From NCBI RefSeq assembly GCF_029223525.1, contig NZ_JARHTQ010000009.1, positions 124,001-188,000 on the forward strand: a DNA stretch of 64,000 nucleotides, written 5' to 3'. Positions within the stretch are counted from its first letter, which is position 1, and each line of letters begins with the position of its first letter. The position numbers and the translations under genes are program-made. The DNA is from Streptantibioticus ferralitis. GTDB lineage: Bacteria > Actinomycetota > Actinomycetes > Streptomycetales > Streptomycetaceae. Under the pieces are notes generated by a model, which saw only the letters and a program-made list of their open reading frames with translations, had not been told where the DNA came from and did not search any database. Positions 1 to 64,000 of the stretch are shown piece after piece.

Positions 1-53
1 ACCAGGGCGACATCATGCGACCGTTCGGCCCAGTCGATACCGCAGTAGATCAA
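1..53 (-). CDS. IS110-family transposase, N-terminal end only (runs off window)
   Basis: The minus strand from position 53 reads LIYCGIDWAERSHDVALV, which matches the N-terminus of IS110-family (DEDD, RuvC-like) transposases. The Asp in GIDWA is the first catalytic acidic residue of that fold. The start is taken as TTG at 53 because a GGGAGG Shine-Dalgarno sequence lies about 7 bases upstream. Only 17 codons are inside the window, so intactness cannot be judged. The short length lowers confidence, but the motif is distinctive. Confidence 0.72.
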   Translation of the reverse strand, partial: MIYCGIDWAERSHDVAL

Positions 54-538
54 GTGTGCTCCTCCCCTGAGCAATTGGCATTTGCGCTGGTCACGAGCGC
101 ATGCGGGCCACGCGCCGACCTAATTCCAGGACTCGACCGCAGGGTCGGTCCGCCACCTCACTAGCCGTTCGCGGCACCAGCGCACCGCACGGGCCTCGGT
201 CTGAAGCGGGAGCTCGGACAGCTCGGGCGTAACGAGAGGTCACCGCGCAGCGGGCTCGCACCACGAAGATCAACGAGCGAGCACGGCATCAGGTGGTGGC
301 AGCCACGGAGACGCCGAACGCCGCCGCTCTAGGACGAGGCATCAAGGGCCAGGTCAGAGAAAGGCATCCGTCCGGCGCCCACGCGACCGCCACCACCACA
401 GACACGAGGACCGCCCGCACGGTCTAACCAGAGGCTTCACGAGCCCGGCTCACAACAGACGTGACGGTCCTCACTCGAACAACCCAGTGACGCCACCCGA
501 CGCCCTGCGGCCGTTGCAAAGGAATTAGGCTCACAAGG
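54..538. other. No protein gene seen; probable IS110 left end plus gene-upstream DNA
   Basis: No ORF here has convincing coding features. The first 100-300 bases lie directly upstream of the IS110-type transposase start. In that family this 5' non-coding segment encodes a structured bridge RNA. The inner boundary of the element cannot be placed because the other end is outside the window. The remainder should hold the promoter of the ArsA-like operon; I see no clear -35/-10 pair. Confidence 0.35.
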
Positions 539-1600
539 GTGAGCGCCCAACACTCAGCCGCGCCGTCGGTGTCGGCCTCGCCGACGCCGACCCGGCTCCA
601 CATCGTGACGGGCAAGGGCGGGACCGGGAAGACCACGGTCGCCGCCGCCCTCGCGCTCGCCCTGGCCGACGAGGGGAAGCGCACCCTGCTCGTCGAGGTC
701 GAGGGCCGGGGCGGCATCGCCCAGCTCTTCGAGTCCGAGGCGCTGCCGTACGAGGAGCGCAAGATCGCCGTGGCGCCGGGCGGTGGCGACGTCCACGCCC
801 TGGCGATCGACCCCGAGCTGGCGCTGCTCGACTACCTCGACATGTTCTACAAGCTGGGCCGGGCCGGTCGCGCCCTGAAGAAGCTCGGCGCGATCGACTT
901 CGCGACCACCATCGCGCCCGGCCTGCGCGACGTCCTGCTCACCGGCAAGGCGTGCGAGGCGGTCCGCCGCAAGGGAGCGTCCGGCGGGCGCGCGTACGAC
1001 GCCGTGGTGATGGACGCCCCGCCGACGGGGCGTATCACCCGCTTCCTCAACGTGAACGACGAGGTCGCGGGCCTGGCCCGGTTCGGGCCGATACACAATC
1101 AGGCACAGGCCGTCATGCGGGTCCTCAAGTCGGCCGAGACAGCGGTGCACCTGGTGACGCTGCTGGAGGAGATGCCGGTCCAGGAGACGGTGGACGGTGT
1201 CGCGGAACTGCGCGCCGCCGGGCTGCCGGTGGGCGCGGTCGTGGTCAACATGCTGCGTCCGGCGGTGCTGGACGAAGCGGCGGTACGGATCGCCACCGGA
1301 ACGGCGGAGCGCGGCCACCGTACGGCGGTCGCCAAGGCGCTGTCCCAGGCGGGCCTCGGCGGCGCCCGCCGCGGCGGCCATGCCGAACGGCTGGTGGAGC
1401 CGCTGCTGGAGCAGGCGCGCGAGCACGCCGAGCGGGTGGCACTGGAGCGCCGCGAGCGCGCGGAGATCGAGGGTCTCGACCTGCCGACGTACGAACTCGA
1501 ACTGCAAGGCGACGGCATCGAGGTGGGCGGTCTGTACCGACTGGCCAACTCGCTGAGGGAACAAGGCATCGCGGGCGTGCAGAGGGAGGGCGGGCGATGA
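539..1600 (+). CDS. ArsA-like ATPase, first of a tandem pair
   Basis: A 353-residue cytosolic P-loop ATPase of the ArsA/GET3 (SIMIBI) type. A deviant Walker [10 protein letters not shown], is at residues 25-33 and keeps the signature lysine K26. A switch-like DAPPTGR motif follows in the middle. In Streptomyces, paired ArsA-like genes of this kind sit next to wblA; they are usually annotated as anion-transporting ATPases, but no ArsB pump is nearby and the substrate is unknown. The start is GTG at 539 with a weak AAAGGA about 15 bases upstream. The stop overlaps the next gene's start (ATGA at 1597-1600), so translational coupling is likely. Bacterial ArsA-like pairs may act as heterodimers; that is inference. 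Confidence 0.85.
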
Positions 1601-2928
1601 GCTGGCAGACCCCGTTGCTCGACATCGATCCGCTGCTCGACGACCGTGGGACGCGGATCATCGTGTGCTGCGGCTCGGGCGGGGTGGGCAAGACGACGAC
1701 GGCCGCGGCCCTGGGGCTGCGCGCGGCCGAGCGTGGCCGTACGGCCGTGGTGCTGACCATCGACCCCGCGCGGCGGCTCGCGCAGTCGATGGGGCTCACC
1801 GAGCTGGACAACACACCGCGCCGGGTCGAGGGCATCGACGAGTCCGCGGGCGGTCAACTGCACGCGATGATGCTGGACATGAAGCGGACGTTCGACGAGA
1901 TCGTCGTCCAGCACGCCGATCCCGAGCGGGCGCAGGCGATCTTGGAGAACCCTTTCTACCAGTCGCTTTCGGCGGGGTTCGCGGGCACGCAGGAATACAT
2001 GGCCATGGAGAAGCTGGGCCAGCTGCGGGCGCGCGACGAGTGGGACCTGATCATCGTGGACACCCCGCCCAGCCGCTCCGCCCTGGACTTCCTGGACGCC
2101 CCCAAACGTCTTGGCTCGTTCCTGGACGGCAAGTTCATCAAGTTGCTGATGGCTCCGGCGAAGGCGGGCGGGCGCGCCGGAATGATGTTCCTCAACGTCG
2201 GTCTGTCGATGATGACCGGCGCGCTGAACAAGGTAGTCGGGGCGCATCTGCTGCGGGACGTGCAGACGTTCGTGGCGGCGATGGACACGATGTTCGGCGG
2301 GTTCCGCAAGCGCGCGGACGCCACGTACCGGCTGCTGCAGGCTCCCGGTACGGCGTTCCTCGTGGTGGCGGCGCCGGAGCGGGACGCGCTGCGCGAGGCC
2401 TCGTACTTCGTGGAGCGGCTGGCGGCGGAGGACATGCCGCTGGCCGGGCTGGTGCTCAACCGGGTGCACACCAGCGGCGCCGCGCGGTTGACGGCGGAAC
2501 GGGCGCTCGCGGCCGCCGAGGCGTTGGAGGATTTGGCGGCGGAGTGGCCGGACGCCGTGGATCCGGCGTCAAACTCCCTCATGAACGCGGAAGTTGACGA
2601 TCCGGTGGACGAGGCGGCGGACTGTCCGGCCGTGGAAAATCTTCCGGGCGGCCGCATTGTGGATCGCGACACCGGGAAGGCTGAGGCCAAGGCCCTCAGT
2701 GACCCCGGCGAGCTGCCCGCGGAGAGCCTGGCGGCGAGCCTGCTGCGGCTGCACGCCGAGCGGATGCAGGTGGTCGTCCGTGAGGGCCGTACCCGCGACC
2801 GTTTCGCTTCGGTGCATCCCGACGTGCCCGTCGCCGAAGTGGCCGCACTGCCCGGTGACGTACACGACCTGGAGGGTCTGCGTGCCGTGGGAGAGCGGCT
2901 GGCGAACGGTCAGCCGACCGCCGCGTAG
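1597..2928 (+). CDS. ArsA-like ATPase, second of a tandem pair
   Basis: A 443-residue P-loop ATPase of the same ArsA/GET3 family. The open frame extends upstream, but the ATG at 1597 is chosen because it has AGGGAGGG about 7 bases upstream and overlaps the first ATPase's stop. The P-loop reads GSGGVGKTT (residues 26-34): serine sits where the signature lysine of deviant Walker A motifs is expected, while its partner keeps that lysine. [11 protein letters not shown] switch motif follows. About 90 C-terminal residues are an insertion-rich, less conserved tail. The last 19 bases overlap the convergent wblA gene. The two ATPases probably work together; the client is unknown. Confidence 0.83.
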
Positions 2929-3239
2929 TCCTCTTCGACCTCGGCCGTCAGCAGGCCCATGCTGCGCTCGTACTCATGGCGTGCGGTCTCCAGGAGTCTG
3001 CGCCAGGAGGTGACCGTCGGGCGGCGGCGCAGCAGTGCCCTGCGCTCGCGCTCGGTCATCCCGCCCCACACGCCGAACTCAACGCGGTTGTCGAGCGCAT
3101 CCGCCAGGCATTCGGTACGCACCGGACATCCGGTGCACACCGCCTTGGCCCTGTTCTGCGCCGCCCCCTGGACGAATAGTTCGTCCGGATCTGTGGTGCG
3201 GCACGCTGCCTGCGCACTCCAGTCGGTAACCCAGCTCAT
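2910..3239 (-). CDS. wblA: WhiB-like Fe-S transcription factor WblA
   Basis: A 109-residue WhiB-family protein. The four cluster cysteines are C13, C35, C38 and C44 (C-x2-C-x5-C), followed by the GVWGG turn and a basic C-terminal helix (RRALLRRR). Sequence and neighbourhood (ArsA-like pair on one side, penicillin-binding protein on the other) match WblA, a pleiotropic down-regulator of antibiotic production that is also needed for aerial hypha maturation in Streptomyces. The start at 3239 follows GGGAGAGG and gives the usual MSWVTDW-like N-terminus; 19 more upstream codons are open but unlikely. The gene converges on and overlaps the second ATPase by 19 bases. Confidence 0.93.
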
Positions 3240-3634
3240 GCTGGCGCCGTCCTCTCCCGAATCGGGGCTCCCCCACGGCGGCTGCGGCATATTCACCGTC
3301 GCCAGTTGAGGACGTTACGGAAGGCGGACACGGCACAACAGCCCTTTCAGGCCCAATCTTGAATGGCCCGAATGGACTATGCGTGCGCGGCAGATCACCC
3401 AACGGAGTGAGCCTGTTTCAGAGCCGCTTCTAAGGTGACAACTCTGGGCATAACGGTCAGTTTGCCGGGGATATCGCTCAAGACCCCTGGCATATGCCGG
3501 AATCGGGACAGTTCTCATCACCCACAAGAGTGACGATGAGAGGCAAACGTGGAGCTCGATGACGCATGTGTCTTCCACAGGTTAGGCGAACAGGTGGGCG
3601 TACGTCCTCAGAATCGACACGTAGGCTGCTCCCC
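3240..3634. promoter_or_regulatory. Divergent promoter region between wblA and the penicillin-binding protein gene
   Basis: About 395 bases with no credible ORF separate two divergently read genes, so both promoters must lie here unless the second gene is read from elsewhere. The stretch 3400-3560 is visibly more AT-rich than its surroundings, as expected for a promoter region. I cannot assign specific boxes with confidence. Confidence 0.5.
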
Positions 3635-5845
3635 ATGGCCTACAAGCGCTCAGGCGGGGGTCTGGAGACGACCCGGCAAGCCGCGAAGTTCCTCGGTGTC
3701 AGTGTGCTGTCCGGAGTGGTACTGGCAGGCATCGCGCTGCCCGCCACCGGCGCCCTCGGGCTGTCCGCCAAAGGCACGGCCGCGGACTTCAACGCGCTCC
3801 CGGGTGAGCTCAAGCGCCCGCCGCTGAGTCAGGCGACGAAGATCCTGGACGCCAAGGGCGGCCTGATCGCCACCGTCTATTCGCGCGACCGCACCTCGGT
3901 CCCGCTCAGCGACATCAGCCCCACCATGCAGAAGGCGATCGTCGCGATCGAGGACGCGCGCTACTGGCAGCACGGCGCGATCGACGCGAAGGGCATTCTG
4001 CGGGCGCTGAACAGCAACGCCGCATCGGGCGGCGTCTCCCAGGGCGCCTCCACCCTCACCCAGCAGTACGTGAAGAACGTCTTCATCGAGGAAGCGGGCG
4101 ACGACCCCGACAAGGTCGCCCAGGCCACCCAGCAGACCGTCGGCCGCAAGATCAAGGAATTGAAGTACGCGATCCAGGTCGAGAAGGAACTGGGCAAGCA
4201 GCAGATCCTGGAGAACTACCTCAACATCACGTTCTTCGGCGAACAGGCGTACGGGATTCAAGCGGCTGCCCAGCGGTACTTCAGCACGGATGCGAAGAAC
4301 CTCACCCTTGACCAAGCGGCGTTGTTGGCTGGAATCGTTCAGTCACCGACCCGTTACGACCCGATCAACGACCCGCAGGAAGCCGTGACGCGCCGCAATA
4401 CGGTGCTCAAGCGCATGGCCGAGCTCGGTGACATCACCCGGGCGCAGGCCACCGAGGCACAGGCCAAGCCGCTCGGTCTGAAGCCCAGCACGCCCAGGAA
4501 CGGCTGCATCACCGCGGTCAACGGTGCGGGCTTCTTCTGTGACTACGTGCGCGAAACATTCCTGAACAACCCGGTCTTCGGCAAGACGCGGGAGGACCGC
4601 GCCAAGCTCTGGACCACCGGCGGCATGACGATCAAGACCACGCTGGATCCGCAGGCGCAGCAATCCGTCGAGGCGTCCATCCAAAAGCATGTCTACGAGA
4701 CCGACTCGGTGGCCACCGCGGTGACCCTGGTACAGCCCGGCACCGGCAAGATCGTGGCGATGGGTCAGTCGCGGCCATACGGCTTCGGGCAGAACCAGAC
4801 GCAGATCAACTACAACGTCGACCACTCGATGGGCGGCGGCAGGGGCTTCCAGTCCGGGTCGACGTTCAAGCCCATCACGGCCGCGGCCGCGATCGACGGC
4901 GGCACCGACCCCAACACCGTCTACCCGTCGCCGTACTCGATGCCGTACCCGAGTCCGGTGAACACCTGCGGCAAGCCCTGGGTCAACACCGATGGCTCGA
5001 CGCTGTCCAACGAGGACAAGTCGGAAGTCGGGCCGATGAACATGCAGAAGGCCACGGCCCTGTCGGTCAACACCTACTACGTGCAGCTCATCAGCAACAT
5101 CGGGGTCTGCCCGGTGACGCAGATGGCCCAGAAGATGGGCGTGCACCGGGCGGACGGCCACCAGATCGACCAGGTGCCCTCGATCACACTGGGCACCCAG
5201 GAGGTCAGCCCGCTGACCATGGCAGCGGCGTACGCCGCCTTCGCCAACCACGGCGTCTACTGCTCACCGACCGCGATCGAGTCGATCACGGACGCGAACG
5301 GCAAGCCGGTGGCCGTACCGCAGACCTCCTGCGCCCAGGCCATGTCCGAGAACACCGCCTCGACGCTCAACACCCTCCTCAAGGGAGTGGTCGAGGACGG
5401 TACGGGCCGGCAGGCGGGGCTGTCCGACCGGGACAGCGCGGGCAAGACCGGTACGACGGACAGCCGTTACGCGGCCTGGTTCGTCGGCTACACCTCGAAC
5501 ATGGCCGGTGCGGTCTGGGTCGGCAGCCCCGCCAAGAACCTGTCGATGACCAACATCACCATCGGTGGCGTCTACCACGACAAGGTGTTCGGCGCCGACA
5601 CCCCGGGCCCGATCTGGAAGGACGCCATGAGCGGAGCCCTGGTGGGCACACCGGCCGGGACTCTGCCCACGGTGCCGCTCGCGGGCAGCAATCCGCCGAA
5701 CGGGAACCAGAACCCCAGCCCGAACCCCGGTGACCAGGGGAAGGGCAAGGACCACGGTCACGGCGGCAACCCGCTGCCCTGGCCGACGATCAGCCTGCCG
5801 CCGGGCCTGCTGGACGGCGGCCAGAACGGCGGCAACGGACCGTAG
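3635..5845 (+). CDS. Class A penicillin-binding protein (transglycosylase-transpeptidase)
   Basis: A 736-residue bifunctional peptidoglycan synthase. It has an N-terminal membrane anchor (about residues 18-42). The GT51 glycosyltransferase domain has EDARYWQHG with catalytic E106 and GASTLTQQYVKN at 137-148. The transpeptidase domain has STFK with nucleophile S409, SVN at 477-479 and KTGT at 604-607. A Pro/Gly/Asn-rich tail ends it; no PASTA repeat is visible. The start is the ATG at 3635, giving MAYKRSGGG; the frame is open 23 codons upstream but that part is unlike the family. The protein acts at the outer face of the membrane in cell-wall growth. Its place beside wblA is conserved in Streptomyces. 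Confidence 0.92.
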   Translation: MAYKRSGGGLETTRQAAKFLGVSVLSGVVLAGIALPATGALGLSAKGTAADFNALPGELKRPPLSQATKILDAKGGLIATVYSRDRTSVPLSDISPTMQKAIVAIEDARYWQHGAIDAKGILRALNSNAASGGVSQGASTLTQQYVKNVFIEEAGDDPDKVAQATQQTVGRKIKELKYAIQVEKELGKQQILENYLNITFFGEQAYGIQAAAQRYFSTDAKNLTLDQAALLAGIVQSPTRYDPINDPQEAVTRRNTVLKRMAELGDITRAQATEAQAKPLGLKPSTPRNGCITAVNGAGFFCDYVRETFLNNPVFGKTREDRAKLWTTGGMTIKTTLDPQAQQSVEASIQKHVYETDSVATAVTLVQPGTGKIVAMGQSRPYGFGQNQTQINYNVDHSMGGGRGFQSGSTFKPITAAAAIDGGTDPNTVYPSPYSMPYPSPVNTCGKPWVNTDGSTLSNEDKSEVGPMNMQKATALSVNTYYVQLISNIGVCPVTQMAQKMGVHRADGHQIDQVPSITLGTQEVSPLTMAAAYAAFANHGVYCSPTAIESITDANGKPVAVPQTSCAQAMSENTASTLNTLLKGVVEDGTGRQAGLSDRDSAGKTGTTDSRYAAWFVGYTSNMAGAVWVGSPAKNLSMTNITIGGVYHDKVFGADTPGPIWKDAMSGALVGTPAGTLPTVPLAGSNPPNGNQNPSPNPGDQGKGKDHGHGGNPLPWPTISLPPGLLDGGQNGGNGP

Positions 5846-5861
5846 GGCCGCGCCTGTGACG

Positions 5862-5877
5862 TGTTTCACGTGAAACA
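5862..5877. other. parS: parS centromere site for ParB
   Basis: The sequence TGTTTCACGTGAAACA is a perfect 16-bp palindrome identical to the bacterial parS consensus; Streptomyces parS has the GTTTCACGTGAAAC core. It lies 17 bases after the penicillin-binding protein stop codon, outside any gene. In Streptomyces most parS sites cluster within a few hundred kilobases of oriC, which places this window on the origin side of the chromosome. Confidence 0.88.
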
Positions 5878-5888
5878 GGCGTTCTAAC

Positions 5889-5938
5889 GCGACGTGGGGG
5901 CGCCCCCGGACCGGAATCCGGGGGCGCCCCCACGTCGC
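5889..5938. terminator. Bidirectional hairpin terminator
   Basis: A 22-bp perfect stem (5889-5910 with 5917-5938) closes a six-base loop. It lies between the ends of the convergent penicillin-binding protein and YqeY genes, so it can serve both. There is no U-tract, which is usual in Streptomyces. Confidence 0.85.
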
Positions 5939-6004
5939 GCATACGGACCTCCCGTACGGGCGGATCGTCTACCGACTTCCCGCACGGGCCAAGATCAGCC
6001 CAGG

Positions 6005-6469
6005 TCAGCTGCCCAGGTGCCGCTTGACCTCGGCGGCGACCCGGCCACCTTCGGCGCGCCCGGCGACCTTCTGGTTCGCCAGCTTCATGATCGCGCCCAT
6101 CGCACGGGGGCCCTCGCTGCCCTGCGCGGCGGCCTCGGCCACGGCCTCGGCGACCAGCGCGGACAACTCCTCATCGCTGAGCGGCTTGGGCAGGTACTCG
6201 GCGAGTACCTCGCCCTCCGCGCGCTCGCGCTCGGCGGATTCCGCACGACCGCCCTTGGCGAAGGCCTCCGCGGCCTCGCGACGCTTCTTCGCCTCGCGCG
6301 CGATCACCTTCTCCACCTCGCCATCGGACAGCTCGCGGGCCTGGGTGCCCGCGACCTCCTCCTTCTGGATGGCGGCGAGGGTGAGACGGAGCGTCGACGC
6401 GCGCAGTTCGTCGCGCGCCTTGATGGCCGCGGTGAGATCGTCGTGCAACCGGGACTTGAGCGTGGTCAT
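6005..6469 (-). CDS. GatB/YqeY domain protein
   Basis: A 154-residue protein with the YqeY fold related to the C-terminal tRNA-binding domain of GatB amidotransferase. The family start TLKSRLHDDLTAAIKARDE and the KEEVAGTQARELSDGEVEKVI region are recognisable. These proteins are small, helical and cytosolic, and their free-standing role is unresolved. The ATG at 6469 is preferred because the family N-terminus begins there; 27 upstream codons are open but unlike the family. The promoter must lie in the 79-base gap shared with the divergent phosphoesterase gene. Confidence 0.88.
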   Translation of the reverse strand: MTTLKSRLHDDLTAAIKARDELRASTLRLTLAAIQKEEVAGTQARELSDGEVEKVIAREAKKRREAAEAFAKGGRAESAERERAEGEVLAEYLPKPLSDEELSALVAEAVAEAAAQGSEGPRAMGAIMKLANQKVAGRAEGGRVAAEVKRHLGS

Positions 6470-6548
6470 ACCCCGGAGTCTGCCACGGGGCCGGGCCTGA
6501 GTGCCGAAAGATTTCCTGCGGCGGAAAGGCGTCTGCCACGATGGGCGC

Positions 6549-7478
6549 ATGCGCGCTCGTTATGGGATCCCGTTGGGAATTACGGCAGTCGGCGCGGCCT
6601 CGGTGGCGTACGCCGCGGGCTTCGAGGTCCGCTCCTTCCGGCTGCGACGGGTCGAGGTCCCCGTCCTGCCGCCGGGCATGCGGCCGTTGCGTGTGCTGCA
6701 GGTCTCCGACATCCACATGGTGGGCGGGCAGAACAAGAAGCGCCGCTGGTTGCAGTCGCTGGCCGGGCTGCGGCCCGACTTCGTGATCAACACCGGCGAC
6801 AATCTCTCGGACCCCGAAGCGGTCCCGGAGACGCTGGACGCGCTCGGCCCGCTGATGGAGTTGCCGGGCGCGTATGTCTTCGGCTCGAACGACTACTACG
6901 GGCCGAAGCTCCGCAACCCGGCCCGCTACCTGGTGGAGAAGGTGCGCGGCAAGCACGGCCTCAACGGCAACCCACCGGCGCGCGGCGCGATCCACAACCC
7001 GTGGCAGGACCTGCGCGACAGCTTCGACGCGGCGGGCTGGATCGGGCTCAACAACGCCCGCGGCCGCCTCAAGCTCGACGACGGTACGGAGATCGCGCTC
7101 ACCGGCCTGGACGACCCGCACATCAAGCGCGACCGCTACGGCATGGTGGCGGGCGGCCCGTCGTCCGACGCCGACCTCTCGCTCGCCGTGGTCCACGCCC
7201 CGTACCTGCGCGTCCTCGACGCCTTCGCGGCCGATGGCTACCCCCTGATCCTGGCCGGCCACACCCACGGCGGCCAGCTGTGCGTGCCCTTCTACGGGGC
7301 ACTGGTCACCAACTGCGACCTGGACACCGGCCGGGTGAAGGGCCTGTCCACGCATCGCGCGGGCGGCCGCACCGCATACATGCACGTATCCGCAGGTTGC
7401 GGCACAAACCGGTACACGCCGGTACGCTTCGCCTGCCCGCCAGAAGCCACCCTGCTCACGCTGACACCGCGCAGCTGA
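6549..7478 (+). CDS. Membrane-anchored metallophosphoesterase
   Basis: A 309-residue calcineurin-like phosphoesterase. An uncleaved N-terminal hydrophobic segment (about residues 8-24) is followed by the metal-binding motifs in order: VSDIHM, NTGDN, FGSNDYY and GHTHGG. The last supplies the paired histidines of the dinuclear metal site. The family is often called YkuE/YaeI-like and hydrolyses phosphoesters, in some cases lipid phosphates; the substrate here is unknown. The ATG at 6549 gives MRARYGIP, the usual N-terminus of Streptomyces homologues. The gene is divergent from the YqeY gene and followed by tRNA-Pro. Confidence 0.88.
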
Positions 7479-7549
7479 GGACCGTCCACCCGCACCGAAA
7501 CCGGATTTCGCCTCCGGTCACGAGTCCGCTAGAGTAGAGCCCGTTGCAC

Positions 7550-7623
7550 CGGGGTGTAGCGCAGCTTGGCAGCGCGCTTCGTTCGGGACGAAGAGGCCGT
7601 GGGTTCAAATCCCGCCACCCCGA
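7550..7623 (+). tRNA. tRNA-Pro (anticodon CGG)
   Basis: The 74-base sequence folds as a standard cloverleaf. The acceptor CGGGGTG pairs with CACCCCG, the anticodon stem CTTCG/CGAAG closes the loop TTCGGGA (anticodon CGG), and the T arm is GTGGG-TTCAAAT-CCCGC. The discriminator is A7623 and CCA is not encoded. An integrase relic lies directly downstream, so the 3' end has probably served as an integration site. Confidence 0.96.
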
Positions 7624-7638
7624 CTGGTGAAACACCTG

Positions 7639-7676
7639 ATCAGGGTCACCTACCGATTTCGGTATGTGGCCCTGAT
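7639..7676 (+). terminator. tRNA-Pro terminator hairpin
   Basis: ATCAGGG at 7639-7645 pairs with CCCTGAT at 7670-7676, and the inner part (CACCTACCGA with TCGGTATGTG) continues with few mismatches. The position 16 bases behind the tRNA fits termination of the tRNA transcript. Confidence 0.7.
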
Positions 7677-7701
7677 TCGTGTTGCGTGACTATCTGCGTG
7701 A

Positions 7702-7935
7702 CTACGGCTTCGGGGCGATCTTGAATATGCCGTCCATCGCCACTGGGGCGATCTGCTTCCGGTAGACCTCCGCCGTACCGGGGTGAACGAGCAGCCGGGG
7801 TCTCTTCGAGCGGCACCCCGCTGTCCGGGAGCGGCGATACGAAGTTGTGCCGCGGCTCATCCGGGGTCCGCTCATCGGGGTTACTCGTGCGCTTCCCTGA
7901 GGTCACGCCCGCCCGAGAGGTGATCCCATAGAGCC
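7702..7935 (-). pseudogene. Tyrosine integrase, decayed C-terminal fragment
   Basis: Two frames on the minus strand together give an integrase C-terminus. One contains PRHNFVSPLPDSGVPLEET (about 7800-7860), a worn form of the conserved R-H-S-F-V-S-L-L-S-D-S-G-V-x-I-E-E block that carries the second catalytic arginine. The other contains AEVYRKQIAPVAMDGIFK (to the TAG at 7702-7704), where the Tyr in VYRKQ (codon at 7762-7764) is the recombinase nucleophile. A frameshift and a deletion of the RLVGH segment separate them, and the N-terminal domains are absent. The fragment lies just downstream of tRNA-Pro and points towards it, the usual place for an integrase. It cannot be functional. Confidence 0.72.
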
Positions 7936-7986
7936 ACACGGCCCTGTCAGGGCGCGGGAGAAGACGGGCGCTCCTCAGGCCGTTCC

Positions 7987-8190
7987 TCAATCGCCCGCGT
8001 TGGACGGGTCGTTCGCAGGGGCTTCCGCGGGCCAGACCACGTCGTCGGCCATCTTCCGCAGCGCCGCCACGTCGCCGACGAAGGCCTTGCGGCCTTGCAA
8101 GGTCAACGACAGCCACGTCTGCGGCATGCTTCCGGCGATGGTCTTGCGCACCGCGACGAGGCCTTCCTTCTCAGGAAAGCACTTGAATTT
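7987..8190 (-). pseudogene. Winged-helix transcriptional regulator, C-terminal fragment
   Basis: The minus strand reads EKEGLVAVRKTIAGSMPQTW followed by LSLTLQGRKAFVGDVAALRKM and a stop at 7987-7989. This matches the end of HTH_34/MarR-like winged-helix regulators (wing plus last helix). No start or DNA-recognition helix precedes it and a stop interrupts the frame near 8190, so only the C-terminal part remains. With the neighbouring integrase relic it marks a small gene graveyard behind tRNA-Pro. Confidence 0.55.
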
Positions 8191-8299
8191 GCGTCAAGTG
8201 CGGTCCTCTCGGCGGCACTTCACGATCCGCTGGACGGCCCCCATGTCGCGGCGGGATACCGCCGGTCCGGTTCCCGCCGGACCACGTTTGAATGGAGGC

Positions 8300-10093
8300 A
8301 TGAGTGATGTCTTGGCTGGCATGCCGGATTGGGAGAAGCGATTCCGGGCACCGCGGGTGGGGCTGCCGGAATGGGCGCAGGACGCGCCACACCGTTCGCT
8401 GTACGTGTCGAACGTCACGGGTACGTACGAGCTGTACGCCTGGGACCGGGAGACCGGCACCCGGCGCCAGGTCACCGACCGGCCGAACGGCACCACGGAC
8501 GGGACGCTGAGCCCGGACGGCGGGTGGATCTGGTGGTTCTCGGACACCGACGGGGACGAGTTCGGGGTCTGGATGCGACAACCGTTCGCCGGTGGTGACG
8601 ACGAGCCCGCGGTGCCCGGGCTGGCACCCTCGTACCCGGCGGGCCTCGCCCTGGGGCGGGACGGAACGGCGGTGGTCGGCCGCTCGCTGGACGACGAGGG
8701 CACCTCGATCCATGTCGTCCGGCCCGGCCAGGAGCCCGAGCGGATCTACCGGCACAAGGAGTCGGCGGGCGTCGGCGACCTCAGCGAGGACGGCACCCTG
8801 CTCGTCGTCGAGCACACCGAGCACGGCGACGCCATGCACGCGTCGCTGCGTGTCATGACCCTGGACGGCAGGACGGTCGCGGAACTGGACGACACGGCGG
8901 ACGGCCGGCATGAGCTGGGACTGGAGTGCCTCGGGTTTGCTCCTGTTGCGGGTGATACGCGACTGCTCGTCGCCCACCAGCGGCGCAGCCGATGGGAGCC
9001 GATGATCTGGGACGTCGCAACCGGCCGGCAGACCGAGCTCGCCGTCGATCTGCCGGGCGATGTGGCCGCCGAGTGGTTCCCGGACGGCTCCGCCCTGCTC
9101 GTCGAGCACACCTATCAGGGGCGCAGCGAGTTGTGGCGGTACGAGTTCGCCGACGGCGCGTTGGCCCGCATCCCGACGGATCCCGGGACGATCAGCGGAG
9201 CGACGGCGCGACCCGATGGCACGGTGGAGTTCCTGTGGTCATCGGCCGCGCTGCCGCCCGCCGTACGGTCCAGCACCGGCGCGACCGTGCTGGAGGCTCC
9301 CGGCTTCACTGCGCCGCCGTCGGTGCCCGCCCGGGACGTCTGGGTCGAGGGCCCCGGCGGGCGGATCCACGCGCTGGTACAGCAGCCGCAGGGCGACGGG
9401 CCGTTCCCGACGCTGTTCGACGTCCACGGCGGTCCCGCCTGGCACGACAGTGACGCGTTCGCGTCGGCTCCGGCCGCGTGGGTCGACCACGGCTTCGCCG
9501 TCGTGCGGGTCAACTACCGCGGCTCGACGGGCTACGGGCGCGAGTGGACGGATGCGCTCAAGCACCGGGTCGGGCTGATCGAGCTGGAGGACATCGCGGC
9601 GGTCCGGGAGTGGGCGGTGGAGTCCGGGCTCGCCGATCCGGCCAAGTTGGTGCTGGGAGGCGGCTCGTGGGGCGGCTACCTCACCCTGCTCGGTTTGGGG
9701 ACGCAGCCGGACGCGTGGGCCGCGGGCCTGGCGGCGGTGCCGGTCGCGGACTACCTGGCCAGCTACGAGGACGAGATGGAGGCGCTCAAGGCGCTGGACC
9801 GGACGTTGTTCGGCGGGTCGCCGCAGGAGGTCCCGGAGCGGTACGCGGCCTCGTCACCGCTGAGTTACGTGGAACACGTGCGGGCCCCGGTCTTCATCTC
9901 GGCCGGGATGAACGACCCGCGCTGCCCGATACGGCAGATCGACAACTACATCGAGCGGCTGGCCGCCCTGGGCAAGGTCCACGAGGTGTACCGGTACGAC
10001 GCGGGGCACGGGTCGCTGGTCGTCGAGGAGCGGATCAAGCAGTTGCGGCTGGAGTTGGCGTTCGCGGAGAAGTCGCTCGCGCTCGGCGGTTAG
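8300..10093 (+). CDS. S9-family prolyl oligopeptidase-like serine peptidase
   Basis: A 597-residue two-domain peptidase. The N-terminal 340 or so residues are a WD40/TolB-like beta-propeller with repeated S/P-DG turns. The C-terminal alpha/beta hydrolase domain has GGGSWGGY with nucleophile S456, Asp 539 in NDPRCPI and H570 in DAGHGS. Such enzymes cleave short peptides in the cytosol (acylaminoacyl- or dipeptidyl-peptidase-like); specificity is not readable. The frame is open 100 codons upstream through the regulator relic, but the ATG at 8300 fits the family N-terminus. GGAGG sits only one base before that ATG, so the true start may be a few codons further in. Confidence 0.88.
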   Translation: MSDVLAGMPDWEKRFRAPRVGLPEWAQDAPHRSLYVSNVTGTYELYAWDRETGTRRQVTDRPNGTTDGTLSPDGGWIWWFSDTDGDEFGVWMRQPFAGGDDEPAVPGLAPSYPAGLALGRDGTAVVGRSLDDEGTSIHVVRPGQEPERIYRHKESAGVGDLSEDGTLLVVEHTEHGDAMHASLRVMTLDGRTVAELDDTADGRHELGLECLGFAPVAGDTRLLVAHQRRSRWEPMIWDVATGRQTELAVDLPGDVAAEWFPDGSALLVEHTYQGRSELWRYEFADGALARIPTDPGTISGATARPDGTVEFLWSSAALPPAVRSSTGATVLEAPGFTAPPSVPARDVWVEGPGGRIHALVQQPQGDGPFPTLFDVHGGPAWHDSDAFASAPAAWVDHGFAVVRVNYRGSTGYGREWTDALKHRVGLIELEDIAAVREWAVESGLADPAKLVLGGGSWGGYLTLLGLGTQPDAWAAGLAAVPVADYLASYEDEMEALKALDRTLFGGSPQEVPERYAASSPLSYVEHVRAPVFISAGMNDPRCPIRQIDNYIERLAALGKVHEVYRYDAGHGSLVVEERIKQLRLELAFAEKSLALGG

Positions 10094-10229
10094 GGGGCTT
10101 TCACCCGCCTGCCCACCCGTTGCCCCCGCCTTGGGCGGACCGTTGCGCACGACCGGGGCGCGGTGCGGCTTCGCGCTGCGCTGCGGGTGGGTGGGCAGGG
10201 GGATGCGGATCCGCCGCTCACGCCGTCCC

Positions 10230-10258
10230 GGAGTGGCGCCACGGCGCGGCGCCACTCC
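10230..10258. terminator. Hairpin terminator between convergent genes
   Basis: An 11-bp perfect stem (GGAGTGGCGCC at 10230-10240 with GGCGCCACTCC at 10248-10258) encloses a seven-base loop. It lies between the ends of the S9 peptidase and SURF1 genes and can act for both. The rest of the 205-base gap is repetitive GC-rich DNA without a gene. Confidence 0.72.
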
Positions 10259-10298
10259 GCGCTGCGGCTGACCGGGCACGGGGACGCGGGTCCGCGGC

Positions 10299-11114
10299 TC
10301 AGGCTGTCGCGGTGTGGTCTTCCGCCGGGTGGGCCGGGTCGGGGATCAGGCCGAGGGCCAGGTCGCGCTGGACCTCGGCCTCGCGGCGGACCAGGCGGAT
10401 CCAGATGAAGACCACGAAGCCCGCGAAGACGAACCATTCGCCGGTGTAGCCCAGGTTCTGGAAGGCCCGCATGTCCAGACCGGTGTTGGGCGCGGCGGCG
10501 GGTGGCACCGGCTTCATCGGCGCGGGGCTCTGGCCCAGCGTGATCCAGCCGTCGTAGACGGGGTACGGGACCACGTTGACCAGGGAGGCCGCGCTGATCA
10601 TGCCGAGCTGGCCGGTCGGCAGGCCGCCGCTGGCGTTGACGCCGTCGTCTCCGACGCCCTCCGACGCCTGGAGCGTGCCGGTCACAGTGATCTGGCCGTC
10701 GGGGGCGGGCGGGATCGTGCCGGGCGCGGAGGCGCTGCCGGGCAGCCATCCACGGACGACGGCCAGCGCGCCGCCGTCCGTGCGCAGCGGGGTGAGGACG
10801 TAGAAGCCCTGCTTGCCGTCGAGGGTCCGGCCCGGGACCAGCAGCTGGTGCCCGCTGTCGTACCGCCCGGTGGCGGTGACCTCACGGCCCGCGGTGGCCT
10901 GGTTGACCTGTGCCCGCACATCCGGCAGCAGCTGGGACAGCGCGACCGCCGGGGCGGTTCCGGGCTTCGGCGCCCGCTCGGCGGCATGGTGCTGCGCCAC
11001 CCGCGCGTCGAACCGGCCGAGCTGCCAGGTGCCCATGAAGACGCAGAACGGGATGGCGAGCACGGCGAACAGGTGGATGCCCAGCCAGCGGGGAGTCAGC
11101 AGGAACCGGTACAC
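10299..11114 (-). CDS. SURF1-family protein (cytochrome oxidase biogenesis)
   Basis: A 271-residue membrane protein with the SURF1 layout. The first transmembrane helix (about residues 10-30, in WLGIHLFAVLAIPFCVFMG) is followed by the family GTWQLGRF motif. A long external loop carries GRTLDGKQGFYVLTPLRT and VVRGWLPG, and a second helix lies at about 218-240 (GYTGEWFVFAGFVVFIWI). SURF1 helps insert haem a into subunit I of cytochrome aa3 oxidase. The start is GTG at 11114. No cytochrome oxidase genes are nearby. Confidence 0.9.
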   Translation of the reverse strand: MYRFLLTPRWLGIHLFAVLAIPFCVFMGTWQLGRFDARVAQHHAAERAPKPGTAPAVALSQLLPDVRAQVNQATAGREVTATGRYDSGHQLLVPGRTLDGKQGFYVLTPLRTDGGALAVVRGWLPGSASAPGTIPPAPDGQITVTGTLQASEGVGDDGVNASGGLPTGQLGMISAASLVNVVPYPVYDGWITLGQSPAPMKPVPPAAAPNTGLDMRAFQNLGYTGEWFVFAGFVVFIWIRLVRREAEVQRDLALGLIPDPAHPAEDHTATA

Positions 11115-11181
11115 GCCTCAACGGTACGGGGAGCGCCTCGGCCACCCGGACCCGGCCCCGGCGCGGCGCGCCCTGGCGGGA

Positions 11182-12327
11182 CTAGGAGGCGGGCAGCGCG
11201 GACGTCCGGTAGACCGTGCCCGCGCAGGCGCCGCTCACGGTGGTCGAGGCGGTGGTCGGGGGGCCCGCGTCGGGCGTGTGGGAGAGGGTGATGCCGTTGC
11301 CGGAGGGGGGCGGCGGGGGGGTTCCGCCGCCCGAGGAGGAGTCGGGCGACGTTCCGCTGTTGCTGGTGCCAGGGGTGTTGGCCGAGGTCCCGGCATCGGT
11401 GGCGTTCGCCCCCGCGGCGCCGGAGCCGGTGGATCCGCCCGTGCCGCCGCCAGTGGTCGGCCCGGTGGGCGTCGCGGCGCATCCGGTGGTGCCGCCGCCC
11501 GCGGCGGGGATCCAGGCGAAGTCGACCTGGTAGGCCTTGCCCGGCGGCAGCGTGACGCTGGCCGGGGCGGTCGCCGGATCGGGCAGACCGGTGGCCGGGT
11601 CGCCCGCGGTGTGGTCCACGACCTGGATCTTGGTGGGGTCGGTGGAGCCCTGCGCGGCCACCGAGATCTGGCCTTCGCCGGAGACCGTACAGCTGGCGTT
11701 GGAGATGTTGACGACCCGGAACGAGCCGTAGACACGGCCGTCCTGGTCGGGGGCGACAGTCTGGGCGGTGCCCCTGCCGAGCTGGCCGCGGGCACAGGTC
11801 GGCGAGGAGACGGTCATGTTGCTGCCGGACGGCGGGGTCTTGCCGGGGTTGCCGGAGCGGCTGGCCGTGGGCACCGCGCTGGGCCGCGCCATGTTGCCCG
11901 CGTCCGCGCCACCCGTGGTGGCCGCACCGGCCGGGCCGCCGGCGCCGCTGTCCTGGGACCCGCCGCCGATGACGCCCGGGCTGCTCCCGGTGCTGTGGCT
12001 GCTGCCGGCGTTGGCCGCGCCGACGGTGTCGGTGCTGCCGGAGTTGGCGGCGTGCAGCACGGCGGGCACGGCGGTGCCGACCAGCAGTACTCCGGCGGCG
12101 GCACCGACCATGGCCTGGCGGCGACGGGTGCGTCGGGCCGGGACCGCCTGGCGCAGCCGGTTCAGCGCGTCCGCCTCGGGCTCGATGCCCCGTACCGCGT
12201 CCCGCATCAGGCGGCGCAACGCCAGCTCGTCGAAGGAGCCGCCGGGCGTCTCGGGCTGTGAGTCGTCGCGGTGGTTCTGTTCAGGCACGCCGTCGGGGAC
12301 GTCGGGGTCGGAAGGATGCTGGGTCAT
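11182..12327 (-). CDS. Single-pass membrane protein coupled to the SigE-type sigma factor
   Basis: A 381-residue protein. The N-terminal cytosolic part (1-70) contains ELALRRLMRDAVRGIEPEADAL and a basic patch before one transmembrane helix (about 72-93). The rest is an external Ser/Gly/Thr/Pro-rich region with two beta-rich blocks and a final cysteine-bearing tail. Its ATG overlaps the sigma-factor stop (ATGA at 12324-12327), so it is translated as the sigma factor's partner. The layout suggests an anti-sigma or sigma-regulating protein. I see no zinc-binding H-x3-C-x2-C motif of ZAS anti-sigma factors, so that role is inference. Confidence 0.72.
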   Translation of the reverse strand: MTQHPSDPDVPDGVPEQNHRDDSQPETPGGSFDELALRRLMRDAVRGIEPEADALNRLRQAVPARRTRRRQAMVGAAAGVLLVGTAVPAVLHAANSGSTDTVGAANAGSSHSTGSSPGVIGGGSQDSGAGGPAGAATTGGADAGNMARPSAVPTASRSGNPGKTPPSGSNMTVSSPTCARGQLGRGTAQTVAPDQDGRVYGSFRVVNISNASCTVSGEGQISVAAQGSTDPTKIQVVDHTAGDPATGLPDPATAPASVTLPPGKAYQVDFAWIPAAGGGTTGCAATPTGPTTGGGTGGSTGSGAAGANATDAGTSANTPGTSNSGTSPDSSSGGGTPPPPPSGNGITLSHTPDAGPPTTASTTVSGACAGTVYRTSALPAS

Positions 12328-12824
12328 GCCGGCGCCTCCATGGCGATCCGGAGCGCGGCGATGCCGCGGGAACCGTACGCCTTGACGGAGCCGATGGATA
12401 TGCCGAGCGTCTCGGCGACCTGGGCCTCCGTCATGTCCGCGAAGTACCGCAGGACGAGGACCTCGCGCTGGCGGCGCTGCAACCCCCGCATGGAGCGGAT
12501 CAGTTGGTCGCGTTCCAACTGCTCGTACGCGCCCTCCTCCGCGCTCGCCATGTCGGGCATCGGCTTGGACAGCAGCTTGAGGCCGAGGATGCGGCGGCGG
12601 AGCGCGGAGCGGGAGAGGTTGACGACGGTCTGGCGCAGGTAGGCGAGGGTCTTCTCGGGCTCGCGGACTCGGTTGCGGGCCGAGTGGACCCGGATGAAGG
12701 CCTCCTGGACGACGTCCTCGCAGGACGCCGTGTCGTCGAGGAGCAGTGCGGCGAGGCCGAGGAGCGACCGGTAGTGGGCCCGGTAGGTCTCGGTGAGGTG
12801 GTCGACCGTGGTACCCGCAGCCAT
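12324..12824 (-). CDS. SigE-family RNA polymerase sigma factor
   Basis: A 166-residue ECF-type sigma factor. Region 2 includes YRAHYRSLLGLAALLLDD and SCEDVVQEAFIRVH. Region 4 includes LQRRQREVLVLRYFADMTEAQVAETLGISIGSVK, a helix-turn-helix for -35 recognition. The pattern fits the actinobacterial SigE-family subgroup (TIGR02983-like). The start is uncertain: ATG at 12824 gives MAAGTTVDHL, and a GTG six codons earlier (12842) is an alternative; neither has a strong Shine-Dalgarno. The open frame extends much further upstream but is low-complexity shadow. It is translationally coupled to the downstream membrane protein, which probably controls its activity. Confidence 0.88.
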   Translation of the reverse strand: MAAGTTVDHLTETYRAHYRSLLGLAALLLDDTASCEDVVQEAFIRVHSARNRVREPEKTLAYLRQTVVNLSRSALRRRILGLKLLSKPMPDMASAEEGAYEQLERDQLIRSMRGLQRRQREVLVLRYFADMTEAQVAETLGISIGSVKAYGSRGIAALRIAMEAPA

Positions 12825-13011
12825 CGTGCTGTCAGCGCTCACGGCCTCGGAGGGCAACTTGGCGACAGGCCATGGCGCGATCACCGGCAGGCCGCCGGGC
12901 GCGAAGGATCCAGCGCGCGCGGAAGCCGCCGCGCCAGCGCGGCCCAAAGGGTTTCCCCGGGTCGGTGGGATGCCAGGGCGCTTCCCACGCGGGGTTGGGG
13001 CGGTTGTTCTT

Positions 13012-13036
13012 CCTGGGGCTTCGCCCCCAGCCCCCC
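13012..13036. repeat. GC-rich hairpin repeat, copy 1
   Basis: CCTGGGGCTTCGCCCCCAGC followed by CCCCC forms a short strong hairpin with a C-tract. Related copies are at 15708-15733 and 27861-27884. All three lie between genes. Such dispersed elements are frequent in Streptomyces intergenic DNA and may act as terminators. Confidence 0.5.
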
Positions 13037-13190
13037 AGGGTGCGATGCCGACTGCCTCTGCCACGACTGTTGGACGCGCAACCCCTTGCCAGGGTTGTAC
13101 GAGTTCCCCATGCGTACCAACTCATCCCCACTGTCCCGGTTTTCCCGATCCCCGACGAGTCGCGTCTATGGCAGGGCACTGACACAAAGA

Positions 13191-13230
13191 CGCTCCCCGC
13201 CAACTGCCGGTTGCGGCAAGGCGGGGAGCG
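13191..13230 (-). terminator. Terminator of the ask-asd operon
   Basis: CGCTCCCCGCC (13191-13201) pairs perfectly with GGCGGGGAGCG (13220-13230), and the interior forms a second small stem (TGCCG with CGGCA). It lies about 97 bases beyond the asd stop in the direction of transcription. Confidence 0.75.
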
Positions 13231-13326
13231 AAATTGTCGAACGCGGCGAGCACTCGCTTCAAGCGGTACAGACCTTCGACTACGTCACAGGTCCTTCACG
13301 AAATCTCCGCGGGGAAGCGAACGGCG

Positions 13327-14415
13327 TCACTTCGCCGCTTCCGGGGCGGCGGACGTCAGCTCCGCAGCGACCAGTTCGGCGATCTGCGCGGTGTTCAACG
13401 CCGCGCCCTTGCGCAGGTTGTCGCCGCACAGGAACAGCTCCAGCGAGTACGGGTCGTCGAGCGAACGGCGCACCCGGCCGACCCAGGTGGGGTCGGTGCC
13501 GACCACGTCGGCGGGGGTCGGGAACTCGCCCTCCGCCGGGTTGTCGCAGACCACGACGCCCGGCGCGCTGCCGAGGATCTCGTGTGCCCTGGCCACCGAG
13601 ACCTCGTTCTCGAACCGCGCGTGCACGGTGAGCGAGTGCGTGGTGATCACCGGTACCCGGACGCAGGTGGCGTTCACCCGCAGCGAGGGCAGGCTGAGGA
13701 TCTTGCGCGACTCGTTGCGGACCTTGAGCTCCTCGGAGGACCAGCCCTCGTCCTTCAACGACCCGGCCCACGGCACCACGTTGAGCGCGAGCGGCGCCGG
13801 GAACGGCCCGAACTCGCCCACCGCGCGCCGGACATCGCCGGGCTGGGTGCCCAGGTTCGTCCCGCCGACCTTGGCGATCTGCTCGCGCAGCGTGTCAATG
13901 CCCGGCTGCCCGGCGCCGGATGCCGCCTGGTACGAGGAGACCACCAGCTCGGTCAGCCCGAACTCGGCGTGCAGCGCGCCCAACGCCACGATCATCGACA
14001 GCGTGGTGCAGTTGGGGTTGGAGATGATGCCGCGTGGCCGGACGCGGGCGGCGTGCGCGTTCACCTCCGGAACGACCAGCGGAACGTCCGGATCCATCCG
14101 GAACGCACCCGAGTTGTCCACCGCGACCGCGCCCTTGGCGGCGGCGATCGGCGCCCACTGCGCGGAGACCTCGTCCGGGACGTCGAACATCGCGACGTCG
14201 ACGCCCTCGAAGGCATCCTCGCTCAGCGCGATGACCTCGACCTCCTCACCCCGTACGACGAGCTTGCGGCCCGCCGAGCGCGGTGAGGCGATCAGCCGGA
14301 TCTCGCCCCAGACGTCCTCACGGGAGGACAGGATGCCCAGCATCACGGTGCCGACGGCGCCGGTGGCGCCGACGACGGCCAGGGTCGGCTTGCTGCTGCG
14401 GTCGGTGCTGGTCAT
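13327..14415 (-). CDS. asd: Aspartate-semialdehyde dehydrogenase
   Basis: A 362-residue NADPH-dependent enzyme of the usual length. It reduces aspartyl-4-phosphate to aspartate semialdehyde, the branch point to lysine/diaminopimelate, threonine and methionine. Visible motifs are the dinucleotide-binding [13 protein letters not shown] near the N-terminus, the catalytic cysteine in [10 protein letters not shown], and the substrate region [13 protein letters not shown]. The start overlaps the aspartokinase stop (ATGA at 14412-14415), so the two consecutive pathway steps are co-translated. Confidence 0.96.
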
Positions 14416-14933
14416 CGGCCGGTACCTCCGTACACCACGGCCTCGTCGCTCTCGCTGTCGAGACCGAACGCGGTGTGGACGGCACGCACCGCCTCGTTGA
14501 CGTCGTCGGCGCGGGTGACGACCGAGATCCGGATCTCCGAGGTGGAGATCAGCTCGATGTTGACCCCGGCGTTGGACAGCGCCTCGAAGAAGCTCGCGGT
14601 GACGCCCGGGTTGGTCTTCATGCCCGCGCCGACCAGCGAGATCTTGGCGATCTGGTCGTCGTAGCGCAGCGACTCGTAGCCGACGGCGCCCTTGGTCTTC
14701 TCCAGTGCCTCAAGGGCCTTGCGGCCGTCGGTCTTCGGCAGGGTGAAGGAGATGTCGGTCAGACCGGTGGACGCGGCCGAGACGTTCTGCACGACCATGT
14801 CGATGTTGATCTGGGCGTCCGCGATGGCACGGAAGATCGTCGCGGCCTCGCCCGGCTTGTCCGGCACCCCGACGACCGTGACCTTGGCCTCGGACGTGTC
14901 GTGGGCAACCCCCGAGATGATCGCCTGCTCCAT
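14412..14933 (-). other. Probable internal start: aspartokinase beta subunit
   Basis: In-frame ATG at 14933 ([15 protein letters not shown]) is preceded by AAGGGGA with about 7 bases of spacing, a far better site than most internal ATGs would have. It would give a 173-residue ACT-domain protein, close to the 172-residue LysC beta subunit of Corynebacterium glutamicum. That a separate beta subunit is made here is inference from this match. Confidence 0.7.
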
Positions 14934-15683
14934 CGGCTGGTCCCCTTGCGGCTCGCTACTGACCCAGGTCCCCTTCAGTCCGGAGAAGGACGAGCGGACG
15001 TGGATCGGGATGTTGTATCGGCGTGCGTACTCAACGCAGCGGTGCAGCAGCACCTTTGAACCGGAGCTGGCCAGCTCCAGCATGTCCTCGAACGAGATCC
15101 AGTCGATCTTGCGGGCCTTCTTCACGACCCGCGGGTCGGCGGTGAAGACACCGTCGACATCGGTGTAGATCTCGCACACCTCGGCGTTCAGCGCGGCGGC
15201 GAGGGCCACCGCGGTGGTGTCGGAGCCGCCGCGACCCAGGGTGGTGATGTCCTTCTTGTCCTGGGACACACCCTGGAAACCGGCCACGATGGCGATGTTG
15301 CCCTCGTCGATGGCGGTCTGGATCCGGCCCGGCGTGACGTCGATGATCCGCGCTTTGTTGTGGACGGAGTCGGTGATGACTCCTGCCTGGCTGCCGGTGA
15401 ACGACTGCGCCTCGTGACCGAGGTTTTTGATCGCCATCGCCAGCAGTGCCATGGAGATCCGCTCTCCGGCGGTCAGCAGCATGTCGAACTCACGCCCGGC
15501 AGGGATCGGAGATACCTGCTGCGCCAGATCGATCAGCTCGTCCGTCGTGTCACCCATCGCCGAGACCACGACGACCACCTGGTGGCCGCTCTTCTTGGCA
15601 TCGACGATTCGCTTGGCGACGCGCTTGATGCCCTCGGCATCCGCAACGGAGGAGCCGCCGTACTTCTGCACGACAAGGCCCAC
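14412..15683 (-). CDS. ask: Aspartokinase (alpha subunit)
   Basis: A 423-residue enzyme that phosphorylates aspartate. The kinase domain starts with [19 protein letters not shown], has [14 protein letters not shown], and carries [18 protein letters not shown] for substrate binding and catalysis. Two ACT regulatory domains form the C-terminal 170 residues. The start is taken as GTG at 15683 (protein [10 protein letters not shown]), the family N-terminus; five upstream codons are open. The ACT region can be made separately from an internal start at 14933, as in actinobacterial alpha2-beta2 aspartokinases. asd follows with a 4-base overlap. Feedback control by lysine and threonine is known for this family. 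Confidence 0.95.
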
Positions 15684-15974
15684 GTGCGCTCCTCGCAACT
15701 GTGTCTTCTGGGGGGCTACCCCCAGACCCCCATGGGGGGATATGCGTTCGGCTCAGTCTAACGAGCGGGCGGAATACACCGCGTGTGTATCACAGTGTGA
15801 GACGTACGGCTCACACCATGATCATGCGCTTGCCCCCGGCCGCTCAGCCGCTTGCGCGGCGAAGCCTGCCCGTTACACGACGCGGCACACAAAGACGTGG
15901 GTTACGTCACAAACAGGTTGTGGGCATTCGTTCCGCAGGGCGGAACGGGTGAGCACAACCCGCCAGCACCCGGA
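15684..15974. promoter_or_regulatory. Upstream region of ask with an inverted repeat
   Basis: A 291-base gap with no gene. It contains hairpin-repeat copy 2 (15708-15733) and an inverted repeat GTGTGAG-N8-CTCACAC at 15795-15816 that could be an operator for ask. No regulator can be named. Confidence 0.4.
15708..15733. repeat. GC-rich hairpin repeat, copy 2
   Basis: CTGGGGGGCTACCCCCAGAC followed by CCCCA; same architecture as the copies at 13012 and 27861. It lies just upstream of the ask start rather than behind a gene, so it is not simply a terminator here. Confidence 0.5.
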
Positions 15975-16685
15975 TCAGCGTTTCCGCGGTCCGAGCGGGC
16001 CGCCGATCTCCGCCGCCATCACCTTGCCCGCCTCCTCGGCCAGCTGGTCCTCACCGACCGCGTCATCGGTGTCCAGACCGTCCAGCTCGTCCAGCGGCGA
16101 GTCCAGCCGGACATGGGCGACCAGGGACTGCAGGGCGCGCAGTGAGGCGCTGGCGGTGGGTCCCCAGTTGGACAGGTACGAGAACTGCCACCACCACAGC
16201 GCCTCGCTGACCCGGCCCTCCCGGTAGTGCGCCAGACCGTGGCTGAGGTCGGTGACCACGTCCGCGAGGTCGTCCGAGATCCGGCAGGCGACCGGCATGC
16301 TGCGCGGCACATACGGATCGAAGACCTCGGAGTAGACGTCCACCGGCTCCAGCAGGGCGGCCAGCCGCTCACGCAGCTCGTCGGCGTCCGGCTCCGGTCC
16401 GACGTCCGGTTCGTAGCGCTCGTCCGGAACGATGTCCTCATGGGCGCCGAGCCTGCCTCCGGCGAGCATCAGCTGGGAGACCTCAAGGAGCAGGAACGGT
16501 ACGGCACTGTCCGGTTCATCGCCCTTGGCGACCTCGCGGACCGCGACGATGAAACTTTCGATCTGGTCGGCGATCTGGACCGCGAAGTCGTCGGGATCTC
16601 CCGACTTCTTCGGGTCGCGCGCGCTCAACTGGCTCGGGTCCCGGCGCGGGCCGTTGCTGCCCTTGCGTACTGCGGTGTCAGACAT
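15975..16685 (-). CDS. DUF5063-type conserved protein
   Basis: A 236-residue cytosolic acidic protein recognised as the DUF5063 family of actinobacteria, usually encoded beside recR. A charged, probably flexible N-terminal 45 residues precedes [20 protein letters not shown]. Other landmarks are [26 protein letters not shown] and an aromatic [12 protein letters not shown] segment. No catalytic motif is evident and the function is unknown. The ATG at 16685 has AAGGGAGA about 10 bases upstream; the longer frame is shadow. It follows recR in the same direction (126-base gap) and may share its transcript. Confidence 0.78.
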
Positions 16686-16810
16686 CGAACAGTCGTCTCC
16701 CTTCGAAGGCACGCCCCAACGTGACCTCGTCGGCAGCAGTATGTTCCGCGCCCCCCGCACTGTTCGACCCCGGGGGGCCTGACAGCCGCTGGACGCTCCC
16801 TGGCATGACA

Positions 16811-17410
16811 TCACACATCGAGGAGCCGCCTCCCCTCGAAGGCCCGACCCAGCGTGACCTCGTCCGCGTACTCCAGGTCGCCGCCCACCGGCAGACCGCT
16901 GGCCAGCCGGGTCACCTTCAGGCCCATCGGCTTCACCATGCGCGCGAGGTAGGTGGCGGTGGCCTCCCCCTCGAGGTTCGGATCGGTGGCCAGGATCAGC
17001 TCGGTCACCGTGCCATCGGCGAGCCGGGCCAGCAGCTCCCGTATCCGCAGGTCATCGGGTCCGACGCCTTCGATCGGGCTGATCGCGCCGCCGAGTACGT
17101 GGTACCGGCCCCGGAACTCCCGGGTCCGTTCGATCGCGACGACGTCCTTCGGCTCCTCGACCACACAGATCACCGCCAGGTCGCGGCGCGGATCCTGGCA
17201 GACCCGGCACTGCTCGCTCTGCGCGACGTTGCCGCAGACCGCGCAGAACCGCACCTTCTCCTTGACCTCGGTGAGGGCGTGGGCCAGGCGCCGGACGTCC
17301 GTCGGATCCGCCTGGAGGATGTGGAAGGCGATCCGCTGCGCGCTCTTGGGACCGACGCCGGGCAGCCTGCCCAGTTCGTCGATGAGGTCCTGGACCACGC
17401 CTTCGTACAC
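16811..17410 (-). CDS. recR: Recombination mediator RecR
   Basis: A 199-residue protein of exactly the usual RecR length. The N-terminal HhH region has [20 protein letters not shown], followed by a four-cysteine zinc finger ([16 protein letters not shown]) and a Toprim domain ([28 protein letters not shown]). RecR works with RecO and RecF to load RecA onto single-stranded gaps. The GTG at 17410 (VYEGVVQDL) is chosen because GAGAAGG lies upstream and the family begins there. It lies 43 bases after the YbaB gene, the usual ybaB-recR pair. Confidence 0.97.
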
Positions 17411-17453
17411 GGAACGCCTTCTCTCTACGGGGTGCGGTTGTGTGGCCCTGAGG

Positions 17454-17792
17454 TCAGAACGGCATGCCCGGCAGGCCGCCGCCACCCAGGCCCTGGGCGA
17501 GCGGGCCGAGCCTCTCCTGCTGGAGCTGCTGTGCGGCGCCGTTGGCGTCGCGGACGGCCGCCAGGATCAGATCGGCGAGGGTCTCGGTGTCCTCCGGGTC
17601 CACCGCCTTGGGGTCGATGGCCAGGCCGCGCAGTTCGCCCGCGCCGCTGACCGTGGCCTTCACCAGGCCTCCACCAGCGGTGCCCTCCACCTCGGCCTCG
17701 GCCAGTTCGGCCTGCGCCTCGGCGAGATCCTGCTGCATCTTCTGCGCCTGCTTGAGCAGCTGCTGCATGTTCGGCTGACCACCGGGGATCAC
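17454..17792 (-). CDS. YbaB/EbfC nucleoid-associated protein
   Basis: A 112-residue protein with the YbaB/EbfC fold. The helical [22 protein letters not shown] segment is followed by the [29 protein letters not shown] beta region. The family binds DNA as a dimer and is typically encoded between dnaX and recR, as here. The tail is glycine-rich ([12 protein letters not shown]), as in streptomycete homologues. Confidence 0.95.
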
Positions 17793-17964
17793 GGGTTCGC
17801 TCCTGCCATCCGTACGACTACCTATTACGTATGCGCGAGCCTACGTGCTCGATCGGCGGAGCGCGCTACGCCGTGCGGAGGACAGGGCGTACCGGCGGGG
17901 GCAGCGCGCACCCGCCTCGTCACCACGGTTTCACGGCTCGCGCCGGAGGGGAACCGGTGCCCTC

Positions 17965-20244
17965 TCACTCGTTGGTGATCTCTTCGATCACCGTAGCGCC
18001 CAGTTCGCGCACGATCAGGTCGTGCCCGGTCAGTGCCGTGTCATCGAGATCGGGATCGTCCTCCTCCGGGATGTCGTCCTCGATCGAGACGCGCGGCGGC
18101 GCCTGCGGCGCGGGGGCGGAAGCCGACTGCGCCGGTGGTACGTGCTCGGGCGTGGCCGGAGGCGCGGAGCGCGCCGGTGCCGGGGTGGGGGCCGCCGGGC
18201 GTGAGTCGCCGCCGAAGCCACCGCCAGAGGTGCTGGCGGGTGCGCCGCCGCCGAAGCCGCCCTGGCCGCCGCTGGGGCCGCCGAAGCCGCCGGGAGACGA
18301 CGGGCCGCCCTGGCCGGGGCCGCCGGCGCCACCGGACGGATCGACGATCGCCTCGATCTTCCACTGCACGCCCAGCGCATCGCTGACGGCCTGCCGCAGC
18401 ACCTCGTCGCTGCCGCCGTTCACAAAACTGTCGCGGGCACCGGGGTTGGCGAAGCCCAGTTGGAGCGTGCTGCCGTCGAAACCGACGACCTGCGCGTTCT
18501 GGCTGAGCAGGATCCAGGTGAAGCGGCGCCGGTTCTTCACCGCCTCCAGGATGTCCGGCCACATCTGGCGCACCCGGGAAGGGTCGCCCACCGGCGGGGC
18601 GGCCGGGGCCGCCGCCGCGGGCTGGGCGGCGGGGGTGGCCGGTGCGGCGGAAGCGGCCGGGGTGGACGGCGCGCCCGCGCCCGGCCAGGCACCGGGACGG
18701 TGGCCGCTCTCGCCGCCCGACGCGGCCGCGGGGGCCGCGGACTGGGTACCGGTCGGCCAGGCGCCGGGGGCCGGGGTCGGGGCCGAGGCGGGGGCCGGGG
18801 CCGGGGCGGGGGCAGACGCACCGGCGTCGTCCGGCCGCTGCCGCACCCCGGTGGGCCAGCTGCCGGGTGCGCCCTGGGCGGGCGGAGCCGTGGCTTCCGC
18901 CGGCGCGGCCGCGGGGGGTCCCTGCGGCTGCGGGCCGGCGCCCGTGCCGGTACCGGCGTCGGGGCCGCCGGAACCGGGGCGGACCGCCGCGCGGGCCGCC
19001 GCGGGGCCGGCGGACACGCCGCCCGCGTGGGCGTCGCTCTGCGGTACGTAGCCGACCGCGGGCCCGGCGGCCGCCAACCCTCCGGTCAGCGCCTGCCGTT
19101 CCAGCCGGTCGAGCCGCGCCTGGACCGCGCGCTCGTCGTCGTACGCGGCGGGCAGCAGCACCCGGGCGCAGATCAGCTCCAGCTGCAGCCGCGGCGAGGT
19201 GGCGCCGCGCATCTCGGTCAGTCCCGCGTTGACCAGGTCGGCCGCGCGGCTCAGCTCGGCGGCGCCGAAGACGGACGCCTGCGCCGCCATCCGCTCCACC
19301 ACATCGGCGGGTGCGTCGATCAGGCCCTTCTCGCCCGCGTCCGGCACCGCCGCCAGGATCACCAGGTCGCGCAGCCGCTCCAGCAGGTCGGCGACGAAGC
19401 GCCGCGGGTCGTGGCCGCCCTCGATGACCCGGTCCACCATCTCGAACGCCGCCGCGCCATCGCCTGCCGCGAAGGCGTCCACGATGTCGTCGAGCAGTGC
19501 GCCGTCCGTGTAGCCGAGCAGGGCCGTGGCCATCGCGTAGGTCACGCCGCCCTCGCCGGCGCCCGCGAGCAGCTGGTCCATCACCGACATCGAGTCACGG
19601 ACCGAGCCCGCTCCGGCCCGTACCACCAGCGGGAACACGCCGTCCTCCACCGGGATGGACTCGCGGGCGCAGACCTCGGCCAGGTAGTCGCGCAGGGTGC
19701 CGGGGGGCACCAGGCGGAACGGGTAGTGGTGGGTGCGCGACCGGATGGTGCCGATGACCTTCTCCGGCTCGGTGGTCGCGAAGATGAACTTCAGATGCTC
19801 CGGCGGCTCCTCGACCACCTTCAGCAGGGCGTTGAACCCCGCCGAGGTGACCATGTGCGCCTCGTCGATGATGTAGATCTTGTAGCGGCTGGAGGCGGGC
19901 CCGAAGAACGCCTTCTCCCGCAGGTCACGCGCGTCGTCCACACCGCCGTGCGAGGCGGCGTCGATCTCGATCACATCGATGGACCCCGGCCCGCCGCGGG
20001 CCAGGTCGCGGCAGGACTGGCACTCGCCGCACGGTGTGGGGGTCGGGCCCTGCTCGCAGTTCAGACAGCGGGCGAGGATGCGCGCGCTGGTGGTCTTTCC
20101 ACAGCCACGTGGACCACTGAACAGGTACGCGTGATTGACCCGGTTGTTCCGCAGCGCCTGCTGCAGCGGGTCAGTGACGTGTTCCTGCCCGATGACCTCG
20201 GCGAAGGTCTCGGGGCGGTAGCGGCGGTACAGAGCGAGCGACAC
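17965..20244 (-). CDS. dnaX: DNA polymerase III subunit gamma/tau
   Basis: A 759-residue clamp-loader subunit. The AAA+ module has Walker A GPRGCGKTTSAR, a four-cysteine zinc knuckle (CLNCEQGPTPTPCGECQSC), DEAHM and sensor 1 ATTEPEKV. A very long Ala/Pro/Gly-rich linker (about residues 400-620) follows, then a conserved tau-like block (DILEAVKNRRRFTWILLSQN) and an acidic tail. The GTG at 20244 (VSLALYRRYRPETFAEV) is the family start; ten upstream codons are probably not translated. Whether a shorter gamma form is made cannot be told. It heads the dnaX-ybaB-recR series on this strand. Confidence 0.94.
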   Translation of the reverse strand: MSLALYRRYRPETFAEVIGQEHVTDPLQQALRNNRVNHAYLFSGPRGCGKTTSARILARCLNCEQGPTPTPCGECQSCRDLARGGPGSIDVIEIDAASHGGVDDARDLREKAFFGPASSRYKIYIIDEAHMVTSAGFNALLKVVEEPPEHLKFIFATTEPEKVIGTIRSRTHHYPFRLVPPGTLRDYLAEVCARESIPVEDGVFPLVVRAGAGSVRDSMSVMDQLLAGAGEGGVTYAMATALLGYTDGALLDDIVDAFAAGDGAAAFEMVDRVIEGGHDPRRFVADLLERLRDLVILAAVPDAGEKGLIDAPADVVERMAAQASVFGAAELSRAADLVNAGLTEMRGATSPRLQLELICARVLLPAAYDDERAVQARLDRLERQALTGGLAAAGPAVGYVPQSDAHAGGVSAGPAAARAAVRPGSGGPDAGTGTGAGPQPQGPPAAAPAEATAPPAQGAPGSWPTGVRQRPDDAGASAPAPAPAPASAPTPAPGAWPTGTQSAAPAAASGGESGHRPGAWPGAGAPSTPAASAAPATPAAQPAAAAPAAPPVGDPSRVRQMWPDILEAVKNRRRFTWILLSQNAQVVGFDGSTLQLGFANPGARDSFVNGGSDEVLRQAVSDALGVQWKIEAIVDPSGGAGGPGQGGPSSPGGFGGPSGGQGGFGGGAPASTSGGGFGGDSRPAAPTPAPARSAPPATPEHVPPAQSASAPAPQAPPRVSIEDDIPEEDDPDLDDTALTGHDLIVRELGATVIEEITNE

Positions 20245-20313
20245 GCATACGACGATATCGGTGCGCACCGACAACCGGTGCCGCGCCGGAAGATCTGCAC
20301 CGCCGGAGGGCGC

Positions 20314-20910
20314 TCAGGCCTTCTTCGTCCCGGCCGTCTTCTTGGCGGCGCGCTTCGCCTCCTGCTTGTGGGCGCGGACCTTGTCCAGCGACTCGGGCCC
20401 GGTGATATCGGCCACCGAGCGGTACGCGCCCTCCTCGCCGTACGGGCCCGCCGCCTCCCGCCAGCCCTCGGGCCGCACGGCGAGCTGCTTGCCCAGCAGG
20501 GCCAGGAAGATCTGTGCCTTCTGCTTGCCGAAGCCCGGAAGCTCGTTCAGCCGCTTGAGCAGTTCCCTGCCACTGCTGACATCGCGCCAGAGGTCCGCCG
20601 GATCGCCGTCGTAGTGCTCGACGAGGTACTGGCACAGTTGCTGCACCCGTTTGGCCATGGCCGCCGGGTAGCGGTGCACCGCGGGTTTCTGCGACAGCAG
20701 CGCGGCGAACGCGTCCGGATCCTGGACGGCGATCTCCCGCGCGTCGAGATCGTCGACGCCCATCCGCTGCGCGATGGTGTACGACCCGGAGAACGCCCAC
20801 TCCATGGGGACCTGCTGGTCGAGCAGCATGCCGATCATGAGGGCCAGCGGGTTGCGGCTGAGCAGCTCGTCGGCTTCTGGCTGCTGGGCGAGCCGGAGGG
20901 AGACGTTCAT
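20314..20910 (-). CDS. HhH-GPD DNA base-excision repair protein
   Basis: A 198-residue protein of the HhH-GPD (endonuclease III-like) superfamily, in Streptomyces often mislabelled HesB. PLALMIGMLLDQQVPMEWAF resembles the substrate-binding helices of the family, and the hairpin is LNELPGFGKQKAQIFLALL. No four-cysteine iron-sulfur cluster is visible. The lysine-rich C-terminus may bind DNA. The start at 20910 (MNVSLRLAQQ) is chosen from family length; an ATG two codons earlier is equally possible. It lies 69 bases upstream of dnaX on the same strand. Confidence 0.8.
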   Translation of the reverse strand: MNVSLRLAQQPEADELLSRNPLALMIGMLLDQQVPMEWAFSGSYTIAQRMGVDDLDAREIAVQDPDAFAALLSQKPAVHRYPAAMAKRVQQLCQYLVEHYDGDPADLWRDVSSGRELLKRLNELPGFGKQKAQIFLALLGKQLAVRPEGWREAAGPYGEEGAYRSVADITGPESLDKVRAHKQEAKRAAKKTAGTKKA

Positions 20911-21088
20911 CCTCATATGCTGGCAGTCCGGCTCGGCCGCCGGCTGACCAACACGCGCGGGACGCGACGCCGTCGACGTTCCCGCGACGGCCGGGGCTGG
21001 AGGAGCGGGTCCGCAGGAACGCCCCGTGCGCCCGCGGGTCGCACCGATCAGTGAGCCACGCCCTGGCCCGCGGCCTACACTGCATGAG

Positions 21089-22219
21089 GTGGACAGGCCA
21101 TCCAGTCCGCCACGGCAGGGCAAACGCTCCATCGAACCGGCCTCGAACCCTTACGAGACCCTCTCGACCCTTGCGCTGGTGGCCTTCATCGCGGCGGTGG
21201 TCGTCCTCGACCTGGCCACCAACCGGCGGGACTGGATCAGCGTCATGCTGCTGGTGGTCCCCGGCCTGGCGGCCAGCGTCTGCTCGGTTCGCCGCACCGC
21301 CGCCTTCGGCGCGCTCACCGTTGTGACCCTGACCCTGCTCTACGGCGTCTCACCGCGCTACGGGGACACCCTCGGCGACTGGCTGACGATCGCCGCCGCG
21401 GCCCTGATCTCGCTCGTCTGCGTCGCCGTCTGCAGATACCGCCTACAGCGTGAACGCGCCCTGGTGGAAGCCCGGGTCACCCTCAGAGCCCTGCAGCGCA
21501 CGCTGCTGCAGCCGCTGCCCATGCGAGCTCCGGACGTGGAGATCCACGGCTTCTACTCGCCCGCGAAGGCCGAGGCCCTGGTCGGCGGCGACATCTACGA
21601 CGCCGTCGAGTCGCCGTACGGGACCCGGCTGCTGATCGGCGACGTCCAGGGCAAGGGCCTGGACGCGATCCAGACCGGCGCCGCGGTACTCAGTGCCTTC
21701 CGCGAGTCCGGCTACTACCTGCCGACGGTGGCCGAGGTGGCGGACCGGCTGGAACAGGCCGTCGCCCGGCACAACCGTCGCGCGGCGCGCTCCGGGCAGG
21801 AGGAGCGCTTCGTCACCGCGCTGCTCGCCGAGTTCGCCGCTGACGGCGCCGTGGCAGTGATCGACTGCGGCCATGTCGCGCCACTGCTCGTCTCGGACAC
21901 CGAGGTCCGCGAACTCGAATGCGCCACCCCCGGTGTCCCGCTCGGCCTGGCCGACCTGGTCGGCCAGAAACGCGGCGTCCGGCACATCGACCTACGCCAG
22001 GGGGAACTGCTCGTCCTGTGCACCGACGGGGTCCTCGAAGCCCGCGATGCCAGCGGATCCTTCTATCCCCTGCTCACCCGGCTCGCCCACTACACCCCGG
22101 CCGAACCCGCTGTCGTCGCCCATGAGTTGCGCGCCGACCTGGAGCGGTATGTGAACGGCTGCCTCGGGGACGACGCGGCCGCCCTCGTCGTCGTCCGCCT
22201 GGCGCGGACCCGCGGCTGA
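21089..22219 (+). CDS. SpoIIE/PP2C-type phosphatase with membrane helices (1)
   Basis: A 376-residue protein. Several N-terminal transmembrane segments (between about residues 28 and 120) are followed by a PP2C SpoIIE domain: PAKAEALVGGDIYDAVE, LLIGDVQGKGLDA, VIDCGHVAPLL and LLVLCTDGVLEARD. The metal-binding aspartates in GGDIYD, GDVQGKG and CTDG are intact. Such proteins dephosphorylate anti-anti-sigma proteins in partner-switching pathways; the partner is unknown. GTG at 21089 is the preferred start; there is no clear Shine-Dalgarno, and a TACACT box 9 bases upstream could mean a leaderless message. It is a paralogue of the protein at 30683-31825. Confidence 0.85.
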   Translation: MDRPSSPPRQGKRSIEPASNPYETLSTLALVAFIAAVVVLDLATNRRDWISVMLLVVPGLAASVCSVRRTAAFGALTVVTLTLLYGVSPRYGDTLGDWLTIAAAALISLVCVAVCRYRLQRERALVEARVTLRALQRTLLQPLPMRAPDVEIHGFYSPAKAEALVGGDIYDAVESPYGTRLLIGDVQGKGLDAIQTGAAVLSAFRESGYYLPTVAEVADRLEQAVARHNRRAARSGQEERFVTALLAEFAADGAVAVIDCGHVAPLLVSDTEVRELECATPGVPLGLADLVGQKRGVRHIDLRQGELLVLCTDGVLEARDASGSFYPLLTRLAHYTPAEPAVVAHELRADLERYVNGCLGDDAAALVVVRLARTRG

Positions 22220-22307
22220 CCGGTGACGGCGGACGGCGGGTCCGCGGAACCCCGCGAAACCAGCAGTGGCCCAACTGCCCTCAGCCGGGCCGCTGCTGGC
22301 GCTCCCC

Positions 22308-23171
22308 TCAGATGCGGTCGGCGGCGATGAGCAGGTAGTGGAAGCTGCCCTCCCGGTACGCGGTGAGGAAGGGGTCCTCGATCCCGGTGGCGACCGAGCA
22401 CTTCGCGCGCAGTTCCCAGTACGGGATGGTCTGGGCGGTCAGGTCGATGACATTGATCGGGACGAGGTTGTTGGCGGTGAGCGCCTTGAAGTACTGGCTC
22501 CTGGGATGGATGTTGCAGGTGTAGTGCTCGTCGATGCGGCTGACGGCCCTGGAACGGCCGCCGGTGACATCGTTGTAGCAGCCGGTGATGCACACATAGC
22601 GGCCGCCGTACTCCAACAGCCGGGAGAACTCGGCGAACAGCTCGAACAGATCCACGTACATGGTGGTCTCGTTGGTCCAGATCGCCCGGCGGGAGCCGGT
22701 GTCGAACCCGGTGTCCAGCATGTTGCGGAAGTGGAACCGGACCTGGTCGGCCACACCGCGCTGGGTGGCCTGGTCGTTGGCGAAGCCGACCTGGTACTCG
22801 GAGATCGTCACCCCGTCCACCTGGCAGCCGAAGCGCTGGTTGGCCATGATGCTGGTGCCGCCGCGGCCGGAGCCCGCGTCCAGCAGGCGGTCGGTGGGGC
22901 CGATGTCGCCCAGGTGGTCGAGGAGGACGTCGGCCTGCGCCGTCTCCAGTCGGTGCAGCTCCTCGATGATGCGCTCGTCCCGGGTGTCCTGCGGGCCTTC
23001 CAGGACGGAAGGGTCGTAGTCCCCGATGCCGTAGTGGTGGTGGTAGAGGCCGTCGACCTCGCCGAGCCGTAGATTGACCGGGTCCTGCTGGTGGTTGTTC
23101 CAGTACGCCGCGACGGACTGCTGGTAGGCGGTGCGCAGGACGTTGGCGGCGGCCGGAGCGGTCGTGGTCAT
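22308..23171 (-). CDS. gppmt: Geranyl diphosphate 2-C-methyltransferase
   Basis: A 287-residue SAM-dependent methyltransferase. It methylates geranyl diphosphate at C2 to give the C11 precursor of 2-methylisoborneol. Landmarks are the N-terminal YWNNHQQDPVNLRLGEVDGL, YHHHYGIGDYD, SAM motif I LLDAGSGRGGTSIM, and NETTMYVDLFELFAEFSRLL. The protein matches GPP methyltransferase of the streptomycete MIB operon closely in order and length. It is the last of three genes on this strand, 94 bases after MIB synthase, and is presumably co-transcribed with it. Confidence 0.95.
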   Translation of the reverse strand: MTTTAPAAANVLRTAYQQSVAAYWNNHQQDPVNLRLGEVDGLYHHHYGIGDYDPSVLEGPQDTRDERIIEELHRLETAQADVLLDHLGDIGPTDRLLDAGSGRGGTSIMANQRFGCQVDGVTISEYQVGFANDQATQRGVADQVRFHFRNMLDTGFDTGSRRAIWTNETTMYVDLFELFAEFSRLLEYGGRYVCITGCYNDVTGGRSRAVSRIDEHYTCNIHPRSQYFKALTANNLVPINVIDLTAQTIPYWELRAKCSVATGIEDPFLTAYREGSFHYLLIAADRI

Positions 23172-23265
23172 CCAGAGAACTCCTTTTCGTCTGCGGGAAG
23201 GTGCGGCCGGCTGGTGCCGGGACCGGGCTCAGGGGGAGTGCTGCGGGGGCAGTGCGGCGCGCCGC

Positions 23266-24579
23266 TCAGGCGGTGTCGCCGCCGTTGTAGCGCGCGGTGC
23301 CGCTGTGCCATTCGCGGTTTCCGCCGAGCCAGGCCCATACGCCCGCCAGATAGCGGCGCAGCGCGGGAGACCCGGTGAGGCTGAGGGCGGCGGCCTCCGC
23401 CTCGAAGGTGCGGACGAGTTCGTCGTGGATCTCGACGCTGCGCTCGACCGCCTCCCTGAGGGAGCAGTTCTCCTGTGCGGCGATCAGCTGCGGCAGGTTG
23501 AAGTTGGCGGCGGAGTCGCCGGCCTCCTTGGCCATCGAGTACAGGTCGTTGACCAACGTGCTGGCGGTGGACGCCATGGTGACCGCGCGCCGCACCCGTG
23601 GTTCGGCGTACTCGGCGGACGACAGTTCATAGCCGCCCACCACGTCGGTGAGCGTGATGCACGGCAGGAAGCTGTTGAACTGCCGGGCCACCAGATACTC
23701 CCAGACCGGCGGGGTCCGCCCGGCGGTGCGCCAGGACGCCTCACCGTCGAAGGCCACGAACAGCACGCCGATCTCATGCCGTAGCCGGGCCACCTGTGCC
23801 CAACTGGCATACCGGGCAAGGTGTTCGAGTGCGGAGCGCAACGCCGCCAGCACCGGGTCCGCCCGCATCGCCCGCTCCAGGTCCGGGGTGTACCGCACCG
23901 GGAGATGGGCGGGGTCCACCGCCGCGTAGCCGACCACCAGGCGCGAGCCGAGCAGTTCCGGAGCGGCGCCGGCGGATTCGTCATCGCAGTAGTGGTCATC
24001 GGCGGCCCACTCCGCCAGCGCGCACTTGCCCGCCGCCAGCAGCCGGTCGGGGTCGTCGCTGTCGGGGTGGGTGAGCATGATCAGTCGGCCGAAGTCGGCG
24101 GCGCGCAGGCTGTCCAGCCGCCCGGCATAGATGCCGACGTCCGCGGCCCAGTCGACCAGCTGGTCGTTGACCTCGTCGCCGAGCGCCGGGTCGTCGCGCA
24201 CCGGAGGCGGACAGTACAGCTCGGGCACCGACGAGGTGCCCTTGGCACGACGCGCGGTGCGCGGTCGCAGGGCCGTCGCGCCCAACCCGGTCGGGCCGTC
24301 CGACAGATGGCGCACCCTCGGGCCGCGGCCGTGGACCGGGGCACCGGTCGCGAACGGCACGGCGAGCCGCGCCGCCGACGTACCCAGCCCGGCGGGGCCG
24401 GTGATGAGTCTGCGTGCACCCGACTGCGCCGACTCCTCGGCCCGGCCCGGCTGTTGACCGCCGAGCGCCCCGGGCAGGTGCCGTGGAGCGGCGCCTTCCA
24501 GACTGGACAGTACGGCGGCCACCAGATTCGCCAGGTCATGTGCGGCCGCGGGCGCGGACACGCGGGAGAGCAGGGACAC
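23266..24579 (-). CDS. 2-methylisoborneol synthase (class I terpene cyclase)
   Basis: A 437-residue terpene cyclase that converts 2-methyl-GPP to 2-methylisoborneol. About 120 N-terminal residues are Ala/Gly/Arg/Pro-rich and probably disordered. The catalytic domain has the Asp-rich motif DDHYCDDE at 194-201 and the second metal motif NDLYSMAKE at 344-352. The GTG at 24579 has a perfect AAGGAGG a few bases upstream, which settles the start despite a long open frame beyond it. It lies 53 bases after the encapsulin gene. Disordered N-termini of MIB synthases serve to load them into family 2B encapsulins, so this tail is probably the cargo tag. Confidence 0.95.
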   Translation of the reverse strand: MSLLSRVSAPAAAHDLANLVAAVLSSLEGAAPRHLPGALGGQQPGRAEESAQSGARRLITGPAGLGTSAARLAVPFATGAPVHGRGPRVRHLSDGPTGLGATALRPRTARRAKGTSSVPELYCPPPVRDDPALGDEVNDQLVDWAADVGIYAGRLDSLRAADFGRLIMLTHPDSDDPDRLLAAGKCALAEWAADDHYCDDESAGAAPELLGSRLVVGYAAVDPAHLPVRYTPDLERAMRADPVLAALRSALEHLARYASWAQVARLRHEIGVLFVAFDGEASWRTAGRTPPVWEYLVARQFNSFLPCITLTDVVGGYELSSAEYAEPRVRRAVTMASTASTLVNDLYSMAKEAGDSAANFNLPQLIAAQENCSLREAVERSVEIHDELVRTFEAEAAALSLTGSPALRRYLAGVWAWLGGNREWHSGTARYNGGDTA

Positions 24580-24632
24580 CGGTCCTCCTTCGTACTTGAC
24601 GGCCCGTCGGCGGCGGGAGACCCCACCGGACG

Positions 24633-26042
24633 TCACACCCGCGGACGGGCGACCTCGACGTTCTCCAGCACGCCGAGGGCGTCGGGAACCAGCACGGCGG
24701 CCGAGTAGTAGGCGCTGACCAGGTAGGAGATGACGGCCTTGTCGTTGATCCCCATGAACCGCACGTTCAGGCCCGGCTCGTACTCGTCGGGGATACCCGT
24801 CTGGTGCAGGCCGATCACGCCCTGGTCGTCCTCGCCGGTGCGCATCGCGAGGATGGTGGTGGTGTGCCCGTCGGCGATCGGGATCTTGCCGCACGGGAAG
24901 ATCGGCACCCCCCGCCAGGCGGGCACCTGGTGGCCGCCCACGTCGACGCTGTCGGGGTAGATGCCACGGCTGCTGCACTCCCGGCCGAACGCCGCGATCG
25001 CCCGCGGGTGTGCCAGCAGCAGCCGGGTGCCGCGCCGCATGCTCAGCAGGTCGTCGAGGTCGTCGGGGGTGGGCGGTCCTGAGTGGGTCTGGATCCGCTG
25101 GTCGTTGTCGGCGTTGTGCAGCAGGCCGAAGTCGCGGTTGTTGACGAGTTCGTACTCCTGCCGCTCGCGCAACGCCTCGATGGTCAGCCGCAGTTGCTGT
25201 TCGATCTGGTCCATCGGCTCGTTGTAGAGATCGGCGACCCGGCTGTGCACCCGCAGGACCGTCTGGGCCACGCTGAGTTCGTATTCGCGCGGGGCGATCT
25301 CGTAGTCGACGAAGGTGCCCGGCAGCTCGTGTTCGCCCTCGTGGCCCGCGGCGAGCTCGATCTCCGCCTCGCCCCGCTTGTTCATCGGCTGCTGGGCGTC
25401 CGCGATGAACTGCATGATCTGGTCGCGCAGTGCTTCCGAGCGGTCCGCGAGCTCCTGGAAGGCCGGCCAGGGCAGTACGAGGAGGGTGCCCGAGGTGACG
25501 GCCTTGGCGGTGCACAACCAGGACGCGTCGGCCTGCATCAGGGCCTCGTCCCCGAGGTGGTCACCGTCCGCCAGCACGCCCAGCACACTGGCCTCGCCGT
25601 ACTTGCCGAGGCCCACTTTGTTGATCTTGCCGTGCGCGATCAGGTAGACCTCGTCGATCGGCTGGCCCGCCTCGACGATCACCTCGCCCTGTTCGAAGTC
25701 CCGCTGGGTGAAGCGGGAGGCCAGCTCCTCCAGCAGCGCGGTGTCCTCGAAGCCGCGCAGCACCGGGACTTCGCGCAACGAGGGCGGCACGACGCGTACG
25801 TCGGCGCCGGTCCTGACGAAGCTCACCCGCCCGCGGCCGACCGCGTAGGTCAGCCGCCGGTTGACCCGGTAGGTGCCGCCGCTCACCTGGACCCAGGGCA
25901 GCATCCGGGTCAGCCAGCGCGAACTGATGCCCTGCATCTGCGGCTTGGACTTGGTGGTTGTCGCCAGGTTTCGCGCCGCGGCCGTACTCAGGCTGAGCCG
26001 TGTCTGGTCTTCCGCTTGTCCCGGCTCGGCTGCGATCGACAT
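24633..26042 (-). CDS. Family 2B encapsulin shell protein with cyclic-nucleotide-binding domain
   Basis: A 469-residue shell protein of the HK97-fold family 2B encapsulins, earlier annotated as Crp/Fnr or EshA-like. The N-terminal arm (1-90) includes [20 protein letters not shown]. An inserted CNBD spans about 95-205 ([31 protein letters not shown]). The rest is the HK97 major capsid domain with an E-loop-like [19 protein letters not shown] segment, [20 protein letters not shown] and a C-terminal [20 protein letters not shown] block. It should self-assemble into a cytosolic compartment around MIB synthase encoded directly downstream. The ATG at 26042 follows GGAAGGG. The CNBD phosphate cassette lacks the usual Arg. 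Confidence 0.92.
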
Positions 26043-26448
26043 CTGTTGCCCTTCCGTTTGGATGGCGGACCGCGGAAGGTGCACGCCGGGCCGATCAGCC
26101 TCGCCATGAACACCGTCCGCAATCAGAGAAAAGCGGATGGTGAGATCACCCTTCAATGGCGTGCGGTCGTGCGCTGCCGCGCTCAGCGCTGGTGAACACC
26201 ACCTGCCACCCCCCGTCACGCCCCCTTGGATCACGGTTGGCGGCGAACTGCTCGGACCACGGGCGACGGTCAAGGGCGGGCCTCCGCATGCGAAGTCCGG
26301 AATTTTATGTTCCGCTGGACGGGCTTGCTGATGAACGCGATCCCGCTTGCGGATGAACGCGGTCCGGGGCCAGGCCTTCCGCCACGGCATCACGCAAACG
26401 GGCGCCGAGAGCTATCCGACCCGACCTTCGAGAGGGTGGCTGGTCCTC
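26043..26448. promoter_or_regulatory. Divergent intergenic region upstream of the encapsulin-MIB operon
   Basis: About 400 bases without a convincing gene separate the encapsulin gene from the GH3 gene. It should contain promoters for both. The frame upstream of the GH3 GTG is open but has no signal sequence or Shine-Dalgarno. I see no recognisable operator. Confidence 0.45.
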
Positions 26449-27774
26449 GTGTCAGTGCCGAATACTCCCTCGCCCAGTCGCCCGCGCCGCCGAACGGCGC
26501 AGCCGCGGGCCGCCGTTGTCCTCATGCTCGGGGTGGTGCTCCCGCTCACCGCCTGCGGCGGCGGGACCCACAACCTGCCGCAGGCGTCGACCACCCCGGG
26601 GGCACCGACAACCGGGAGCCCACCGGGTTCGCGTGCGGCCGGCACACCGGGTACGACCCAACTACCGCACCCGGGCAGCCCGCCGCTGCCCGCCGCACCG
26701 ACCGCCCAGACCACGCAGGCCACGTCCTGTGTCGACCGGGTCATGGCGAGGATGTCCGCGGCCCAGCGGGTCGGCCAGCTGTTCATGAGCCCGGTGAGCA
26801 CTTCCGGGATCGCCCCCGCGGAGTCCGCCGCGATCCGCGCGCACAACGTGGGTTCGATCTTCCTCATGGGACACAGCAACGCCGGGGTGCGGCCCATCCG
26901 GACCATCACCGACCAACTCCAGTCCACGGCACAGTCGGTGGGCGGTGCGAAGGTGCGGCTCTTCACGGCCACGGATCAGGAGGGCGGGAAGGTCCAGATC
27001 CTCAACGGTCCGGGCTTCTCCCCCATGCCGAGCGCCGTCGTGCAGGGCCAGTGGCCCGTATCGCGACTCCAGGGTCAAGCGGCCGACTGGGGACGCCAGT
27101 TGCGCGCGGCCGGTGTCAATCTGGACCTCGCACCGGTCGTCGACGTGGTCCCCGCCGGCATCGGTACGAAGAACCAGCCCATCGGGGCGCTCTCGCGGGA
27201 GTACGGCGACAATCCGACCACCGTCGCCCGGCAGAGCAGCGCGTTCATCCGCGGGCTGTCGCAGGCCGGTGTGGACGCCACCATCAAGCACTTCCCCGGA
27301 CTCGGCCAGGTGCGCGGCAACACCGACTTCTCGGCGAACGTCGTCGACAGCCTCACCCAGCGCAACAGCCCCAATCTGGCCGCGTTCCGGAGCGGAATCC
27401 AGGCCGGGGCCCGCTTCACCATGGTCTCGTCGGCCACCTACACGCTCATCGACCGCGCCCACCAGGCAGTCTTCTCCTCCGTGGTGATCCGTGACATGCT
27501 GCGCGGCACCCTCGGCTTCAACGGCGTGATCATCACCGATGACGTGGGGCATGCCGCGGCCGTACGGGCAGTGCCTCCCGGCGAGCGGGCGCTCAGGTTC
27601 CTGGCGGCCGGAGGCAACATGATCCTCACGGTGGATCCCTCGACCGTCGGCCCCATGGCGAACGCCGTACTCAGCCGACTGGGGACGGACGCCGCCTTGC
27701 GCCGCAACGTGGACGACAGTGTCCGGCGGATCCTCACCGCCAAGCTGCAGTCCGGCTTGCTGCATTGCGGCTAG
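26449..27774 (+). CDS. Glycoside hydrolase family 3 lipoprotein (beta-hexosaminidase-like)
   Basis: A 441-residue exported enzyme. The basic N-terminus and hydrophobic segment end in the lipobox LTAC, followed by GGG, so it should be lipid-anchored at the outer membrane face. A Thr/Pro/Gly-rich linker precedes the GH3 barrel (MSAAQRVGQLFMSPV). The substrate motif is KHFPGLGQVRGNTD and the nucleophile Asp lies in VIITDDVG. NagZ-type enzymes have KHFPGHGD and a loop histidine that acts as acid/base; here that His is absent, so specificity may differ. GTG at 26449 is chosen to give a normal lipoprotein signal. A role in murein or chitin fragment turnover is inference. Confidence 0.85.
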   Translation: MSVPNTPSPSRPRRRTAQPRAAVVLMLGVVLPLTACGGGTHNLPQASTTPGAPTTGSPPGSRAAGTPGTTQLPHPGSPPLPAAPTAQTTQATSCVDRVMARMSAAQRVGQLFMSPVSTSGIAPAESAAIRAHNVGSIFLMGHSNAGVRPIRTITDQLQSTAQSVGGAKVRLFTATDQEGGKVQILNGPGFSPMPSAVVQGQWPVSRLQGQAADWGRQLRAAGVNLDLAPVVDVVPAGIGTKNQPIGALSREYGDNPTTVARQSSAFIRGLSQAGVDATIKHFPGLGQVRGNTDFSANVVDSLTQRNSPNLAAFRSGIQAGARFTMVSSATYTLIDRAHQAVFSSVVIRDMLRGTLGFNGVIITDDVGHAAAVRAVPPGERALRFLAAGGNMILTVDPSTVGPMANAVLSRLGTDAALRRNVDDSVRRILTAKLQSGLLHCG

Positions 27775-27860
27775 CGCCTCGCGACGGGATGTGGTGGGCG
27801 TGCGGCTTTGACCGCCGGTCCGGTTCAGTGGGGTTGCTCGCCGTGGCGGCGGTTCGAGGT

Positions 27861-27884
27861 CTTGGGGGCAAGCCCCCAAACCCC
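27861..27884. repeat. GC-rich hairpin repeat, copy 3; possible terminator
   Basis: CTTGGGGGCAAGCCCCCAAA followed by CCCC forms a 7-bp stem (TTGGGGG with CCCCCAA). It lies between the convergent GH3 and serine protease genes and may terminate both. Confidence 0.55.
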
Positions 27885-27932
27885 CGGAGCAGCGGGACCG
27901 GCGGTCAGCCAACTGCCGTCGCCCCCACGGTT

Positions 27933-28910
27933 CTAGCCGCCAGCGGCGGCCGCCTGCTCGTACAGGGACTGGACGTTGGGCCCGAAGGCCACGCTGTACG
28001 AGACGTCGGGGGTGTCGCCCCCCTGCTGGTAGCCGCCGATGACACCGATCACCGTGCCGGATCCGGCACCGTCGATGACCCAGGGGCCGCCGCTGGTGCC
28101 GCCGGTGAAGCCGGTGCAGTAGATCCGCAACTGGCTACTTCCATAGGCGGAGATGCCGTTGGTGCAGGTGATCGGAGTCTGGGTGGCCTGCGGATAGCCG
28201 GTCATGGTGACCGGGCGGCTCGTGCCCTGCCCGATGCCCAGTGCGTAGCCGCCGACCACCGACTGGAGGTCGCGGCCGTTCTCCGGCGCCACCACCGCGA
28301 ACGCCACGTCGTGGTCCTGGTCGGAACTGGCGGACCACTGCGCGTCGACGATGACGCGCCGCAACCGCCACACCCCGTACGGCGCGGTCCCGTCGTGGTA
28401 GCCCGGGACGAAGACGTCGGAGGTGGAGCCCAGGCAGTGCGCCGCCGTCACGATCAGGTCGCCGCCCGGACTGTCCACCACGCTGGCCGTGCAGTGGTGT
28501 GCCCCGTTCAACCCGCCGTTGAACAACGCCCCCACCTGCGCGGCGATCCGGGACACCGGCACCGGATGGGAGATGCCGGGGTTCGCGACGGCGGCGGCAA
28601 GAGAAGCGGCCACCGCCGAGGCGGCGGGACGCACCGCTCCGGCGGCCGTCACCGTGCGCGCGCCCGCATCCGTGCGCGCGGCGCGCTTCGGGGTTGGGGA
28701 GGCGCTGCCGGTGGGCTGCGGCCGAGGCGCACCGCCCGCTGAAGTGGAGGCTCCGACCGCCGGATCGGCGGTGGGCCGACTGGCGGTGGCCATGCCACCG
28801 CCGGTCACAAAAACGCAGGCCATGAGCACCGTCACGGCCCAGGACCAGGGCCGGACACCACCTGCCAGGCCCTGACGTCGCCGCCCGGAAGCCGTCATGC
28901 GCCACCTCAC
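27933..28910 (-). CDS. Secreted trypsin-like serine protease
   Basis: A 325-residue exported protease. It has a signal peptide (basic start, hydrophobic WAVTVLMACVFVTGGGMA), an Ala/Thr/Pro-rich pro-region to about residue 110, then an S1-fold domain. The triad is visible as His in VTAAHCLG, Asp in DHDVAFAV and Ser in GTSGGPW. A disulphide pair is probable around CTASV and AAHC. The start could be GTG at 28910 or ATG four codons later (28898), which has GAGGTGG upstream. The substrate is unknown. Confidence 0.88.
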   Translation of the reverse strand: MRWRMTASGRRRQGLAGGVRPWSWAVTVLMACVFVTGGGMATASRPTADPAVGASTSAGGAPRPQPTGSASPTPKRAARTDAGARTVTAAGAVRPAASAVAASLAAAVANPGISHPVPVSRIAAQVGALFNGGLNGAHHCTASVVDSPGGDLIVTAAHCLGSTSDVFVPGYHDGTAPYGVWRLRRVIVDAQWSASSDQDHDVAFAVVAPENGRDLQSVVGGYALGIGQGTSRPVTMTGYPQATQTPITCTNGISAYGSSQLRIYCTGFTGGTSGGPWVIDGAGSGTVIGVIGGYQQGGDTPDVSYSVAFGPNVQSLYEQAAAAGG

Positions 28911-29002
28911 GTCCCTGTCTGAAAGACACTCCGCCGACGTCCACCACTCGTAACCGCATCATCACCGGGTGTACTGAGACCGAGATGTGAGACATGTGAG
29001 AA

Positions 29003-29890
29003 TCAGGTGATTTCTCCATCGGCCTCGACGGCCGGGCCGCCGACTCGCGCCGCGACGCGGGCGCGAACGGGCTCGGTGCCGACGACGACGGTGGCGCCGA
29101 GTTCGTCGCAGCTCGCCACCCGCGGGATCAGCCCGGCCCGGGCGAACACCTCGACGGTCAGCGGCGCCTGACGTTCGCTGGTCTCCAGCAGCAGATGCCC
29201 GCCGGGTGCCAGCCACAACGGTGCGGCGGCGGCCACCCGCCGCTGGACCTCAAGCCCGTCCGCGCCACCGTCCAGCGCCACCCACGGCTCGTGTACACGG
29301 GCCTCCGCGGGCAGCAGCCCGATCGACTCGGTGGGCACATAGGGCGCGTTGGCGACCAGCACGTCGACGCGGCCCCGTAGCGAAGCGGGCAGCGGCTGGT
29401 AGAGATCGCCTTCGTACACCCGGCCTCCGGCGGCGGCGACGTTGCGGCGGGCGCACCGCACCGCGGCGGGGTCGATGTCCGCGGCGTGCAACTCGATCCC
29501 GTCCAGGGCAGCGGCCAGCGCGGCGCCCACCGCGCCCGAGCCGCAGCACAGGTCGACGACCACAGTGCGTCCGGCGGACCGGTGGACGGCGCCGACGACC
29601 TGACCGGCCTGGCGGGCGAGGAACTCGGTACGACGACGGGGTACGAAGACACCGGGGTCCACCGCTATGCGCCGACCGCAGAACTCCGCCCAGCCGAGGA
29701 CGTGTTCGAGGGGCAGACCGACCACGCGCCGCTCCACCATGGCGGCGAGCTCGGTCGGTGTCCGTGCGGTGGAGATCAGCAACTGCGCCTCGTCCTCGGC
29801 GAAGACACAACCGGCGGCCCGAAGCCTGGTGACGACGGCGGATTCGGAGAGGATGGCGGATTCAGAAAAAGGTGACGCGGAAAGCGACAT
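29003..29890 (-). CDS. PrmC-related protein (glutamine-N5) methyltransferase
   Basis: A 295-residue SAM-dependent methyltransferase of the HemK/PrmC type. Motif I is VVDLCCGSGAVGAALAAAL and the catalytic motif is NAPY (NPPY in PrmC) in VLVANAPYVPTESI. An N-terminal helical domain resembles the release-factor-binding domain but is shorter. Actinobacteria carry such PrmC-related paralogues in addition to true prmC near prfA; prfA is not here and the substrate is unknown. The ATG at 29890 has GAAAGG five bases upstream and fits the family, so the much longer open frame is not used. Confidence 0.85.
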   Translation of the reverse strand: MSLSASPFSESAILSESAVVTRLRAAGCVFAEDEAQLLISTARTPTELAAMVERRVVGLPLEHVLGWAEFCGRRIAVDPGVFVPRRRTEFLARQAGQVVGAVHRSAGRTVVVDLCCGSGAVGAALAAALDGIELHAADIDPAAVRCARRNVAAAGGRVYEGDLYQPLPASLRGRVDVLVANAPYVPTESIGLLPAEARVHEPWVALDGGADGLEVQRRVAAAAPLWLAPGGHLLLETSERQAPLTVEVFARAGLIPRVASCDELGATVVVGTEPVRARVAARVGGPAVEADGEIT

Positions 29891-30403
29891 GGGGGCCTTT
29901 CGGAGACGAAGGGCGCCCTCCCGCTCACCTATGCCAGATGAGCCGAACAGCCATGAGATGAGAGCACCCAGCCTGCTACAGCGGTAATGGGTCTCACCTC
30001 CTCGGTCGTGTGCTGCCGGACGTCGCAACAATACCCGACCCGCGCCACCCCGACCCCGGAGCGCGGCCGCGAGGGCGCGGGTCCGGCGCCCGGTTCTCAG
30101 CGAATGGCAGGTGGAGGCCGGTGACCACCACGCCATGCCGCACCGGGACGCCGAGCCGCGCGGCGTGCTCGGCCGGCAGCGCCTCCAGGTCGCGCTGCGG
30201 CACCGGGGTCGCGTGGGCGATCGACTCATGGCCCGCCACCTCGGGATCGGCGTCGTCGACGAGGTCGCGGGGAGCATCATGGCCGCGAAGTGGCCCGCCC
30301 GCCTCAGCGTGCCCCTGGGCCGCCCGTGGCCGGGCCGACGGCCGCAGCGCCACCCGCTGTCCGGGGTGCGGGGTGCGGGGGTGCGGGGGTGCGGGACGGG
30401 ATG
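29891..30403. other. Gene-poor stretch with an unassigned minus-strand fragment
   Basis: No intact gene is seen. On the minus strand, 29994-30353 stays open and reads plausibly protein-like in its middle (HATPVPQRDLEALPAEHAAR, LGVPVRHGVVVTGLHLPFAE) but has no start signal and no family I recognise. With the TetR fragment that follows, it looks like a decayed pair of genes. Confidence 0.4.
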
Positions 30404-30670
30404 GCGCCCTTCCTGCGCACCGTGAGCGGGTCCCCCGTCCTGCTCGCCCGCGTGCGCGAGATCGTCGACGAGCTTGCGGACACCCTCGCCGCCCCGCTCG
30501 CCGAGAACCACGTCGCGACCGGGGACGCCCAGCTCATCGCCGCACTGGCGGTCGCCGCCCACCGCACGGTCTTCGTCACCGGCGCCCGGCGCATCCTCGC
30601 CGGGGAGACCGCGGCGGAGATCGTCGACGACCACGTCGCCCGACTGAACGCCGCGTTCCACGCACCTTGA
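30404..30670 (+). pseudogene. TetR-family regulator, C-terminal fragment
   Basis: The plus strand reads SGSPVLLARVREIVDELADT and continues through VFVTGARRILAGETAAEIVDD to a stop at 30670. This matches the last helices of TetR/AcrR ligand-binding domains. No HTH domain precedes it in any frame, and the upstream sequence is low-complexity. It is a truncated remnant of about 88 codons. Confidence 0.55.
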
Positions 30671-30682
30671 TCCGCAACGCGG

Positions 30683-31825
30683 CTACCCAGACCGATCTCT
30701 TCGGCCGTCGAGCGGGTCCGGGTGATCACGCAGGCAAACGGCGAGGGCGGCGATGTCGTCGTTGAGGCCGCCGCTGCTGTAGTGGAGGAGATCGCGGTGA
30801 AGCCCGTCGAGCAGCTCGCGGGGCCGCGCCGAGGCCTGCCGCCGCATCCAGTCCGCCAGCGGGAAGAACTCGCCGTCGCGGTTGCGGGTCTCGGTGACAC
30901 CGTCGGTATAGAGAAGCAACTGATCGCCGGGGGCGAAGTCGACGGTGTCAACGCAGTAGTGATCGCCGATCAGCTCCGCGAGGTTGAGCAGCGGTGAGGG
31001 ATCGGTGGGCTTCAGGACGCGGAGTTCCCCACGGTTCAGGAGCAGTGGCGGTGGGTGCCCGCAGTTGAGCACTCTGATACGGCCGCCCTCGTGCGGGACC
31101 TCGGCGAGGATGGCGGTGGCGAAGCGTTCCATCACGTCCTCGGCGGGAAACGCGGTGCAGTAACGGGTACTGCCGGCCTCCAGACGGCGTGCGACGCCGC
31201 TCAGGTCGGGCTCGTCGTAGGCCGCTTCCCGGAAGGAATTGACCACCGCCGCGGCCGCCCCCACCGCTGCCAGTCCCTTGCCCCGCACATCACCGATGAG
31301 CAGCCGAACCCCGAACCGAGTGTTGACCGCCTCGTAGAAATCGCCGCCGATACGGGCCTCCGCTGCCGCCGCGAGATACAGCGACTCGATCTCGACGCCC
31401 CCGAAGTACCGCGGAATCGGGCTCAGGACCACCTTCTGCGCCGCGTCGGCGACGAGTCGGACCTGGAAGAGGGTCTGCTCCCGCTGGAGTCGGACATGAC
31501 TTCCGTACGCCGCCGCCACGGTGACCGCGATGATTCCCGCCACGGTGTACCAGGTTCCCAGGTCGGGGAACTCCAGGCTGAGGCCGATCATGAGCAGAAG
31601 GCAGAGAGTCCCCAGCAGGACGGTGGGGAGCACGGGCCACATGGCGGCGGCAAGGGCGGGCGCCGCGGGCAGAAGGCGGCTGAAGGCGACACTCCTGGGC
31701 GTGGCGAACGCCAGGCTGGCGATGACAACGGTCAGGATCACCGGCAACAGCAGCGTAATGGGCCATCGACCGTAGGGACGACGACGGAGCCGCAGCCGTC
31801 CAGGCTCGATCACAATGCATAGCAT
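30683..31825 (-). CDS. SpoIIE/PP2C-type phosphatase with membrane helices (2)
   Basis: A 380-residue paralogue of the protein at 21089-22219. Four or so N-terminal hydrophobic segments (about residues 18-110) precede the SpoIIE domain: AAAEARIGGDFYEAVN, LLIGDVRGKGLAAVG, VLNCGHPPPLLL and LLLYTDGVTETR, with metal-binding aspartates intact. It probably feeds a partner-switching sigma pathway; no anti-sigma factor or antagonist gene is adjacent. The start is uncertain: ATG at 31825 and GTG at 31813 both lack a good Shine-Dalgarno. Confidence 0.85.
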   Translation of the reverse strand: MLCIVIEPGRLRLRRRPYGRWPITLLLPVILTVVIASLAFATPRSVAFSRLLPAAPALAAAMWPVLPTVLLGTLCLLLMIGLSLEFPDLGTWYTVAGIIAVTVAAAYGSHVRLQREQTLFQVRLVADAAQKVVLSPIPRYFGGVEIESLYLAAAAEARIGGDFYEAVNTRFGVRLLIGDVRGKGLAAVGAAAAVVNSFREAAYDEPDLSGVARRLEAGSTRYCTAFPAEDVMERFATAILAEVPHEGGRIRVLNCGHPPPLLLNRGELRVLKPTDPSPLLNLAELIGDHYCVDTVDFAPGDQLLLYTDGVTETRNRDGEFFPLADWMRRQASARPRELLDGLHRDLLHYSSGGLNDDIAALAVCLRDHPDPLDGRRDRSG

Positions 31826-32161
31826 ATCGACATAACCCGGCCATATGGCTCTAGCCGACCAGGGCGCGCCCTGCCCGGCGCCACGGCACATCCACTCGCG
31901 AACGCCTCACCAGGACAGATGCGCGACGGCTGGGGCCCAGCCACCAGGCCGACCGCACGGCGACGCGACGTGGCCGATGCGCCAACCGCAACCAAGCGGA
32001 CCGATCACCGGTCCGGGGCCCGAGCGCCGCCAAGATCGGCGAGCGGTAGCGAGGGCTCTGTGCGCACAGTAGCGGTAGGGGCCGGTGGCTTCGCCGTCCG
32101 GGTTCGGCGGGGCTGCGACGCGTGCACACAGGGGGTCGCATACACACGTGGGGAGAGCATC
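31826..32161. promoter_or_regulatory. Divergent intergenic region before the malic enzyme operon
   Basis: About 336 bases with no convincing gene. It must hold the promoters of the phosphatase (minus) and of the malic enzyme-fumarase pair (plus). The malic enzyme Shine-Dalgarno GGGGAGAG lies just before 32162. No operator stands out. Confidence 0.45.
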
Positions 32162-33831
32162 ATGACCCAGCACACCGTGCGGACGCCGGCCACCCCGAGC
32201 GTCCTGGAGGATCCGTTCCTCGACCGCGACGTGGCGTTCACCCAGGCGGAGCGGGAAGCCCTGGGCCTGACCGGGCGCCTGCCGACCGGGGTGCTGACGC
32301 TGGAGCAGCAGGCGCAACGCGCTTACCAGCAGTTGCAGGCTCAAGGCGGCGACCTCGCCAAGAACGTCTACCTGGAGCAGCTGCACGACCGCGACGAAAC
32401 CCTGTACTACAAGGTGCTGACCGAGCATCTGGTGGAGCTGCTGCCGATCGTGTACGACCCCACGGTCGGCCAGGCGATCGAGAAGTACTCCCACGAGTAC
32501 CGCCGCCCGCGAGGCGTCTTCCTGTCCATCGACCGGCCGGAGGACATCGAAAAGTCCTTCGCCACGCTCAAGCTCGGGCCCGAGGACGTGGACCTGATCG
32601 TGTGCACCGACGCGGAGGAGATCCTGGGCATCGGCGACTGGGGCGTGGGCGGGATCCAGATCTCGGTCGGCAAGCTGGCCGTGTACACCGCGGCCGCCGG
32701 CATCGACCCGCGCCGCGTCGTGCCCGTGTCGCTGGACGTGGGCACGGACCGTGAGTCACTGCTGAAGGACCCGTTGTACCTGGGCAACCGGCACTCCCGC
32801 GTCCACGGCGCCGACTACGACGCGTTCATCGAGAAGTACCTGCGGACCGCATCGTCGATGTTCCCCGACGCACTGCTGCACTTCGAGGACTTCGGCCCGA
32901 GCAACGCCCGGCGGATCCTGGAGAAGTACCGCGACAGCTACCGGATCTTCAACGACGACGTTCAGGGCACCGGTGCGATCACCCTGGCCGCGGCGCTGTC
33001 GGCGGTCAAGGTGAGCGGTGTGCCCATGCGGGACCAGAAACTCGTGGTCTTCGGCGCCGGCACCGCCGGGGTGGGCATCGCCGACCAGCTGCGCGACGCC
33101 ATGATCCGCGACGGCGCAAGCGCGGAGCAGGCCACCGCACAGGTCTGGCTGATCGACAAGCAGGGGCTGCTCACCCGTGACATGGCCGACCTGCGGGACT
33201 ACCAGCAGCCCTATGCTCGCGACCCGAAGGAGGTCGCCGGCTGGGGGACGGACGGCGGCGCGATCTCGCTGCTGGAGACCGTGCGCCAGGTCAGGCCGAC
33301 GATCCTGCTGGGCACCTCCACCGTGCACGGGGCGTTCACCCGAGAGGTCGTCGAGACCATGGCCGCGGGCACCGAGCGGCCGATCATCTTCCCGATCTCC
33401 AACCCGACCTCGCGGATCGAGGCCATGCCCGCCGACGTCATCGCCTGGTCGAAGGGGAAGGCCCTGGTAGCGGTCGGCATCCCCGTCCCACCTGTCGACT
33501 TCGGCGGCATGACCTATCACATCGGGCAGGCCAACAACGCGCTGCTGTACCCGGGGTTGGGCCTCGGCACGATCGTCTCCGGTGCGTCGAGGGTGACCGC
33601 GGGCATGCTGGTCGCGGCCACACAGGCGGTGGCAGACCAGGTCGACGTCTCCGCGCCAGGCGCCTCCCTGCTGCCGCCGGTGGAGAACCTGCGGGCGTCG
33701 TCGGCGATCACCGCCGCCGCCGTGGTCGGCGCTGCGGTCAGCGAGGGCGTCGCCACCAACAAGACGGCCGATCCCGACCAGGCCGTCCGCCAGGCCATGT
33801 GGGAGCCCGTCTACGCGGACGGAATGGCGTC

Positions 33832-33835
<4 letters not shown>
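32162..33835 (+). CDS. NAD-dependent malic enzyme
   Basis: A 557-residue oxidative decarboxylase converting malate to pyruvate and CO2, of the large (eukaryotic/SfcA-like) type. Motifs include [36 protein letters not shown], the metal-binding [10 protein letters not shown] and [10 protein letters not shown] segment, and a nucleotide fold [16 protein letters not shown]. The ATG at 32162 has GGGGAGAG upstream; the open frame before it is shadow. Its stop overlaps the fumarase start (ATGA at 33832-33835), so both are translated together. Pairing malic enzyme with fumarase gives a direct fumarate-to-pyruvate route. Confidence 0.93.
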
Positions 33836-35328
<1,493 letters not shown>

Positions 35329-35424
35329 GGCATGCCGCGCGGCAGCCCGGTCCAGCGCAAGTCCCGCAGCCCCGGCGCGAGTTGTGCAAGCCGTCGAGCA
35401 CGCGACCAACGAACTGATGGATCG

Positions 35425-36627
35425 TCAGAACTCGATGGGCAGGTGCCGGGGGCCGCGCAGCATGGCGTTGCGACGGTAGGGGGGCGGGTCCTGCACCAGG
35501 CGGGCGGTGCCGAGACGGGGGATCAGCGCACGCAGCGCGATCTGGGCTTCGACACGGGCGAGCGGTGCTCCGTAGCAGAGGTGGATGCCGCTGCCGAAGC
35601 CGACGTGCTCATTGTCCGGGCGGGCGGGGTCGAAACGGTCGGGGTCGCGGAACCGCTTGGGGTCCCGGTTGGCTGAGGCCAGCACGAGCACCATGGGCGT
35701 GCCCTTGGGGATGGTGGTGCCCGCGACGTCCACGTCGGCGAGCGGAAAGCGCTCCCGCATGTGGACCGGGGGCTCGTAGCGCAGCAGTTCCTCCACCGCG
35801 CGCGGCAGCAGGTCGGGTTCGCGGCGCAACCGGTCCAGTTGGTCGGGGTGGCGCAGCAAGGTGAGCACCCCGTTGGTGATGAGGTTGACCGTGGTCTCAT
35901 GACCGGCGATCAGCAACAGCACGGCGGTGACCGCCAGTTCCTCGCCGGTGAGCCGCTGACCGGCCGGATCCGGCTCGTTGATGAACGCGGAGAGCATGTC
36001 GCCGGTCGGCTGGCCGCGGCGCCGCTCGGCGAGGTCCACCAGGTACTGGCCCATCTCGGCGTGCGCCTGCTGGCCCGCCCGTACCCGCTCGGTGGCCTCT
36101 CCCGGCCTGACGTCGGCGGAGTCGACGATCACGTCGGACCATGCCCGGAACAGCGGCTCGTCCTCACGCGGAACACCGAGCAGTCGGCAGATGACAGTGA
36201 CGGGCAGCGGGTAGGCGAAGTCGTCGACGACGTCGATCTGCTTACGGCCCTGGAGCGCTTCGAGCAGTTCCTCGGTGATCCGGGCGATCTCGCCGCGCAT
36301 CGCGTCGACCCGGCCGGGGCTGTGCGGCGGGCCGAACGGCCGCATCGCCAGGGTGCGCAGCCGGTGGTGCTCCGGGTCGTCGAGCCGGAGGAACGGCAGG
36401 TGCAGCCCCTCCTCCGACCGGTCGCCGCGCGGCACGCTGCGGCTGCGGGGGTCCGCGCTGATCCGCGGATCGTGGAGCAGGGCGACGATGTCGTGGTACG
36501 TGCCGAGCAGGTAGCTGCCGTCCGTCTGCCGCGCCACGCCCGCCGCACGGAGTTCCGCGTACAGCGGGTAGGGGTTGGGGCGGTTGGCGTAGTCGGTGAT
36601 CCGCTCCAGCAGCGTGTCGGCGGTCAT
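35425..36627 (-). CDS. Cytochrome P450
   Basis: A 400-residue soluble bacterial P450. The I-helix oxygen-binding motif is AGHETT (241-246), the K-helix ExxR is E280-x-x-R283 (EELLRYEPP), and the haem-binding loop is FGSGIHLCYG with Cys351 as axial ligand. Most similar in style to actinobacterial CYP105/107-type hydroxylases; the substrate is unknown. It is followed 36 bases upstream by a ferredoxin reductase and a ferredoxin on the same strand, which together make a self-sufficient class I electron-transfer system. No terpene cyclase or polyketide gene is adjacent. Confidence 0.94.
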   Translation of the reverse strand: MTADTLLERITDYANRPNPYPLYAELRAAGVARQTDGSYLLGTYHDIVALLHDPRISADPRSRSVPRGDRSEEGLHLPFLRLDDPEHHRLRTLAMRPFGPPHSPGRVDAMRGEIARITEELLEALQGRKQIDVVDDFAYPLPVTVICRLLGVPREDEPLFRAWSDVIVDSADVRPGEATERVRAGQQAHAEMGQYLVDLAERRRGQPTGDMLSAFINEPDPAGQRLTGEELAVTAVLLLIAGHETTVNLITNGVLTLLRHPDQLDRLRREPDLLPRAVEELLRYEPPVHMRERFPLADVDVAGTTIPKGTPMVLVLASANRDPKRFRDPDRFDPARPDNEHVGFGSGIHLCYGAPLARVEAQIALRALIPRLGTARLVQDPPPYRRNAMLRGPRHLPIEF

Positions 36628-36663
36628 GCGGTTCGGCTCCTCGTGGAATGGCGGGTCGATGGG

Positions 36664-38028
36664 TCAGACGGGCCGCACCATGGTGAGCCGGCGGTCCGGC
36701 AGGTAACCGGTGAGTGCGACGGTGGGGCCGTGCGAGAGCACCTTGGGGTCCGGTACATCGGAGGGGACCGGCACGGCGGCTGCTGTCGCACGGTCGGCCG
36801 CGCCGGGCGCGGGCGGAAACGGGGCTGCCGTCTCGATCAGGCGCTCGTAGTACTCCAGCCATTTGGCCATGTTGACGGTGACCGCGGCGGTGACGCGGCC
36901 CCGGTAGCCGTAGACCATCACCAGACGGCGCTCGTCGAGCGAGCCCTGGGCGATGACCACCTGGTCGGAGAAGGTGGGGACGCCCACGGACTTGATGTTG
37001 AGCCCGAACTGGCTCGACCAGAAGACCGGGACCGCGAGGTGCGGGCGCCGCAGCGGCCCCGGGTTGACCATGTTGTGGGCCGCCACCTCGGCCTGCGCGA
37101 CCGCGTTGCCCCAGTGCTCCAGGGAGAGCATCTGATACTCGAACAACGGGTGCGGAAAGCGGGCGGCATCGCCCGCCACGAAGATGTCGTCGGTGACGAT
37201 CCCGTACATGTTGAAGGCGCGGCACCCGGCGTCGCAGGCGACGCCGCGCGCGCCCGCGGCCAGCCCGGAGTCCGCCAGCCACTCGGTGTTGCGGACCGCC
37301 CCCATGGCGACGACGCAGACGTCCGCGTCGATGTGACTGCCGTCGGACAGGTCCGCGCCGGTGAACCGGCCGTTGCCGTGCAGCGCGGTGACCGTCACCC
37401 CGCAGCGCAGGTCCACCCCGTGCGCCCGCTGCAGGCCGGCCGCGAGCTTCGCCAGCGTTCCGCCGAGGGCGCCCACCAGCGGTGCGGGGCCGCGTTCTGC
37501 GACCGTGACCTCGATGCCGCGCTCCCGGCAGGCCGAGGCGATCTCCGAGCCGGTGAACCCGGCGCCGATCACCAGCACCCGGCGCGGCCCGGCGGCCAGA
37601 CGCTCGGCCAGGCCGTCCGCGTCGTCGCTGGTGCGCAGGGTGAACACCCCGTCCAGGGCGGCCTCCTCCGGATTGGGCCAGGGCCGCGCCCGGGTCCCGG
37701 TGGCGATCAGCAGCCGGTCGTACGGCAGCGAGTCGCCGTCGGCCAACAGCACCCGCTTGCCGACCGGGTCGAGACCAGTGGCGCGCACCCCCAGCCGCCA
37801 CTGCGCCTCCGGATCCCGGCGCGTCGGCAACTCGGTGGCGCTCGCCGACGCCTTGCCCAGCAGCACCTGCTTGGACAGCGGCGGCCTGTCGTAGGGCGGA
37901 TGGGGCTCATCCCCGACCATGGTCAGTGGGCCGGTGAAGCCCTCCTCGCGCAGCGTCTCGGCGGCCCGGAGTCCGGCCAGCGACGCGCCGATGATGACGA
38001 TCCGGCCCTCCCGAAGGTCACCGGGCAC
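36664..38028 (-). CDS. FAD-dependent ferredoxin reductase
   Basis: A 454-residue NAD(P)H:ferredoxin reductase of the putidaredoxin-reductase class. FAD-binding GASLAGLRAAETLREEGFTG is near the N-terminus, the NAD(P)H-binding fold is VLVIGAGFTGSEIASACRERG, and the second FAD motif is FVAGDAARFPH. The start is GTG at 38028, overlapping the ferredoxin stop by 11 bases, so the two are translationally coupled. It should pass electrons from NAD(P)H to the ferredoxin and on to the P450 encoded downstream. The C-terminal 60 residues extend slightly beyond the usual family length. Confidence 0.93.
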   Translation of the reverse strand: MPGDLREGRIVIIGASLAGLRAAETLREEGFTGPLTMVGDEPHPPYDRPPLSKQVLLGKASASATELPTRRDPEAQWRLGVRATGLDPVGKRVLLADGDSLPYDRLLIATGTRARPWPNPEEAALDGVFTLRTSDDADGLAERLAAGPRRVLVIGAGFTGSEIASACRERGIEVTVAERGPAPLVGALGGTLAKLAAGLQRAHGVDLRCGVTVTALHGNGRFTGADLSDGSHIDADVCVVAMGAVRNTEWLADSGLAAGARGVACDAGCRAFNMYGIVTDDIFVAGDAARFPHPLFEYQMLSLEHWGNAVAQAEVAAHNMVNPGPLRRPHLAVPVFWSSQFGLNIKSVGVPTFSDQVVIAQGSLDERRLVMVYGYRGRVTAAVTVNMAKWLEYYERLIETAAPFPPAPGAADRATAAAVPVPSDVPDPKVLSHGPTVALTGYLPDRRLTMVRPV

Positions 38029-38227
38029 CAGCGCTCACCTCCTCGCCCACGAGGATGGCCTGCACCGGGCACGCCGCCGCGGCCTGGCGCACACGGTCGA
38101 GCTGGTCGTCGGGGACGGCCGGGTCGTACAGCAGCGCGTCCTCCCCGTGCAGCTCGAACACCTCCGGCGCGAGGAACACGCACTGCGCGTACCCCTGGCA
38201 GCGGGTGAGGTCCACGACGATCCGCAT
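38018..38227 (-). CDS. Small ferredoxin for P450
   Basis: A 69-residue ferredoxin of the type that partners actinobacterial P450s. Cluster ligands lie in RCQGYAQC (C-x5-C) and the distal AACPVQAI. The missing middle cysteine of the first motif (C-x2-x-x2-C) suggests a [3Fe-4S] cluster, as in many P450 ferredoxins. The ATG at 38227 has GAGGGAG about nine bases upstream. It is the first gene of the ferredoxin-reductase-P450 operon. Confidence 0.9.
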   Translation of the reverse strand: MRIVVDLTRCQGYAQCVFLAPEVFELHGEDALLYDPAVPDDQLDRVRQAAAACPVQAILVGEEVSAGAR

Positions 38228-38385
38228 TCCAAGCCACTCCCTCACTCGACCCGGCGTCCGCTTCCTTCCTACGCCCGGCCGTGATCAGGCGCATGCCCGA
38301 CTACTCCGTCGGGATTCCGGTACAGCGCGACGAGCCACCTCCGCACGGCCGAGGCCCCCGCCGACCCCAACTGAGACGGAAGATC

Positions 38386-38422
38386 ACGAGGGCCCCGACC
38401 GTCAACCGGTCGGGGCCCTCGT
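38386..38422. terminator. Strong hairpin terminator
   Basis: A 16-bp perfect stem (38386-38401 with 38407-38422) around loop TCAAC. It lies upstream of the ferredoxin operon and just after the end of the old yellow enzyme gene, so it terminates the latter. The stem core GGCCCCGACC recurs in the hairpin at 45019-45049. Confidence 0.85.
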
Positions 38423-38447
38423 CTGCCCCGCTGGGCGAGTGGGTCTT

Positions 38448-39575
38448 CTAGCTCAGCGTCTTCAGCGCCGCCACGTCGTACGGCTTCAGCTCCTCGAACC
38501 GGTCTCCCAGGACCTTCGCCGCCCACTGCGGGTCCTGGAGCAGGGCGCGGCCGACGGCGACCAGGTCGAACTCGTCACGCTCCAGGCGGTCGAGGAGGTT
38601 GTCGATGCCCTGGACCGGGGCGCCCTCGCCCATGAAGCCGCGGATGAAGTCGCCGTCGAGGCCGACCGAGCCGACGGTGATGGTGGGCCTGCCGGTGAGC
38701 TTCTTGGTCCAGCCCGCCAAGTTCAGGTCCGAGCCCTCGAACTCCGGGAGCCAGTAGCGGCGGGTGGAGGCGTGGAAGGCGTCGACGCCGGCCGCGGCGA
38801 GCGGGGTCAGGATGGCCTCCAGCTCCTCCGGGGTCTCGGCGAGCCTCGCGTCGTAGGCCTCCTGCTTCCACTGCGAGTAGCGGAAGATCACCGGGAAGTC
38901 GGGCGAGACGGTCTCGCGGACCGCGGCCACGATCTCGGCCGCGAACTTCGTACGGGCCACGGCGTCGCCGCCGTAGGCGTCGGTACGGCGGTTCGTCCCC
39001 GCCCACAGGAACTGGTCGAGGAGGTAGCCGTGGGCGCCGTGCAGTTCGACACCGTCGAAGCCGATGCGTTCGGCGGCCGCGGCGGCCTCGGCGAAGGCGC
39101 CGATGACGTCGTCCAGGTCGCGCTGGGTCATCGCCTTGCCGGTGCCCTCGGTGCCGTCGACGCGGATGCCGGAGGGGCCGACGGCGGGGGCGTCGGCGTA
39201 GGGCGCATCGCCCTGCTTGCGCACCATGCCGATGTGCCACAGCTGGGGCACGATCGTGCCGCCCGCTGCGTGAACGGCCTCGGCGACCCTCGCCCACCCC
39301 GCCAGCTGCTCCTCACCGTGGAACCGCGGCACACGGTCGCTGGACCCGGCCGACTCGTGGCCGACGTAGGTTCCCTCGGTGACTACCAGGCCCACACCCG
39401 CGGCGGCGCGGCGGGCGTAGTACGACCGCACGTCTTCACCGGGGACGCCGCCCGGGGAGAACCTGCGGGTCATGGGGGCCATCACGATGCGGTTGGGGAC
39501 GGTCAGCCCGTTCAGCGCGACGGGCCGGGACAGGATCTCGGCCGCGCGGGAGGCGGAGGACGCGGTGACGGTCAT
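38448..39575 (-). CDS. Old yellow enzyme-type alkene reductase
   Basis: A 375-residue FMN-dependent NADH:flavin oxidoreductase of the OYE family. The barrel begins NGLTVPNRIVMAPMTRRFSP, carries PQLWHIGMVRK and ELHGAHGYLLDQFLW, and ends with VGRALLQDPQWAAKV, which binds the FMN phosphate. OYEs reduce activated C=C bonds; the physiological substrate is unknown. The ATG at 39575 follows GCGAGGA and is the family start; the long open frame upstream is shadow. Confidence 0.93.
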   Translation of the reverse strand: MTVTASSASRAAEILSRPVALNGLTVPNRIVMAPMTRRFSPGGVPGEDVRSYYARRAAAGVGLVVTEGTYVGHESAGSSDRVPRFHGEEQLAGWARVAEAVHAAGGTIVPQLWHIGMVRKQGDAPYADAPAVGPSGIRVDGTEGTGKAMTQRDLDDVIGAFAEAAAAAERIGFDGVELHGAHGYLLDQFLWAGTNRRTDAYGGDAVARTKFAAEIVAAVRETVSPDFPVIFRYSQWKQEAYDARLAETPEELEAILTPLAAAGVDAFHASTRRYWLPEFEGSDLNLAGWTKKLTGRPTITVGSVGLDGDFIRGFMGEGAPVQGIDNLLDRLERDEFDLVAVGRALLQDPQWAAKVLGDRFEELKPYDVAALKTLS

Positions 39576-40012
39576 GGATGTTCCTCGCAGGTACCAGACG
39601 GTGTACGCACATGCACTGAATGCGCGCAGGTGCCAACCACTCCGGTGGTCACGGCATTTCGCTCGTCCGGCGAGCGGTCCTGTGATCCCGGACACGTGCC
39701 CGGAGCCAGGGGCGGTGGCCCCGACCGTTGAAGTGCGCCGCCATCCGGCGTTTGATGAGCCTGTCCTCGGCGGCCTCGCGGATCTCGCGCCACTCGGCTC
39801 GCCACGGCACGGAGCGCGTCGTCTGCCGTCTACCCACTCGTCTGTTCGGGTGCCGTCTGTGAGCCGTCTCGGTCCAGGCAGGATCGCCCGCGGTACTGCC
39901 GCCGCAGGCCGTGACAACGTTCCTCGTGGAGTGCGCTTCCGGCTGGCTCCCTGGCACGGGACGAGGGCGGTGTGGCCGTCGTTCCGCCTGGTGGACAAAC
40001 AGGAGAGGGCGG
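39576..40012. other. Gene-free divergent region
   Basis: 437 bases between the divergent old yellow enzyme and arylsulfotransferase-like genes. Several short open frames on both strands lack start signals and family similarity. It marks the approximate change from core-like to accessory DNA. Confidence 0.45.
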
Positions 40013-41692
40013 ATGTTCGGGACCACAACCAGGGGGGTGTGGCGCCGGTGGATGACGGCCGCGACTGTGCTGGTGACGGCGGGAGCGGTCGGCCTGGGGG
40101 CGGGACCGGCTGCGGTCGCGGCTCGGCACCGCTCCACGGTGCGCCATCACCAGCCCCGTACGTGGCCCCGGTCCTTGTGTGCGACGCGGCCTTTCCCTCC
40201 ATCGGGGAGTGTCCCGGCACCGATCACTTCTGGCAGCGGTGTGTGGAGCTTCGTGTCCGCGCCGAACCTTCACCCCATGCGGGTCACCGTCACTGCGAAA
40301 GAGCCGGGCACGGCCCGCGGAAAGGTCTTTGTCGGCCCGTACAACCTGAGTCAGCCGACCGGCCAGACCGGGTCGCTGATCGTTGACGACTCTGGCAATC
40401 CGGTCTGGTTCCGCCCGCTTTCCTACGCAAACCTGCAGAACGCCGACTTCAGGGTTCAGGGGTATCACAACCCCCGGACCGGTAGAACTCAGCCGGTTCT
40501 GACCTGGTGGCAGGGAAGCCTCGCCATTCCGCCGTGGTACACGAACCTGCCGGGTGGTGCGCCCGAACCGGGCGGGTGCTACTACATCTACGACAATCAC
40601 TACCGCCTGCTCAGGACCGTCTTTGCGCGTCACGGTTTCAACGCGGACGAGCATGAATTCCTCCTGACCCGCAGGGGGACCGCGCTGTTCATCGCCTCCA
40701 AGCCGGTCCCCATGGACCTCACCCCCTACGGGGGGCCGAAGAATGGAGCCATCGAGGACAGCGAGGTTCAGGAGGTCGACCTGGCAACAGGGAGACTCGT
40801 CTTCTCATGGGACATGCTGCAGCACGTGAACCCTGCCGACTCCGAGGTGCCCGCCTCCGACGCGTCATCGTCCGGCGGAGTCTGGGACGCCTACCATATG
40901 AACTCGATCGACGAAGGCCCCAAAGGCCAACTGCTGGTCTCCGCCCGAGACATGTGGGCCGTCTACGACATCTCCGAGAGGACCGGGAAGATCCGCTGGC
41001 AACTCGGCGGCAGGAAGAGTGACTTCGCCTTCGGCCCGAACGCAGACTTCTTCTGGCAACACGACGTCCGATTCCGACCGGGAAACCGGATCAGCATGTT
41101 CGACGACGGCTGCTGCAACCTACCGAACCCGCCCGAACAGCAATCCCATGGCCTGGTCCTCAAGCTCAACTTCCGCAGCCACCAAGCGACTTCCGAGCGT
41201 ACCTACTACCACGCGCCCGCGTTGTACTCGGCATCCCAAGGAGATAACCAGGCGCTCCCCAACGGCGACAAGTTCATCGGGTGGGGCCAGGAGTCGTACT
41301 ATTCGGAGTACGCGGGTGCGGGGAACACCGAGGGCGATGGCTCGCAAAACCTGCTCTACGACGCGCAGATGCCGGGTTCCGACATCTCGTATCGGGCGTT
41401 TCGCTACAAGTGGGTCGGTGAGCCGTGCTACCCACCGAGCGCGGCGGCACGGGCAATCGGTGGGCGAAGCATCGTCTACGCCTCCTGGAACGGCTCAACA
41501 GAGACGAGAGCGTGGCAGCTACTCGCCGGGCCGAACGCCGGTTCACTGTCGGTAGTCGCAAGGCACGCCGGACGGACCGGGTTCGAGACGGCGGTCACGA
41601 CCACCAACGCAGGACCGTACTTCCAGGTCAGGGCGCTGGATGGGAACGGGAAGGTCCTCGGGATCTCCGACATCGTGACACTCTCCGGCTGA
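40013..41692 (+). CDS. Secreted arylsulfotransferase (ASST)-family protein
   Basis: A 559-residue exported protein. A signal peptide (MFGTTTRGVWRRWMTAATVL, cleaved near AVAAR) precedes a six-bladed beta-propeller of the Arylsulfotran_2 type. Family landmarks include HNPRTGRTQPVLTWWQG, the DEHEF region, WDAYHMNSID, and FFWQHDVRF, which contains a histidine in the position usual for this family. The last 90 residues form an Ig-like domain (SIVYASWNGSTETRAWQLLA). Streptomycete members are mostly uncharacterised and true sulfotransfer is not shown. The ATG at 40013 follows AGGAGAGG. Codon use looks slightly less GC-extreme than upstream genes. Confidence 0.85.
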   Translation: MFGTTTRGVWRRWMTAATVLVTAGAVGLGAGPAAVAARHRSTVRHHQPRTWPRSLCATRPFPPSGSVPAPITSGSGVWSFVSAPNLHPMRVTVTAKEPGTARGKVFVGPYNLSQPTGQTGSLIVDDSGNPVWFRPLSYANLQNADFRVQGYHNPRTGRTQPVLTWWQGSLAIPPWYTNLPGGAPEPGGCYYIYDNHYRLLRTVFARHGFNADEHEFLLTRRGTALFIASKPVPMDLTPYGGPKNGAIEDSEVQEVDLATGRLVFSWDMLQHVNPADSEVPASDASSSGGVWDAYHMNSIDEGPKGQLLVSARDMWAVYDISERTGKIRWQLGGRKSDFAFGPNADFFWQHDVRFRPGNRISMFDDGCCNLPNPPEQQSHGLVLKLNFRSHQATSERTYYHAPALYSASQGDNQALPNGDKFIGWGQESYYSEYAGAGNTEGDGSQNLLYDAQMPGSDISYRAFRYKWVGEPCYPPSAAARAIGGRSIVYASWNGSTETRAWQLLAGPNAGSLSVVARHAGRTGFETAVTTTNAGPYFQVRALDGNGKVLGISDIVTLSG

Positions 41693-41810
41693 CCGCGGCC
41701 GCGGTATCCCTCAAGAAGGAGAAACCCGACCCGATCCCGCCCGCCGCCCCCACCTGGGAACGGGTGCCGACGAACTCGACGGTAAGTGGTACGCCAGATA
41801 CTGGAATCCG

Positions 41811-42542
41811 GTGACGGCGCCACTATCGGAGCACGTCAAGGAGGCGATCGCCCTGGGTCCTCAGGCGCCCGCGAAGCTGGCTGCCAAGCTCGGCCTGAGC
41901 CACCAGCTCCGCAGCATCGAGAGCATCCGGAGGATGACCGAGGGGACAGCCCGCCCCCGGCGACGGTGTCCAGGGATACGCGGCGTGACGGACAACCAGC
42001 GGGCCATGACCGAGGCTCAGCGGCAGCAGGCCAAGCTGATCTGGGACTACCACCAGATGCACCACCAGGTCCGGCCGGTGGATGCCGCGATCGGCCTGGG
42101 CAGCCACGACCTGGGGGTGCCCGCCTTCTGTGCCAAGTCCCGTCAGTGCAATGACGCCTCGTCGATCTGTCAGGGCCACGACGGCCGCTGGCACGGATAC
42201 GTCACCGTCGGCGTCAAGGACGACGGCACTCCTGATCGGCGTCACGTGTCCCGTAAGACCCGGGCCGAAGTCACCAAGAGAGTCCACGAGTTGGAGCGGC
42301 AGCGCGACTCCGGCGCCGTGCGTTTGGCCGGTCAGGCCTGGACGGTGAAGTCGTGGCTGACCCACTGGGTGGAGAACATCGCCGCCCTGCACATATCGGA
42401 GGGCACGATCGACGGCTACCGCGTCGCGGTCGACCACCACCTCATCCCTGGCCTGGGCGCCCACCGACTGGAGAAGCTGGAGCCCGAACACAGCACGTAT
42501 GCGGTGTCGGTACCAGCACATGACCGGCCGCGTCCTGTGTGA
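41811..42542 (+). pseudogene. Mosaic ORF fusing four gene fragments
   Basis: The 243-codon frame is a chance fusion. Residues 1-20 are the end of an unknown protein (upstream frame reads DELDGKWYARYWNPV). Residues about 21-50 are the C-terminus of an XRE-TPR regulator like that at 51177-52271, with its stop codon changed (TGA to TGT). The next 49 residues are the N-terminus of a YdcF protein like that at 52287-52955. From about codon 108 (42134) it continues as the N-terminal arm- and core-binding domains of a tyrosine integrase. The last part (HVSRKTRAEVTKRVHELERQ and TIDGYRVAVDHHLIPGLGAH) is typical integrase, then the frame breaks. It is unlikely to encode a working protein. Confidence 0.8.
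41873..42137 (+). repeat. 265-bp repeat, copy A (partner 52175-52439)
   Basis: Aligned by eye without gaps to 52175-52439, with about 17 mismatches (roughly 94% identity). It spans the end of an XRE-TPR regulator gene and the start of a ydcF-like gene, showing that the same gene pair once lay here too. Confidence 0.9.
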
Positions 42543-42612
42543 CACCGCAGACACGGTCGACGGGCTGTTGTGGGGCCCGCCCGCTGGCTACACAGGCCAG
42601 TTGATCCAACAT
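42134..42612 (+). pseudogene. Tyrosine integrase with internal deletion and frame break
   Basis: The N-terminal part (SICQGHDGRWHGYVTVGV to LEKLEPEH, 42150-42490) is the AP2-like and SAM-like domains of an actinophage-type integrase. At about 42490 it jumps to a different frame encoding the C-terminal end: CRYQHMTGRVLCDTADTVDG, where Tyr in RYQH is the nucleophile, then LLWGPPAG. The catalytic core between them (first Arg, Lys, HxxR) is missing. It must have been inactivated by a deletion of several hundred bases. It is the probable former integrase of the arsenic-carrying element to its right. Confidence 0.8.
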
Positions 42613-42614
42613 CG

Positions 42615-42651
42615 GTCAAGGTCCCGACCATCAACCGGTCAGGACCTTGAC
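42615..42651. terminator. Imperfect hairpin terminator
   Basis: GTCAAGGTCC (42615-42624) pairs with GGACCTTGAC (42642-42651), and part of the interior pairs as well. It lies between the integrase relic and the convergent arsC gene. Confidence 0.65.
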
Positions 42652-42693
42652 CTGCTGCAGACGGGCGTCAAAGCGCAGTTGGCCCGTCGGCGC

Positions 42694-43107
42694 TCATGGC
42701 GTGTAGCCCTGCTCGGCGTCGATCTCGGCGATCAAACCGCGGATACGCCTCTCGATCTCGTCCCGGATCGGCCGCACGGCCTCGACACCGTGGCCCGCGG
42801 GGTCGTCGAGCTTCCAGTCGAGGTAGCGCTTGCCGGGGAAGACCGGGCAGGCGTCGCCGCAGCCCATGGTGATGACCGCGTCGGAGGCTTGCACTGCCTC
42901 GACAGTGAGCACCTTGGGCGTCTCGGCCGAGATGTCGATGCCCACCTCGCCCATCGCCGCCACGACGGCCGGGTTGACCGCCTCCGCCGGGGCGGACCCG
43001 GCCGAGCGGACCTGGATGCGGTCACCGGCGAGGTGGGTGAGGAAGGCGGCAGCCATTTGTGACCGCCCGGCGTTGTGAACACAGACGAACAGCACGGATG
43101 AGTTCAC
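42694..43107 (-). CDS. arsC: Arsenate reductase (low-molecular-weight phosphatase type)
   Basis: A 137-residue arsenate reductase of the LMW-PTPase fold. The P-loop CVHNAGRSQ contains the nucleophilic cysteine, and MGCGDACPVFPGKRYLDW provides the further redox cysteines and the Asp region. It reduces As(V) to As(III). The start is GTG at 43107 (VNSSVLFVCVHN), with AAGGAA upstream. It is the last gene of the arsR-aquaporin-arsC operon, 38 bases after the channel gene. The open frame beyond the GTG overlaps the aquaporin gene and is not used. Confidence 0.93.
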   Translation of the reverse strand: MNSSVLFVCVHNAGRSQMAAAFLTHLAGDRIQVRSAGSAPAEAVNPAVVAAMGEVGIDISAETPKVLTVEAVQASDAVITMGCGDACPVFPGKRYLDWKLDDPAGHGVEAVRPIRDEIERRIRGLIAEIDAEQGYTP

Positions 43108-43145
43108 GGGAGTCGTTTCCTTGATCTCGAAGCGGGGCGGCCGGT

Positions 43146-43895
43146 TCACCGGCTGGGGGCAGCGGCGAGTTCGGTCTCGTCGTGGGGCATGACGACATCG
43201 CTCTCTGCGGCAGCGGGTCGACCGAAGAGAGCGACGACCAGGCCAAGCCCGACGACCGTGCCGACCGCCTGGGCGGCGATGAAGGGGCCGACGGAGGCGG
43301 GGGCGATGCCGGCGAAGGTGTCGGTGAAGGCCCGGCCGATGGTCACCGCCGGGTTGGCGAAGCTGGTCGACGAGGTGAACCAGTAGGCCGCACCGATCCA
43401 GGAGGCCACCGCGACCGGGGCGATGTGAGCCCGGCTGGTGCGGGTGAGGCCGAAGATCAGCAGGATCAGCCCCGCCGTGGCTACCACTTCGCCAAGCCAC
43501 AGATGGCCCGCCGAGCGGCCGTGGGCCGACCAACGCACAAGCGGCTGGGCGAACATGGCGTCGGCCAGTACGGAACCACCGATCGCCCCGACGATCTGCG
43601 CGGGCACGTAAGCCGCGAACTCCCGCGTGCTCAGGCCGTCCTGGCCTCGGCGGCCACTCCCCCAGGCCGCAGCGGACACGACCGGGTTGAAGTGGGCTCC
43701 GGAGACCGGCCCGAGCAGGGTGATCAGTACGCCGAGGCCGAAGACGGTGGCCAGGGAGTTGGCCAGAAGCTGCACGCCGACGTCATGACTGAGCTGAGTG
43801 GCCTGGATCCCGGAGCCGACCACCACGGCAACCAGCGCCGCAGTGCCGACCGCCTCGGCCGCGACGCGACGCCCCAGTGGGATCGAGCTACTCAC
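43146..43895 (-). CDS. MIP/aquaglyceroporin, arsenite channel (AqpS-like)
   Basis: A 249-residue six-helix channel of the major intrinsic protein family. Both pore half-helix motifs are visible: the first as HFNPVVS (NPV instead of NPA) and the second as FANPAVTIGRAFTDTF with the usual Arg nearby. In arsenic operons of Sinorhizobium meliloti (AqpS) a channel of this kind replaces the ArsB pump and lets As(III) flow out after ArsC reduction; the same role is inferred here. The start is GTG at 43895, overlapping the arsR stop (GTGA), so it is coupled to arsR. No ArsB or Acr3 gene is in the cluster. Confidence 0.9.
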   Translation of the reverse strand: MSSSIPLGRRVAAEAVGTAALVAVVVGSGIQATQLSHDVGVQLLANSLATVFGLGVLITLLGPVSGAHFNPVVSAAAWGSGRRGQDGLSTREFAAYVPAQIVGAIGGSVLADAMFAQPLVRWSAHGRSAGHLWLGEVVATAGLILLIFGLTRTSRAHIAPVAVASWIGAAYWFTSSTSFANPAVTIGRAFTDTFAGIAPASVGPFIAAQAVGTVVGLGLVVALFGRPAAAESDVVMPHDETELAAAPSR

Positions 43896-44263
43896 TTCGC
43901 GACCTTGCTGTCGGCCGGCGCCTGAAGCAGGGCGGCGAGGCGGTTCAAGGCGGCGGGCATCACCCAGTAGTAGACCCACGTCCCCCGCCGCTCCGACCCG
44001 ACGAGCCCGGCCTCCCGCAGGACCTTCAAGTGGTGCGAGATCGTCGGCTGGGACACGTCGAACGGCCCGGTCAGATCACACACGCACGCCTCGCCGCCCT
44101 CGTGCGAGGCGATCAGCGAGAGCAGCCGCAGCCGGACCGGGTCCGACAGCGCCTTGAACATCCGCGACAGCTCGACCGCATCGATCTCGCCCAGGGGCTC
44201 ACGCACCATCGGGGCGCAGCACACGGCGGCCTGGTCGATGACCGGCAGGCTCTGTTTCGACAT
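43892..44263 (-). CDS. arsR: ArsR-family arsenite-responsive repressor
   Basis: A 123-residue winged-helix repressor of the ArsR/SmtB family. The HTH is DVSQPTISHHLKVLREAGLV, with RRGTWVYYWV in the wing. Candidate As(III) ligands are the vicinal pair in VCCAPM near the N-terminus and the cysteines in EACVCDLTG just before the HTH. It should repress its own operon and the divergent ArsI/CadI-like gene, releasing DNA when As(III) or a related metal binds. A 9-bp perfect inverted repeat at 44305-44328 in the shared promoter region is a likely operator. Confidence 0.94.
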   Translation of the reverse strand: MSKQSLPVIDQAAVCCAPMVREPLGEIDAVELSRMFKALSDPVRLRLLSLIASHEGGEACVCDLTGPFDVSQPTISHHLKVLREAGLVGSERRGTWVYYWVMPAALNRLAALLQAPADSKVAK

Positions 44264-44351
44264 GCCTCAATATTGACGGCCGTCTAAGCGAGTGGCAACC
44301 TCGACTGTATCGACAGCCATCGATACAGAAGTTCCGCTTGAGGAGACCGCT
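44264..44351. promoter_or_regulatory. Divergent ars promoter region with ArsR operator candidates
   Basis: CTGTATCGA at 44305-44313 and TCGATACAG at 44320-44328 form a perfect inverted repeat with a six-base spacer, in the position expected for an ArsR operator. A second palindrome, GACGGCCGTC (44275-44284), lies next to the arsR start. Both are in an 88-base region shared by two divergent metal-resistance transcripts. Confidence 0.7.
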
Positions 44352-44867
44352 ATGTCCCGCGTCCAACTCGCCCTGCGCGTCGCCGACCTGGAGGGCTCAA
44401 TCGCCTTCTACTCCAAGCTGTTCGGCACCGAACCAGCCAAGATCCGCGACGGCTACGCGAACTTCGCCATCGCTGAACCCCCGCTCAAGCTCGTCCTCAT
44501 CCAGGGCGAACCCGGCGTGGAGACCCGCCTCGATCACCTCGGCGTCGAGGTCGACTCCACCGAGCAGGTCTCCGCCGTAGCCGATCACCTGAAGCAGGCC
44601 GGGCTGGCGACGTTCGAGGAGAACGACACCTCCTGCTGCTACGCCCTCCAGGACAAGGTCTGGGTCCACGGCCCCGGCAAGGAGCCCTGGGAGGTCTACG
44701 TCGTCAAGGCCGACGCCGACACCCTCGGCAAGAGCGCGACGCCCGGCGCGGAAGGCGACGCCTGCCGCGGCACCACCGCCTCCTGCACCTCCGAGGAGCA
44801 GTCCGTCGACCCCACCCGGACCGTGGAGCAGGCGAAGGCCGCCGCTGGCTGCACCTGCGGAAGGTGA
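44352..44867 (+). CDS. ArsI/CadI-family metalloprotein (glyoxalase fold)
   Basis: A 171-residue vicinal-oxygen-chelate protein of the ArsI/CadI family. It begins MSRVQLALRVADLEGSIAFY and carries the vicinal cysteines in NDTSCCYALQDKVWV plus a C-terminal Cys-rich tail (CTSEE, CTCGR). ArsI enzymes split the C-As bond of methylarsenite; CadI is a cadmium-induced relative, and I cannot decide between them by eye. The start is ATG at 44352 with GAGGAGA upstream; the twenty codons before it are not needed. It is divergent from the arsR operon and shares the operator. Confidence 0.85.
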   Translation: MSRVQLALRVADLEGSIAFYSKLFGTEPAKIRDGYANFAIAEPPLKLVLIQGEPGVETRLDHLGVEVDSTEQVSAVADHLKQAGLATFEENDTSCCYALQDKVWVHGPGKEPWEVYVVKADADTLGKSATPGAEGDACRGTTASCTSEEQSVDPTRTVEQAKAAAGCTCGR

Positions 44868-44941
44868 CCACCCGAGATCCCGATCCGGTCAGGCAAGAAC
44901 GCGGTGCGTGACACCCGTCACCCCTGCCTGGCGAAGAGGGT

Positions 44942-44972
44942 GGCTCCAGGGCCCCGATCACGCCCTGGAGCC
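44942..44972 (+). terminator. Terminator of the ArsI/CadI-like gene
   Basis: GGCTCCAGGGC (44942-44952) pairs perfectly with GCCCTGGAGCC (44962-44972) around a nine-base loop, about 75 bases after the stop codon. Confidence 0.8.
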
Positions 44973-44988
44973 ACCCGAGCCGCCCAAC

Positions 44989-45007
44989 TGCAACCAAAAC
45001 CGCAACC
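44989..45007. repeat. Paired GCAACC heptamers: probable integrase arm site
   Basis: TGCAACC at 44989-44995 and CGCAACC at 45001-45007, 12 bases apart. They end 63 bases before the tRNA-Ser relic core at 45070. The same motif pair at the same pitch is at 56541-56559. Confidence 0.65.
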
Positions 45008-45018
45008 ACGCAACACGA

Positions 45019-45049
45019 AAGGCCCCGACCGGCAACCGGTCGGGGCCTT
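45019..45049. terminator. Hairpin terminator downstream of the tRNA-Ser relic
   Basis: A 14-bp perfect stem (45019-45032 with 45036-45049) and a three-base loop. Relative to the minus-strand tRNA-Ser relic at 45070-45080 this is the normal position of a tRNA terminator. An equivalent hairpin is present next to the repeat copy at 56390. Confidence 0.8.
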
Positions 45050-45069
45050 CGTTTGCCCAGCTGGGCAGA

Positions 45070-45080
45070 GGCGGAGGATA
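45070..45080 (-). other. tRNA-Ser 3' end relic: truncated attachment site
   Basis: GGCGGAGGATA is the first 11 bases of the 63-bp core found at 47122 and 56390 (on the minus strand, the end of a tRNA-Ser). The match breaks at 45081. Terminator hairpin and heptamer pair lie to its left at the same distances as at 56390, so it is unlikely to be chance. Confidence 0.62.
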
Positions 45081-45093
45081 GAGACCGCGGACG

Positions 45094-45516
45094 TCACTTG
45101 CTTGCGTCCGGCCCGTACCACTGGAGAGGTTGTCCGGTCACAGCGGCGATGCATTCGAAGTCGTGGTCGCGGTGGAGAAGGGTGAGATCTTGGAGCTCGG
45201 CCGTGGCGGCTACCACCAAGTCGACAGCCCCGGCACTGCGATGCTGGCCGCGTTTGGTCAGGGCTTCCTGTACCTGCCACGCTCGGCTGTATGCCCGGTC
45301 GTCTACGGGCACCCACCCGAAGACGAGGCGCAGGTCTTCGATGCCGCGGGCGCGGTCCTCGGGGGAGCGGGCGCTGTAGAAGAACTCGAGTTCAGTGATC
45401 GGGCATGTTGCGATGAGCCCGGCCGACGCGGCCTGATCCCACCCGTACTGCTCCCCGTCGCTGCGCAAGAACCGCGCGAGTGCGCTGGTATCAATGAGGA
45501 ACTGTGCCGCGTTCAC
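45094..45516 (-). CDS. vapC: VapC-type PIN-domain toxin
   Basis: A 140-residue PIN-domain ribonuclease. Acidic site residues are seen in FLIDTSALAR (first Asp), ITELEFFYSAR (Glu) and AVDLVVAATA (later Asp). It begins 4 bases inside the antitoxin gene (ATGA at 45513-45516), the usual coupled order antitoxin then toxin. VapC toxins cleave specific tRNAs or rRNA when freed from VapB. The pair can stabilise the integrated element it lies in. Confidence 0.9.
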   Translation of the reverse strand: MNAAQFLIDTSALARFLRSDGEQYGWDQAASAGLIATCPITELEFFYSARSPEDRARGIEDLRLVFGWVPVDDRAYSRAWQVQEALTKRGQHRSAGAVDLVVAATAELQDLTLLHRDHDFECIAAVTGQPLQWYGPDASK

Positions 45517-45728
45517 CGGCGGTAGTTCCCCTTGTCCTCGAAGAGTTCCAGGTCGAAGGCCCCGTCGGCTGCGGCACTACGCAGCCGCGCCAACGCCAGT
45601 GCCCGCCTCCGGATATCGAGCACCTCCCGCAGGGCGGTGTTGACTGTTTCCTTCTTGGTGCTTGTACCGAGAGCTCGCGCGACTTCGGTCAGCAGTTCGT
45701 CGTCCAAGTCGATCACAGTCCGGCTCAT
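45513..45728 (-). CDS. vapB: VapB-type antitoxin
   Basis: A 71-residue ribbon-helix-helix antitoxin. The N-terminus MSRTVIDLDDELLTEVARAL and TSTKKETVNTALREVL match the VapB/DUF2191 family. The acidic C-terminus (AFDLELFEDKGNYRR) is the usual toxin-binding part. The ATG at 45728 is chosen by family; upstream DNA is AT-rich and includes a probable promoter. It would autoregulate the operon with VapC. Confidence 0.9.
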   Translation of the reverse strand: MSRTVIDLDDELLTEVARALGTSTKKETVNTALREVLDIRRRALALARLRSAAADGAFDLELFEDKGNYRR

Positions 45729-46073
45729 CGCCACCTCCGTATATCGCCGCAGATGTAAAGTATATCTACCATGATGCATCGTGATGCCTGAGTGGTCAAC
45801 CTGCGTGTGGGAGCGCCCAGGCCCGGCTGGAGTGTTGACCTCGTCGCGGAGCTGGCTTGGCGCCCCGGGGAAATCGTTTGTGCCGCGCACGAGCCATCCC
45901 TGTTCGACGGTGAACAGTGGGTGCCTTCGGCGCAGTATGAGGGAGGTGATCGCGCTTCAATCGGCGACTTCGTGCCGTTCACACGTGCTGGCGCACTCGC
46001 ATGTGGACGCGGATAGCCGCCGTCCCTGTCGGAAAGCTGCCTGCTGCCAGACGACCCGACTTGAGGTGAGCCT
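45729..46073. other. Mostly non-coding; one weak short ORF
   Basis: The AT-rich part at 45740-45785 is probably the vapBC promoter. On the plus strand 45792-46016 (GTG start, 74 codons) reads plausibly protein-like (ELAWRPGEIVCAAHEPSLFD) but has no Shine-Dalgarno and no family I know. It may be a gene end left by rearrangement. Confidence 0.35.
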
Positions 46074-46790
46074 GTGTCATTGGTGCTTTCGGCGGACGTG
46101 TTCAAATCGATCGAGTTGCAGGTCTCGCAGCTCTTCCGCAGACAGTTGATCTGTCCGCATCGCCCTGGCCAGTGGTGCTCGGTCAGCGAGCACCTCACGC
46201 TCTCGGAAGCGAAGGAGGTGGCGGCCCGCGAGGCCGCTGACGGCGTTCTACACGCCGCCCTGTGGTGGCGTGTAGGGCGCGACGCCCACAGCGATGCTCC
46301 CAACCTGGCTCGCCGTACCCAGTTGCTTGCCGTGGACTTCGTCGGCCCCTACCTGCGGAAGTCGGCCGCGAAGGTTTCAAGGACGCTCTGCGTCGATGTA
46401 GCGGATGTGAGGTCCGCTATGGTTTTCGGCGCGTTGTACGGGCTGGCTCTGACGGACGACGGTGACGACGTCCGGAACAAGATCATGCGAACCGCACATG
46501 ACGCCGGGTGGGCGGTGGAGCGGGCGAATCCGGTGGAGCGCACGACGGATCCGCACAGCCTTGTCGACCGCAGGGGCGGATGCGACGACTACACACCGGT
46601 GCGTGACGAATCGGACGTCCACGCGGTCGACGAGGTGGACGCTTCGCTGCGGGACAGGATCAGCGGCGAACGCTGGGGCGCGACTTTGCATCGGCTCGGG
46701 ATCCTCGAGGACTTCCTCACCAAGGGGTCGGGGCAGATGCCGGAGAGCGAGTCTGGCCTGTCTCATACGCAGCAGGAGGACGCCGAATGA
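46074..46790 (+). CDS. Unknown protein beside an attachment site
   Basis: A 238-residue protein that I do not recognise. It is soluble and mostly helical in appearance, with two cysteines near the N-terminus (LICPHRPGQWCSVSE). A conserved-looking middle reads VDFVGPYLRKSAAKVSRTLC, and the C-terminal third is polar and acidic. GTG at 46074 has GAGGTGA just upstream. It is coupled to the next gene (ATGA at 46787-46790). Position next to the 47122 att core suggests a replication, regulatory or excision role in a mobile element; that is inference only. Confidence 0.62.
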   Translation: MSLVLSADVFKSIELQVSQLFRRQLICPHRPGQWCSVSEHLTLSEAKEVAAREAADGVLHAALWWRVGRDAHSDAPNLARRTQLLAVDFVGPYLRKSAAKVSRTLCVDVADVRSAMVFGALYGLALTDDGDDVRNKIMRTAHDAGWAVERANPVERTTDPHSLVDRRGGCDDYTPVRDESDVHAVDEVDASLRDRISGERWGATLHRLGILEDFLTKGSGQMPESESGLSHTQQEDAE

Positions 46791-47047
46791 ATGCGAACAG
46801 TGGGCGGGTGTCGCAGTGGTTCTCCATGCCCATGCCGCTAGGGAAGGTGGCTGGCCTCCTCGACATCGACCCGGCGAAAGCACCCGGACTGGTGAGAGCG
46901 GGCCGATTCCCGTGCCGTGTCACGAAGGTCAGGGGCAAGTACGTGGCCACTGTCGGGGACGTGATGGAGGCCATGGGCATCGAAGACCCCGTCGTACAGA
47001 CCGACGACCTACGGGCTGGAGCCGATTTCGCGAAGCGATGGGATTGA
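46787..47047 (+). CDS. Small putative excisionase / HTH protein
   Basis: An 86-residue protein with MPLGKVAGLLDIDPAKAPGL followed by VRAGRFPCRVTKVRGKYVAT, which resembles the helix-turn-helix plus wing of excisionase/MerR-like proteins that read element ends. It ends 75 bases from the tRNA-Ser att core at 47122. It overlaps the preceding gene by four bases. Assignment as Xis rests on size, motif shape and position, not on a firm family match. Confidence 0.55.
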   Translation: MNANSGRVSQWFSMPMPLGKVAGLLDIDPAKAPGLVRAGRFPCRVTKVRGKYVATVGDVMEAMGIEDPVVQTDDLRAGADFAKRWD

Positions 47048-47078
47048 GACCCCTGCCCACCGACGCCTGGGCGCAATG

Positions 47079-47117
47079 CCAGAGGGCCGACCCGCGGAGT
47101 CGGATCGGCCCTCTGGA
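47079..47117. terminator. Hairpin between element gene and att core
   Basis: CCAGAGGGCCGA (47079-47090) pairs perfectly with TCGGCCCTCTGG (47106-47117). It ends the 46074-47047 gene pair, and sits where a tRNA-Ser terminator would be relative to the core at 47122. Confidence 0.78.
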
Positions 47118-47121
47118 CCAG

Positions 47122-47184
47122 GCGGAGGATACGAGATTCGAACTCGTGAGGGGTTGCCCCCAACACGCTTTCCAACTGTTCGTC
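47122..47184 (-). other. Attachment core 1: 3' half of tRNA-Ser(GGA)
   Basis: This 63-base sequence is repeated perfectly at 56390-56452. On the minus strand it encodes the anticodon loop TTGGAAA, the GCGTG half-stem, the long variable arm, the T arm ACGAG-TTCGAAT-CTCGT and the acceptor end ATCCTCC of a type II tRNA-Ser. The 5' half does not follow, since the sequence turns into CTGTTCGT shared by both copies, so this is an integration core and not a tRNA gene. Confidence 0.88.
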
Positions 47185-47271
47185 CGGGGGTTCGGGGAGG
47201 GACACGGGTGTTCTGACCTGGGGTGGAGTTCCTCATGCACGGGACTCTGGACGGGGCTGGACGGGGGCCAA

Positions 47272-47290
47272 TGAGACCAGAACTGAGACC
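47272..47290. repeat. Paired TGAGACC heptamers: probable integrase arm site of element X (left)
   Basis: TGAGACC at 47272-47278 and 47284-47290, 12 bases apart, starting 88 bases to the right of core 1. The identical pair lies at 56309-56327, just inside the other end of the same element. Confidence 0.7.
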
Positions 47291-47357
47291 ATAGGGCCGA
47301 CAGTCTCCCCTGCTCATAGGGGTGATCGGGCTTGACGGCCCGGGGGCTCCAGCGAGG

Positions 47358-47855
47358 CTAGTGCCAACCGCGGAGGGTGACTTCCGGGCCTCCCGTGAGG
47401 TAGCGGTGGAGGGCGCTGCTGGTGCTCGGGACGAATTCCTCGGGAAGGGCGCGGGTGTCGGCCCAGCAGACCCGGGCGTGTTTGCCAGGCTCGCGGTTCT
47501 CAGGCTCGCCGGTCCATGCGTGGGTGGCGAAGACGACGGTGAGGAAGCCGTTGGGGGCTTCGACGCCCCAGGCGCCATGGATGATGTGGGCGACGCGAAG
47601 AGAATCGAGCGTGACGATCAGGCCGGTCTCCTCGCGGAGTTCGCGGACGGCTGTCTCGGTGATGGCCTCACCCGGCTCACTCTTGCCGACGGGCAGGTCC
47701 CACATGCCCGGCGCGAACTTGGCGTCAGGGCCACGCTGCAGGAGTACGACGCGACCTCCGGCCCTGTCGTGGACGATGACAGCTGCGACCAGGAGGGTCA
47801 TCGAGTCGAGGGCGGGCTTGAGGGCGCGGGGTTCACCGGTCTTCTGCTGAGTCAC
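47358..47855 (-). CDS. NUDIX hydrolase (1)
   Basis: A 165-residue NUDIX protein with a complete Nudix box GKSEPGEAITETAVRELREE followed by TGL, so metal binding should be intact. The N-terminal strand is LLVAAVIVHDRAGGRVVLLQ. It hydrolyses some nucleoside diphosphate linked to another group; the substrate is not readable. It is the last gene of a six-gene minus-strand operon in element X, 118 bases after a second NUDIX gene. Confidence 0.9.
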   Translation of the reverse strand: MTQQKTGEPRALKPALDSMTLLVAAVIVHDRAGGRVVLLQRGPDAKFAPGMWDLPVGKSEPGEAITETAVRELREETGLIVTLDSLRVAHIIHGAWGVEAPNGFLTVVFATHAWTGEPENREPGKHARVCWADTRALPEEFVPSTSSALHRYLTGGPEVTLRGWH

Positions 47856-47973
47856 GATGGTTCCTTCGTTCGCCGGGATGTTGGGCGTGCTGGCTCAGGG
47901 CTTCCCCGGAGGCGGGCGGTCGCCCCTCCATGCAGAGGGGGGCATCGGTACAGGGGCGACCTGAGCGTCCGCG

Positions 47974-48546
47974 TTAGCGAACCGCTTGAGCAATACGCAA
48001 CCGCAGGGCCTGGTCATGGATGCTGTCGACATCGCGCCATGCCGCGTCGGCGACCTCTTCGGTCTGCAGCTGGCCGACCTCGGCCGTGGTGCGGAAGAGG
48101 AACCGGAAGTCGATGTGCTGGTGGTCCGGCTCGCCCTTGGCCCCGTTGGCCGGGATGGGGTGGACGTCGACGTGGAGGGGGCTGTCGCTGACGGGGTTGA
48201 CGGTGTCGGCCGGGATGCCGGTCTCCTCGGCAAGCTCACGGCGGGCAGCTTCCTGCAGGGTGGTGTCGTCGGCCTCAAGGTGGCCGCCAGGCAGGAGCCA
48301 CTTGCCGGTGGCGAGGTGGTGGATGTGCAGGATGCGTCCGTCTGGCTGGGCGAGGATCGCGCCTGCGGTCGCGTGGCCGCGGAACTCCTTGCGGGAGGTG
48401 AGGTCGGCTCCGGCATCGATCAGGTCGAGTGCGGGTGCGAGGTCGGGTTTGTCCTCGGGGTGCTGGTCGAGGTAGGCGGTCAGGGTGGTGCGGATGTGGT
48501 CTGCCGTGATGGCCAAGTCGATCACCTGTTGAAGTAGTTGAGCCAA
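47974..48546 (-). CDS. NUDIX hydrolase (2)
   Basis: A 190-residue NUDIX protein. A helical N-terminal 55 residues (LAITADHIRTTLTAYLDQHP) precedes the catalytic domain. The box GGHLEADDTTLQEAARRELA followed by EETGIPA is complete. Its start region overlaps the end of the SAH-hydrolase-like gene by 25 bases, indicating tight coupling. It differs clearly from NUDIX 1, so the two probably act on different substrates or steps. Confidence 0.88.
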   Translation of the reverse strand: MAQLLQQVIDLAITADHIRTTLTAYLDQHPEDKPDLAPALDLIDAGADLTSRKEFRGHATAGAILAQPDGRILHIHHLATGKWLLPGGHLEADDTTLQEAARRELAEETGIPADTVNPVSDSPLHVDVHPIPANGAKGEPDHQHIDFRFLFRTTAEVGQLQTEEVADAAWRDVDSIHDQALRLRIAQAVR

Positions 48547-49643
48547 GTTGCCGCGATGGCGGCGCGGTCGACTGCGGGGACCTCGTGCATGCCGGGGGCG
48601 AGATCCGCGCGGGTGAGCATCCTGATCCCGGCGAGTATCTCGGCTTGGACCAGGAAGATGAACGGCCCGACGCTGGCGCCATGCAGGAAGTTGACGGCGT
48701 TTCCACCGTTGGCCAGGTAGAAGTAGTGGCCCGTGGTCTGGTACCGGGTGACGTGCTCGCCGACCATGGTGCGGGTATAGACGTCCGGGAGTCCGGCGAG
48801 TTCCAGTTCGTCCTCGCTGGAGGTGACGGTGGCGACGTAGGCGCCGTTGCGCAGGTGCGGGAAGTCCTCGCCGTGTAGGGAGACCGCGCCGGTCGCGCAG
48901 AGCACCAGCCCCGCTTCCGTTAGCGCGGCCTCGCGGTCTCGGGCGACGGTGAAGCCCTGGGAGAGGGCCTGGGTGCGGCGTACGGGGTCGATGTCAAAGA
49001 CGTTGACCTGGACGCCTTTGACTTGCAGCAGTCGGGCGATGGAGGAGCCGAGTTTGCCGAAACCGATCACCAAAGCGGGGCGGCCGTGGAGAATGTCGCC
49101 GCGCTCGCGCATGACGGCCTCGGTGGAGAAGACCACAGATTGGCCGACGAGGAAGTCTTCAGGATCCTTCAGGGGTGAGCGGGCGACGGAGATCACCGGG
49201 CAGGGCAGCTTGTCGAGATCGGCATAGCGGCGGTGACCGTTCTCGGTGTCCTCGATCACGCCTAGGACGTGGCCGGAGAAGCGGTCATGCAGGTCCGTGA
49301 GAGTGGGGGCGAAGTAGCCGCCGACGTCCAGCAGAACGATAGGCTCGGCGGTCGCCCTGGACTCGACGTAGTCCAGCGCGGCTTCGGGGTCGATGAACAG
49401 CTCACGGGAGAGCGCGTCGACCGGGGTGGTCTTCTCGACCTCGCGCCGGGCGGCGGGATTGATCGACTTGGGTTTGGGCAGCACCGCCCGCAGCCGGGTG
49501 AGGGAGGCGACCGCGCGAACGAAGGCAGGCCGCTCCGGCAGCAGGTGTGTGACCAGGAAGGATGTCGCCTGCTCGTCGGGGGTGAACTGGGCGGTGATCT
49601 TGGCGAAGTAGGCGTCCAGCCGGGCGCGTTCGAAGGATTCCAT
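48522..49643 (-). CDS. S-adenosylhomocysteine hydrolase-like NAD-binding protein
   Basis: A 373-residue protein with an SAH-hydrolase-like dinucleotide domain: VIGFGKLGSSIARLLQVKGV, then NVFDIDPVRRTQAL and LVLCATGAVSLHG, resembling the NAD fold and its following strand. It is shorter than real AdoHcy hydrolases (about 430-490 residues), and I cannot find their full substrate signature. The C-terminal HYFYLANGGNAVNFLHG segment resembles the end of the family. It may hydrolyse or oxidise a modified nucleoside. The start is ATG at 49643 with GAGGGAACTGCC upstream. Both flanking genes are in the same operon. Confidence 0.8.
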   Translation of the reverse strand: MESFERARLDAYFAKITAQFTPDEQATSFLVTHLLPERPAFVRAVASLTRLRAVLPKPKSINPAARREVEKTTPVDALSRELFIDPEAALDYVESRATAEPIVLLDVGGYFAPTLTDLHDRFSGHVLGVIEDTENGHRRYADLDKLPCPVISVARSPLKDPEDFLVGQSVVFSTEAVMRERGDILHGRPALVIGFGKLGSSIARLLQVKGVQVNVFDIDPVRRTQALSQGFTVARDREAALTEAGLVLCATGAVSLHGEDFPHLRNGAYVATVTSSEDELELAGLPDVYTRTMVGEHVTRYQTTGHYFYLANGGNAVNFLHGASVGPFIFLVQAEILAGIRMLTRADLAPGMHEVPAVDRAAIAATWLNYFNR

Positions 49644-49694
49644 GGCAGTTCCCTCTCATCCGTCTGTGCGGATTCGTGCATGGAAGGGCTGGCT

Positions 49695-50171
49695 TCAAGT
49701 GGTGCGGGCGAGGCCGAACAGCAACCGGTCAGCGGTGAGTTCGGTGTCCAGGTAGGTATCAACGCGGGTGGCGTCGGCGGACTGCGGCAGCGCGTCCAGG
49801 CCGACCATCACGATGGCCTCGCAGGATCGGGTGAGCAGTGCGGTCCAGCGGGGGTGGGTGGGCAGCCGTAGTCCGTAGCGGCTGCCGTGGAAGCGCATCA
49901 GCACCTGGTCGCCGATGATCTGCAACCGTCCCGGCAGGACGGGCAAAGGGTCTCGGGCGTCGGCCAGGCCGCCAAGGGAGACTGCGATCAGTCGCATCCG
50001 GGCCTCGATCGCCTCGGGGGTGTCGTGGCTGGTGCGGTCGGGTGGGTGGGTGAGCAGGACGTGCCCGACATGTTGACCGTCTGGCGCCATTCCGGGCCAG
50101 GTCCAGGCTCCGAGGGAGGCCAGCAGCCCCGGTCTCGGCCCGATGAGCGGCTGCGGGATGCGGGTCAGCAT
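49695..50171 (-). CDS. Unknown protein of the element X operon
   Basis: A 158-residue protein without a family I can name. It is probably cytosolic. Recognisable stretches are MLTRIPQPLIGPRPGLLASL, HVGHVLLTHPPDRTSHDT and LPGRLQIIGDQVLMRFHGSR. The ATG at 50171 overlaps the stop of the ATPase-fold gene upstream by seven bases, which selects this start over longer ones. The position between a regulator and an SAH-hydrolase-like gene is the only hint of role. Confidence 0.68.
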   Translation of the reverse strand: MLTRIPQPLIGPRPGLLASLGAWTWPGMAPDGQHVGHVLLTHPPDRTSHDTPEAIEARMRLIAVSLGGLADARDPLPVLPGRLQIIGDQVLMRFHGSRYGLRLPTHPRWTALLTRSCEAIVMVGLDALPQSADATRVDTYLDTELTADRLLFGLARTT

Positions 50172-50584
50172 GCTGCCTCCCGGACGGCGGCGACGGCCTT
50201 GAACCGCAACCAGACGATCTTCCCGGAGGGCTGCCGGTCGCAGACGCCCCACTCATCCGCGAGTTCCTCGACGATCAACAGCCCTCGTCCAGAGGCGTCC
50301 GACGGTTTCGAATGGCGGACCTGTGGCCGGTGGCCGTCATGGCGGCTGTCGTGTACTTCCAGGAGTACGAAGTCGTTGTCTTCGACGGTCAGTCTGACCA
50401 GGAAGCCGATTCCGGGCTCGGTGCCGTGAACGAGCGCGTTGGTGGCCAGCTCGGAGACACACAGCCGGATGTCGTCGGCGTCCATGTCCAGTCCCCAGGC
50501 CATCAGGGTTGCGGTGGTGAACTCCCTGGCCCGGCTCACGGATTCGAGCTTCGGCTCGAAGTACTTCTGCATCACCTCGGGCAT
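50165..50584 (-). CDS. HATPase-fold (RsbW-like) regulatory protein (1)
   Basis: A 139-residue GHKL ATPase-fold protein like the anti-sigma kinases of Streptomyces. The N box is RLCVSELATNALVHGTE, G1 is VLLEVHDSR, and G2 is SGRGLLIVEELADEWGV. The start is ATG at 50584 (MPEVMQKYFEPKL). It has the same length and the same motifs as the protein at 61535-61954 in element Y. It probably controls a sigma factor or regulator of the operon; a partner is not evident. Confidence 0.86.
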   Translation of the reverse strand: MPEVMQKYFEPKLESVSRAREFTTATLMAWGLDMDADDIRLCVSELATNALVHGTEPGIGFLVRLTVEDNDFVLLEVHDSRHDGHRPQVRHSKPSDASGRGLLIVEELADEWGVCDRQPSGKIVWLRFKAVAAVREAAC

Positions 50585-50592
50585 GGCGGGCC

Positions 50593-51021
50593 TCACGTCT
50601 CCGCGTCCAGGGCCCGGCTGCGGCGGCGAGGCCGGGCCGCACTGGACGAGTTGGAGATGCGGTGGCCGGCCGATCGGGGCCTGCGGCTGTCGCGGATCAG
50701 CAGCAGCCGAGCCCCGGCCGCCTCGATCCGTTTCTCCCGGTCGGCGGCTATCGCCTTGGGGCCGAGGTGGGAGGCGGACGGCAGCACGACGCCATAGGCG
50801 TCGGGTAGCGACAAGACGTCCAGCAGTCCGGTGAACGCTGCGGAGACGACGTCGGTGGAGCGTTCGGTGAACACCCCGGACAGCAGCAGTTCGTGCTGGC
50901 GGCAGTACTCGGCCAGCGAAGCGGCCAGTGCCTCCTGTCGGGTGGCCGGGGCCCGCGCCAGCCGCAGGAAACCGTAGACGGCCGGGCCGTTGACCGGGCG
51001 ATGCTCCGTGAGGGGTTCCAT
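50593..51021 (-). CDS. Resolvase-fold-like protein lacking the catalytic serine
   Basis: A 142-residue protein. AVYGFLRLARAPATRQEALA, CRQHELLLSGVFTERSTDVV and DAYGVVLPSASHLGPKAIAA follow the pattern of serine-recombinase N-terminal domains. The position of the nucleophilic Ser (as in RVS) holds Ala in FLRLARA, so recombinase activity is not expected. No DNA-binding domain follows; the C-terminus is Arg/Ser-rich. It is the first gene of the minus-strand operon and lies 8 bases before the ATPase-fold gene. Such proteins occur near regulators in Streptomyces; the role is unknown. Confidence 0.62.
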   Translation of the reverse strand: MEPLTEHRPVNGPAVYGFLRLARAPATRQEALAASLAEYCRQHELLLSGVFTERSTDVVSAAFTGLLDVLSLPDAYGVVLPSASHLGPKAIAADREKRIEAAGARLLLIRDSRRPRSAGHRISNSSSAARPRRRSRALDAET

Positions 51022-51176
51022 GCTGTAGACCGTCCAAAGGCTTGAGGCGGTGGTCACAGTCCGAGGGTGTCCGAGACCCAACGTCCATGGAATGAACCGC
51101 TGTTGCACTTCCGTGGCACTTCCATCCCCCCGGTTGAGTTCCCGTGCTTCGATGGCGGCTCAGAAGGGAGCGACGC

Positions 51177-52271
51177 GTGGCGACCGTGCACCACTGGACC
51201 GGCCTGGAGGCCCGAGCGCTGCGTCTGGCCTTGCGGATGAGCGTCCGCGCTTTCGCCGAACACCTCGGCGTCGGCGTCCGCACCGTCTCCAAGTGGGAGA
51301 AGCTCCTCACCGCCACCGAGCCCCGTCCCGACACCCAGGCCATCTTGGACACCGCGCTGGCCCGCGCGGATGCCGCCGTTCATCTGCGGTTCGAGACGAA
51401 CCTGTCCGAGGCCGGACGCCCGTCGTCTGGCCGCCGAGTGACGGCTACCGGGCCAAGGGCCTGGGAGTACGAATCGTGGACCGACGACCTGGAACGCGGC
51501 GTCGTCGCCTTGTCCCGGCAGAACTTCGCCTTCGCCAACAACCTGCTGAACCGCTGGCTGGGGCGCTTCAAGCCGCTGCGGTTGGATGACAAGGGCCTAT
51601 ATCTGCTCGCACGCTCGACCGCCCTGCTCGGTGACCTGCGGCGCGACCAGGGCGCCGTCCTCGGGCCGCTGTCGGCCCAGCACTCTTATGCCGGTGCCCG
51701 CTCGATCTTCACCCAGCTCGACATCCCCCGCCGCGTCGCCCAGCTCGACCTGTCTCTGGCGGTGGTCGCCGAGATGTCTGACAAGTTGGAGATAGCCGCA
51801 CGCCACTACGAAGCCCTCGCGGTCGATGACCGCCTGGCCCGCCGTGACCGGGCTCGGGCCAGGTTGTGGGTGGGAACCGCCTTGAGCAAGGACGGCAACC
51901 ACGACTATGCCGCCCGCGTCATGCTCGCCGCGACTCGCGAGTTCGAGGACCTGTCCGAGCCCGACGACTGGTCAGTCGCCCACCAGAAACTCGCCCTGGC
52001 CCACCGCGGAGCGGGCCAGTTAGACCAGGCCCTGCACTTCATCGATATCGCCCGCAGCACCGGCGTAATGGACTCGCCAATGCAGCGGGTGCGCTTGGAC
52101 ACTGCCCATGGTCACATCCTGCTGTCCGACCCGGCCACCCGGGATGATGGGCTGCGGGTGCTCGATGACGCCGGGAAGCTGGCCGCCAAGGTCGGCCTGA
52201 GCCACCAGCTCCGCAGCATCGAGAGCATCCGGAGGATAACCGAGGGGGCATCCGGCCCCCGGCGACGGTGA
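51177..52271 (+). CDS. XRE-family regulator with TPR domain (element X)
   Basis: A 364-residue regulator. The N-terminal helix-turn-helix (residues 8-60: LALRMSVRAFAEHLGVGVRT, VSKWEK) is followed by helical TPR-like repeats to the C-terminus. It is divergent from the six-gene operon and upstream of YdcF and WbqC genes, so it likely controls both arms. GTG at 51177 has GAAGGGAG seven bases upstream. The last 95 bases are duplicated at 41873 in the wrecked element to the left. The signal it senses is unknown. Confidence 0.88.
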   Translation: MATVHHWTGLEARALRLALRMSVRAFAEHLGVGVRTVSKWEKLLTATEPRPDTQAILDTALARADAAVHLRFETNLSEAGRPSSGRRVTATGPRAWEYESWTDDLERGVVALSRQNFAFANNLLNRWLGRFKPLRLDDKGLYLLARSTALLGDLRRDQGAVLGPLSAQHSYAGARSIFTQLDIPRRVAQLDLSLAVVAEMSDKLEIAARHYEALAVDDRLARRDRARARLWVGTALSKDGNHDYAARVMLAATREFEDLSEPDDWSVAHQKLALAHRGAGQLDQALHFIDIARSTGVMDSPMQRVRLDTAHGHILLSDPATRDDGLRVLDDAGKLAAKVGLSHQLRSIESIRRITEGASGPRRR

Positions 52272-52439
52272 CCAGGGAGATGCAGCGTGACGGACAACCA
52301 GCGGGCCTTGACCGAGGTTCAACGGCAGCAGGCCAAGCTGATCTGGGACTACCACCAGATGCACCACCAAGTCCGGCCGGTGGATGCCGCGATCGGCCTG
52401 GGCAGCCACGACCTGGGGGTGCCCGTCTACTGTGCCCAG
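52175..52439 (+). repeat. 265-bp repeat, copy B (partner 41873-42137)
   Basis: The intact version of the repeated segment. It spans the end of the XRE-TPR gene and the first 50 codons of the ydcF-like gene; about 94% identical by eye to the other copy. Confidence 0.9.
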
Positions 52440-52955
52440 TTGTACCGCGCCGGGCTCTTCCCCACCCTGGTGTTCACCGGGGGTCCCAACCCCACCGCCC
52501 CCGAGCGATTCCCGCGCGGCGAGGCCGTTCACTTCCGCGAGCACGCCATGGAACTCGGCGTCCCCGACAAGGCGATCCTCGTGGAGCCGAAGGCCCGCAA
52601 CACCGGCCAGAACATCACGTTCTCCCGCGAAGTCCTGACCGCCGCCGGTATCACCGTGAAGACCGTGCTGCTGGTGTCCATGCCGTATATGGAGCGACGC
52701 TCCTTCGCTACCGCCCGCAAGCTCTGGCCCGAGGTCAAGGTGATCTGTGCCTCGGAGCCACTGGAGTTCGACGACTACCTCAAGAGCATCGGCGACGAGA
52801 AGCTCGTCACCGACCAGCTCGTCGGCGACCTGCAGAGGGTGATCGAGTACCCCAAGCTCGGGTTCGCCATCGAGCAGGACGTCCCGGAGGACGTGCATGC
52901 CGCCTACGAATCCCTTATCCGCGACGGATTCACCAGCCGCCTCATCAACTCCTGA
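52287..52955 (+). CDS. YdcF/DUF218-family protein
   Basis: A 222-residue protein of the YdcF/SanA-like (DUF218) family. It is soluble because no transmembrane anchor is present. The domain begins AAIGLGSHDLGVPVYCAQLY, continues TLVFTGGPNPTAPERFPRGE, and has EPKARNTGQNITFSREVL, the conserved Asn/Glu-rich motif, then VLLVSMPYMERRSFATARK. E. coli YdcF binds SAM; a reaction is not established. GTG at 52287 has GGGAG eight bases upstream. It follows the XRE-TPR gene by 15 bases and is probably co-transcribed with it. Confidence 0.88.
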   Translation: MTDNQRALTEVQRQQAKLIWDYHQMHHQVRPVDAAIGLGSHDLGVPVYCAQLYRAGLFPTLVFTGGPNPTAPERFPRGEAVHFREHAMELGVPDKAILVEPKARNTGQNITFSREVLTAAGITVKTVLLVSMPYMERRSFATARKLWPEVKVICASEPLEFDDYLKSIGDEKLVTDQLVGDLQRVIEYPKLGFAIEQDVPEDVHAAYESLIRDGFTSRLINS

Positions 52956-52965
52956 CCTGCCGCGC

Positions 52966-53763
52966 GTGAGTGGGCTGTGCGCGATCCACCAGCCCAACTT
53001 GTTCCCGCGACTGACCACGCTGGCCAAGCTGTTCGCGGCGGACTACTGGATCGTCCTCGACGACGTGCAGTTCTCCCGCCGCGACTACCAGCACCGCATT
53101 CGCCTGACGGCCTCGAACGATCCGCAGTGGCGCCAGTGGCTCACCATCCCCACCCACTTGCCCCGAGGCCGTGCCACGGCCATACACGAGGCTCTGATCG
53201 TGGACCCGATCCGTTCGCGGCGACGTGTGGCCCAGATGCTGCGGTACTACTACCGCGCAAGCCGACACTGGGCGATTCTGAGCCGGGCACTTGAACCGTT
53301 CCTCGACTTGTTCACCACGACGGACAAGACCGCTGACATCTCAGAGGCGTCCACCCGGATTCTTCTGGAACTGCTCGGCTGGCATGGGCGGATTCTCCGC
53401 AGCAGTCAGCTCTCCGCCCGGTCGGGGCGGTCGCAGCGGCTCGCCGATCTGGCAGTAGCCACTGGCGCCTGCGGCTACCTCTGCGGGACGGGCGGCATGA
53501 GGTACCTGGAGGCGAACGTGTTCACGGCTCTCGGCATCGCGGTGATCCCGTTTCGCACCCCCACCACGGGCCTGTGGCATGCCGGACGCGAAATCAGCGC
53601 CATCCGGTCCTTGATGACCTGCGGCGTACGGGTCCTTGCCGATGAGCTACGGGACGTCGTCGCGAACCAAGAGGTCACGCAGCCGCTACGCGAAACAGCC
53701 TTGAGAGACCGCCTACCTAGTGGCAGACGGCCTCTCGGAACGAGCGCTTTCAGCGGCTATTAG
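52966..53763 (+). CDS. WbqC-like family protein
   Basis: A 265-residue protein of the WbqC family. The hallmark N-terminus is CAIHQPNLFPRLTTLAKLFA followed by DYWIVLDDVQFSRRDYQHR. GACGYLCGTGGMRYLE and GIAVIPFRTP are also visible. WbqC-like proteins occur in O-antigen and sugar clusters and are thought to act on nucleotide or aminoacyl substrates; the function is not settled. The start is GTG at 52966, 10 bases after the YdcF stop. The last 14 bases overlap the convergent relaxase relic. Confidence 0.85.
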   Translation: MSGLCAIHQPNLFPRLTTLAKLFAADYWIVLDDVQFSRRDYQHRIRLTASNDPQWRQWLTIPTHLPRGRATAIHEALIVDPIRSRRRVAQMLRYYYRASRHWAILSRALEPFLDLFTTTDKTADISEASTRILLELLGWHGRILRSSQLSARSGRSQRLADLAVATGACGYLCGTGGMRYLEANVFTALGIAVIPFRTPTTGLWHAGREISAIRSLMTCGVRVLADELRDVVANQEVTQPLRETALRDRLPSGRRPLGTSAFSGY

Positions 53764-55160
53764 TTCGCCTGGCGACCTCAACGTGCGGAGGCAGCTCGGT
53801 CATCGCGGTGGAGGAGGGGCGGTACGCAGTTCCTCCAAGGCTCCTGCTCCGTGCCGTGGCCGCCGATGCCCGCTTGTTGGGCATGGCGCTGATACGCCAG
53901 TTCAGCACTTCCGCGAGCGAGTGCGCGGTGTCCAGTTCGCGCTGTTCTGCCGCCTCGGCGAGGACTTCGCCAACGCGGTGTCCACTGCTCTCGGCCCTGG
54001 CCAGCGTGGTCGTCAAGGCAGGCCAGGCGGGATCGGCAAGGATGCGGTCGGCCTGCTCGGGCACCGCCCGGCGTAGGTCTGCCTCGAACCGTCGAGCCAC
54101 CTCGGCCCGCGGAGCGCGCTGTGCGAGGTCAGCGAGAACCGGCGCGGCGGCCTGGCGATAGCCGCTACTCAAGTGTTCGGCGGCACGTCGGGCTGCGGCT
54201 GCCTGCTGCTGGTGGCCTCGCTTCTCGTGCCAGCGTGCGGCGGCGATGGCCAGGAGGACGGCGCTCGACAGCAGCGCGATGAATGCCGCTCCGTCCTGCC
54301 CCGGTCCGATGGCGGTGCACAGTTCCCTGGCGGCACCGCGCAAGGCGGCGGCTTGCTGGTGGTCGGCGCGGATGGCGGAACGATTGGCGCGGTTGAACGC
54401 TGCTGCTGCCGCTCGTAGTTCAGCCCTGTTGCCGGGGGGACCGGTCTTGGCGGTGTTGTGAAGGAGTTCCGCGAAGGCGGCGAGTTGGGCCTGGGCTGCC
54501 GCGTCGTCGCCGCTGTCGAGAACGGCGGATGCCTGCCGCAGTGCGGTCTCGGCTTGGTGCCATGGGCTGACCGGGCGTATGCCTGCGGCCGGAACGTCGT
54601 CGCTCTTCTGCGCGTCGAGGCGTTCGCGGATGCGGTGGATGGACAGGTCGGAGGCGAGCTTGGAACCGCCAAGCCAGATCGACTCTCCCTGCGCATTGGT
54701 GTCGCCGGGGGCTGCGAGGCTGTAGCCGATGACGTCGCCGGTCTCCGGGTCGATGCGCTTTTTGGCCTGGATGCCAAGGGAGTCGAGGACGGAGAAGAAC
54801 TCCTCCTCGGTTCGTACGACGGCCAGGACCGCGTATGCCTCGTCGCGCAGCCACTCGCGCGAGGTGACGCTCTTGCCTCGGCGCTGGGCCTTGGCCTGCT
54901 CTGCGCTGGTCAGGGTCTTCGGTGCGGTCAGGTCGCCGGACTTCGATCGCCGCAGGCCGAACTCCTCTTCGATCTTCCGGCACTCCTTCTGCGCCCGCCA
55001 TCCATCCCGGTTCGTGCGGGGGCGGCGCCCGTCGGCGCGGACGGTGGTCGCAACGATGTGGATGTGGTCGTCCGCGTGCCGCACGGCGATCCATCGGCAC
55101 GCCTGGTCGTCCCCGTCAGGGGCAATGCCCGTGGCGGCAACGACGCGGCGAGCGAGCCTC
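53750..55160 (-). pseudogene. Relaxase/mobilisation nuclease, N-terminus lost
   Basis: From about 55158 the minus strand encodes a relaxase: RRVVAATGIAPDGDDQACRW, IAVRHADDHIHIVATTVRAD (histidine metal motif HADDHIH), then CRKIEEEFGLRR and an Ala-rich helical C-terminal region to 53750. The N-terminal part with the catalytic tyrosine is missing. The open frame continues into unrelated DNA and has an ATG at 55297, but that segment reads as the reverse of another gene's end. The protein cannot nick DNA. It shows that element X was once mobilisable. Confidence 0.78.
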
Positions 55161-55262
55161 TTCCTGGTCACCTGGCTGTTCGCCCTCCTGTACTGGCGCA
55201 TCGCCCGCATCGAGGAGAAGTGGTCCGCGAACATGCGCCCCACCAACGCCTCTGGCGACTGA
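55158..55262 (+). pseudogene. C-terminal fragment of a membrane protein
   Basis: The plus strand from about 55158 reads LFLVTWLFALLYWRIARIEE followed by KWSANMRPTNASGD and a stop. A hydrophobic helix with a charged tail is typical of a membrane protein end. It abuts the relaxase break point exactly, so a rearrangement joined the two. The parent family is not recognised. Confidence 0.45.
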
Positions 55263-55344
55263 CCCGGATCCGGCCCTGTCCAGCGCGACGCCGACACGCG
55301 CTGGGCAGGGCCTTCGTCATTTGCGCGTCACCGCACTCCCTCTT

Positions 55345-55378
55345 ATTGCAAACTAATTGCAGATAAGGAGATATTGCA
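55345..55378. promoter_or_regulatory. ATTGCA repeats: MarR-like operator candidate
   Basis: ATTGCA occurs three times (55345-55350, 55356-55361, 55373-55378), and TGCAA/TTGCA form an inverted repeat with a five-base spacer at 55347-55361. Sites of this TTGCAA-type are typical of MarR-family operators in actinobacteria. The AAGGAG Shine-Dalgarno of the next ORF lies within this block, so binding would directly block its expression. Confidence 0.55.
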
Positions 55379-55379
55379 T

Positions 55380-55541
55380 GTGAGTCGTGAACGAAGGGAA
55401 GCCGGTATGGCGATTTCACCCGTGGCGGTGGGGAGCGATCCGCCCCGCGATGGGGCTGGCGCGGGAAGCATGCGAGTCGGCGTCCTGCCCATGCACGCGG
55501 TTCCCCTTACGCCGATCGCCGAGACAGCCAGGGCCGCGTAA
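55380..55541 (+). CDS. Small 53-residue protein upstream of an acetyltransferase gene
   Basis: A short ORF from GTG 55380 to TAA 55541. It has AAGGAG nine bases upstream and overlaps the next start (TAATG). The protein begins VSRERREAGMAISPVAVGSD and ends VGVLPMHAVPLTPIAETARA followed by A. It has no signal peptide, no cysteines and no known domain. The start signal and coupling support real translation. It could be a leader, a regulator or a modified peptide; nothing decides between these. Confidence 0.6.
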   Translation: MSRERREAGMAISPVAVGSDPPRDGAGAGSMRVGVLPMHAVPLTPIAETARAA

Positions 55542-56112
55542 TGTCCGCGCGGATACGACTGGCTACCGGAGCCGAGACCGTGACCATGGCGCCCGCGCTG
55601 CGGCTGGTCTACCGGCAGGCGTTCTCGGCACCACCTGGCAAGAGGACCCCGCCGGGGATGCCCTGTTCGCCGGACGGCTGAACCATGACGTTCGTCGGCC
55701 CGGTTTCACTGCGGCGGTCGCCCTGGAACACGACCGGCTGGTGGGCTTCGCCACCGCATGGACCACCACGGCCCCGCTGCCCGCCGAGCGCTGCTACCCG
55801 CAGGTGTCCGCCGCGCTAGGTCCCGAACGCGTGACGTCCTGGCTACACGGCGCCCGAGAAGTCGATGAACTCGCCGTCCTACCCACACTGCACGGCCGGG
55901 GCATCGGCCCTGCGCTACTCGACGCGGTGACTCACGACGCGCCCGACGGCCGGTGCTGGCTGCTGACCTCTGTCCGCGCCACGCGCGTACTGGAGCTGTA
56001 CCAGCGCCTTGGCTGGACACAGGCCACCCACCCCGCCCCCGCCGGAAGAGGCATCGCAGTCTTCCTCGGCCCAGCCCACCCCAACCGCGACACCGCGCCC
56101 CAACCCCTCTAA
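55541..56112 (+). pseudogene. GNAT acetyltransferase with a one-base frameshift
   Basis: The N-terminal part (MSARIRLATGAETVTMAPAL and LRLVYRQAFSAP) is read from ATG 55541. Near 55631-55636 the frame must shift by one base to continue as WQEDPAGDALFAGRLNHDVR. The acetyl-CoA-binding part VDELAVLPTLHGRGIGPALL of the GNAT fold is in this second frame, which ends at 56112. One missing C in ACCACCTGG would explain the break. It may be a pseudogene or a sequencing error. It is coupled to the small ORF before it. Confidence 0.78.
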
Positions 56113-56308
56113 GTAGCGGTCCGATGGGTCGTGAACCCTGCGCTCCACTTGCGCGATGAGGGCCAGCCATTGACCCGTCGCACGAGCCTCGAACCTGCCG
56201 TCGGCGCCTACGGTGGGCGCGCCGTGACGGACGGCACAGCTCAACGAGCGCGGCACGGAGCATCAGTTCGCCCGTCTTCGGACCGCTGGGCAGCGGCTCA
56301 CGGCCAAC

Positions 56309-56327
56309 TGAGACCAAAACTGAGACC
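56309..56327. repeat. Paired TGAGACC heptamers: probable integrase arm site of element X (right)
   Basis: TGAGACC at 56309-56315 and 56321-56327, 12 bases apart, ending 63 bases before core 2. Same motif and pitch as at 47272-47290. Confidence 0.7.
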
Positions 56328-56337
56328 AGACAACGTC

Positions 56338-56370
56338 GAAGCCCCTGACCGGATCCCGGTCAGGGGCTTC
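56338..56370. terminator. Hairpin terminator at the end of element X
   Basis: A 15-bp perfect stem (56338-56352 with 56356-56370) closes a three-base loop. It stands where the tRNA-Ser terminator would be relative to the core at 56390, and also ends the acetyltransferase transcript. Confidence 0.85.
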
Positions 56371-56389
56371 GTTTCCGCTGCTCAGCGGT

Positions 56390-56452
56390 GGCGGAGGATA
56401 CGAGATTCGAACTCGTGAGGGGTTGCCCCCAACACGCTTTCCAACTGTTCGT
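56390..56452 (-). other. Attachment core 2: 3' half of tRNA-Ser(GGA)
   Basis: Perfect 63-base match to 47122-47184. Beyond it the two copies continue with only loose similarity (GCGG.TGTTCGG against CCGG.GGTTCGG). The 5' half of the tRNA is not next to this copy either, so the intact gene is probably further to the right, outside the window. Confidence 0.88.
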
Positions 56453-56540
56453 GCGGCTGTTCGGCGGGGTCCGTCAGCGTACTGACCTGCGGCTGAGTGG
56501 GCTCAGCAGGGCGCGCCGAACGGGCCGGAACGACGCTGAA

Positions 56541-56559
56541 TGCAACCCGAACTGCAACC
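56541..56559. repeat. Paired GCAACC heptamers: probable integrase arm site of element Y (left)
   Basis: TGCAACC at 56541-56547 and 56553-56559, 12 bases apart, starting 89 bases right of core 2. Same motif and pitch as at 44989-45007, while the distance matches the TGAGACC pair at core 1. Confidence 0.68.
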
Positions 56560-56682
56560 CTCCGGGCACCCGCTTGTCTCGAACGCTGTTGAGGTCATGG
56601 GAAACAGTCAATCAACCCCTACAAGTCGATGGGGTCCTGGCAGTGAGTGGGCGGAGTCAACCGATGTGGGTGCCCCATGGGT

Positions 56683-57304
56683 TCAGCTTGGAAACGATCG
56701 ACCGTGGTTTCCGGGGGCGTATCGGCTCCATGTCCCGCCGGTCTCGTTGAGGAGGCGGGCGGGGGTCTTGTCGTGGTGACCGAGTGCGTCCGCGACGACG
56801 GGGGCGGGCAGTTCGAGGAGTTGCTGTCGGATGGCGGCGCCGCGGGCGGCGGCCGGGACGCCGACCTCGCCCAAGAGTGCGGACAGGTGATCGGGGCGAG
56901 CGGTTGGCCCGCCCGGTGACCAGGGAAGAGCCAGCGGGATGCTGGTTGGTGGCGGTGTTCATGTTGTCGCGGTTCGCGATGTGTTCCAGCAGCAGAGCAG
57001 CGACTGGTGCGGGGACGGGCGATGCTGGCTCGCCGAGTCGTAGCAGCACTGTGTAGCCGTCGTGGATCACGTCGTCGACGGTGAGCCGGACGATCCGGGT
57101 CAAAGGCTGCGCGTAAAGGAGCACGGTGACCCCGGCGACATAGAGGCGCATCGATATCTCCATATCGGTCAGCAGCCGACCGAGGGTGTCCAGGCGCTCG
57201 TCCTCGCTCAGTGCGGCTCTCCGGGAGGTCTTCATCGTAGGGATGGAGAGGTTCCGTCGGCAGTGGCGGCTCTGCATGGCCCACCTCATGGACACCGTCG
57301 ACAA
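56683..57304 (-). pseudogene. Tyrosine recombinase-like gene, frameshifted
   Basis: On the minus strand one frame gives ERLDTLGRLLTDMEISMRLY, VAGVTVLLYAQPLTRIVRLT and VDDVIHDGYTVLLRLGEPAS; a second frame continues ASRWLFPGHRAGQPLAP; a third gives RQQLLELPAPVVADALGHHD and GGTWSRYAPGNH, whose Tyr is in the nucleophile position. Together they make a streptomycete site-specific recombinase-like C-terminal half split by at least two frameshifts. The N-terminal half is missing. It lies next to attachment core 2 and is a plausible old integrase of element Y. Confidence 0.68.
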
Positions 57305-57313
57305 GAGATACCT

Positions 57314-59155
57314 CTACATCTGCCTGGCCAACCAGTGCCAGATCGTGTGGTCCCCGACATCCGTTATGGCCAGGGTTACCGCCGTCAAGAGAAGTGTCGC
57401 GCCTGCCACCCACAAAGCCAGGCGGCTCACGCGGAATGCGTCCACCGACGCCCCCAGCGCGGAGACCGCGGTGAGAACCTCCCGGTAGTCCCGGTCAGCG
57501 TCCGACAAATCGGAGGCCATCCTCGTCTGCGCTTCGGCGAGCACCTTGTTGTAGTCCAGCGGCTCCTGCTTCGTTTGAACCCACGGTGCGTTCCCCATGG
57601 TGAACATGGCCTCGTCCGGCCACAGTCCATACTCATTGGTGCTCTTGACGTCCCGAGCGAGAGCGTTGATGTCCAGGCTAAACGTGATCAGGCCCTCCTG
57701 GAGCTCCTTTGCATACTTTCCCTTGAGCTGCCTGTGCTGGCGCCTAGCACTGTCCCGTAGCTTGGCGTAGGAGCGTTCAAGTTCGCCAAGGAACTCCGTG
57801 AGGGCGATCTTGACGAAGAAGCTGCGAATGACATCACTGACGTAGCTGGAGACCGCCCAGGGCTTGTCGCTGCCACGATGACGGACCATCGACTCGGGAA
57901 TGTCCGCAAGGGAGCCGACAAGCCCCCAGCTGGGCGCTTCTCCCATGGACCGGCAAAGATCCGGCTCCGTCCTTTGCAGCACGAACCCGGGCAGGGAGTC
58001 GCTGGTCAGCCAGATGAACTCCTGGGTGAGGCCCAGCGCTCGCAGACTGGCAGACCATTCGCCGCTGGGCGGTTGGTCATCCTGCGGGTGGTAGGTCTGA
58101 AACAGGAGCAAGTCGAAGGCGGAATGGCGTCGGTCCTTCGAGGCGAAGCTGCCGGGCAACTTCTCGGCCATCCAGTCGCGTGCGGCATCATGGAGTGCTC
58201 GTCTAGTTTCTTGGGTTCGACGCATCGTCACCCAAGCGCTGTCCTCGGCCAGTGGCCTCATGCCGCGCCTCTTCACCAGTTCGGGGCCATGCTGGGTCCT
58301 CCAGACCTGGTCGAGGTGGTCCGATGCCTCGTCGGATACGAAGAACTCGGCGACGACGGCCGTTGTCCCGGACCCGATCTGATGGCCGTACAGGCAGACG
58401 GCTTCAAAGGAGGGATGGAGACTTCCCTCCCCGAAATCCGGAAAGAAAAAACTGGACTTGATCTGCTTCAAGCCTCCGATGCGCCACCACGACCGGCCCA
58501 CGTGGCTGCGTGACCGATCGAGCCGTTTCCTGTTCTCCTGGTCGCGTTCCGCCCGGTCCCAAGAGTTCCGTTCCAAGTAGCGGCGCAGGTTCTCATGCTC
58601 ACTCGGGGGAAAGAACTCGACTACCCATAGGCGCGGTACGTTAATGCGCTCGCCGTCAGAGACCTCTATGGTGTTCCATGGGCGCCGTCGGCCTGTCAGA
58701 TGGCGTCGGTGCTCCTGGTAGGGCAGTAGGTAGTTGATCCCCTTGACGACAGTCTGCTGACCACGCCGGGGAAGCCTCTGCCAGACGGAAGGATGCCGGG
58801 GAAGCCAATCAAGGGTGCTGTACAGGCGGTCGAACCACTCTTTGCCGACGCCGTCGCCGTCGCCGTCGCCGTCCGCGGAGAGTATCGCGGGCTCGGAGGC
58901 TCCTGTCTTGGGCGTCTCGAGAAGCTGCGGAGCTGTATCCGGGGTGGGTTCCTCCGCGCATGGCTCCTCGCTCGGCGCAGACGTCATTTCATCATCAGGC
59001 TGCTCATTGCGGTCCAAGGTGGCCCTCCGTCCACGCTGTGAAGCCCAACCTAGTACTACAGTCGGTGGTCTCACTTTGATCGAGCGCAGACTGCGCAGGG
59101 ACGTGGCCACCCGACGCGCAGGCTCCACGTACATCGGGTCGGGCTCGAAGGACAT
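57314..59155 (-). CDS. Unknown 613-residue protein with C-terminal membrane helix
   Basis: A large protein that I do not recognise. Residues 1-110 are polar and probably disordered, with an Asp/Gly repeat (DGDGDGDGVG). The central 350 residues are a soluble domain with WLPRHPSVWQRLPRRGQQTV, INYLLPYQEHRRHL and HQIGSGTTAVVAEFFVSDEA. A charged helical, coiled-coil-like segment (about 440-570, LGELERSYAKLRDSARRQHR) leads to one or two transmembrane stretches at the end (LALWVAGATLLLTAVTLAIT). Base composition is visibly less GC-rich than its neighbours, indicating transfer. Large unknown proteins with membrane tails in integration hotspots are often anti-phage or competition factors; that is a guess. 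The start is uncertain. Confidence 0.75.
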   Translation of the reverse strand: MSFEPDPMYVEPARRVATSLRSLRSIKVRPPTVVLGWASQRGRRATLDRNEQPDDEMTSAPSEEPCAEEPTPDTAPQLLETPKTGASEPAILSADGDGDGDGVGKEWFDRLYSTLDWLPRHPSVWQRLPRRGQQTVVKGINYLLPYQEHRRHLTGRRRPWNTIEVSDGERINVPRLWVVEFFPPSEHENLRRYLERNSWDRAERDQENRKRLDRSRSHVGRSWWRIGGLKQIKSSFFFPDFGEGSLHPSFEAVCLYGHQIGSGTTAVVAEFFVSDEASDHLDQVWRTQHGPELVKRRGMRPLAEDSAWVTMRRTQETRRALHDAARDWMAEKLPGSFASKDRRHSAFDLLLFQTYHPQDDQPPSGEWSASLRALGLTQEFIWLTSDSLPGFVLQRTEPDLCRSMGEAPSWGLVGSLADIPESMVRHRGSDKPWAVSSYVSDVIRSFFVKIALTEFLGELERSYAKLRDSARRQHRQLKGKYAKELQEGLITFSLDINALARDVKSTNEYGLWPDEAMFTMGNAPWVQTKQEPLDYNKVLAEAQTRMASDLSDADRDYREVLTAVSALGASVDAFRVSRLALWVAGATLLLTAVTLAITDVGDHTIWHWLARQM

Positions 59156-59306
59156 GACATGCGCTTGGTTACCATCGGCCTACCCCAAGTAGCCGTCGTA
59201 CCGTTGGGCGGGTTGGAAAGCGAAGGTGTGAGGCTTCGCCCGCGGACCGGCCGACGCGTACTGGCCCTGCCGTCGGCTCGCCGAGGTCCCCGAGCGATGC
59301 CGTGCT

Positions 59307-60047
59307 TCAGTACCCGAGAGCGCGTGCCGCGAGCAAGGGGATCGACGCGATCTTCTGTGCGTCCAAATGTTCCCATACCAGCCCGGAAGGCCGGTGGGGC
59401 GAGGGGCAGGTGATGACCTCCTCGGGCGTCACGATCACATCGACGCCGACATCGTGTGCGGTCGCGGGCAGCTCCTCGTCGAGGACTTGCAGTCCGTGCA
59501 CGGTGGTGACGACGACGGTGTGCTCACCGATGAGTCCGGCCTCGGTGAGGAATGCGAACTCCAGGTCGGAGTAACCGGCCCCCTTGCCGATGCGCACTCC
59601 CGACCGGTTCACGGCGACGCTGCCCAGCACCACCATGTCGACCGGCCGAAGGGCGTCCACGCCCACCTTCGGGGCGACGCTGGCGGCCACTCGGCTGGAG
59701 GCGGCCTCGGTCGGGGGGATGCTGAGCGCCGAGGGGTCGAGCAGGTAGAAGGGGTGCGGATCGGCGAGCTTGGGCACGGCCATGAATACGGTCTTGCCTT
59801 CGGACAACGCTTGAGCGCGCACTAGAAGTTGGGCCTTGTCGGGCACGGCCTTGATAACCCTGGCATGCTTCCAGGCGGGTAGCTCGCCCAGTCTGACGGC
59901 TGCCTCCTTCGATCCCTTGAAGTTCGGGATGCGGCCGTGGGCGGTGTCATCCTCGACGGCACCGCCGGCGTCCAAGGCGTCCCATACGCGCTCGCGCACC
60001 TGCTGCTTCTTGCGGTCTACGTCCGTGAACATCTGCTCTTCGCTCAT
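59307..60047 (-). CDS. 5-formyltetrahydrofolate cyclo-ligase-like protein
   Basis: A 246-residue protein of the MTHFS superfamily. Family landmarks are KKQQVRERVWDAL near the N-terminus, KAQLLVRAQALSEGKTVFMA, and a glycine-rich GVRIGKGAGYSDLEFAFLTE segment that binds nucleotide phosphate. Free-standing MTHFS converts 5-formyl-THF to 5,10-methenyl-THF; this divergent form may use another substrate. It is coupled to the XRE-TPR regulator upstream (ATGA at 60044-60047). The ordinary housekeeping MTHFS gene is expected elsewhere. Confidence 0.85.
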   Translation of the reverse strand: MSEEQMFTDVDRKKQQVRERVWDALDAGGAVEDDTAHGRIPNFKGSKEAAVRLGELPAWKHARVIKAVPDKAQLLVRAQALSEGKTVFMAVPKLADPHPFYLLDPSALSIPPTEAASSRVAASVAPKVGVDALRPVDMVVLGSVAVNRSGVRIGKGAGYSDLEFAFLTEAGLIGEHTVVVTTVHGLQVLDEELPATAHDVGVDVIVTPEEVITCPSPHRPSGLVWEHLDAQKIASIPLLAARALGY

Positions 60048-61210
60048 GCCGCCTCCATCAACGCCAACAGACGATCTTGGGCCTCCTGTACTGCGTTCTC
60101 ACTTCGCCAGGGTCGCAGTTCGCGGGCGGCGCGGAAGACGATGTTCATCCCACCACCTCCGCGCGTTCCCTGGAGTTCGTCAACGGCGTCGTTGAACACG
60201 ACGAGCGCGGCGTCGAGGTCACCTTGGCGAATCGCGGTCAGCGCGAGGTTACCCAGGACAATCGCGCGTGACTTGCGGCGCCCCTGCATCTGGGAAGCTG
60301 TCTCTTCCAAGAACCGCTGCGCCTTGCCGTAGTCGCCGAGAGACAGGTAGCAGGAGCCGGCAAGGCGACCAAAGTGTGTCGGGGTGAACAGCTCGTGGCC
60401 TGCGTCGGCCCCGTCGGACCGTTCGAGATGCTTCTCGGCCTCCAGCAGGGCGCGCTCGCAGGCACTGTGTTCGCCGAGGAAGGCATGGGCCTCGGCAGCG
60501 TGCAGCAGCGCAAGACCAGTCAGAGCATGACTCGTCTTCCGGGTGGTCTGCGCGGCTTGGAGAGCGAGTTCGAGACCCTGACGGTGGTCGTTCGCTCCGT
60601 ACAAGGCGACGTAGCAGGTGCGCAGCAGCGCATGCCCTTCGGTTGCGCGGTCTCGCAGGTGCCGTGCCACTTCTAGACTCTGCGCGTAGTAGGCGCGCGC
60701 TGTCTCATGGTCGCGCCGCTGTGACGCGTCCCACACTAACTGGCCCATGAGCGTTGCCGCGTCTGCCTGGAGAGCGCGCAGTTCGCGCTGCACACGGCCG
60801 GCCGGGGCTTCATCGGCAAGGAATGCCACTTGGTTGAGTTGCTGTGCCGCGTGGGCTAGGAGCGTCGCCGAGGGAACGGCATCATAACGGTCCGTCAGGT
60901 CGTCCATGTTGGAACGCAGTTCCGCGGCGACGATGAGATCGGCTCCCGACGGGTGCCGCAGTGCGTAGCCGACGCGCTCAGTGTGGCTGGGCCGCATCTC
61001 GGGGGCGACCGCCAGCAGCTCGTCCAACTCCTCAGCATTCACTCGAAGGAGCCGGGCCAGACGGGGCCGCAGGAACGGGATGGTCGCCGACTCGCCTGAC
61101 TCCCAGCGTCGGACCGTGGAGCGCTCAACTCCGAGAGCCTCGGCAAGGGACTCCTGTGTGAACCCCAGAGCACGGCGGCGTCGCACAAGTCCGTGCCTCT
61201 TCACCGCCAT
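60044..61210 (-). CDS. XRE-family regulator with TPR domain (element Y)
   Basis: A 388-residue regulator. The HTH is RRRRALGFTQESLAEALGVE followed by RSTVRRWESGE (residues 10-40). The rest is helical TPR-like repeats with an AHAFLGEHSACERALLEAEK type pattern. It is coupled to the MTHFS-like gene and divergent from the HATPase-led operon, so it is the likely switch for element Y's cargo. The layout parallels the XRE-TPR protein of element X (51177-52271), although the sequences are not close. Confidence 0.9.
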   Translation of the reverse strand: MAVKRHGLVRRRRALGFTQESLAEALGVERSTVRRWESGESATIPFLRPRLARLLRVNAEELDELLAVAPEMRPSHTERVGYALRHPSGADLIVAAELRSNMDDLTDRYDAVPSATLLAHAAQQLNQVAFLADEAPAGRVQRELRALQADAATLMGQLVWDASQRRDHETARAYYAQSLEVARHLRDRATEGHALLRTCYVALYGANDHRQGLELALQAAQTTRKTSHALTGLALLHAAEAHAFLGEHSACERALLEAEKHLERSDGADAGHELFTPTHFGRLAGSCYLSLGDYGKAQRFLEETASQMQGRRKSRAIVLGNLALTAIRQGDLDAALVVFNDAVDELQGTRGGGGMNIVFRAARELRPWRSENAVQEAQDRLLALMEAA

Positions 61211-61534
61211 GGGTTATCTCTCCCGCGTCGTCCTCAACTTCCATGGCACACCGGCATCCCAGGTCATGCCCCGGTGTGCCCCATCGATGCCCCACGCTTG
61301 CCCCAATTCTGCTCTGGTGCCTCCTGCCCGGGGGCGGTTCCGTGGATCTCCCAGAGCAGGCCGCACCGCGAAATGTGCAATCGCGTCTGACAGCGATCGT
61401 AAGGAGACCCGTTGCTGAGGATCTACGAAGTGGACCCGAGCGCGGGTCGACATCGCCGAGCCCCGCACCAGACATGCTCGCCCAGCACCCATCCGTCTGG
61501 CAGCGCCGCCCCGGCAGGAAGGAGACGAGGGCGC
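61211..61534. promoter_or_regulatory. Divergent promoter region of element Y's cargo
   Basis: 324 bases between two divergent operons, with no credible gene. It should carry both promoters and probably the operator of the XRE-TPR regulator. The Shine-Dalgarno GGAAGGAG of the rightward operon is at its end. Confidence 0.5.
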
Positions 61535-61954
61535 GTGACTGATCAGAGCGAACGTCGGTTCAACCGTGCGCCCGCATCCGTCGGCGCGGTGCGTGCTTTC
61601 GTCCTGGCCGCGCTTCCCACCGAGCAGGCCCGCCACCGCATCGACGACATCGCCCTCTGCGTGTCCGAGTTGGCCACCAACGCGGTGGAGCACGGCACGC
61701 CTGCCGGTCACCTCTTCCTCGTACGGGTGATCGTCGACGATGCGCTGCTGCGCATCGAGGTGCACGACGCAGGCGACGGCAGGCCACGCCTGCAATTGCC
61801 CGCAGATGAGGACTTGTCCGGGCGCGGCCTCTGCCTCGTTGATGCCCTCGCCGACGGATGGGGAACCATGCCGCGCGACGGACTCGGCAAAGTCGTCTGG
61901 GCCGAATTCAAGCTCCGTGCCTGTGCCCCCATGACCCGTACGGTGCCATGCTGA
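61535..61954 (+). CDS. HATPase-fold (RsbW-like) regulatory protein (2)
   Basis: A 139-residue GHKL ATPase-fold protein. The N box is IALCVSELATNAVEHGTPAG, G1 is LRIEVHDAGDGRPR and G2 is SGRGLCLVDALADGWG. Same length and motifs as the element X protein at 50165-50584. GTG at 61535 has GGAAGGAG upstream; the longer open frame before it is shadow. It starts the rightward operon of element Y and may be an anti-sigma-type regulator; no partner is adjacent. Confidence 0.86.
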   Translation: MTDQSERRFNRAPASVGAVRAFVLAALPTEQARHRIDDIALCVSELATNAVEHGTPAGHLFLVRVIVDDALLRIEVHDAGDGRPRLQLPADEDLSGRGLCLVDALADGWGTMPRDGLGKVVWAEFKLRACAPMTRTVPC

Positions 61955-62120
61955 CCACTCACCAGACCCCAGCATCCGCAAGGCCGATCGCGGCACTACT
62001 CGCCACGGTTCGCGTCATGACCTGGATCGATACCGCACGGAGCGGTCCGCTCGCCTTCCTCCTCCTGCGCACCCGCCCGCCCGGCGCGAGAACGAGACCG
62101 CCGCAACGATCGAGGCGCAC

Positions 62121-62438
62121 ATGCGCGGTCTGGCCGACGCCCTCGCCCTGGCCCCCGCGTCCGCGACGGTCCCCCACATCGGCCCGCGCCTGCACATGCA
62201 GGGGCGCGGCGCCGTGCTGCTCGACGTCGACGGCTGCGACTTCATGCTGCGAGCCCCCGTCGGCGTCCGGTGGGGCGCCTTCGTCACACTGGGCTGCCCC
62301 GTCGCGATCGCTCTCGGCCTTGACCCACTCAGCAACGGGGGGCAGGACGCGGTCGAGGCGTACCTCGCAGCGAGTACCCGCGCCGATCGCCTGCTACTCG
62401 GCACAACCCACATGCGCCGCCAGGGGGTGCGCTCATGA
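62121..62438 (+). CDS. Unknown small protein (element Y, first)
   Basis: A 105-residue protein of no known family, probably cytosolic. It reads MRGLADALALAPASATVPHI at the start and VLLDVDGCDFMLRAPVGVRW in the middle. ATG 62121 has GAGG five bases upstream. Its stop overlaps the next start (ATGA at 62435-62438). The frame is open without a start for some distance upstream, so a longer form cannot be excluded. Confidence 0.6.
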   Translation: MRGLADALALAPASATVPHIGPRLHMQGRGAVLLDVDGCDFMLRAPVGVRWGAFVTLGCPVAIALGLDPLSNGGQDAVEAYLAASTRADRLLLGTTHMRRQGVRS

Positions 62439-62779
62439 CGGCGCTCGAACTGCGGCCAGCGCGCCTGCCCGAGGCCGACGCCGTGTTCCGGCCAACCCGC
62501 CGCGACATCGACCCTGCCACCGGCCAGCCCGAGGCCCGAGCCTTATGGGACTGCCACGACTGGCAGATCGGCGAGTGCTGGCTGTGGTGCGGGCGTGCCC
62601 GGATCGACGTGACATGGATCGACCCTGCCCAATCCAGCGGCATGCACGCCGACATGTACGCGTGCCGCACCTGCCTCTACCAGCTCGATCAACGCGTGCT
62701 TCTCGCCAACCTCCGTCGCGACCGTACGATCCTGGCCCATCACCCGACGGAGAAACAGGGGCAACCATGGCAACGCTGA
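62435..62779 (+). CDS. Unknown cysteine- and tryptophan-rich small protein (element Y, second)
   Basis: A 114-residue protein. It has an unusual density of Cys and Trp in the middle (LWDCHDWQIGECWLWCGRAR) and MYACRTCLYQLD later, so a metal site is possible (C-x2-C in ACRTC). No family match is known to me. It overlaps the previous gene by four bases and the following glycosylase gene by 13, so all three should be made together. Confidence 0.65.
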   Translation: MTALELRPARLPEADAVFRPTRRDIDPATGQPEARALWDCHDWQIGECWLWCGRARIDVTWIDPAQSSGMHADMYACRTCLYQLDQRVLLANLRRDRTILAHHPTEKQGQPWQR

Positions 62780-63591
62780 TCACCGATCACCCGGCATGGA
62801 CCACGCACGATGACGGTACCGCGACCCGCGCGATGCTGGCCAACCGCAGTGCATGGCAAGCCTGTTGGTCCGACGGCACCCTCGAACTGCACCCACTTGG
62901 CGAGGCAACCCGCGCGCCGCGCGTCGTCCAGACCTCAGGCGACCAACTGCCCCCGGGCGCACCCGCCGCGCTGCGGACCGCCCTCGGCGGCCTTGAGCGG
63001 GTCGTACGGCTGCCCAACCCGGACCTGTGGGACGCAATCACCACCGCCGTGCTACGACAGGTCGTACGGGCCGCACAAGCCCGCGCCCTGTACCGCCGGT
63101 GGTGCGCCGCTTACGGCACCCGCGATACGGTCCGCGGCCCCGTATCGCTCACCCCGGCCCCCGAGGTGGTGCTCGACCTGCCCGAAGAGGCGTTCCGCGA
63201 GATCGGCGCGGCGTTCCACCGCACCGCCTTGCAGGCCGCCGCTACCACCTACCTGCAACACGCCGACGAGTGGCACGCGCTCGACCCGGACGACCTCGTG
63301 AAGGCGCTCGACGACATCCCGCGCGTGGGCCCGTGGACCGCTTCGGCCGCCACGGCGGACTTCACCGGCGACTTCTCCGTCTACCCGCACGGGGACCTCG
63401 CCGTGCGCACTTGGGCACGCCGCGCCGCACCCACCGTTCCTCTACCCGACTCCGAACGCGAGTTCGCCGCCGCCTGGCAGCGCTACGCGCCGGACCGGCA
63501 CCATCTGCACGCCCTCACTCTGTTCACTCTCGCTTGGGGGACACATGCCCGCACAGCCGAGCACAACGGAGCACCAGCCGACCGCACCTGA
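62767..63591 (+). CDS. HhH DNA glycosylase-like protein (AlkA/3-methyladenine type)
   Basis: A 274-residue protein of the HhH-GPD superfamily, AlkA-like. The hairpin and catalytic region is LVKALDDIPRVGPWTASAAT followed by ADFTGDFSVYPHGDLAVRTW, where the Asp after PHG is in the catalytic Asp position. The N-terminal half resembles the beta domain that precedes it in AlkA. It might excise a modified base or recognise one. It overlaps the genes on both sides (13 bases upstream, 47 downstream), unusual for a housekeeping repair gene and a sign of a dedicated module. Confidence 0.84.
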   Translation: MATLITDHPAWTTHDDGTATRAMLANRSAWQACWSDGTLELHPLGEATRAPRVVQTSGDQLPPGAPAALRTALGGLERVVRLPNPDLWDAITTAVLRQVVRAAQARALYRRWCAAYGTRDTVRGPVSLTPAPEVVLDLPEEAFREIGAAFHRTALQAAATTYLQHADEWHALDPDDLVKALDDIPRVGPWTASAATADFTGDFSVYPHGDLAVRTWARRAAPTVPLPDSEREFAAAWQRYAPDRHHLHALTLFTLAWGTHARTAEHNGAPADRT

Positions 63592-64000
63592 CCTGATCAC
63601 CGGCGCCGACCCCGACCGGGTTCTCGACGCCCTGTTCGTCAACGCCCCGCTACGCGACTACTCCCTGCGCCCGCGGGTGAACGACTACACCCTGCCCGTC
63701 CTCGGCCTCGGCTACATCGCCACCTACGCGGCCCACGCCGGATTCAACGTCGGGGTGCTGGACGCCGAAACGCACGGCCTCGGCATCGACCAGGCCCTCG
63801 CCATCATCAACAACGCCCGACCCCGATGGGTCGGCATGAACCTCCTCGCGCCCACGTACGAACTATCGGCCCGCATCGCGGCTGGCCTCGCCCTCGACAT
63901 CGCCCTCATGGTCGGCGGCCACCACGCCAAGGCGATGCCGCAGCGCGTCCTCGCCGACGCGCGTATGTCGAACCTGAGCGCGTTAGTCCTGGGCGAAGGA
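63545..64000 (+). CDS. B12-binding-domain (probably radical SAM) protein, partial
   Basis: Only the first 152 residues are in the window. They form a cobalamin-binding-like domain: LFVNAPLRDYSLRPRVND, LGLGYIATYAAHAGFNVGVL, PRWVGMNLLAPTYELSARIA and MVGGHHAKAMP. That GGHHAKAMP-type motif is typical of the N-terminal domain of B12-dependent radical SAM enzymes, which often methylate unreactive carbons. The CxxxCxxC cluster motif should follow outside the window; until it is seen the radical SAM part is inference. It overlaps the glycosylase gene by 47 bases. Confidence 0.75.
   Translation, partial: MPAQPSTTEHQPTAPDLITGADPDRVLDALFVNAPLRDYSLRPRVNDYTLPVLGLGYIATYAAHAGFNVGVLDAETHGLGIDQALAIINNARPRWVGMNLLAPTYELSARIAAGLALDIALMVGGHHAKAMPQRVLADARMSNLSALVLGEG

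Follow-up and report, generated by a model that had tools for sequence, protein, structure and literature searches.

Why does one stretch of an actinomycete genome carry several copies of the same tRNA half, each accompanied by short paired repeats of differing sequence, and what decides which integrase goes with which repeat? The arm-binding domain of an integrase determines the attachment sites at which the enzyme assembles. To our knowledge, the determinants of arm-domain base preference are understood for only a small number of enzymes. A collection of about 90 natural integrase/arm-site pairs, with switches among close relatives, would make the question of base preference directly testable.

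The window is the whole stretch of DNA that was analysed, 64,000 nt of Streptantibioticus ferralitis (GCF_029223525.1, NZ_JARHTQ010000009.1, positions 124,001-188,000, forward strand). Judged from sequence, it is best explained, with a probability of roughly 0.85, as a stack of integrative elements, built up by accretion at tRNA-Ser(GGA), in which arm classes follow a few N-terminal integrase residues and one element, B, has decayed. Tandem accretion, arm sites and a hint of covariation from four phages are already known. New here is the family-wide covariation of integrase residues and arms.

Repeats and order of the stack

A preliminary description of the window had reported a perfect 63-bp repeat of the tRNA-Ser(GGA) 3' half. 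The repeat is real, with its second copy at 56390-56452, but the first copy lies at 47121-47183 and not at 47122. The 11-bp relic of the core is present at 45070-45080. Pairs at 12-bp pitch were recovered for GCAACC (44990-45007, 56542-56559) and for TGAGACC (47272-47290, 56309-56327). These two pairs per type are all that exist in the whole 64 kb, and none of 100 dinucleotide shuffles had two or more such pairs. The arm sites do fall into distinct classes, but three rather than two are represented (CTGCAACCA, CTGAGACCA and CTGCAACCC); the GCAACC-type pairs at 44990 (CTGCAACCA/CCGCAACCA) and 56542 (ATGCAACCC/CTGCAACCC) form two sub-classes. By the residue rule given below, these two sets belong to different integrases.

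The features are as follows, with hairpins read from the sequence.

42129..42491, forward strand: element C relic integrase, N-terminal part (tblastn, 80% identity, residues 2-122 of reference P0001)
42478..42582, forward strand: C-terminal scrap of the same relic, residues 371-406, in a different frame (tblastn)
44988..45008, forward strand: element C arm pair CTGCAACCA/CCGCAACCA, 12-bp pitch, of a class that agrees with the relic integrase
45019..45049, forward strand: G+C-rich hairpin leading from arm pair to core; relatives have the same plan
45070..45086, forward strand: relic core (11 bp, 45070-45080) and GAGACC (45081-45086), which is likely the final arm unit belonging to unit D
45081..47120, no strand: unit D, a remnant carrying a PIN-domain gene, with nucleotide relatives in other arrays
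47080..47115, forward strand: hairpin left of the 47121 core
47121..47183, forward strand: att core, tRNA-Ser(GGA) 3' half to the anticodon loop plus 8 bp
47121-56452, no strand: element B with its flanking cores (47184..56389 between the cores), 9,269 bp from one core to the next, with a TGAGACC pair at either end
47271..47291, forward strand: element B left-end arm pair ATGAGACCA/CTGAGACCA, +149 from the core
53750..55297, reverse strand: element B relaxase remnant, 56% identity to the element A relaxase over 436 columns
56308..56328, forward strand: element B right-end arm pair CTGAGACCA/CTGAGACCA
56339..56369, forward strand: hairpin between element B right arm pair and core
56390..56452, forward strand: att core at the B/A junction
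56540..56560, forward strand: element A left-end arm pair ATGCAACCC/CTGCAACCC
56453..64000, no strand: in-window part of element A, which runs from 56390 to window-equivalent 83609, with GCAACC pairs at both ends and its own integrase

From left to right the stack consists of relic element C, remnant unit D, element B, element A and the tRNA. The window holds two full cores, and the intact tRNA-Ser(GGA) lies 19.6 kb past the window end (C110:207554-207641), accompanied by another core copy, the third, and by a GCAACC pair. Together these make the region a tandem accretion array. Each element would supply an attP composed of left arm pair, hairpin, tRNA 3' half core and right arm pair, and crossover near the anticodon loop would restore the tRNA. 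Because the tRNA is thus restored, the newest element should adjoin it and older core copies should be pushed outward. By this insertion geometry element A, which adjoins the tRNA, is the youngest. The elements may still be mobile.

The relic integrase of element C retains Arg21, Tyr25 and Ser42; a wider match over the same stretch is interrupted by one internal stop. Broken as it is, its own arm class is correctly predicted by the residue rule. To the right of the relic core, GAGACC abuts the core directly and aligns with what is the final arm unit in related units at other loci; a deletion of about 150 bp has therefore probably removed the first arm unit along with the greater part of the core. 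In three other arrays, nucleotide relatives of unit D directly follow a core on its right side, with right arms of GAGACC type in two and GCAACC in one. A single TGAGACC (from 47046) occupies the place expected for the left pair of the 47121 core.

Outside the window, element A encodes a relaxase, an excisionase-like HTH protein, an integrase (Lys21, Tyr25, Lys42) and Lamassu-like genes, and carries its right arm pair. With integrase, relaxase (PF03432) and matching arms and cores it would be an integrative and mobilizable element. Streptomyces AICEs are likewise described as stacked at one tRNA, elements and remnants with identical direct repeats between them, in the parts of PMC9513070 that we consulted, where arm sites do not appear. 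Element A differs in its MobA-type relaxase. Neither an FtsK-like TraB nor a replication initiator was seen among its scanned genes, which are part of its gene content.

Element B

Element B carries genes for two NUDIX proteins, an AdoHcyase-like, a weakly RsbA-like, an HTH, a DUF218, a WbqC and a GNAT protein. It does not qualify as an integrative and mobilizable element, as no integrase was found within it and its relaxase is truncated. The preliminary description had placed a TGAGACC element among GCAACC elements, with arm sites of two related integrases; the TGAGACC element is without a detected integrase. Most likely, B is a decayed element whose arms are intact and whose integrase and relaxase start were lost. 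Both arm pairs and both cores at its ends are intact, and units lacking a family integrase are common in the arrays of relatives, many of them with the right pair only. These facts would also suit a functional non-autonomous element moved in trans by a TGAGACC-type integrase, a possibility that we regard as doubtful. The first 107 residues of the element A relaxase have no counterpart in the B remnant, and an Arg25 relative was not found in this genome, where all 43 candidates were scored and the three matches at E 1e-20 or better are Tyr25.

Attachment site plan in relatives

In relatives, the left unit starts mostly at -81 to -86 from the core, in some at -68 to -73 and in one at -96; the right unit starts mostly at +146 to +151, GAGACG right arms at +170. 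The repeated pair-to-core distances noticed in the window thus recur as a near-fixed spacing. The ends of most full elements match in arm class, and the left end is of another class in 5 of the 20 units whose integrase allowed a prediction. Small array units were grouped by protein clustering alone.

These arm repeats, which flank the core at such regular spacing, point to a lambda-type attP, and a contiguous circular form is known from a relative. This is pCM32 of Saccharopolyspora endophytica (NZ_KM260754.1), a circle in which integrase, TGAGAC pair, hairpin, tRNA-Ser-like core and TGAGAC pair are contiguous; it differs in that its integrase is 48.7% identical and its arm-unit end bases break the residue-21 rule. 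The proposal that the pairs serve related integrases as P and P' arm sites around tRNA-Ser att cores survived both attempts at refutation, and these comparisons support it: pairs were found beside tRNA-Ser cores in many other genomes, and to the right of the window the intact tRNA and an integrase stand in the predicted order.

The integrase N-terminal arm-binding domain most likely binds the paired 9-bp units at 12-bp pitch. The close relative L068 has Phage_int_SAM_3 and Phage_integrase domains, in line with an integrase made of a putative arm-binding, a core-binding and a catalytic domain. Its model, of modest quality (mean pLDDT 67.5, pTM 0.45), predicts an N-terminal three-stranded sheet plus helix, and full-length lambda integrase is among the best PDB matches of the integrase model. 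As in the lambda system, a core is flanked by arm sites with the N-terminal domain as their putative binder; unlike it, the arms here form a direct pair at 12-bp pitch to either side of the core, in family-wide classes tied to named residues.

Covariation of integrase residues and arm class

The discovery set held 81 integrases, 63 of which could be scored. Left out were 14 without a core downstream in reach, L133 (frameshifted N-terminus), L141 (N-terminus missing), and L123 and L128, where no left pair was found. The second set comprised 80 hand-picked places, mainly full-length matches at about 55-72% identity: 27 were scored, 19 belong to a GGACAA class, 32 had no downstream tRNA-Ser(GGA) core, and L156 and L170 were pairless under the pattern. 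L156, which also lacks a left pair, encodes the same protein as L123; at L170 the pair is present with one base changed. The 19 GGACAA regions represent a related class with a WHAR motif and are excluded from the counts. The 63 and 27 loci together give 90; all 27 are Arg25, and 3 duplicate proteins of the discovery set.

At all 90 scored loci Tyr25 goes with a GCAAC arm and Arg25 with a GAGAC arm. In the discovery set, residue 25 alone, out of about 411 columns, accounts fully for the difference between CA and AG (63 loci). It is predicted to lie in the middle strand of the modelled N-terminal sheet and may contact the arm bases directly. Glu42 goes with G at base 8, again at 90 of 90 loci. 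Lys42 is found with CC, Glu42 with GG, and Ser, Gly, Thr or Asn42 together with Arg21 with CA; Tyr21 goes with T and then A or G at the unit end. The rules for residues 21 and 42 are broken at L216, at G081:3167 (K/Y/K with GCAACT) and in pCM32 (Tyr21, yet G in 3 of 4 units).

We consider it probable that arm recognition follows a compact residue-to-base code, in which position 25 would set CA or AG at bases 4-5, while the last two bases would depend on positions 21 and 42. Such a code would have been switched repeatedly and would hold at several tRNA targets, and arms and elements could be matched to integrases from sequence only. If it is true, orphan arm sites and integrase-less tRNA-island elements become assignable to the kind of enzyme able to move them.

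The pairs could instead be sites of an excisionase or another element factor, with residue 25 linked merely through co-inheritance. An excisionase-like HTH_17 gene stands directly upstream of the element A integrase and would travel along with it. We nevertheless think this very unlikely, since the full fit singles out one integrase column, in the N-terminal sheet. In passages of PMC8138268 and PMC4880445, this type of N-terminal domain is described as an arm-site binder, and the pairs lie on both sides of the core like the attP sites described in the part of PMC3203893 consulted.

Shared ancestry alone, with a few integrase lineages that happen to differ in their arms, is to our mind extremely improbable. 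Strongly supported branches yield only three independent contrasts, all concordant (sign test p 0.25). On the best tree, however, built from residues 70-412 and so excluding the arm-binding domain, residue 25 and the arm change 8 times each, and Tyr25 and Arg25 forms are intermixed inside one clade. Glu42 and the base-8 G each underwent 3 changes with no disagreement, and residue 25 also agrees with the arm in relatives of 49% and 37% identity.

Arm classes might also have diversified because neighbours at one tRNA must differ, forming compatibility groups. None of 7 adjacent pairs with readable integrase N-termini share an arm class, a hand count from a sample too small for a test; in one of the 7, in G081, both integrases share the key residues. 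Over junctions with both arms readable, 4 of 31 are of the same class against 5.4 expected (P = 0.35), and with coarser classes 4 against 6.6 (P = 0.16). Neighbour avoidance is thus not supported and we find this explanation unlikely.

A precedent for a residue code exists in the attP of Cluster K mycobacteriophages (Pope et al. 2011, PMC3203893), where, in the part of that paper we drew on, arm-site variants go with integrase residues 17 and 19. Putative arm sites are paired on each side of the core there too, with a stem-loop between core and arm. Covariation was suggested from four phages, whereas the present set has 90 loci, several tRNA targets, repeated switches on the tree and checks at further loci.

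Other tRNA targets and distant relatives

At Ser-CGA and Cys-GCA tRNA loci a pair near the tRNA was found in 23 of 32, all GAGAC with Arg25, and was absent in 9. Those with Glu42 had GG in 16 of 16. Because all 23 are Arg25, these loci bear on residue 42 and not on the Tyr/Arg contrast. Fresh Tyr25 integrases from arrays, together with the window relic, had a clear pair in 9 of 10 cases (one unclear), GCAAC in 9 of 9; the base-8 rule held in 8 of 9. The right-end arm of a partial integrase, G099:46762, is ambiguous. An integrase of 37% identity, in the same genome as the window, has Tyr25 and a TGCAAC pair close behind it.

A phage origin was rejected, as a search of 50,697 phage records turned up nothing closely related (best 44% identity). 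Viral contigs likewise gave no close relative; at the 7 loci there the best segments were all below 35%. The most distant relatives gave a mixed picture. At L299 (44%, Arg25) a clear pair was not found. An Arthrobacter phage locus with 36% identity and Glu at position 25 has, judged by eye, TAGRCCACC repeats at 12-bp pitch on both sides of a core, which an exact-match scan had missed. Short repeats also occur at other integrases of the window's genome.

Results

An array of elements at tRNA-Ser(GGA)

The 63-bp repeat of the tRNA-Ser 3' half (the core), its relic and the four heptamer pairs of the preliminary description are all present, one start being corrected from 47122 to 47121. There are exactly two copies of each pair type in the 64 kb; two occurrences were found in 0 of 100 shuffles. 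The window occupies C110:124001-188000 (contig NZ_JARHTQ010000009.1) within an 8.8-Mb genome. Extension to the right revealed the intact tRNA gene that had been expected there, together with a tyrosine integrase in element A, by insertion geometry the youngest element of the array:

C110:207554-207641, minus strand, intact tRNA-Ser(GGA) with a 55-bp core and a perfect GCAACC pair to its left

The intact tRNA with its core and GCAACC pair therefore places element A between the core at 56390 and the tRNA, a distance of 27,165 bp from core to core; each end has a GCAACC pair. Element B, the next outward, measures 9,269 bp and carries TGAGACC pairs at both ends. Contig C13 holds one more core, whose pair is decayed. 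Taken by itself, the array adds a new case to a known kind.

A first set of 80 named loci was retrieved with the element A integrase, and their tRNA-Ser(GGA) cores likewise carry the pairs. Left pairs lie mostly at -81 to -86 from the core; in those cases in which a further element continues rightward, right pairs lie at about +149. Arm units take the forms CTGCAACCC, CTGCAACCA, CTGCAACTA, CTGAGACCA, CTGAGACGG and (A/T)TGAGACT(A/G).

Integrase residue 25 follows the arm class

The discovery set comprised 81 integrases (the 80 loci and the window's genome), 63 of them scorable. With residues numbered as in the reference integrase P0001, residue 25 is Tyr in 22/22 loci with CA at bases 4-5 of the arm unit and Arg in 41/41 with AG; it is the only integrase column that fully explains this difference in the 63 loci. 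Residues 21 and 42 follow the last two arm bases, less completely than residue 25 follows its own. A second set of 80 regions added 27 scorable loci, three of them repeats of discovery proteins, and Arg25 accompanies AG in all 27. Taken over 90 loci, Glu42 agrees with G at base 8 in all 90, and Tyr or Phe at residue 21 with T in 89. In a tree of integrase residues 70-412 residue 25 changes eight times and the arm eight times; the best tree yields eight independent contrasts over all branches and three on strongly supported branches, all concordant (p 0.25).

Of the second-set regions, 32 lack a tRNA-Ser(GGA) core; in 23 of these, a matching pair lies close to tRNA-Ser(CGA) or tRNA-Cys(GCA). 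All 23 combine Arg25 with GAGAC, and the GG arm is found in 16/16 with Glu42 and 0/7 without it. The circular record pCM32 holds arm pair, hairpin, core and arm pair in a single stretch; the Arg25 of its integrase fits GAGAC in four of four units and its Tyr21 fits T in only one of four. As judged from sequence, the residue-to-arm covariation is strong and seen at several tRNA targets, which makes arm recognition, arm binding itself being putative, open to direct test.

Separately, integrases with WHAR instead of WHG(Y/R) occur in second-set loci L198, L187, L196 and 16 others, with the paired unit GGACAA, likewise at 12-bp pitch.

All 43 integrase candidates of the window's genome were scored, and three match at E 1e-20 or better, namely the element A integrase, the relic in the window and a third with 37% identity to that of element A; all three have Tyr25. 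The element A integrase has Lys21, Tyr25 and Lys42, a combination that accompanies CTGCAACCC, which is present at both element A ends. In the broken integrase at 42129-42491 the residues are Arg21, Tyr25 and Ser42, which in scored loci accompany CTGCAACCA, and the pair at 44988-45008 reads CTGCAACCA/CCGCAACCA. Close behind the last aligned codon of the 37% identical integrase lies a TGCAAC pair. In element B no integrase was found, either by Pfam and PHROGs scans of its main genes or by searching the translated window with the family integrase as query.

A structure of the integrase of locus L068 was modelled from 37 sequences (numbering equals reference minus one, so that residues 25, 42 and 21 become 24, 41 and 20). 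The model has three strands (11-15, 21-29, 35-42) followed by a helix (45-61), all with block pLDDT of 74-89, and full-length lambda integrase is among its best PDB matches. Reference residue 25 lies in the middle strand, 42 at the end of the third and 21 just before the middle one, and we infer a direct contact between residue and base.

Among the papers that searches of the open-access literature listed, none describes these tRNA-Ser pairs or such a residue-to-arm code in its title or abstract opening. Part of one report describes arm-site variants that accompany integrase residues 17 and 19 in four phages (PMC3203893). PMC8138268, PMC4880445 and PMC9513070 deal with arm-binding domains, the architecture of lambda and accretion in Streptomyces.

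Arrays in relatives

Between 8 and 15 tRNA-Ser core copies were found in 7 of 25 genomes searched. We read 24 arrays from 21 of these genomes, together with the window's own, giving 102 units between successive cores. In the 20 units with a predictable family integrase, the right-end arm agrees with the integrase prediction in 18, is absent in one (G347:9724) and unclear in one (G099:33922); at the left end, 15 of the 20 agree. Two integrases lie before the first core read and outside these 20: that at G288a:7722 agrees with its arm, and that at G081:3167 has K/Y/K but GCAACT, not GCAACC. Many short units lack a family integrase and, although they have a right pair, show no clear one on the left. 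Neighbours of the same arm class were not significantly rarer than chance (4/31 against 5.4 expected, P 0.35). Clean neighbour pairs proved fewer on recounting, and in one of them both integrases share the key residues, which makes avoidance between neighbours slightly less likely.

Arrays G101 and G099 (L228-L233) hold 9 and 15 core copies; many of their units measure 1.6-5.2 kb and lack a family integrase, so that they somewhat resemble cassette arrays. A unit of ~3.14 kb recurs in arrays G126, G099, G058 and G008 (L230-L241), with three copies in G126. It encodes proteins of ~124 and ~294 residues, for which an NCBIfam scan (G058 copies) gave no match, and has GAGACC-type right arms, a left pair being called in the G008 copy only.

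Gene content of the elements

Element A encodes a MobA-type relaxase, a DUF3631 protein, an excisionase-like HTH_17 protein, the tyrosine integrase and LmuB, LmuC and LmuA matches. These matches to the Lamassu defence system lie at the tRNA end, beyond the window (L006:16095-19712, equivalent to window 79595-83212), and the LmuA match spans only part of its profile. Compared with the element A relaxase, that of element B is missing the first 107 residues.

In relic element C, aquaporin-type, ArsR-like (by eye) and glyoxalase-type genes stand together at 43146-44867, perhaps an arsenic-related set. Just right of the relic core, a PIN-domain gene (45094-45516) encodes a protein with 84-87% identical counterparts in arrays from three other genomes (L267, L237, L232). 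The right arms of these homologous units are GCAACC in one array and GAGACC-type in two; a given cargo is therefore not tied to a single arm class. Elsewhere in the window, 25504-26006 matches the Saccharopolyspora sRNA family Sernc350 of Rfam at 157 bits.
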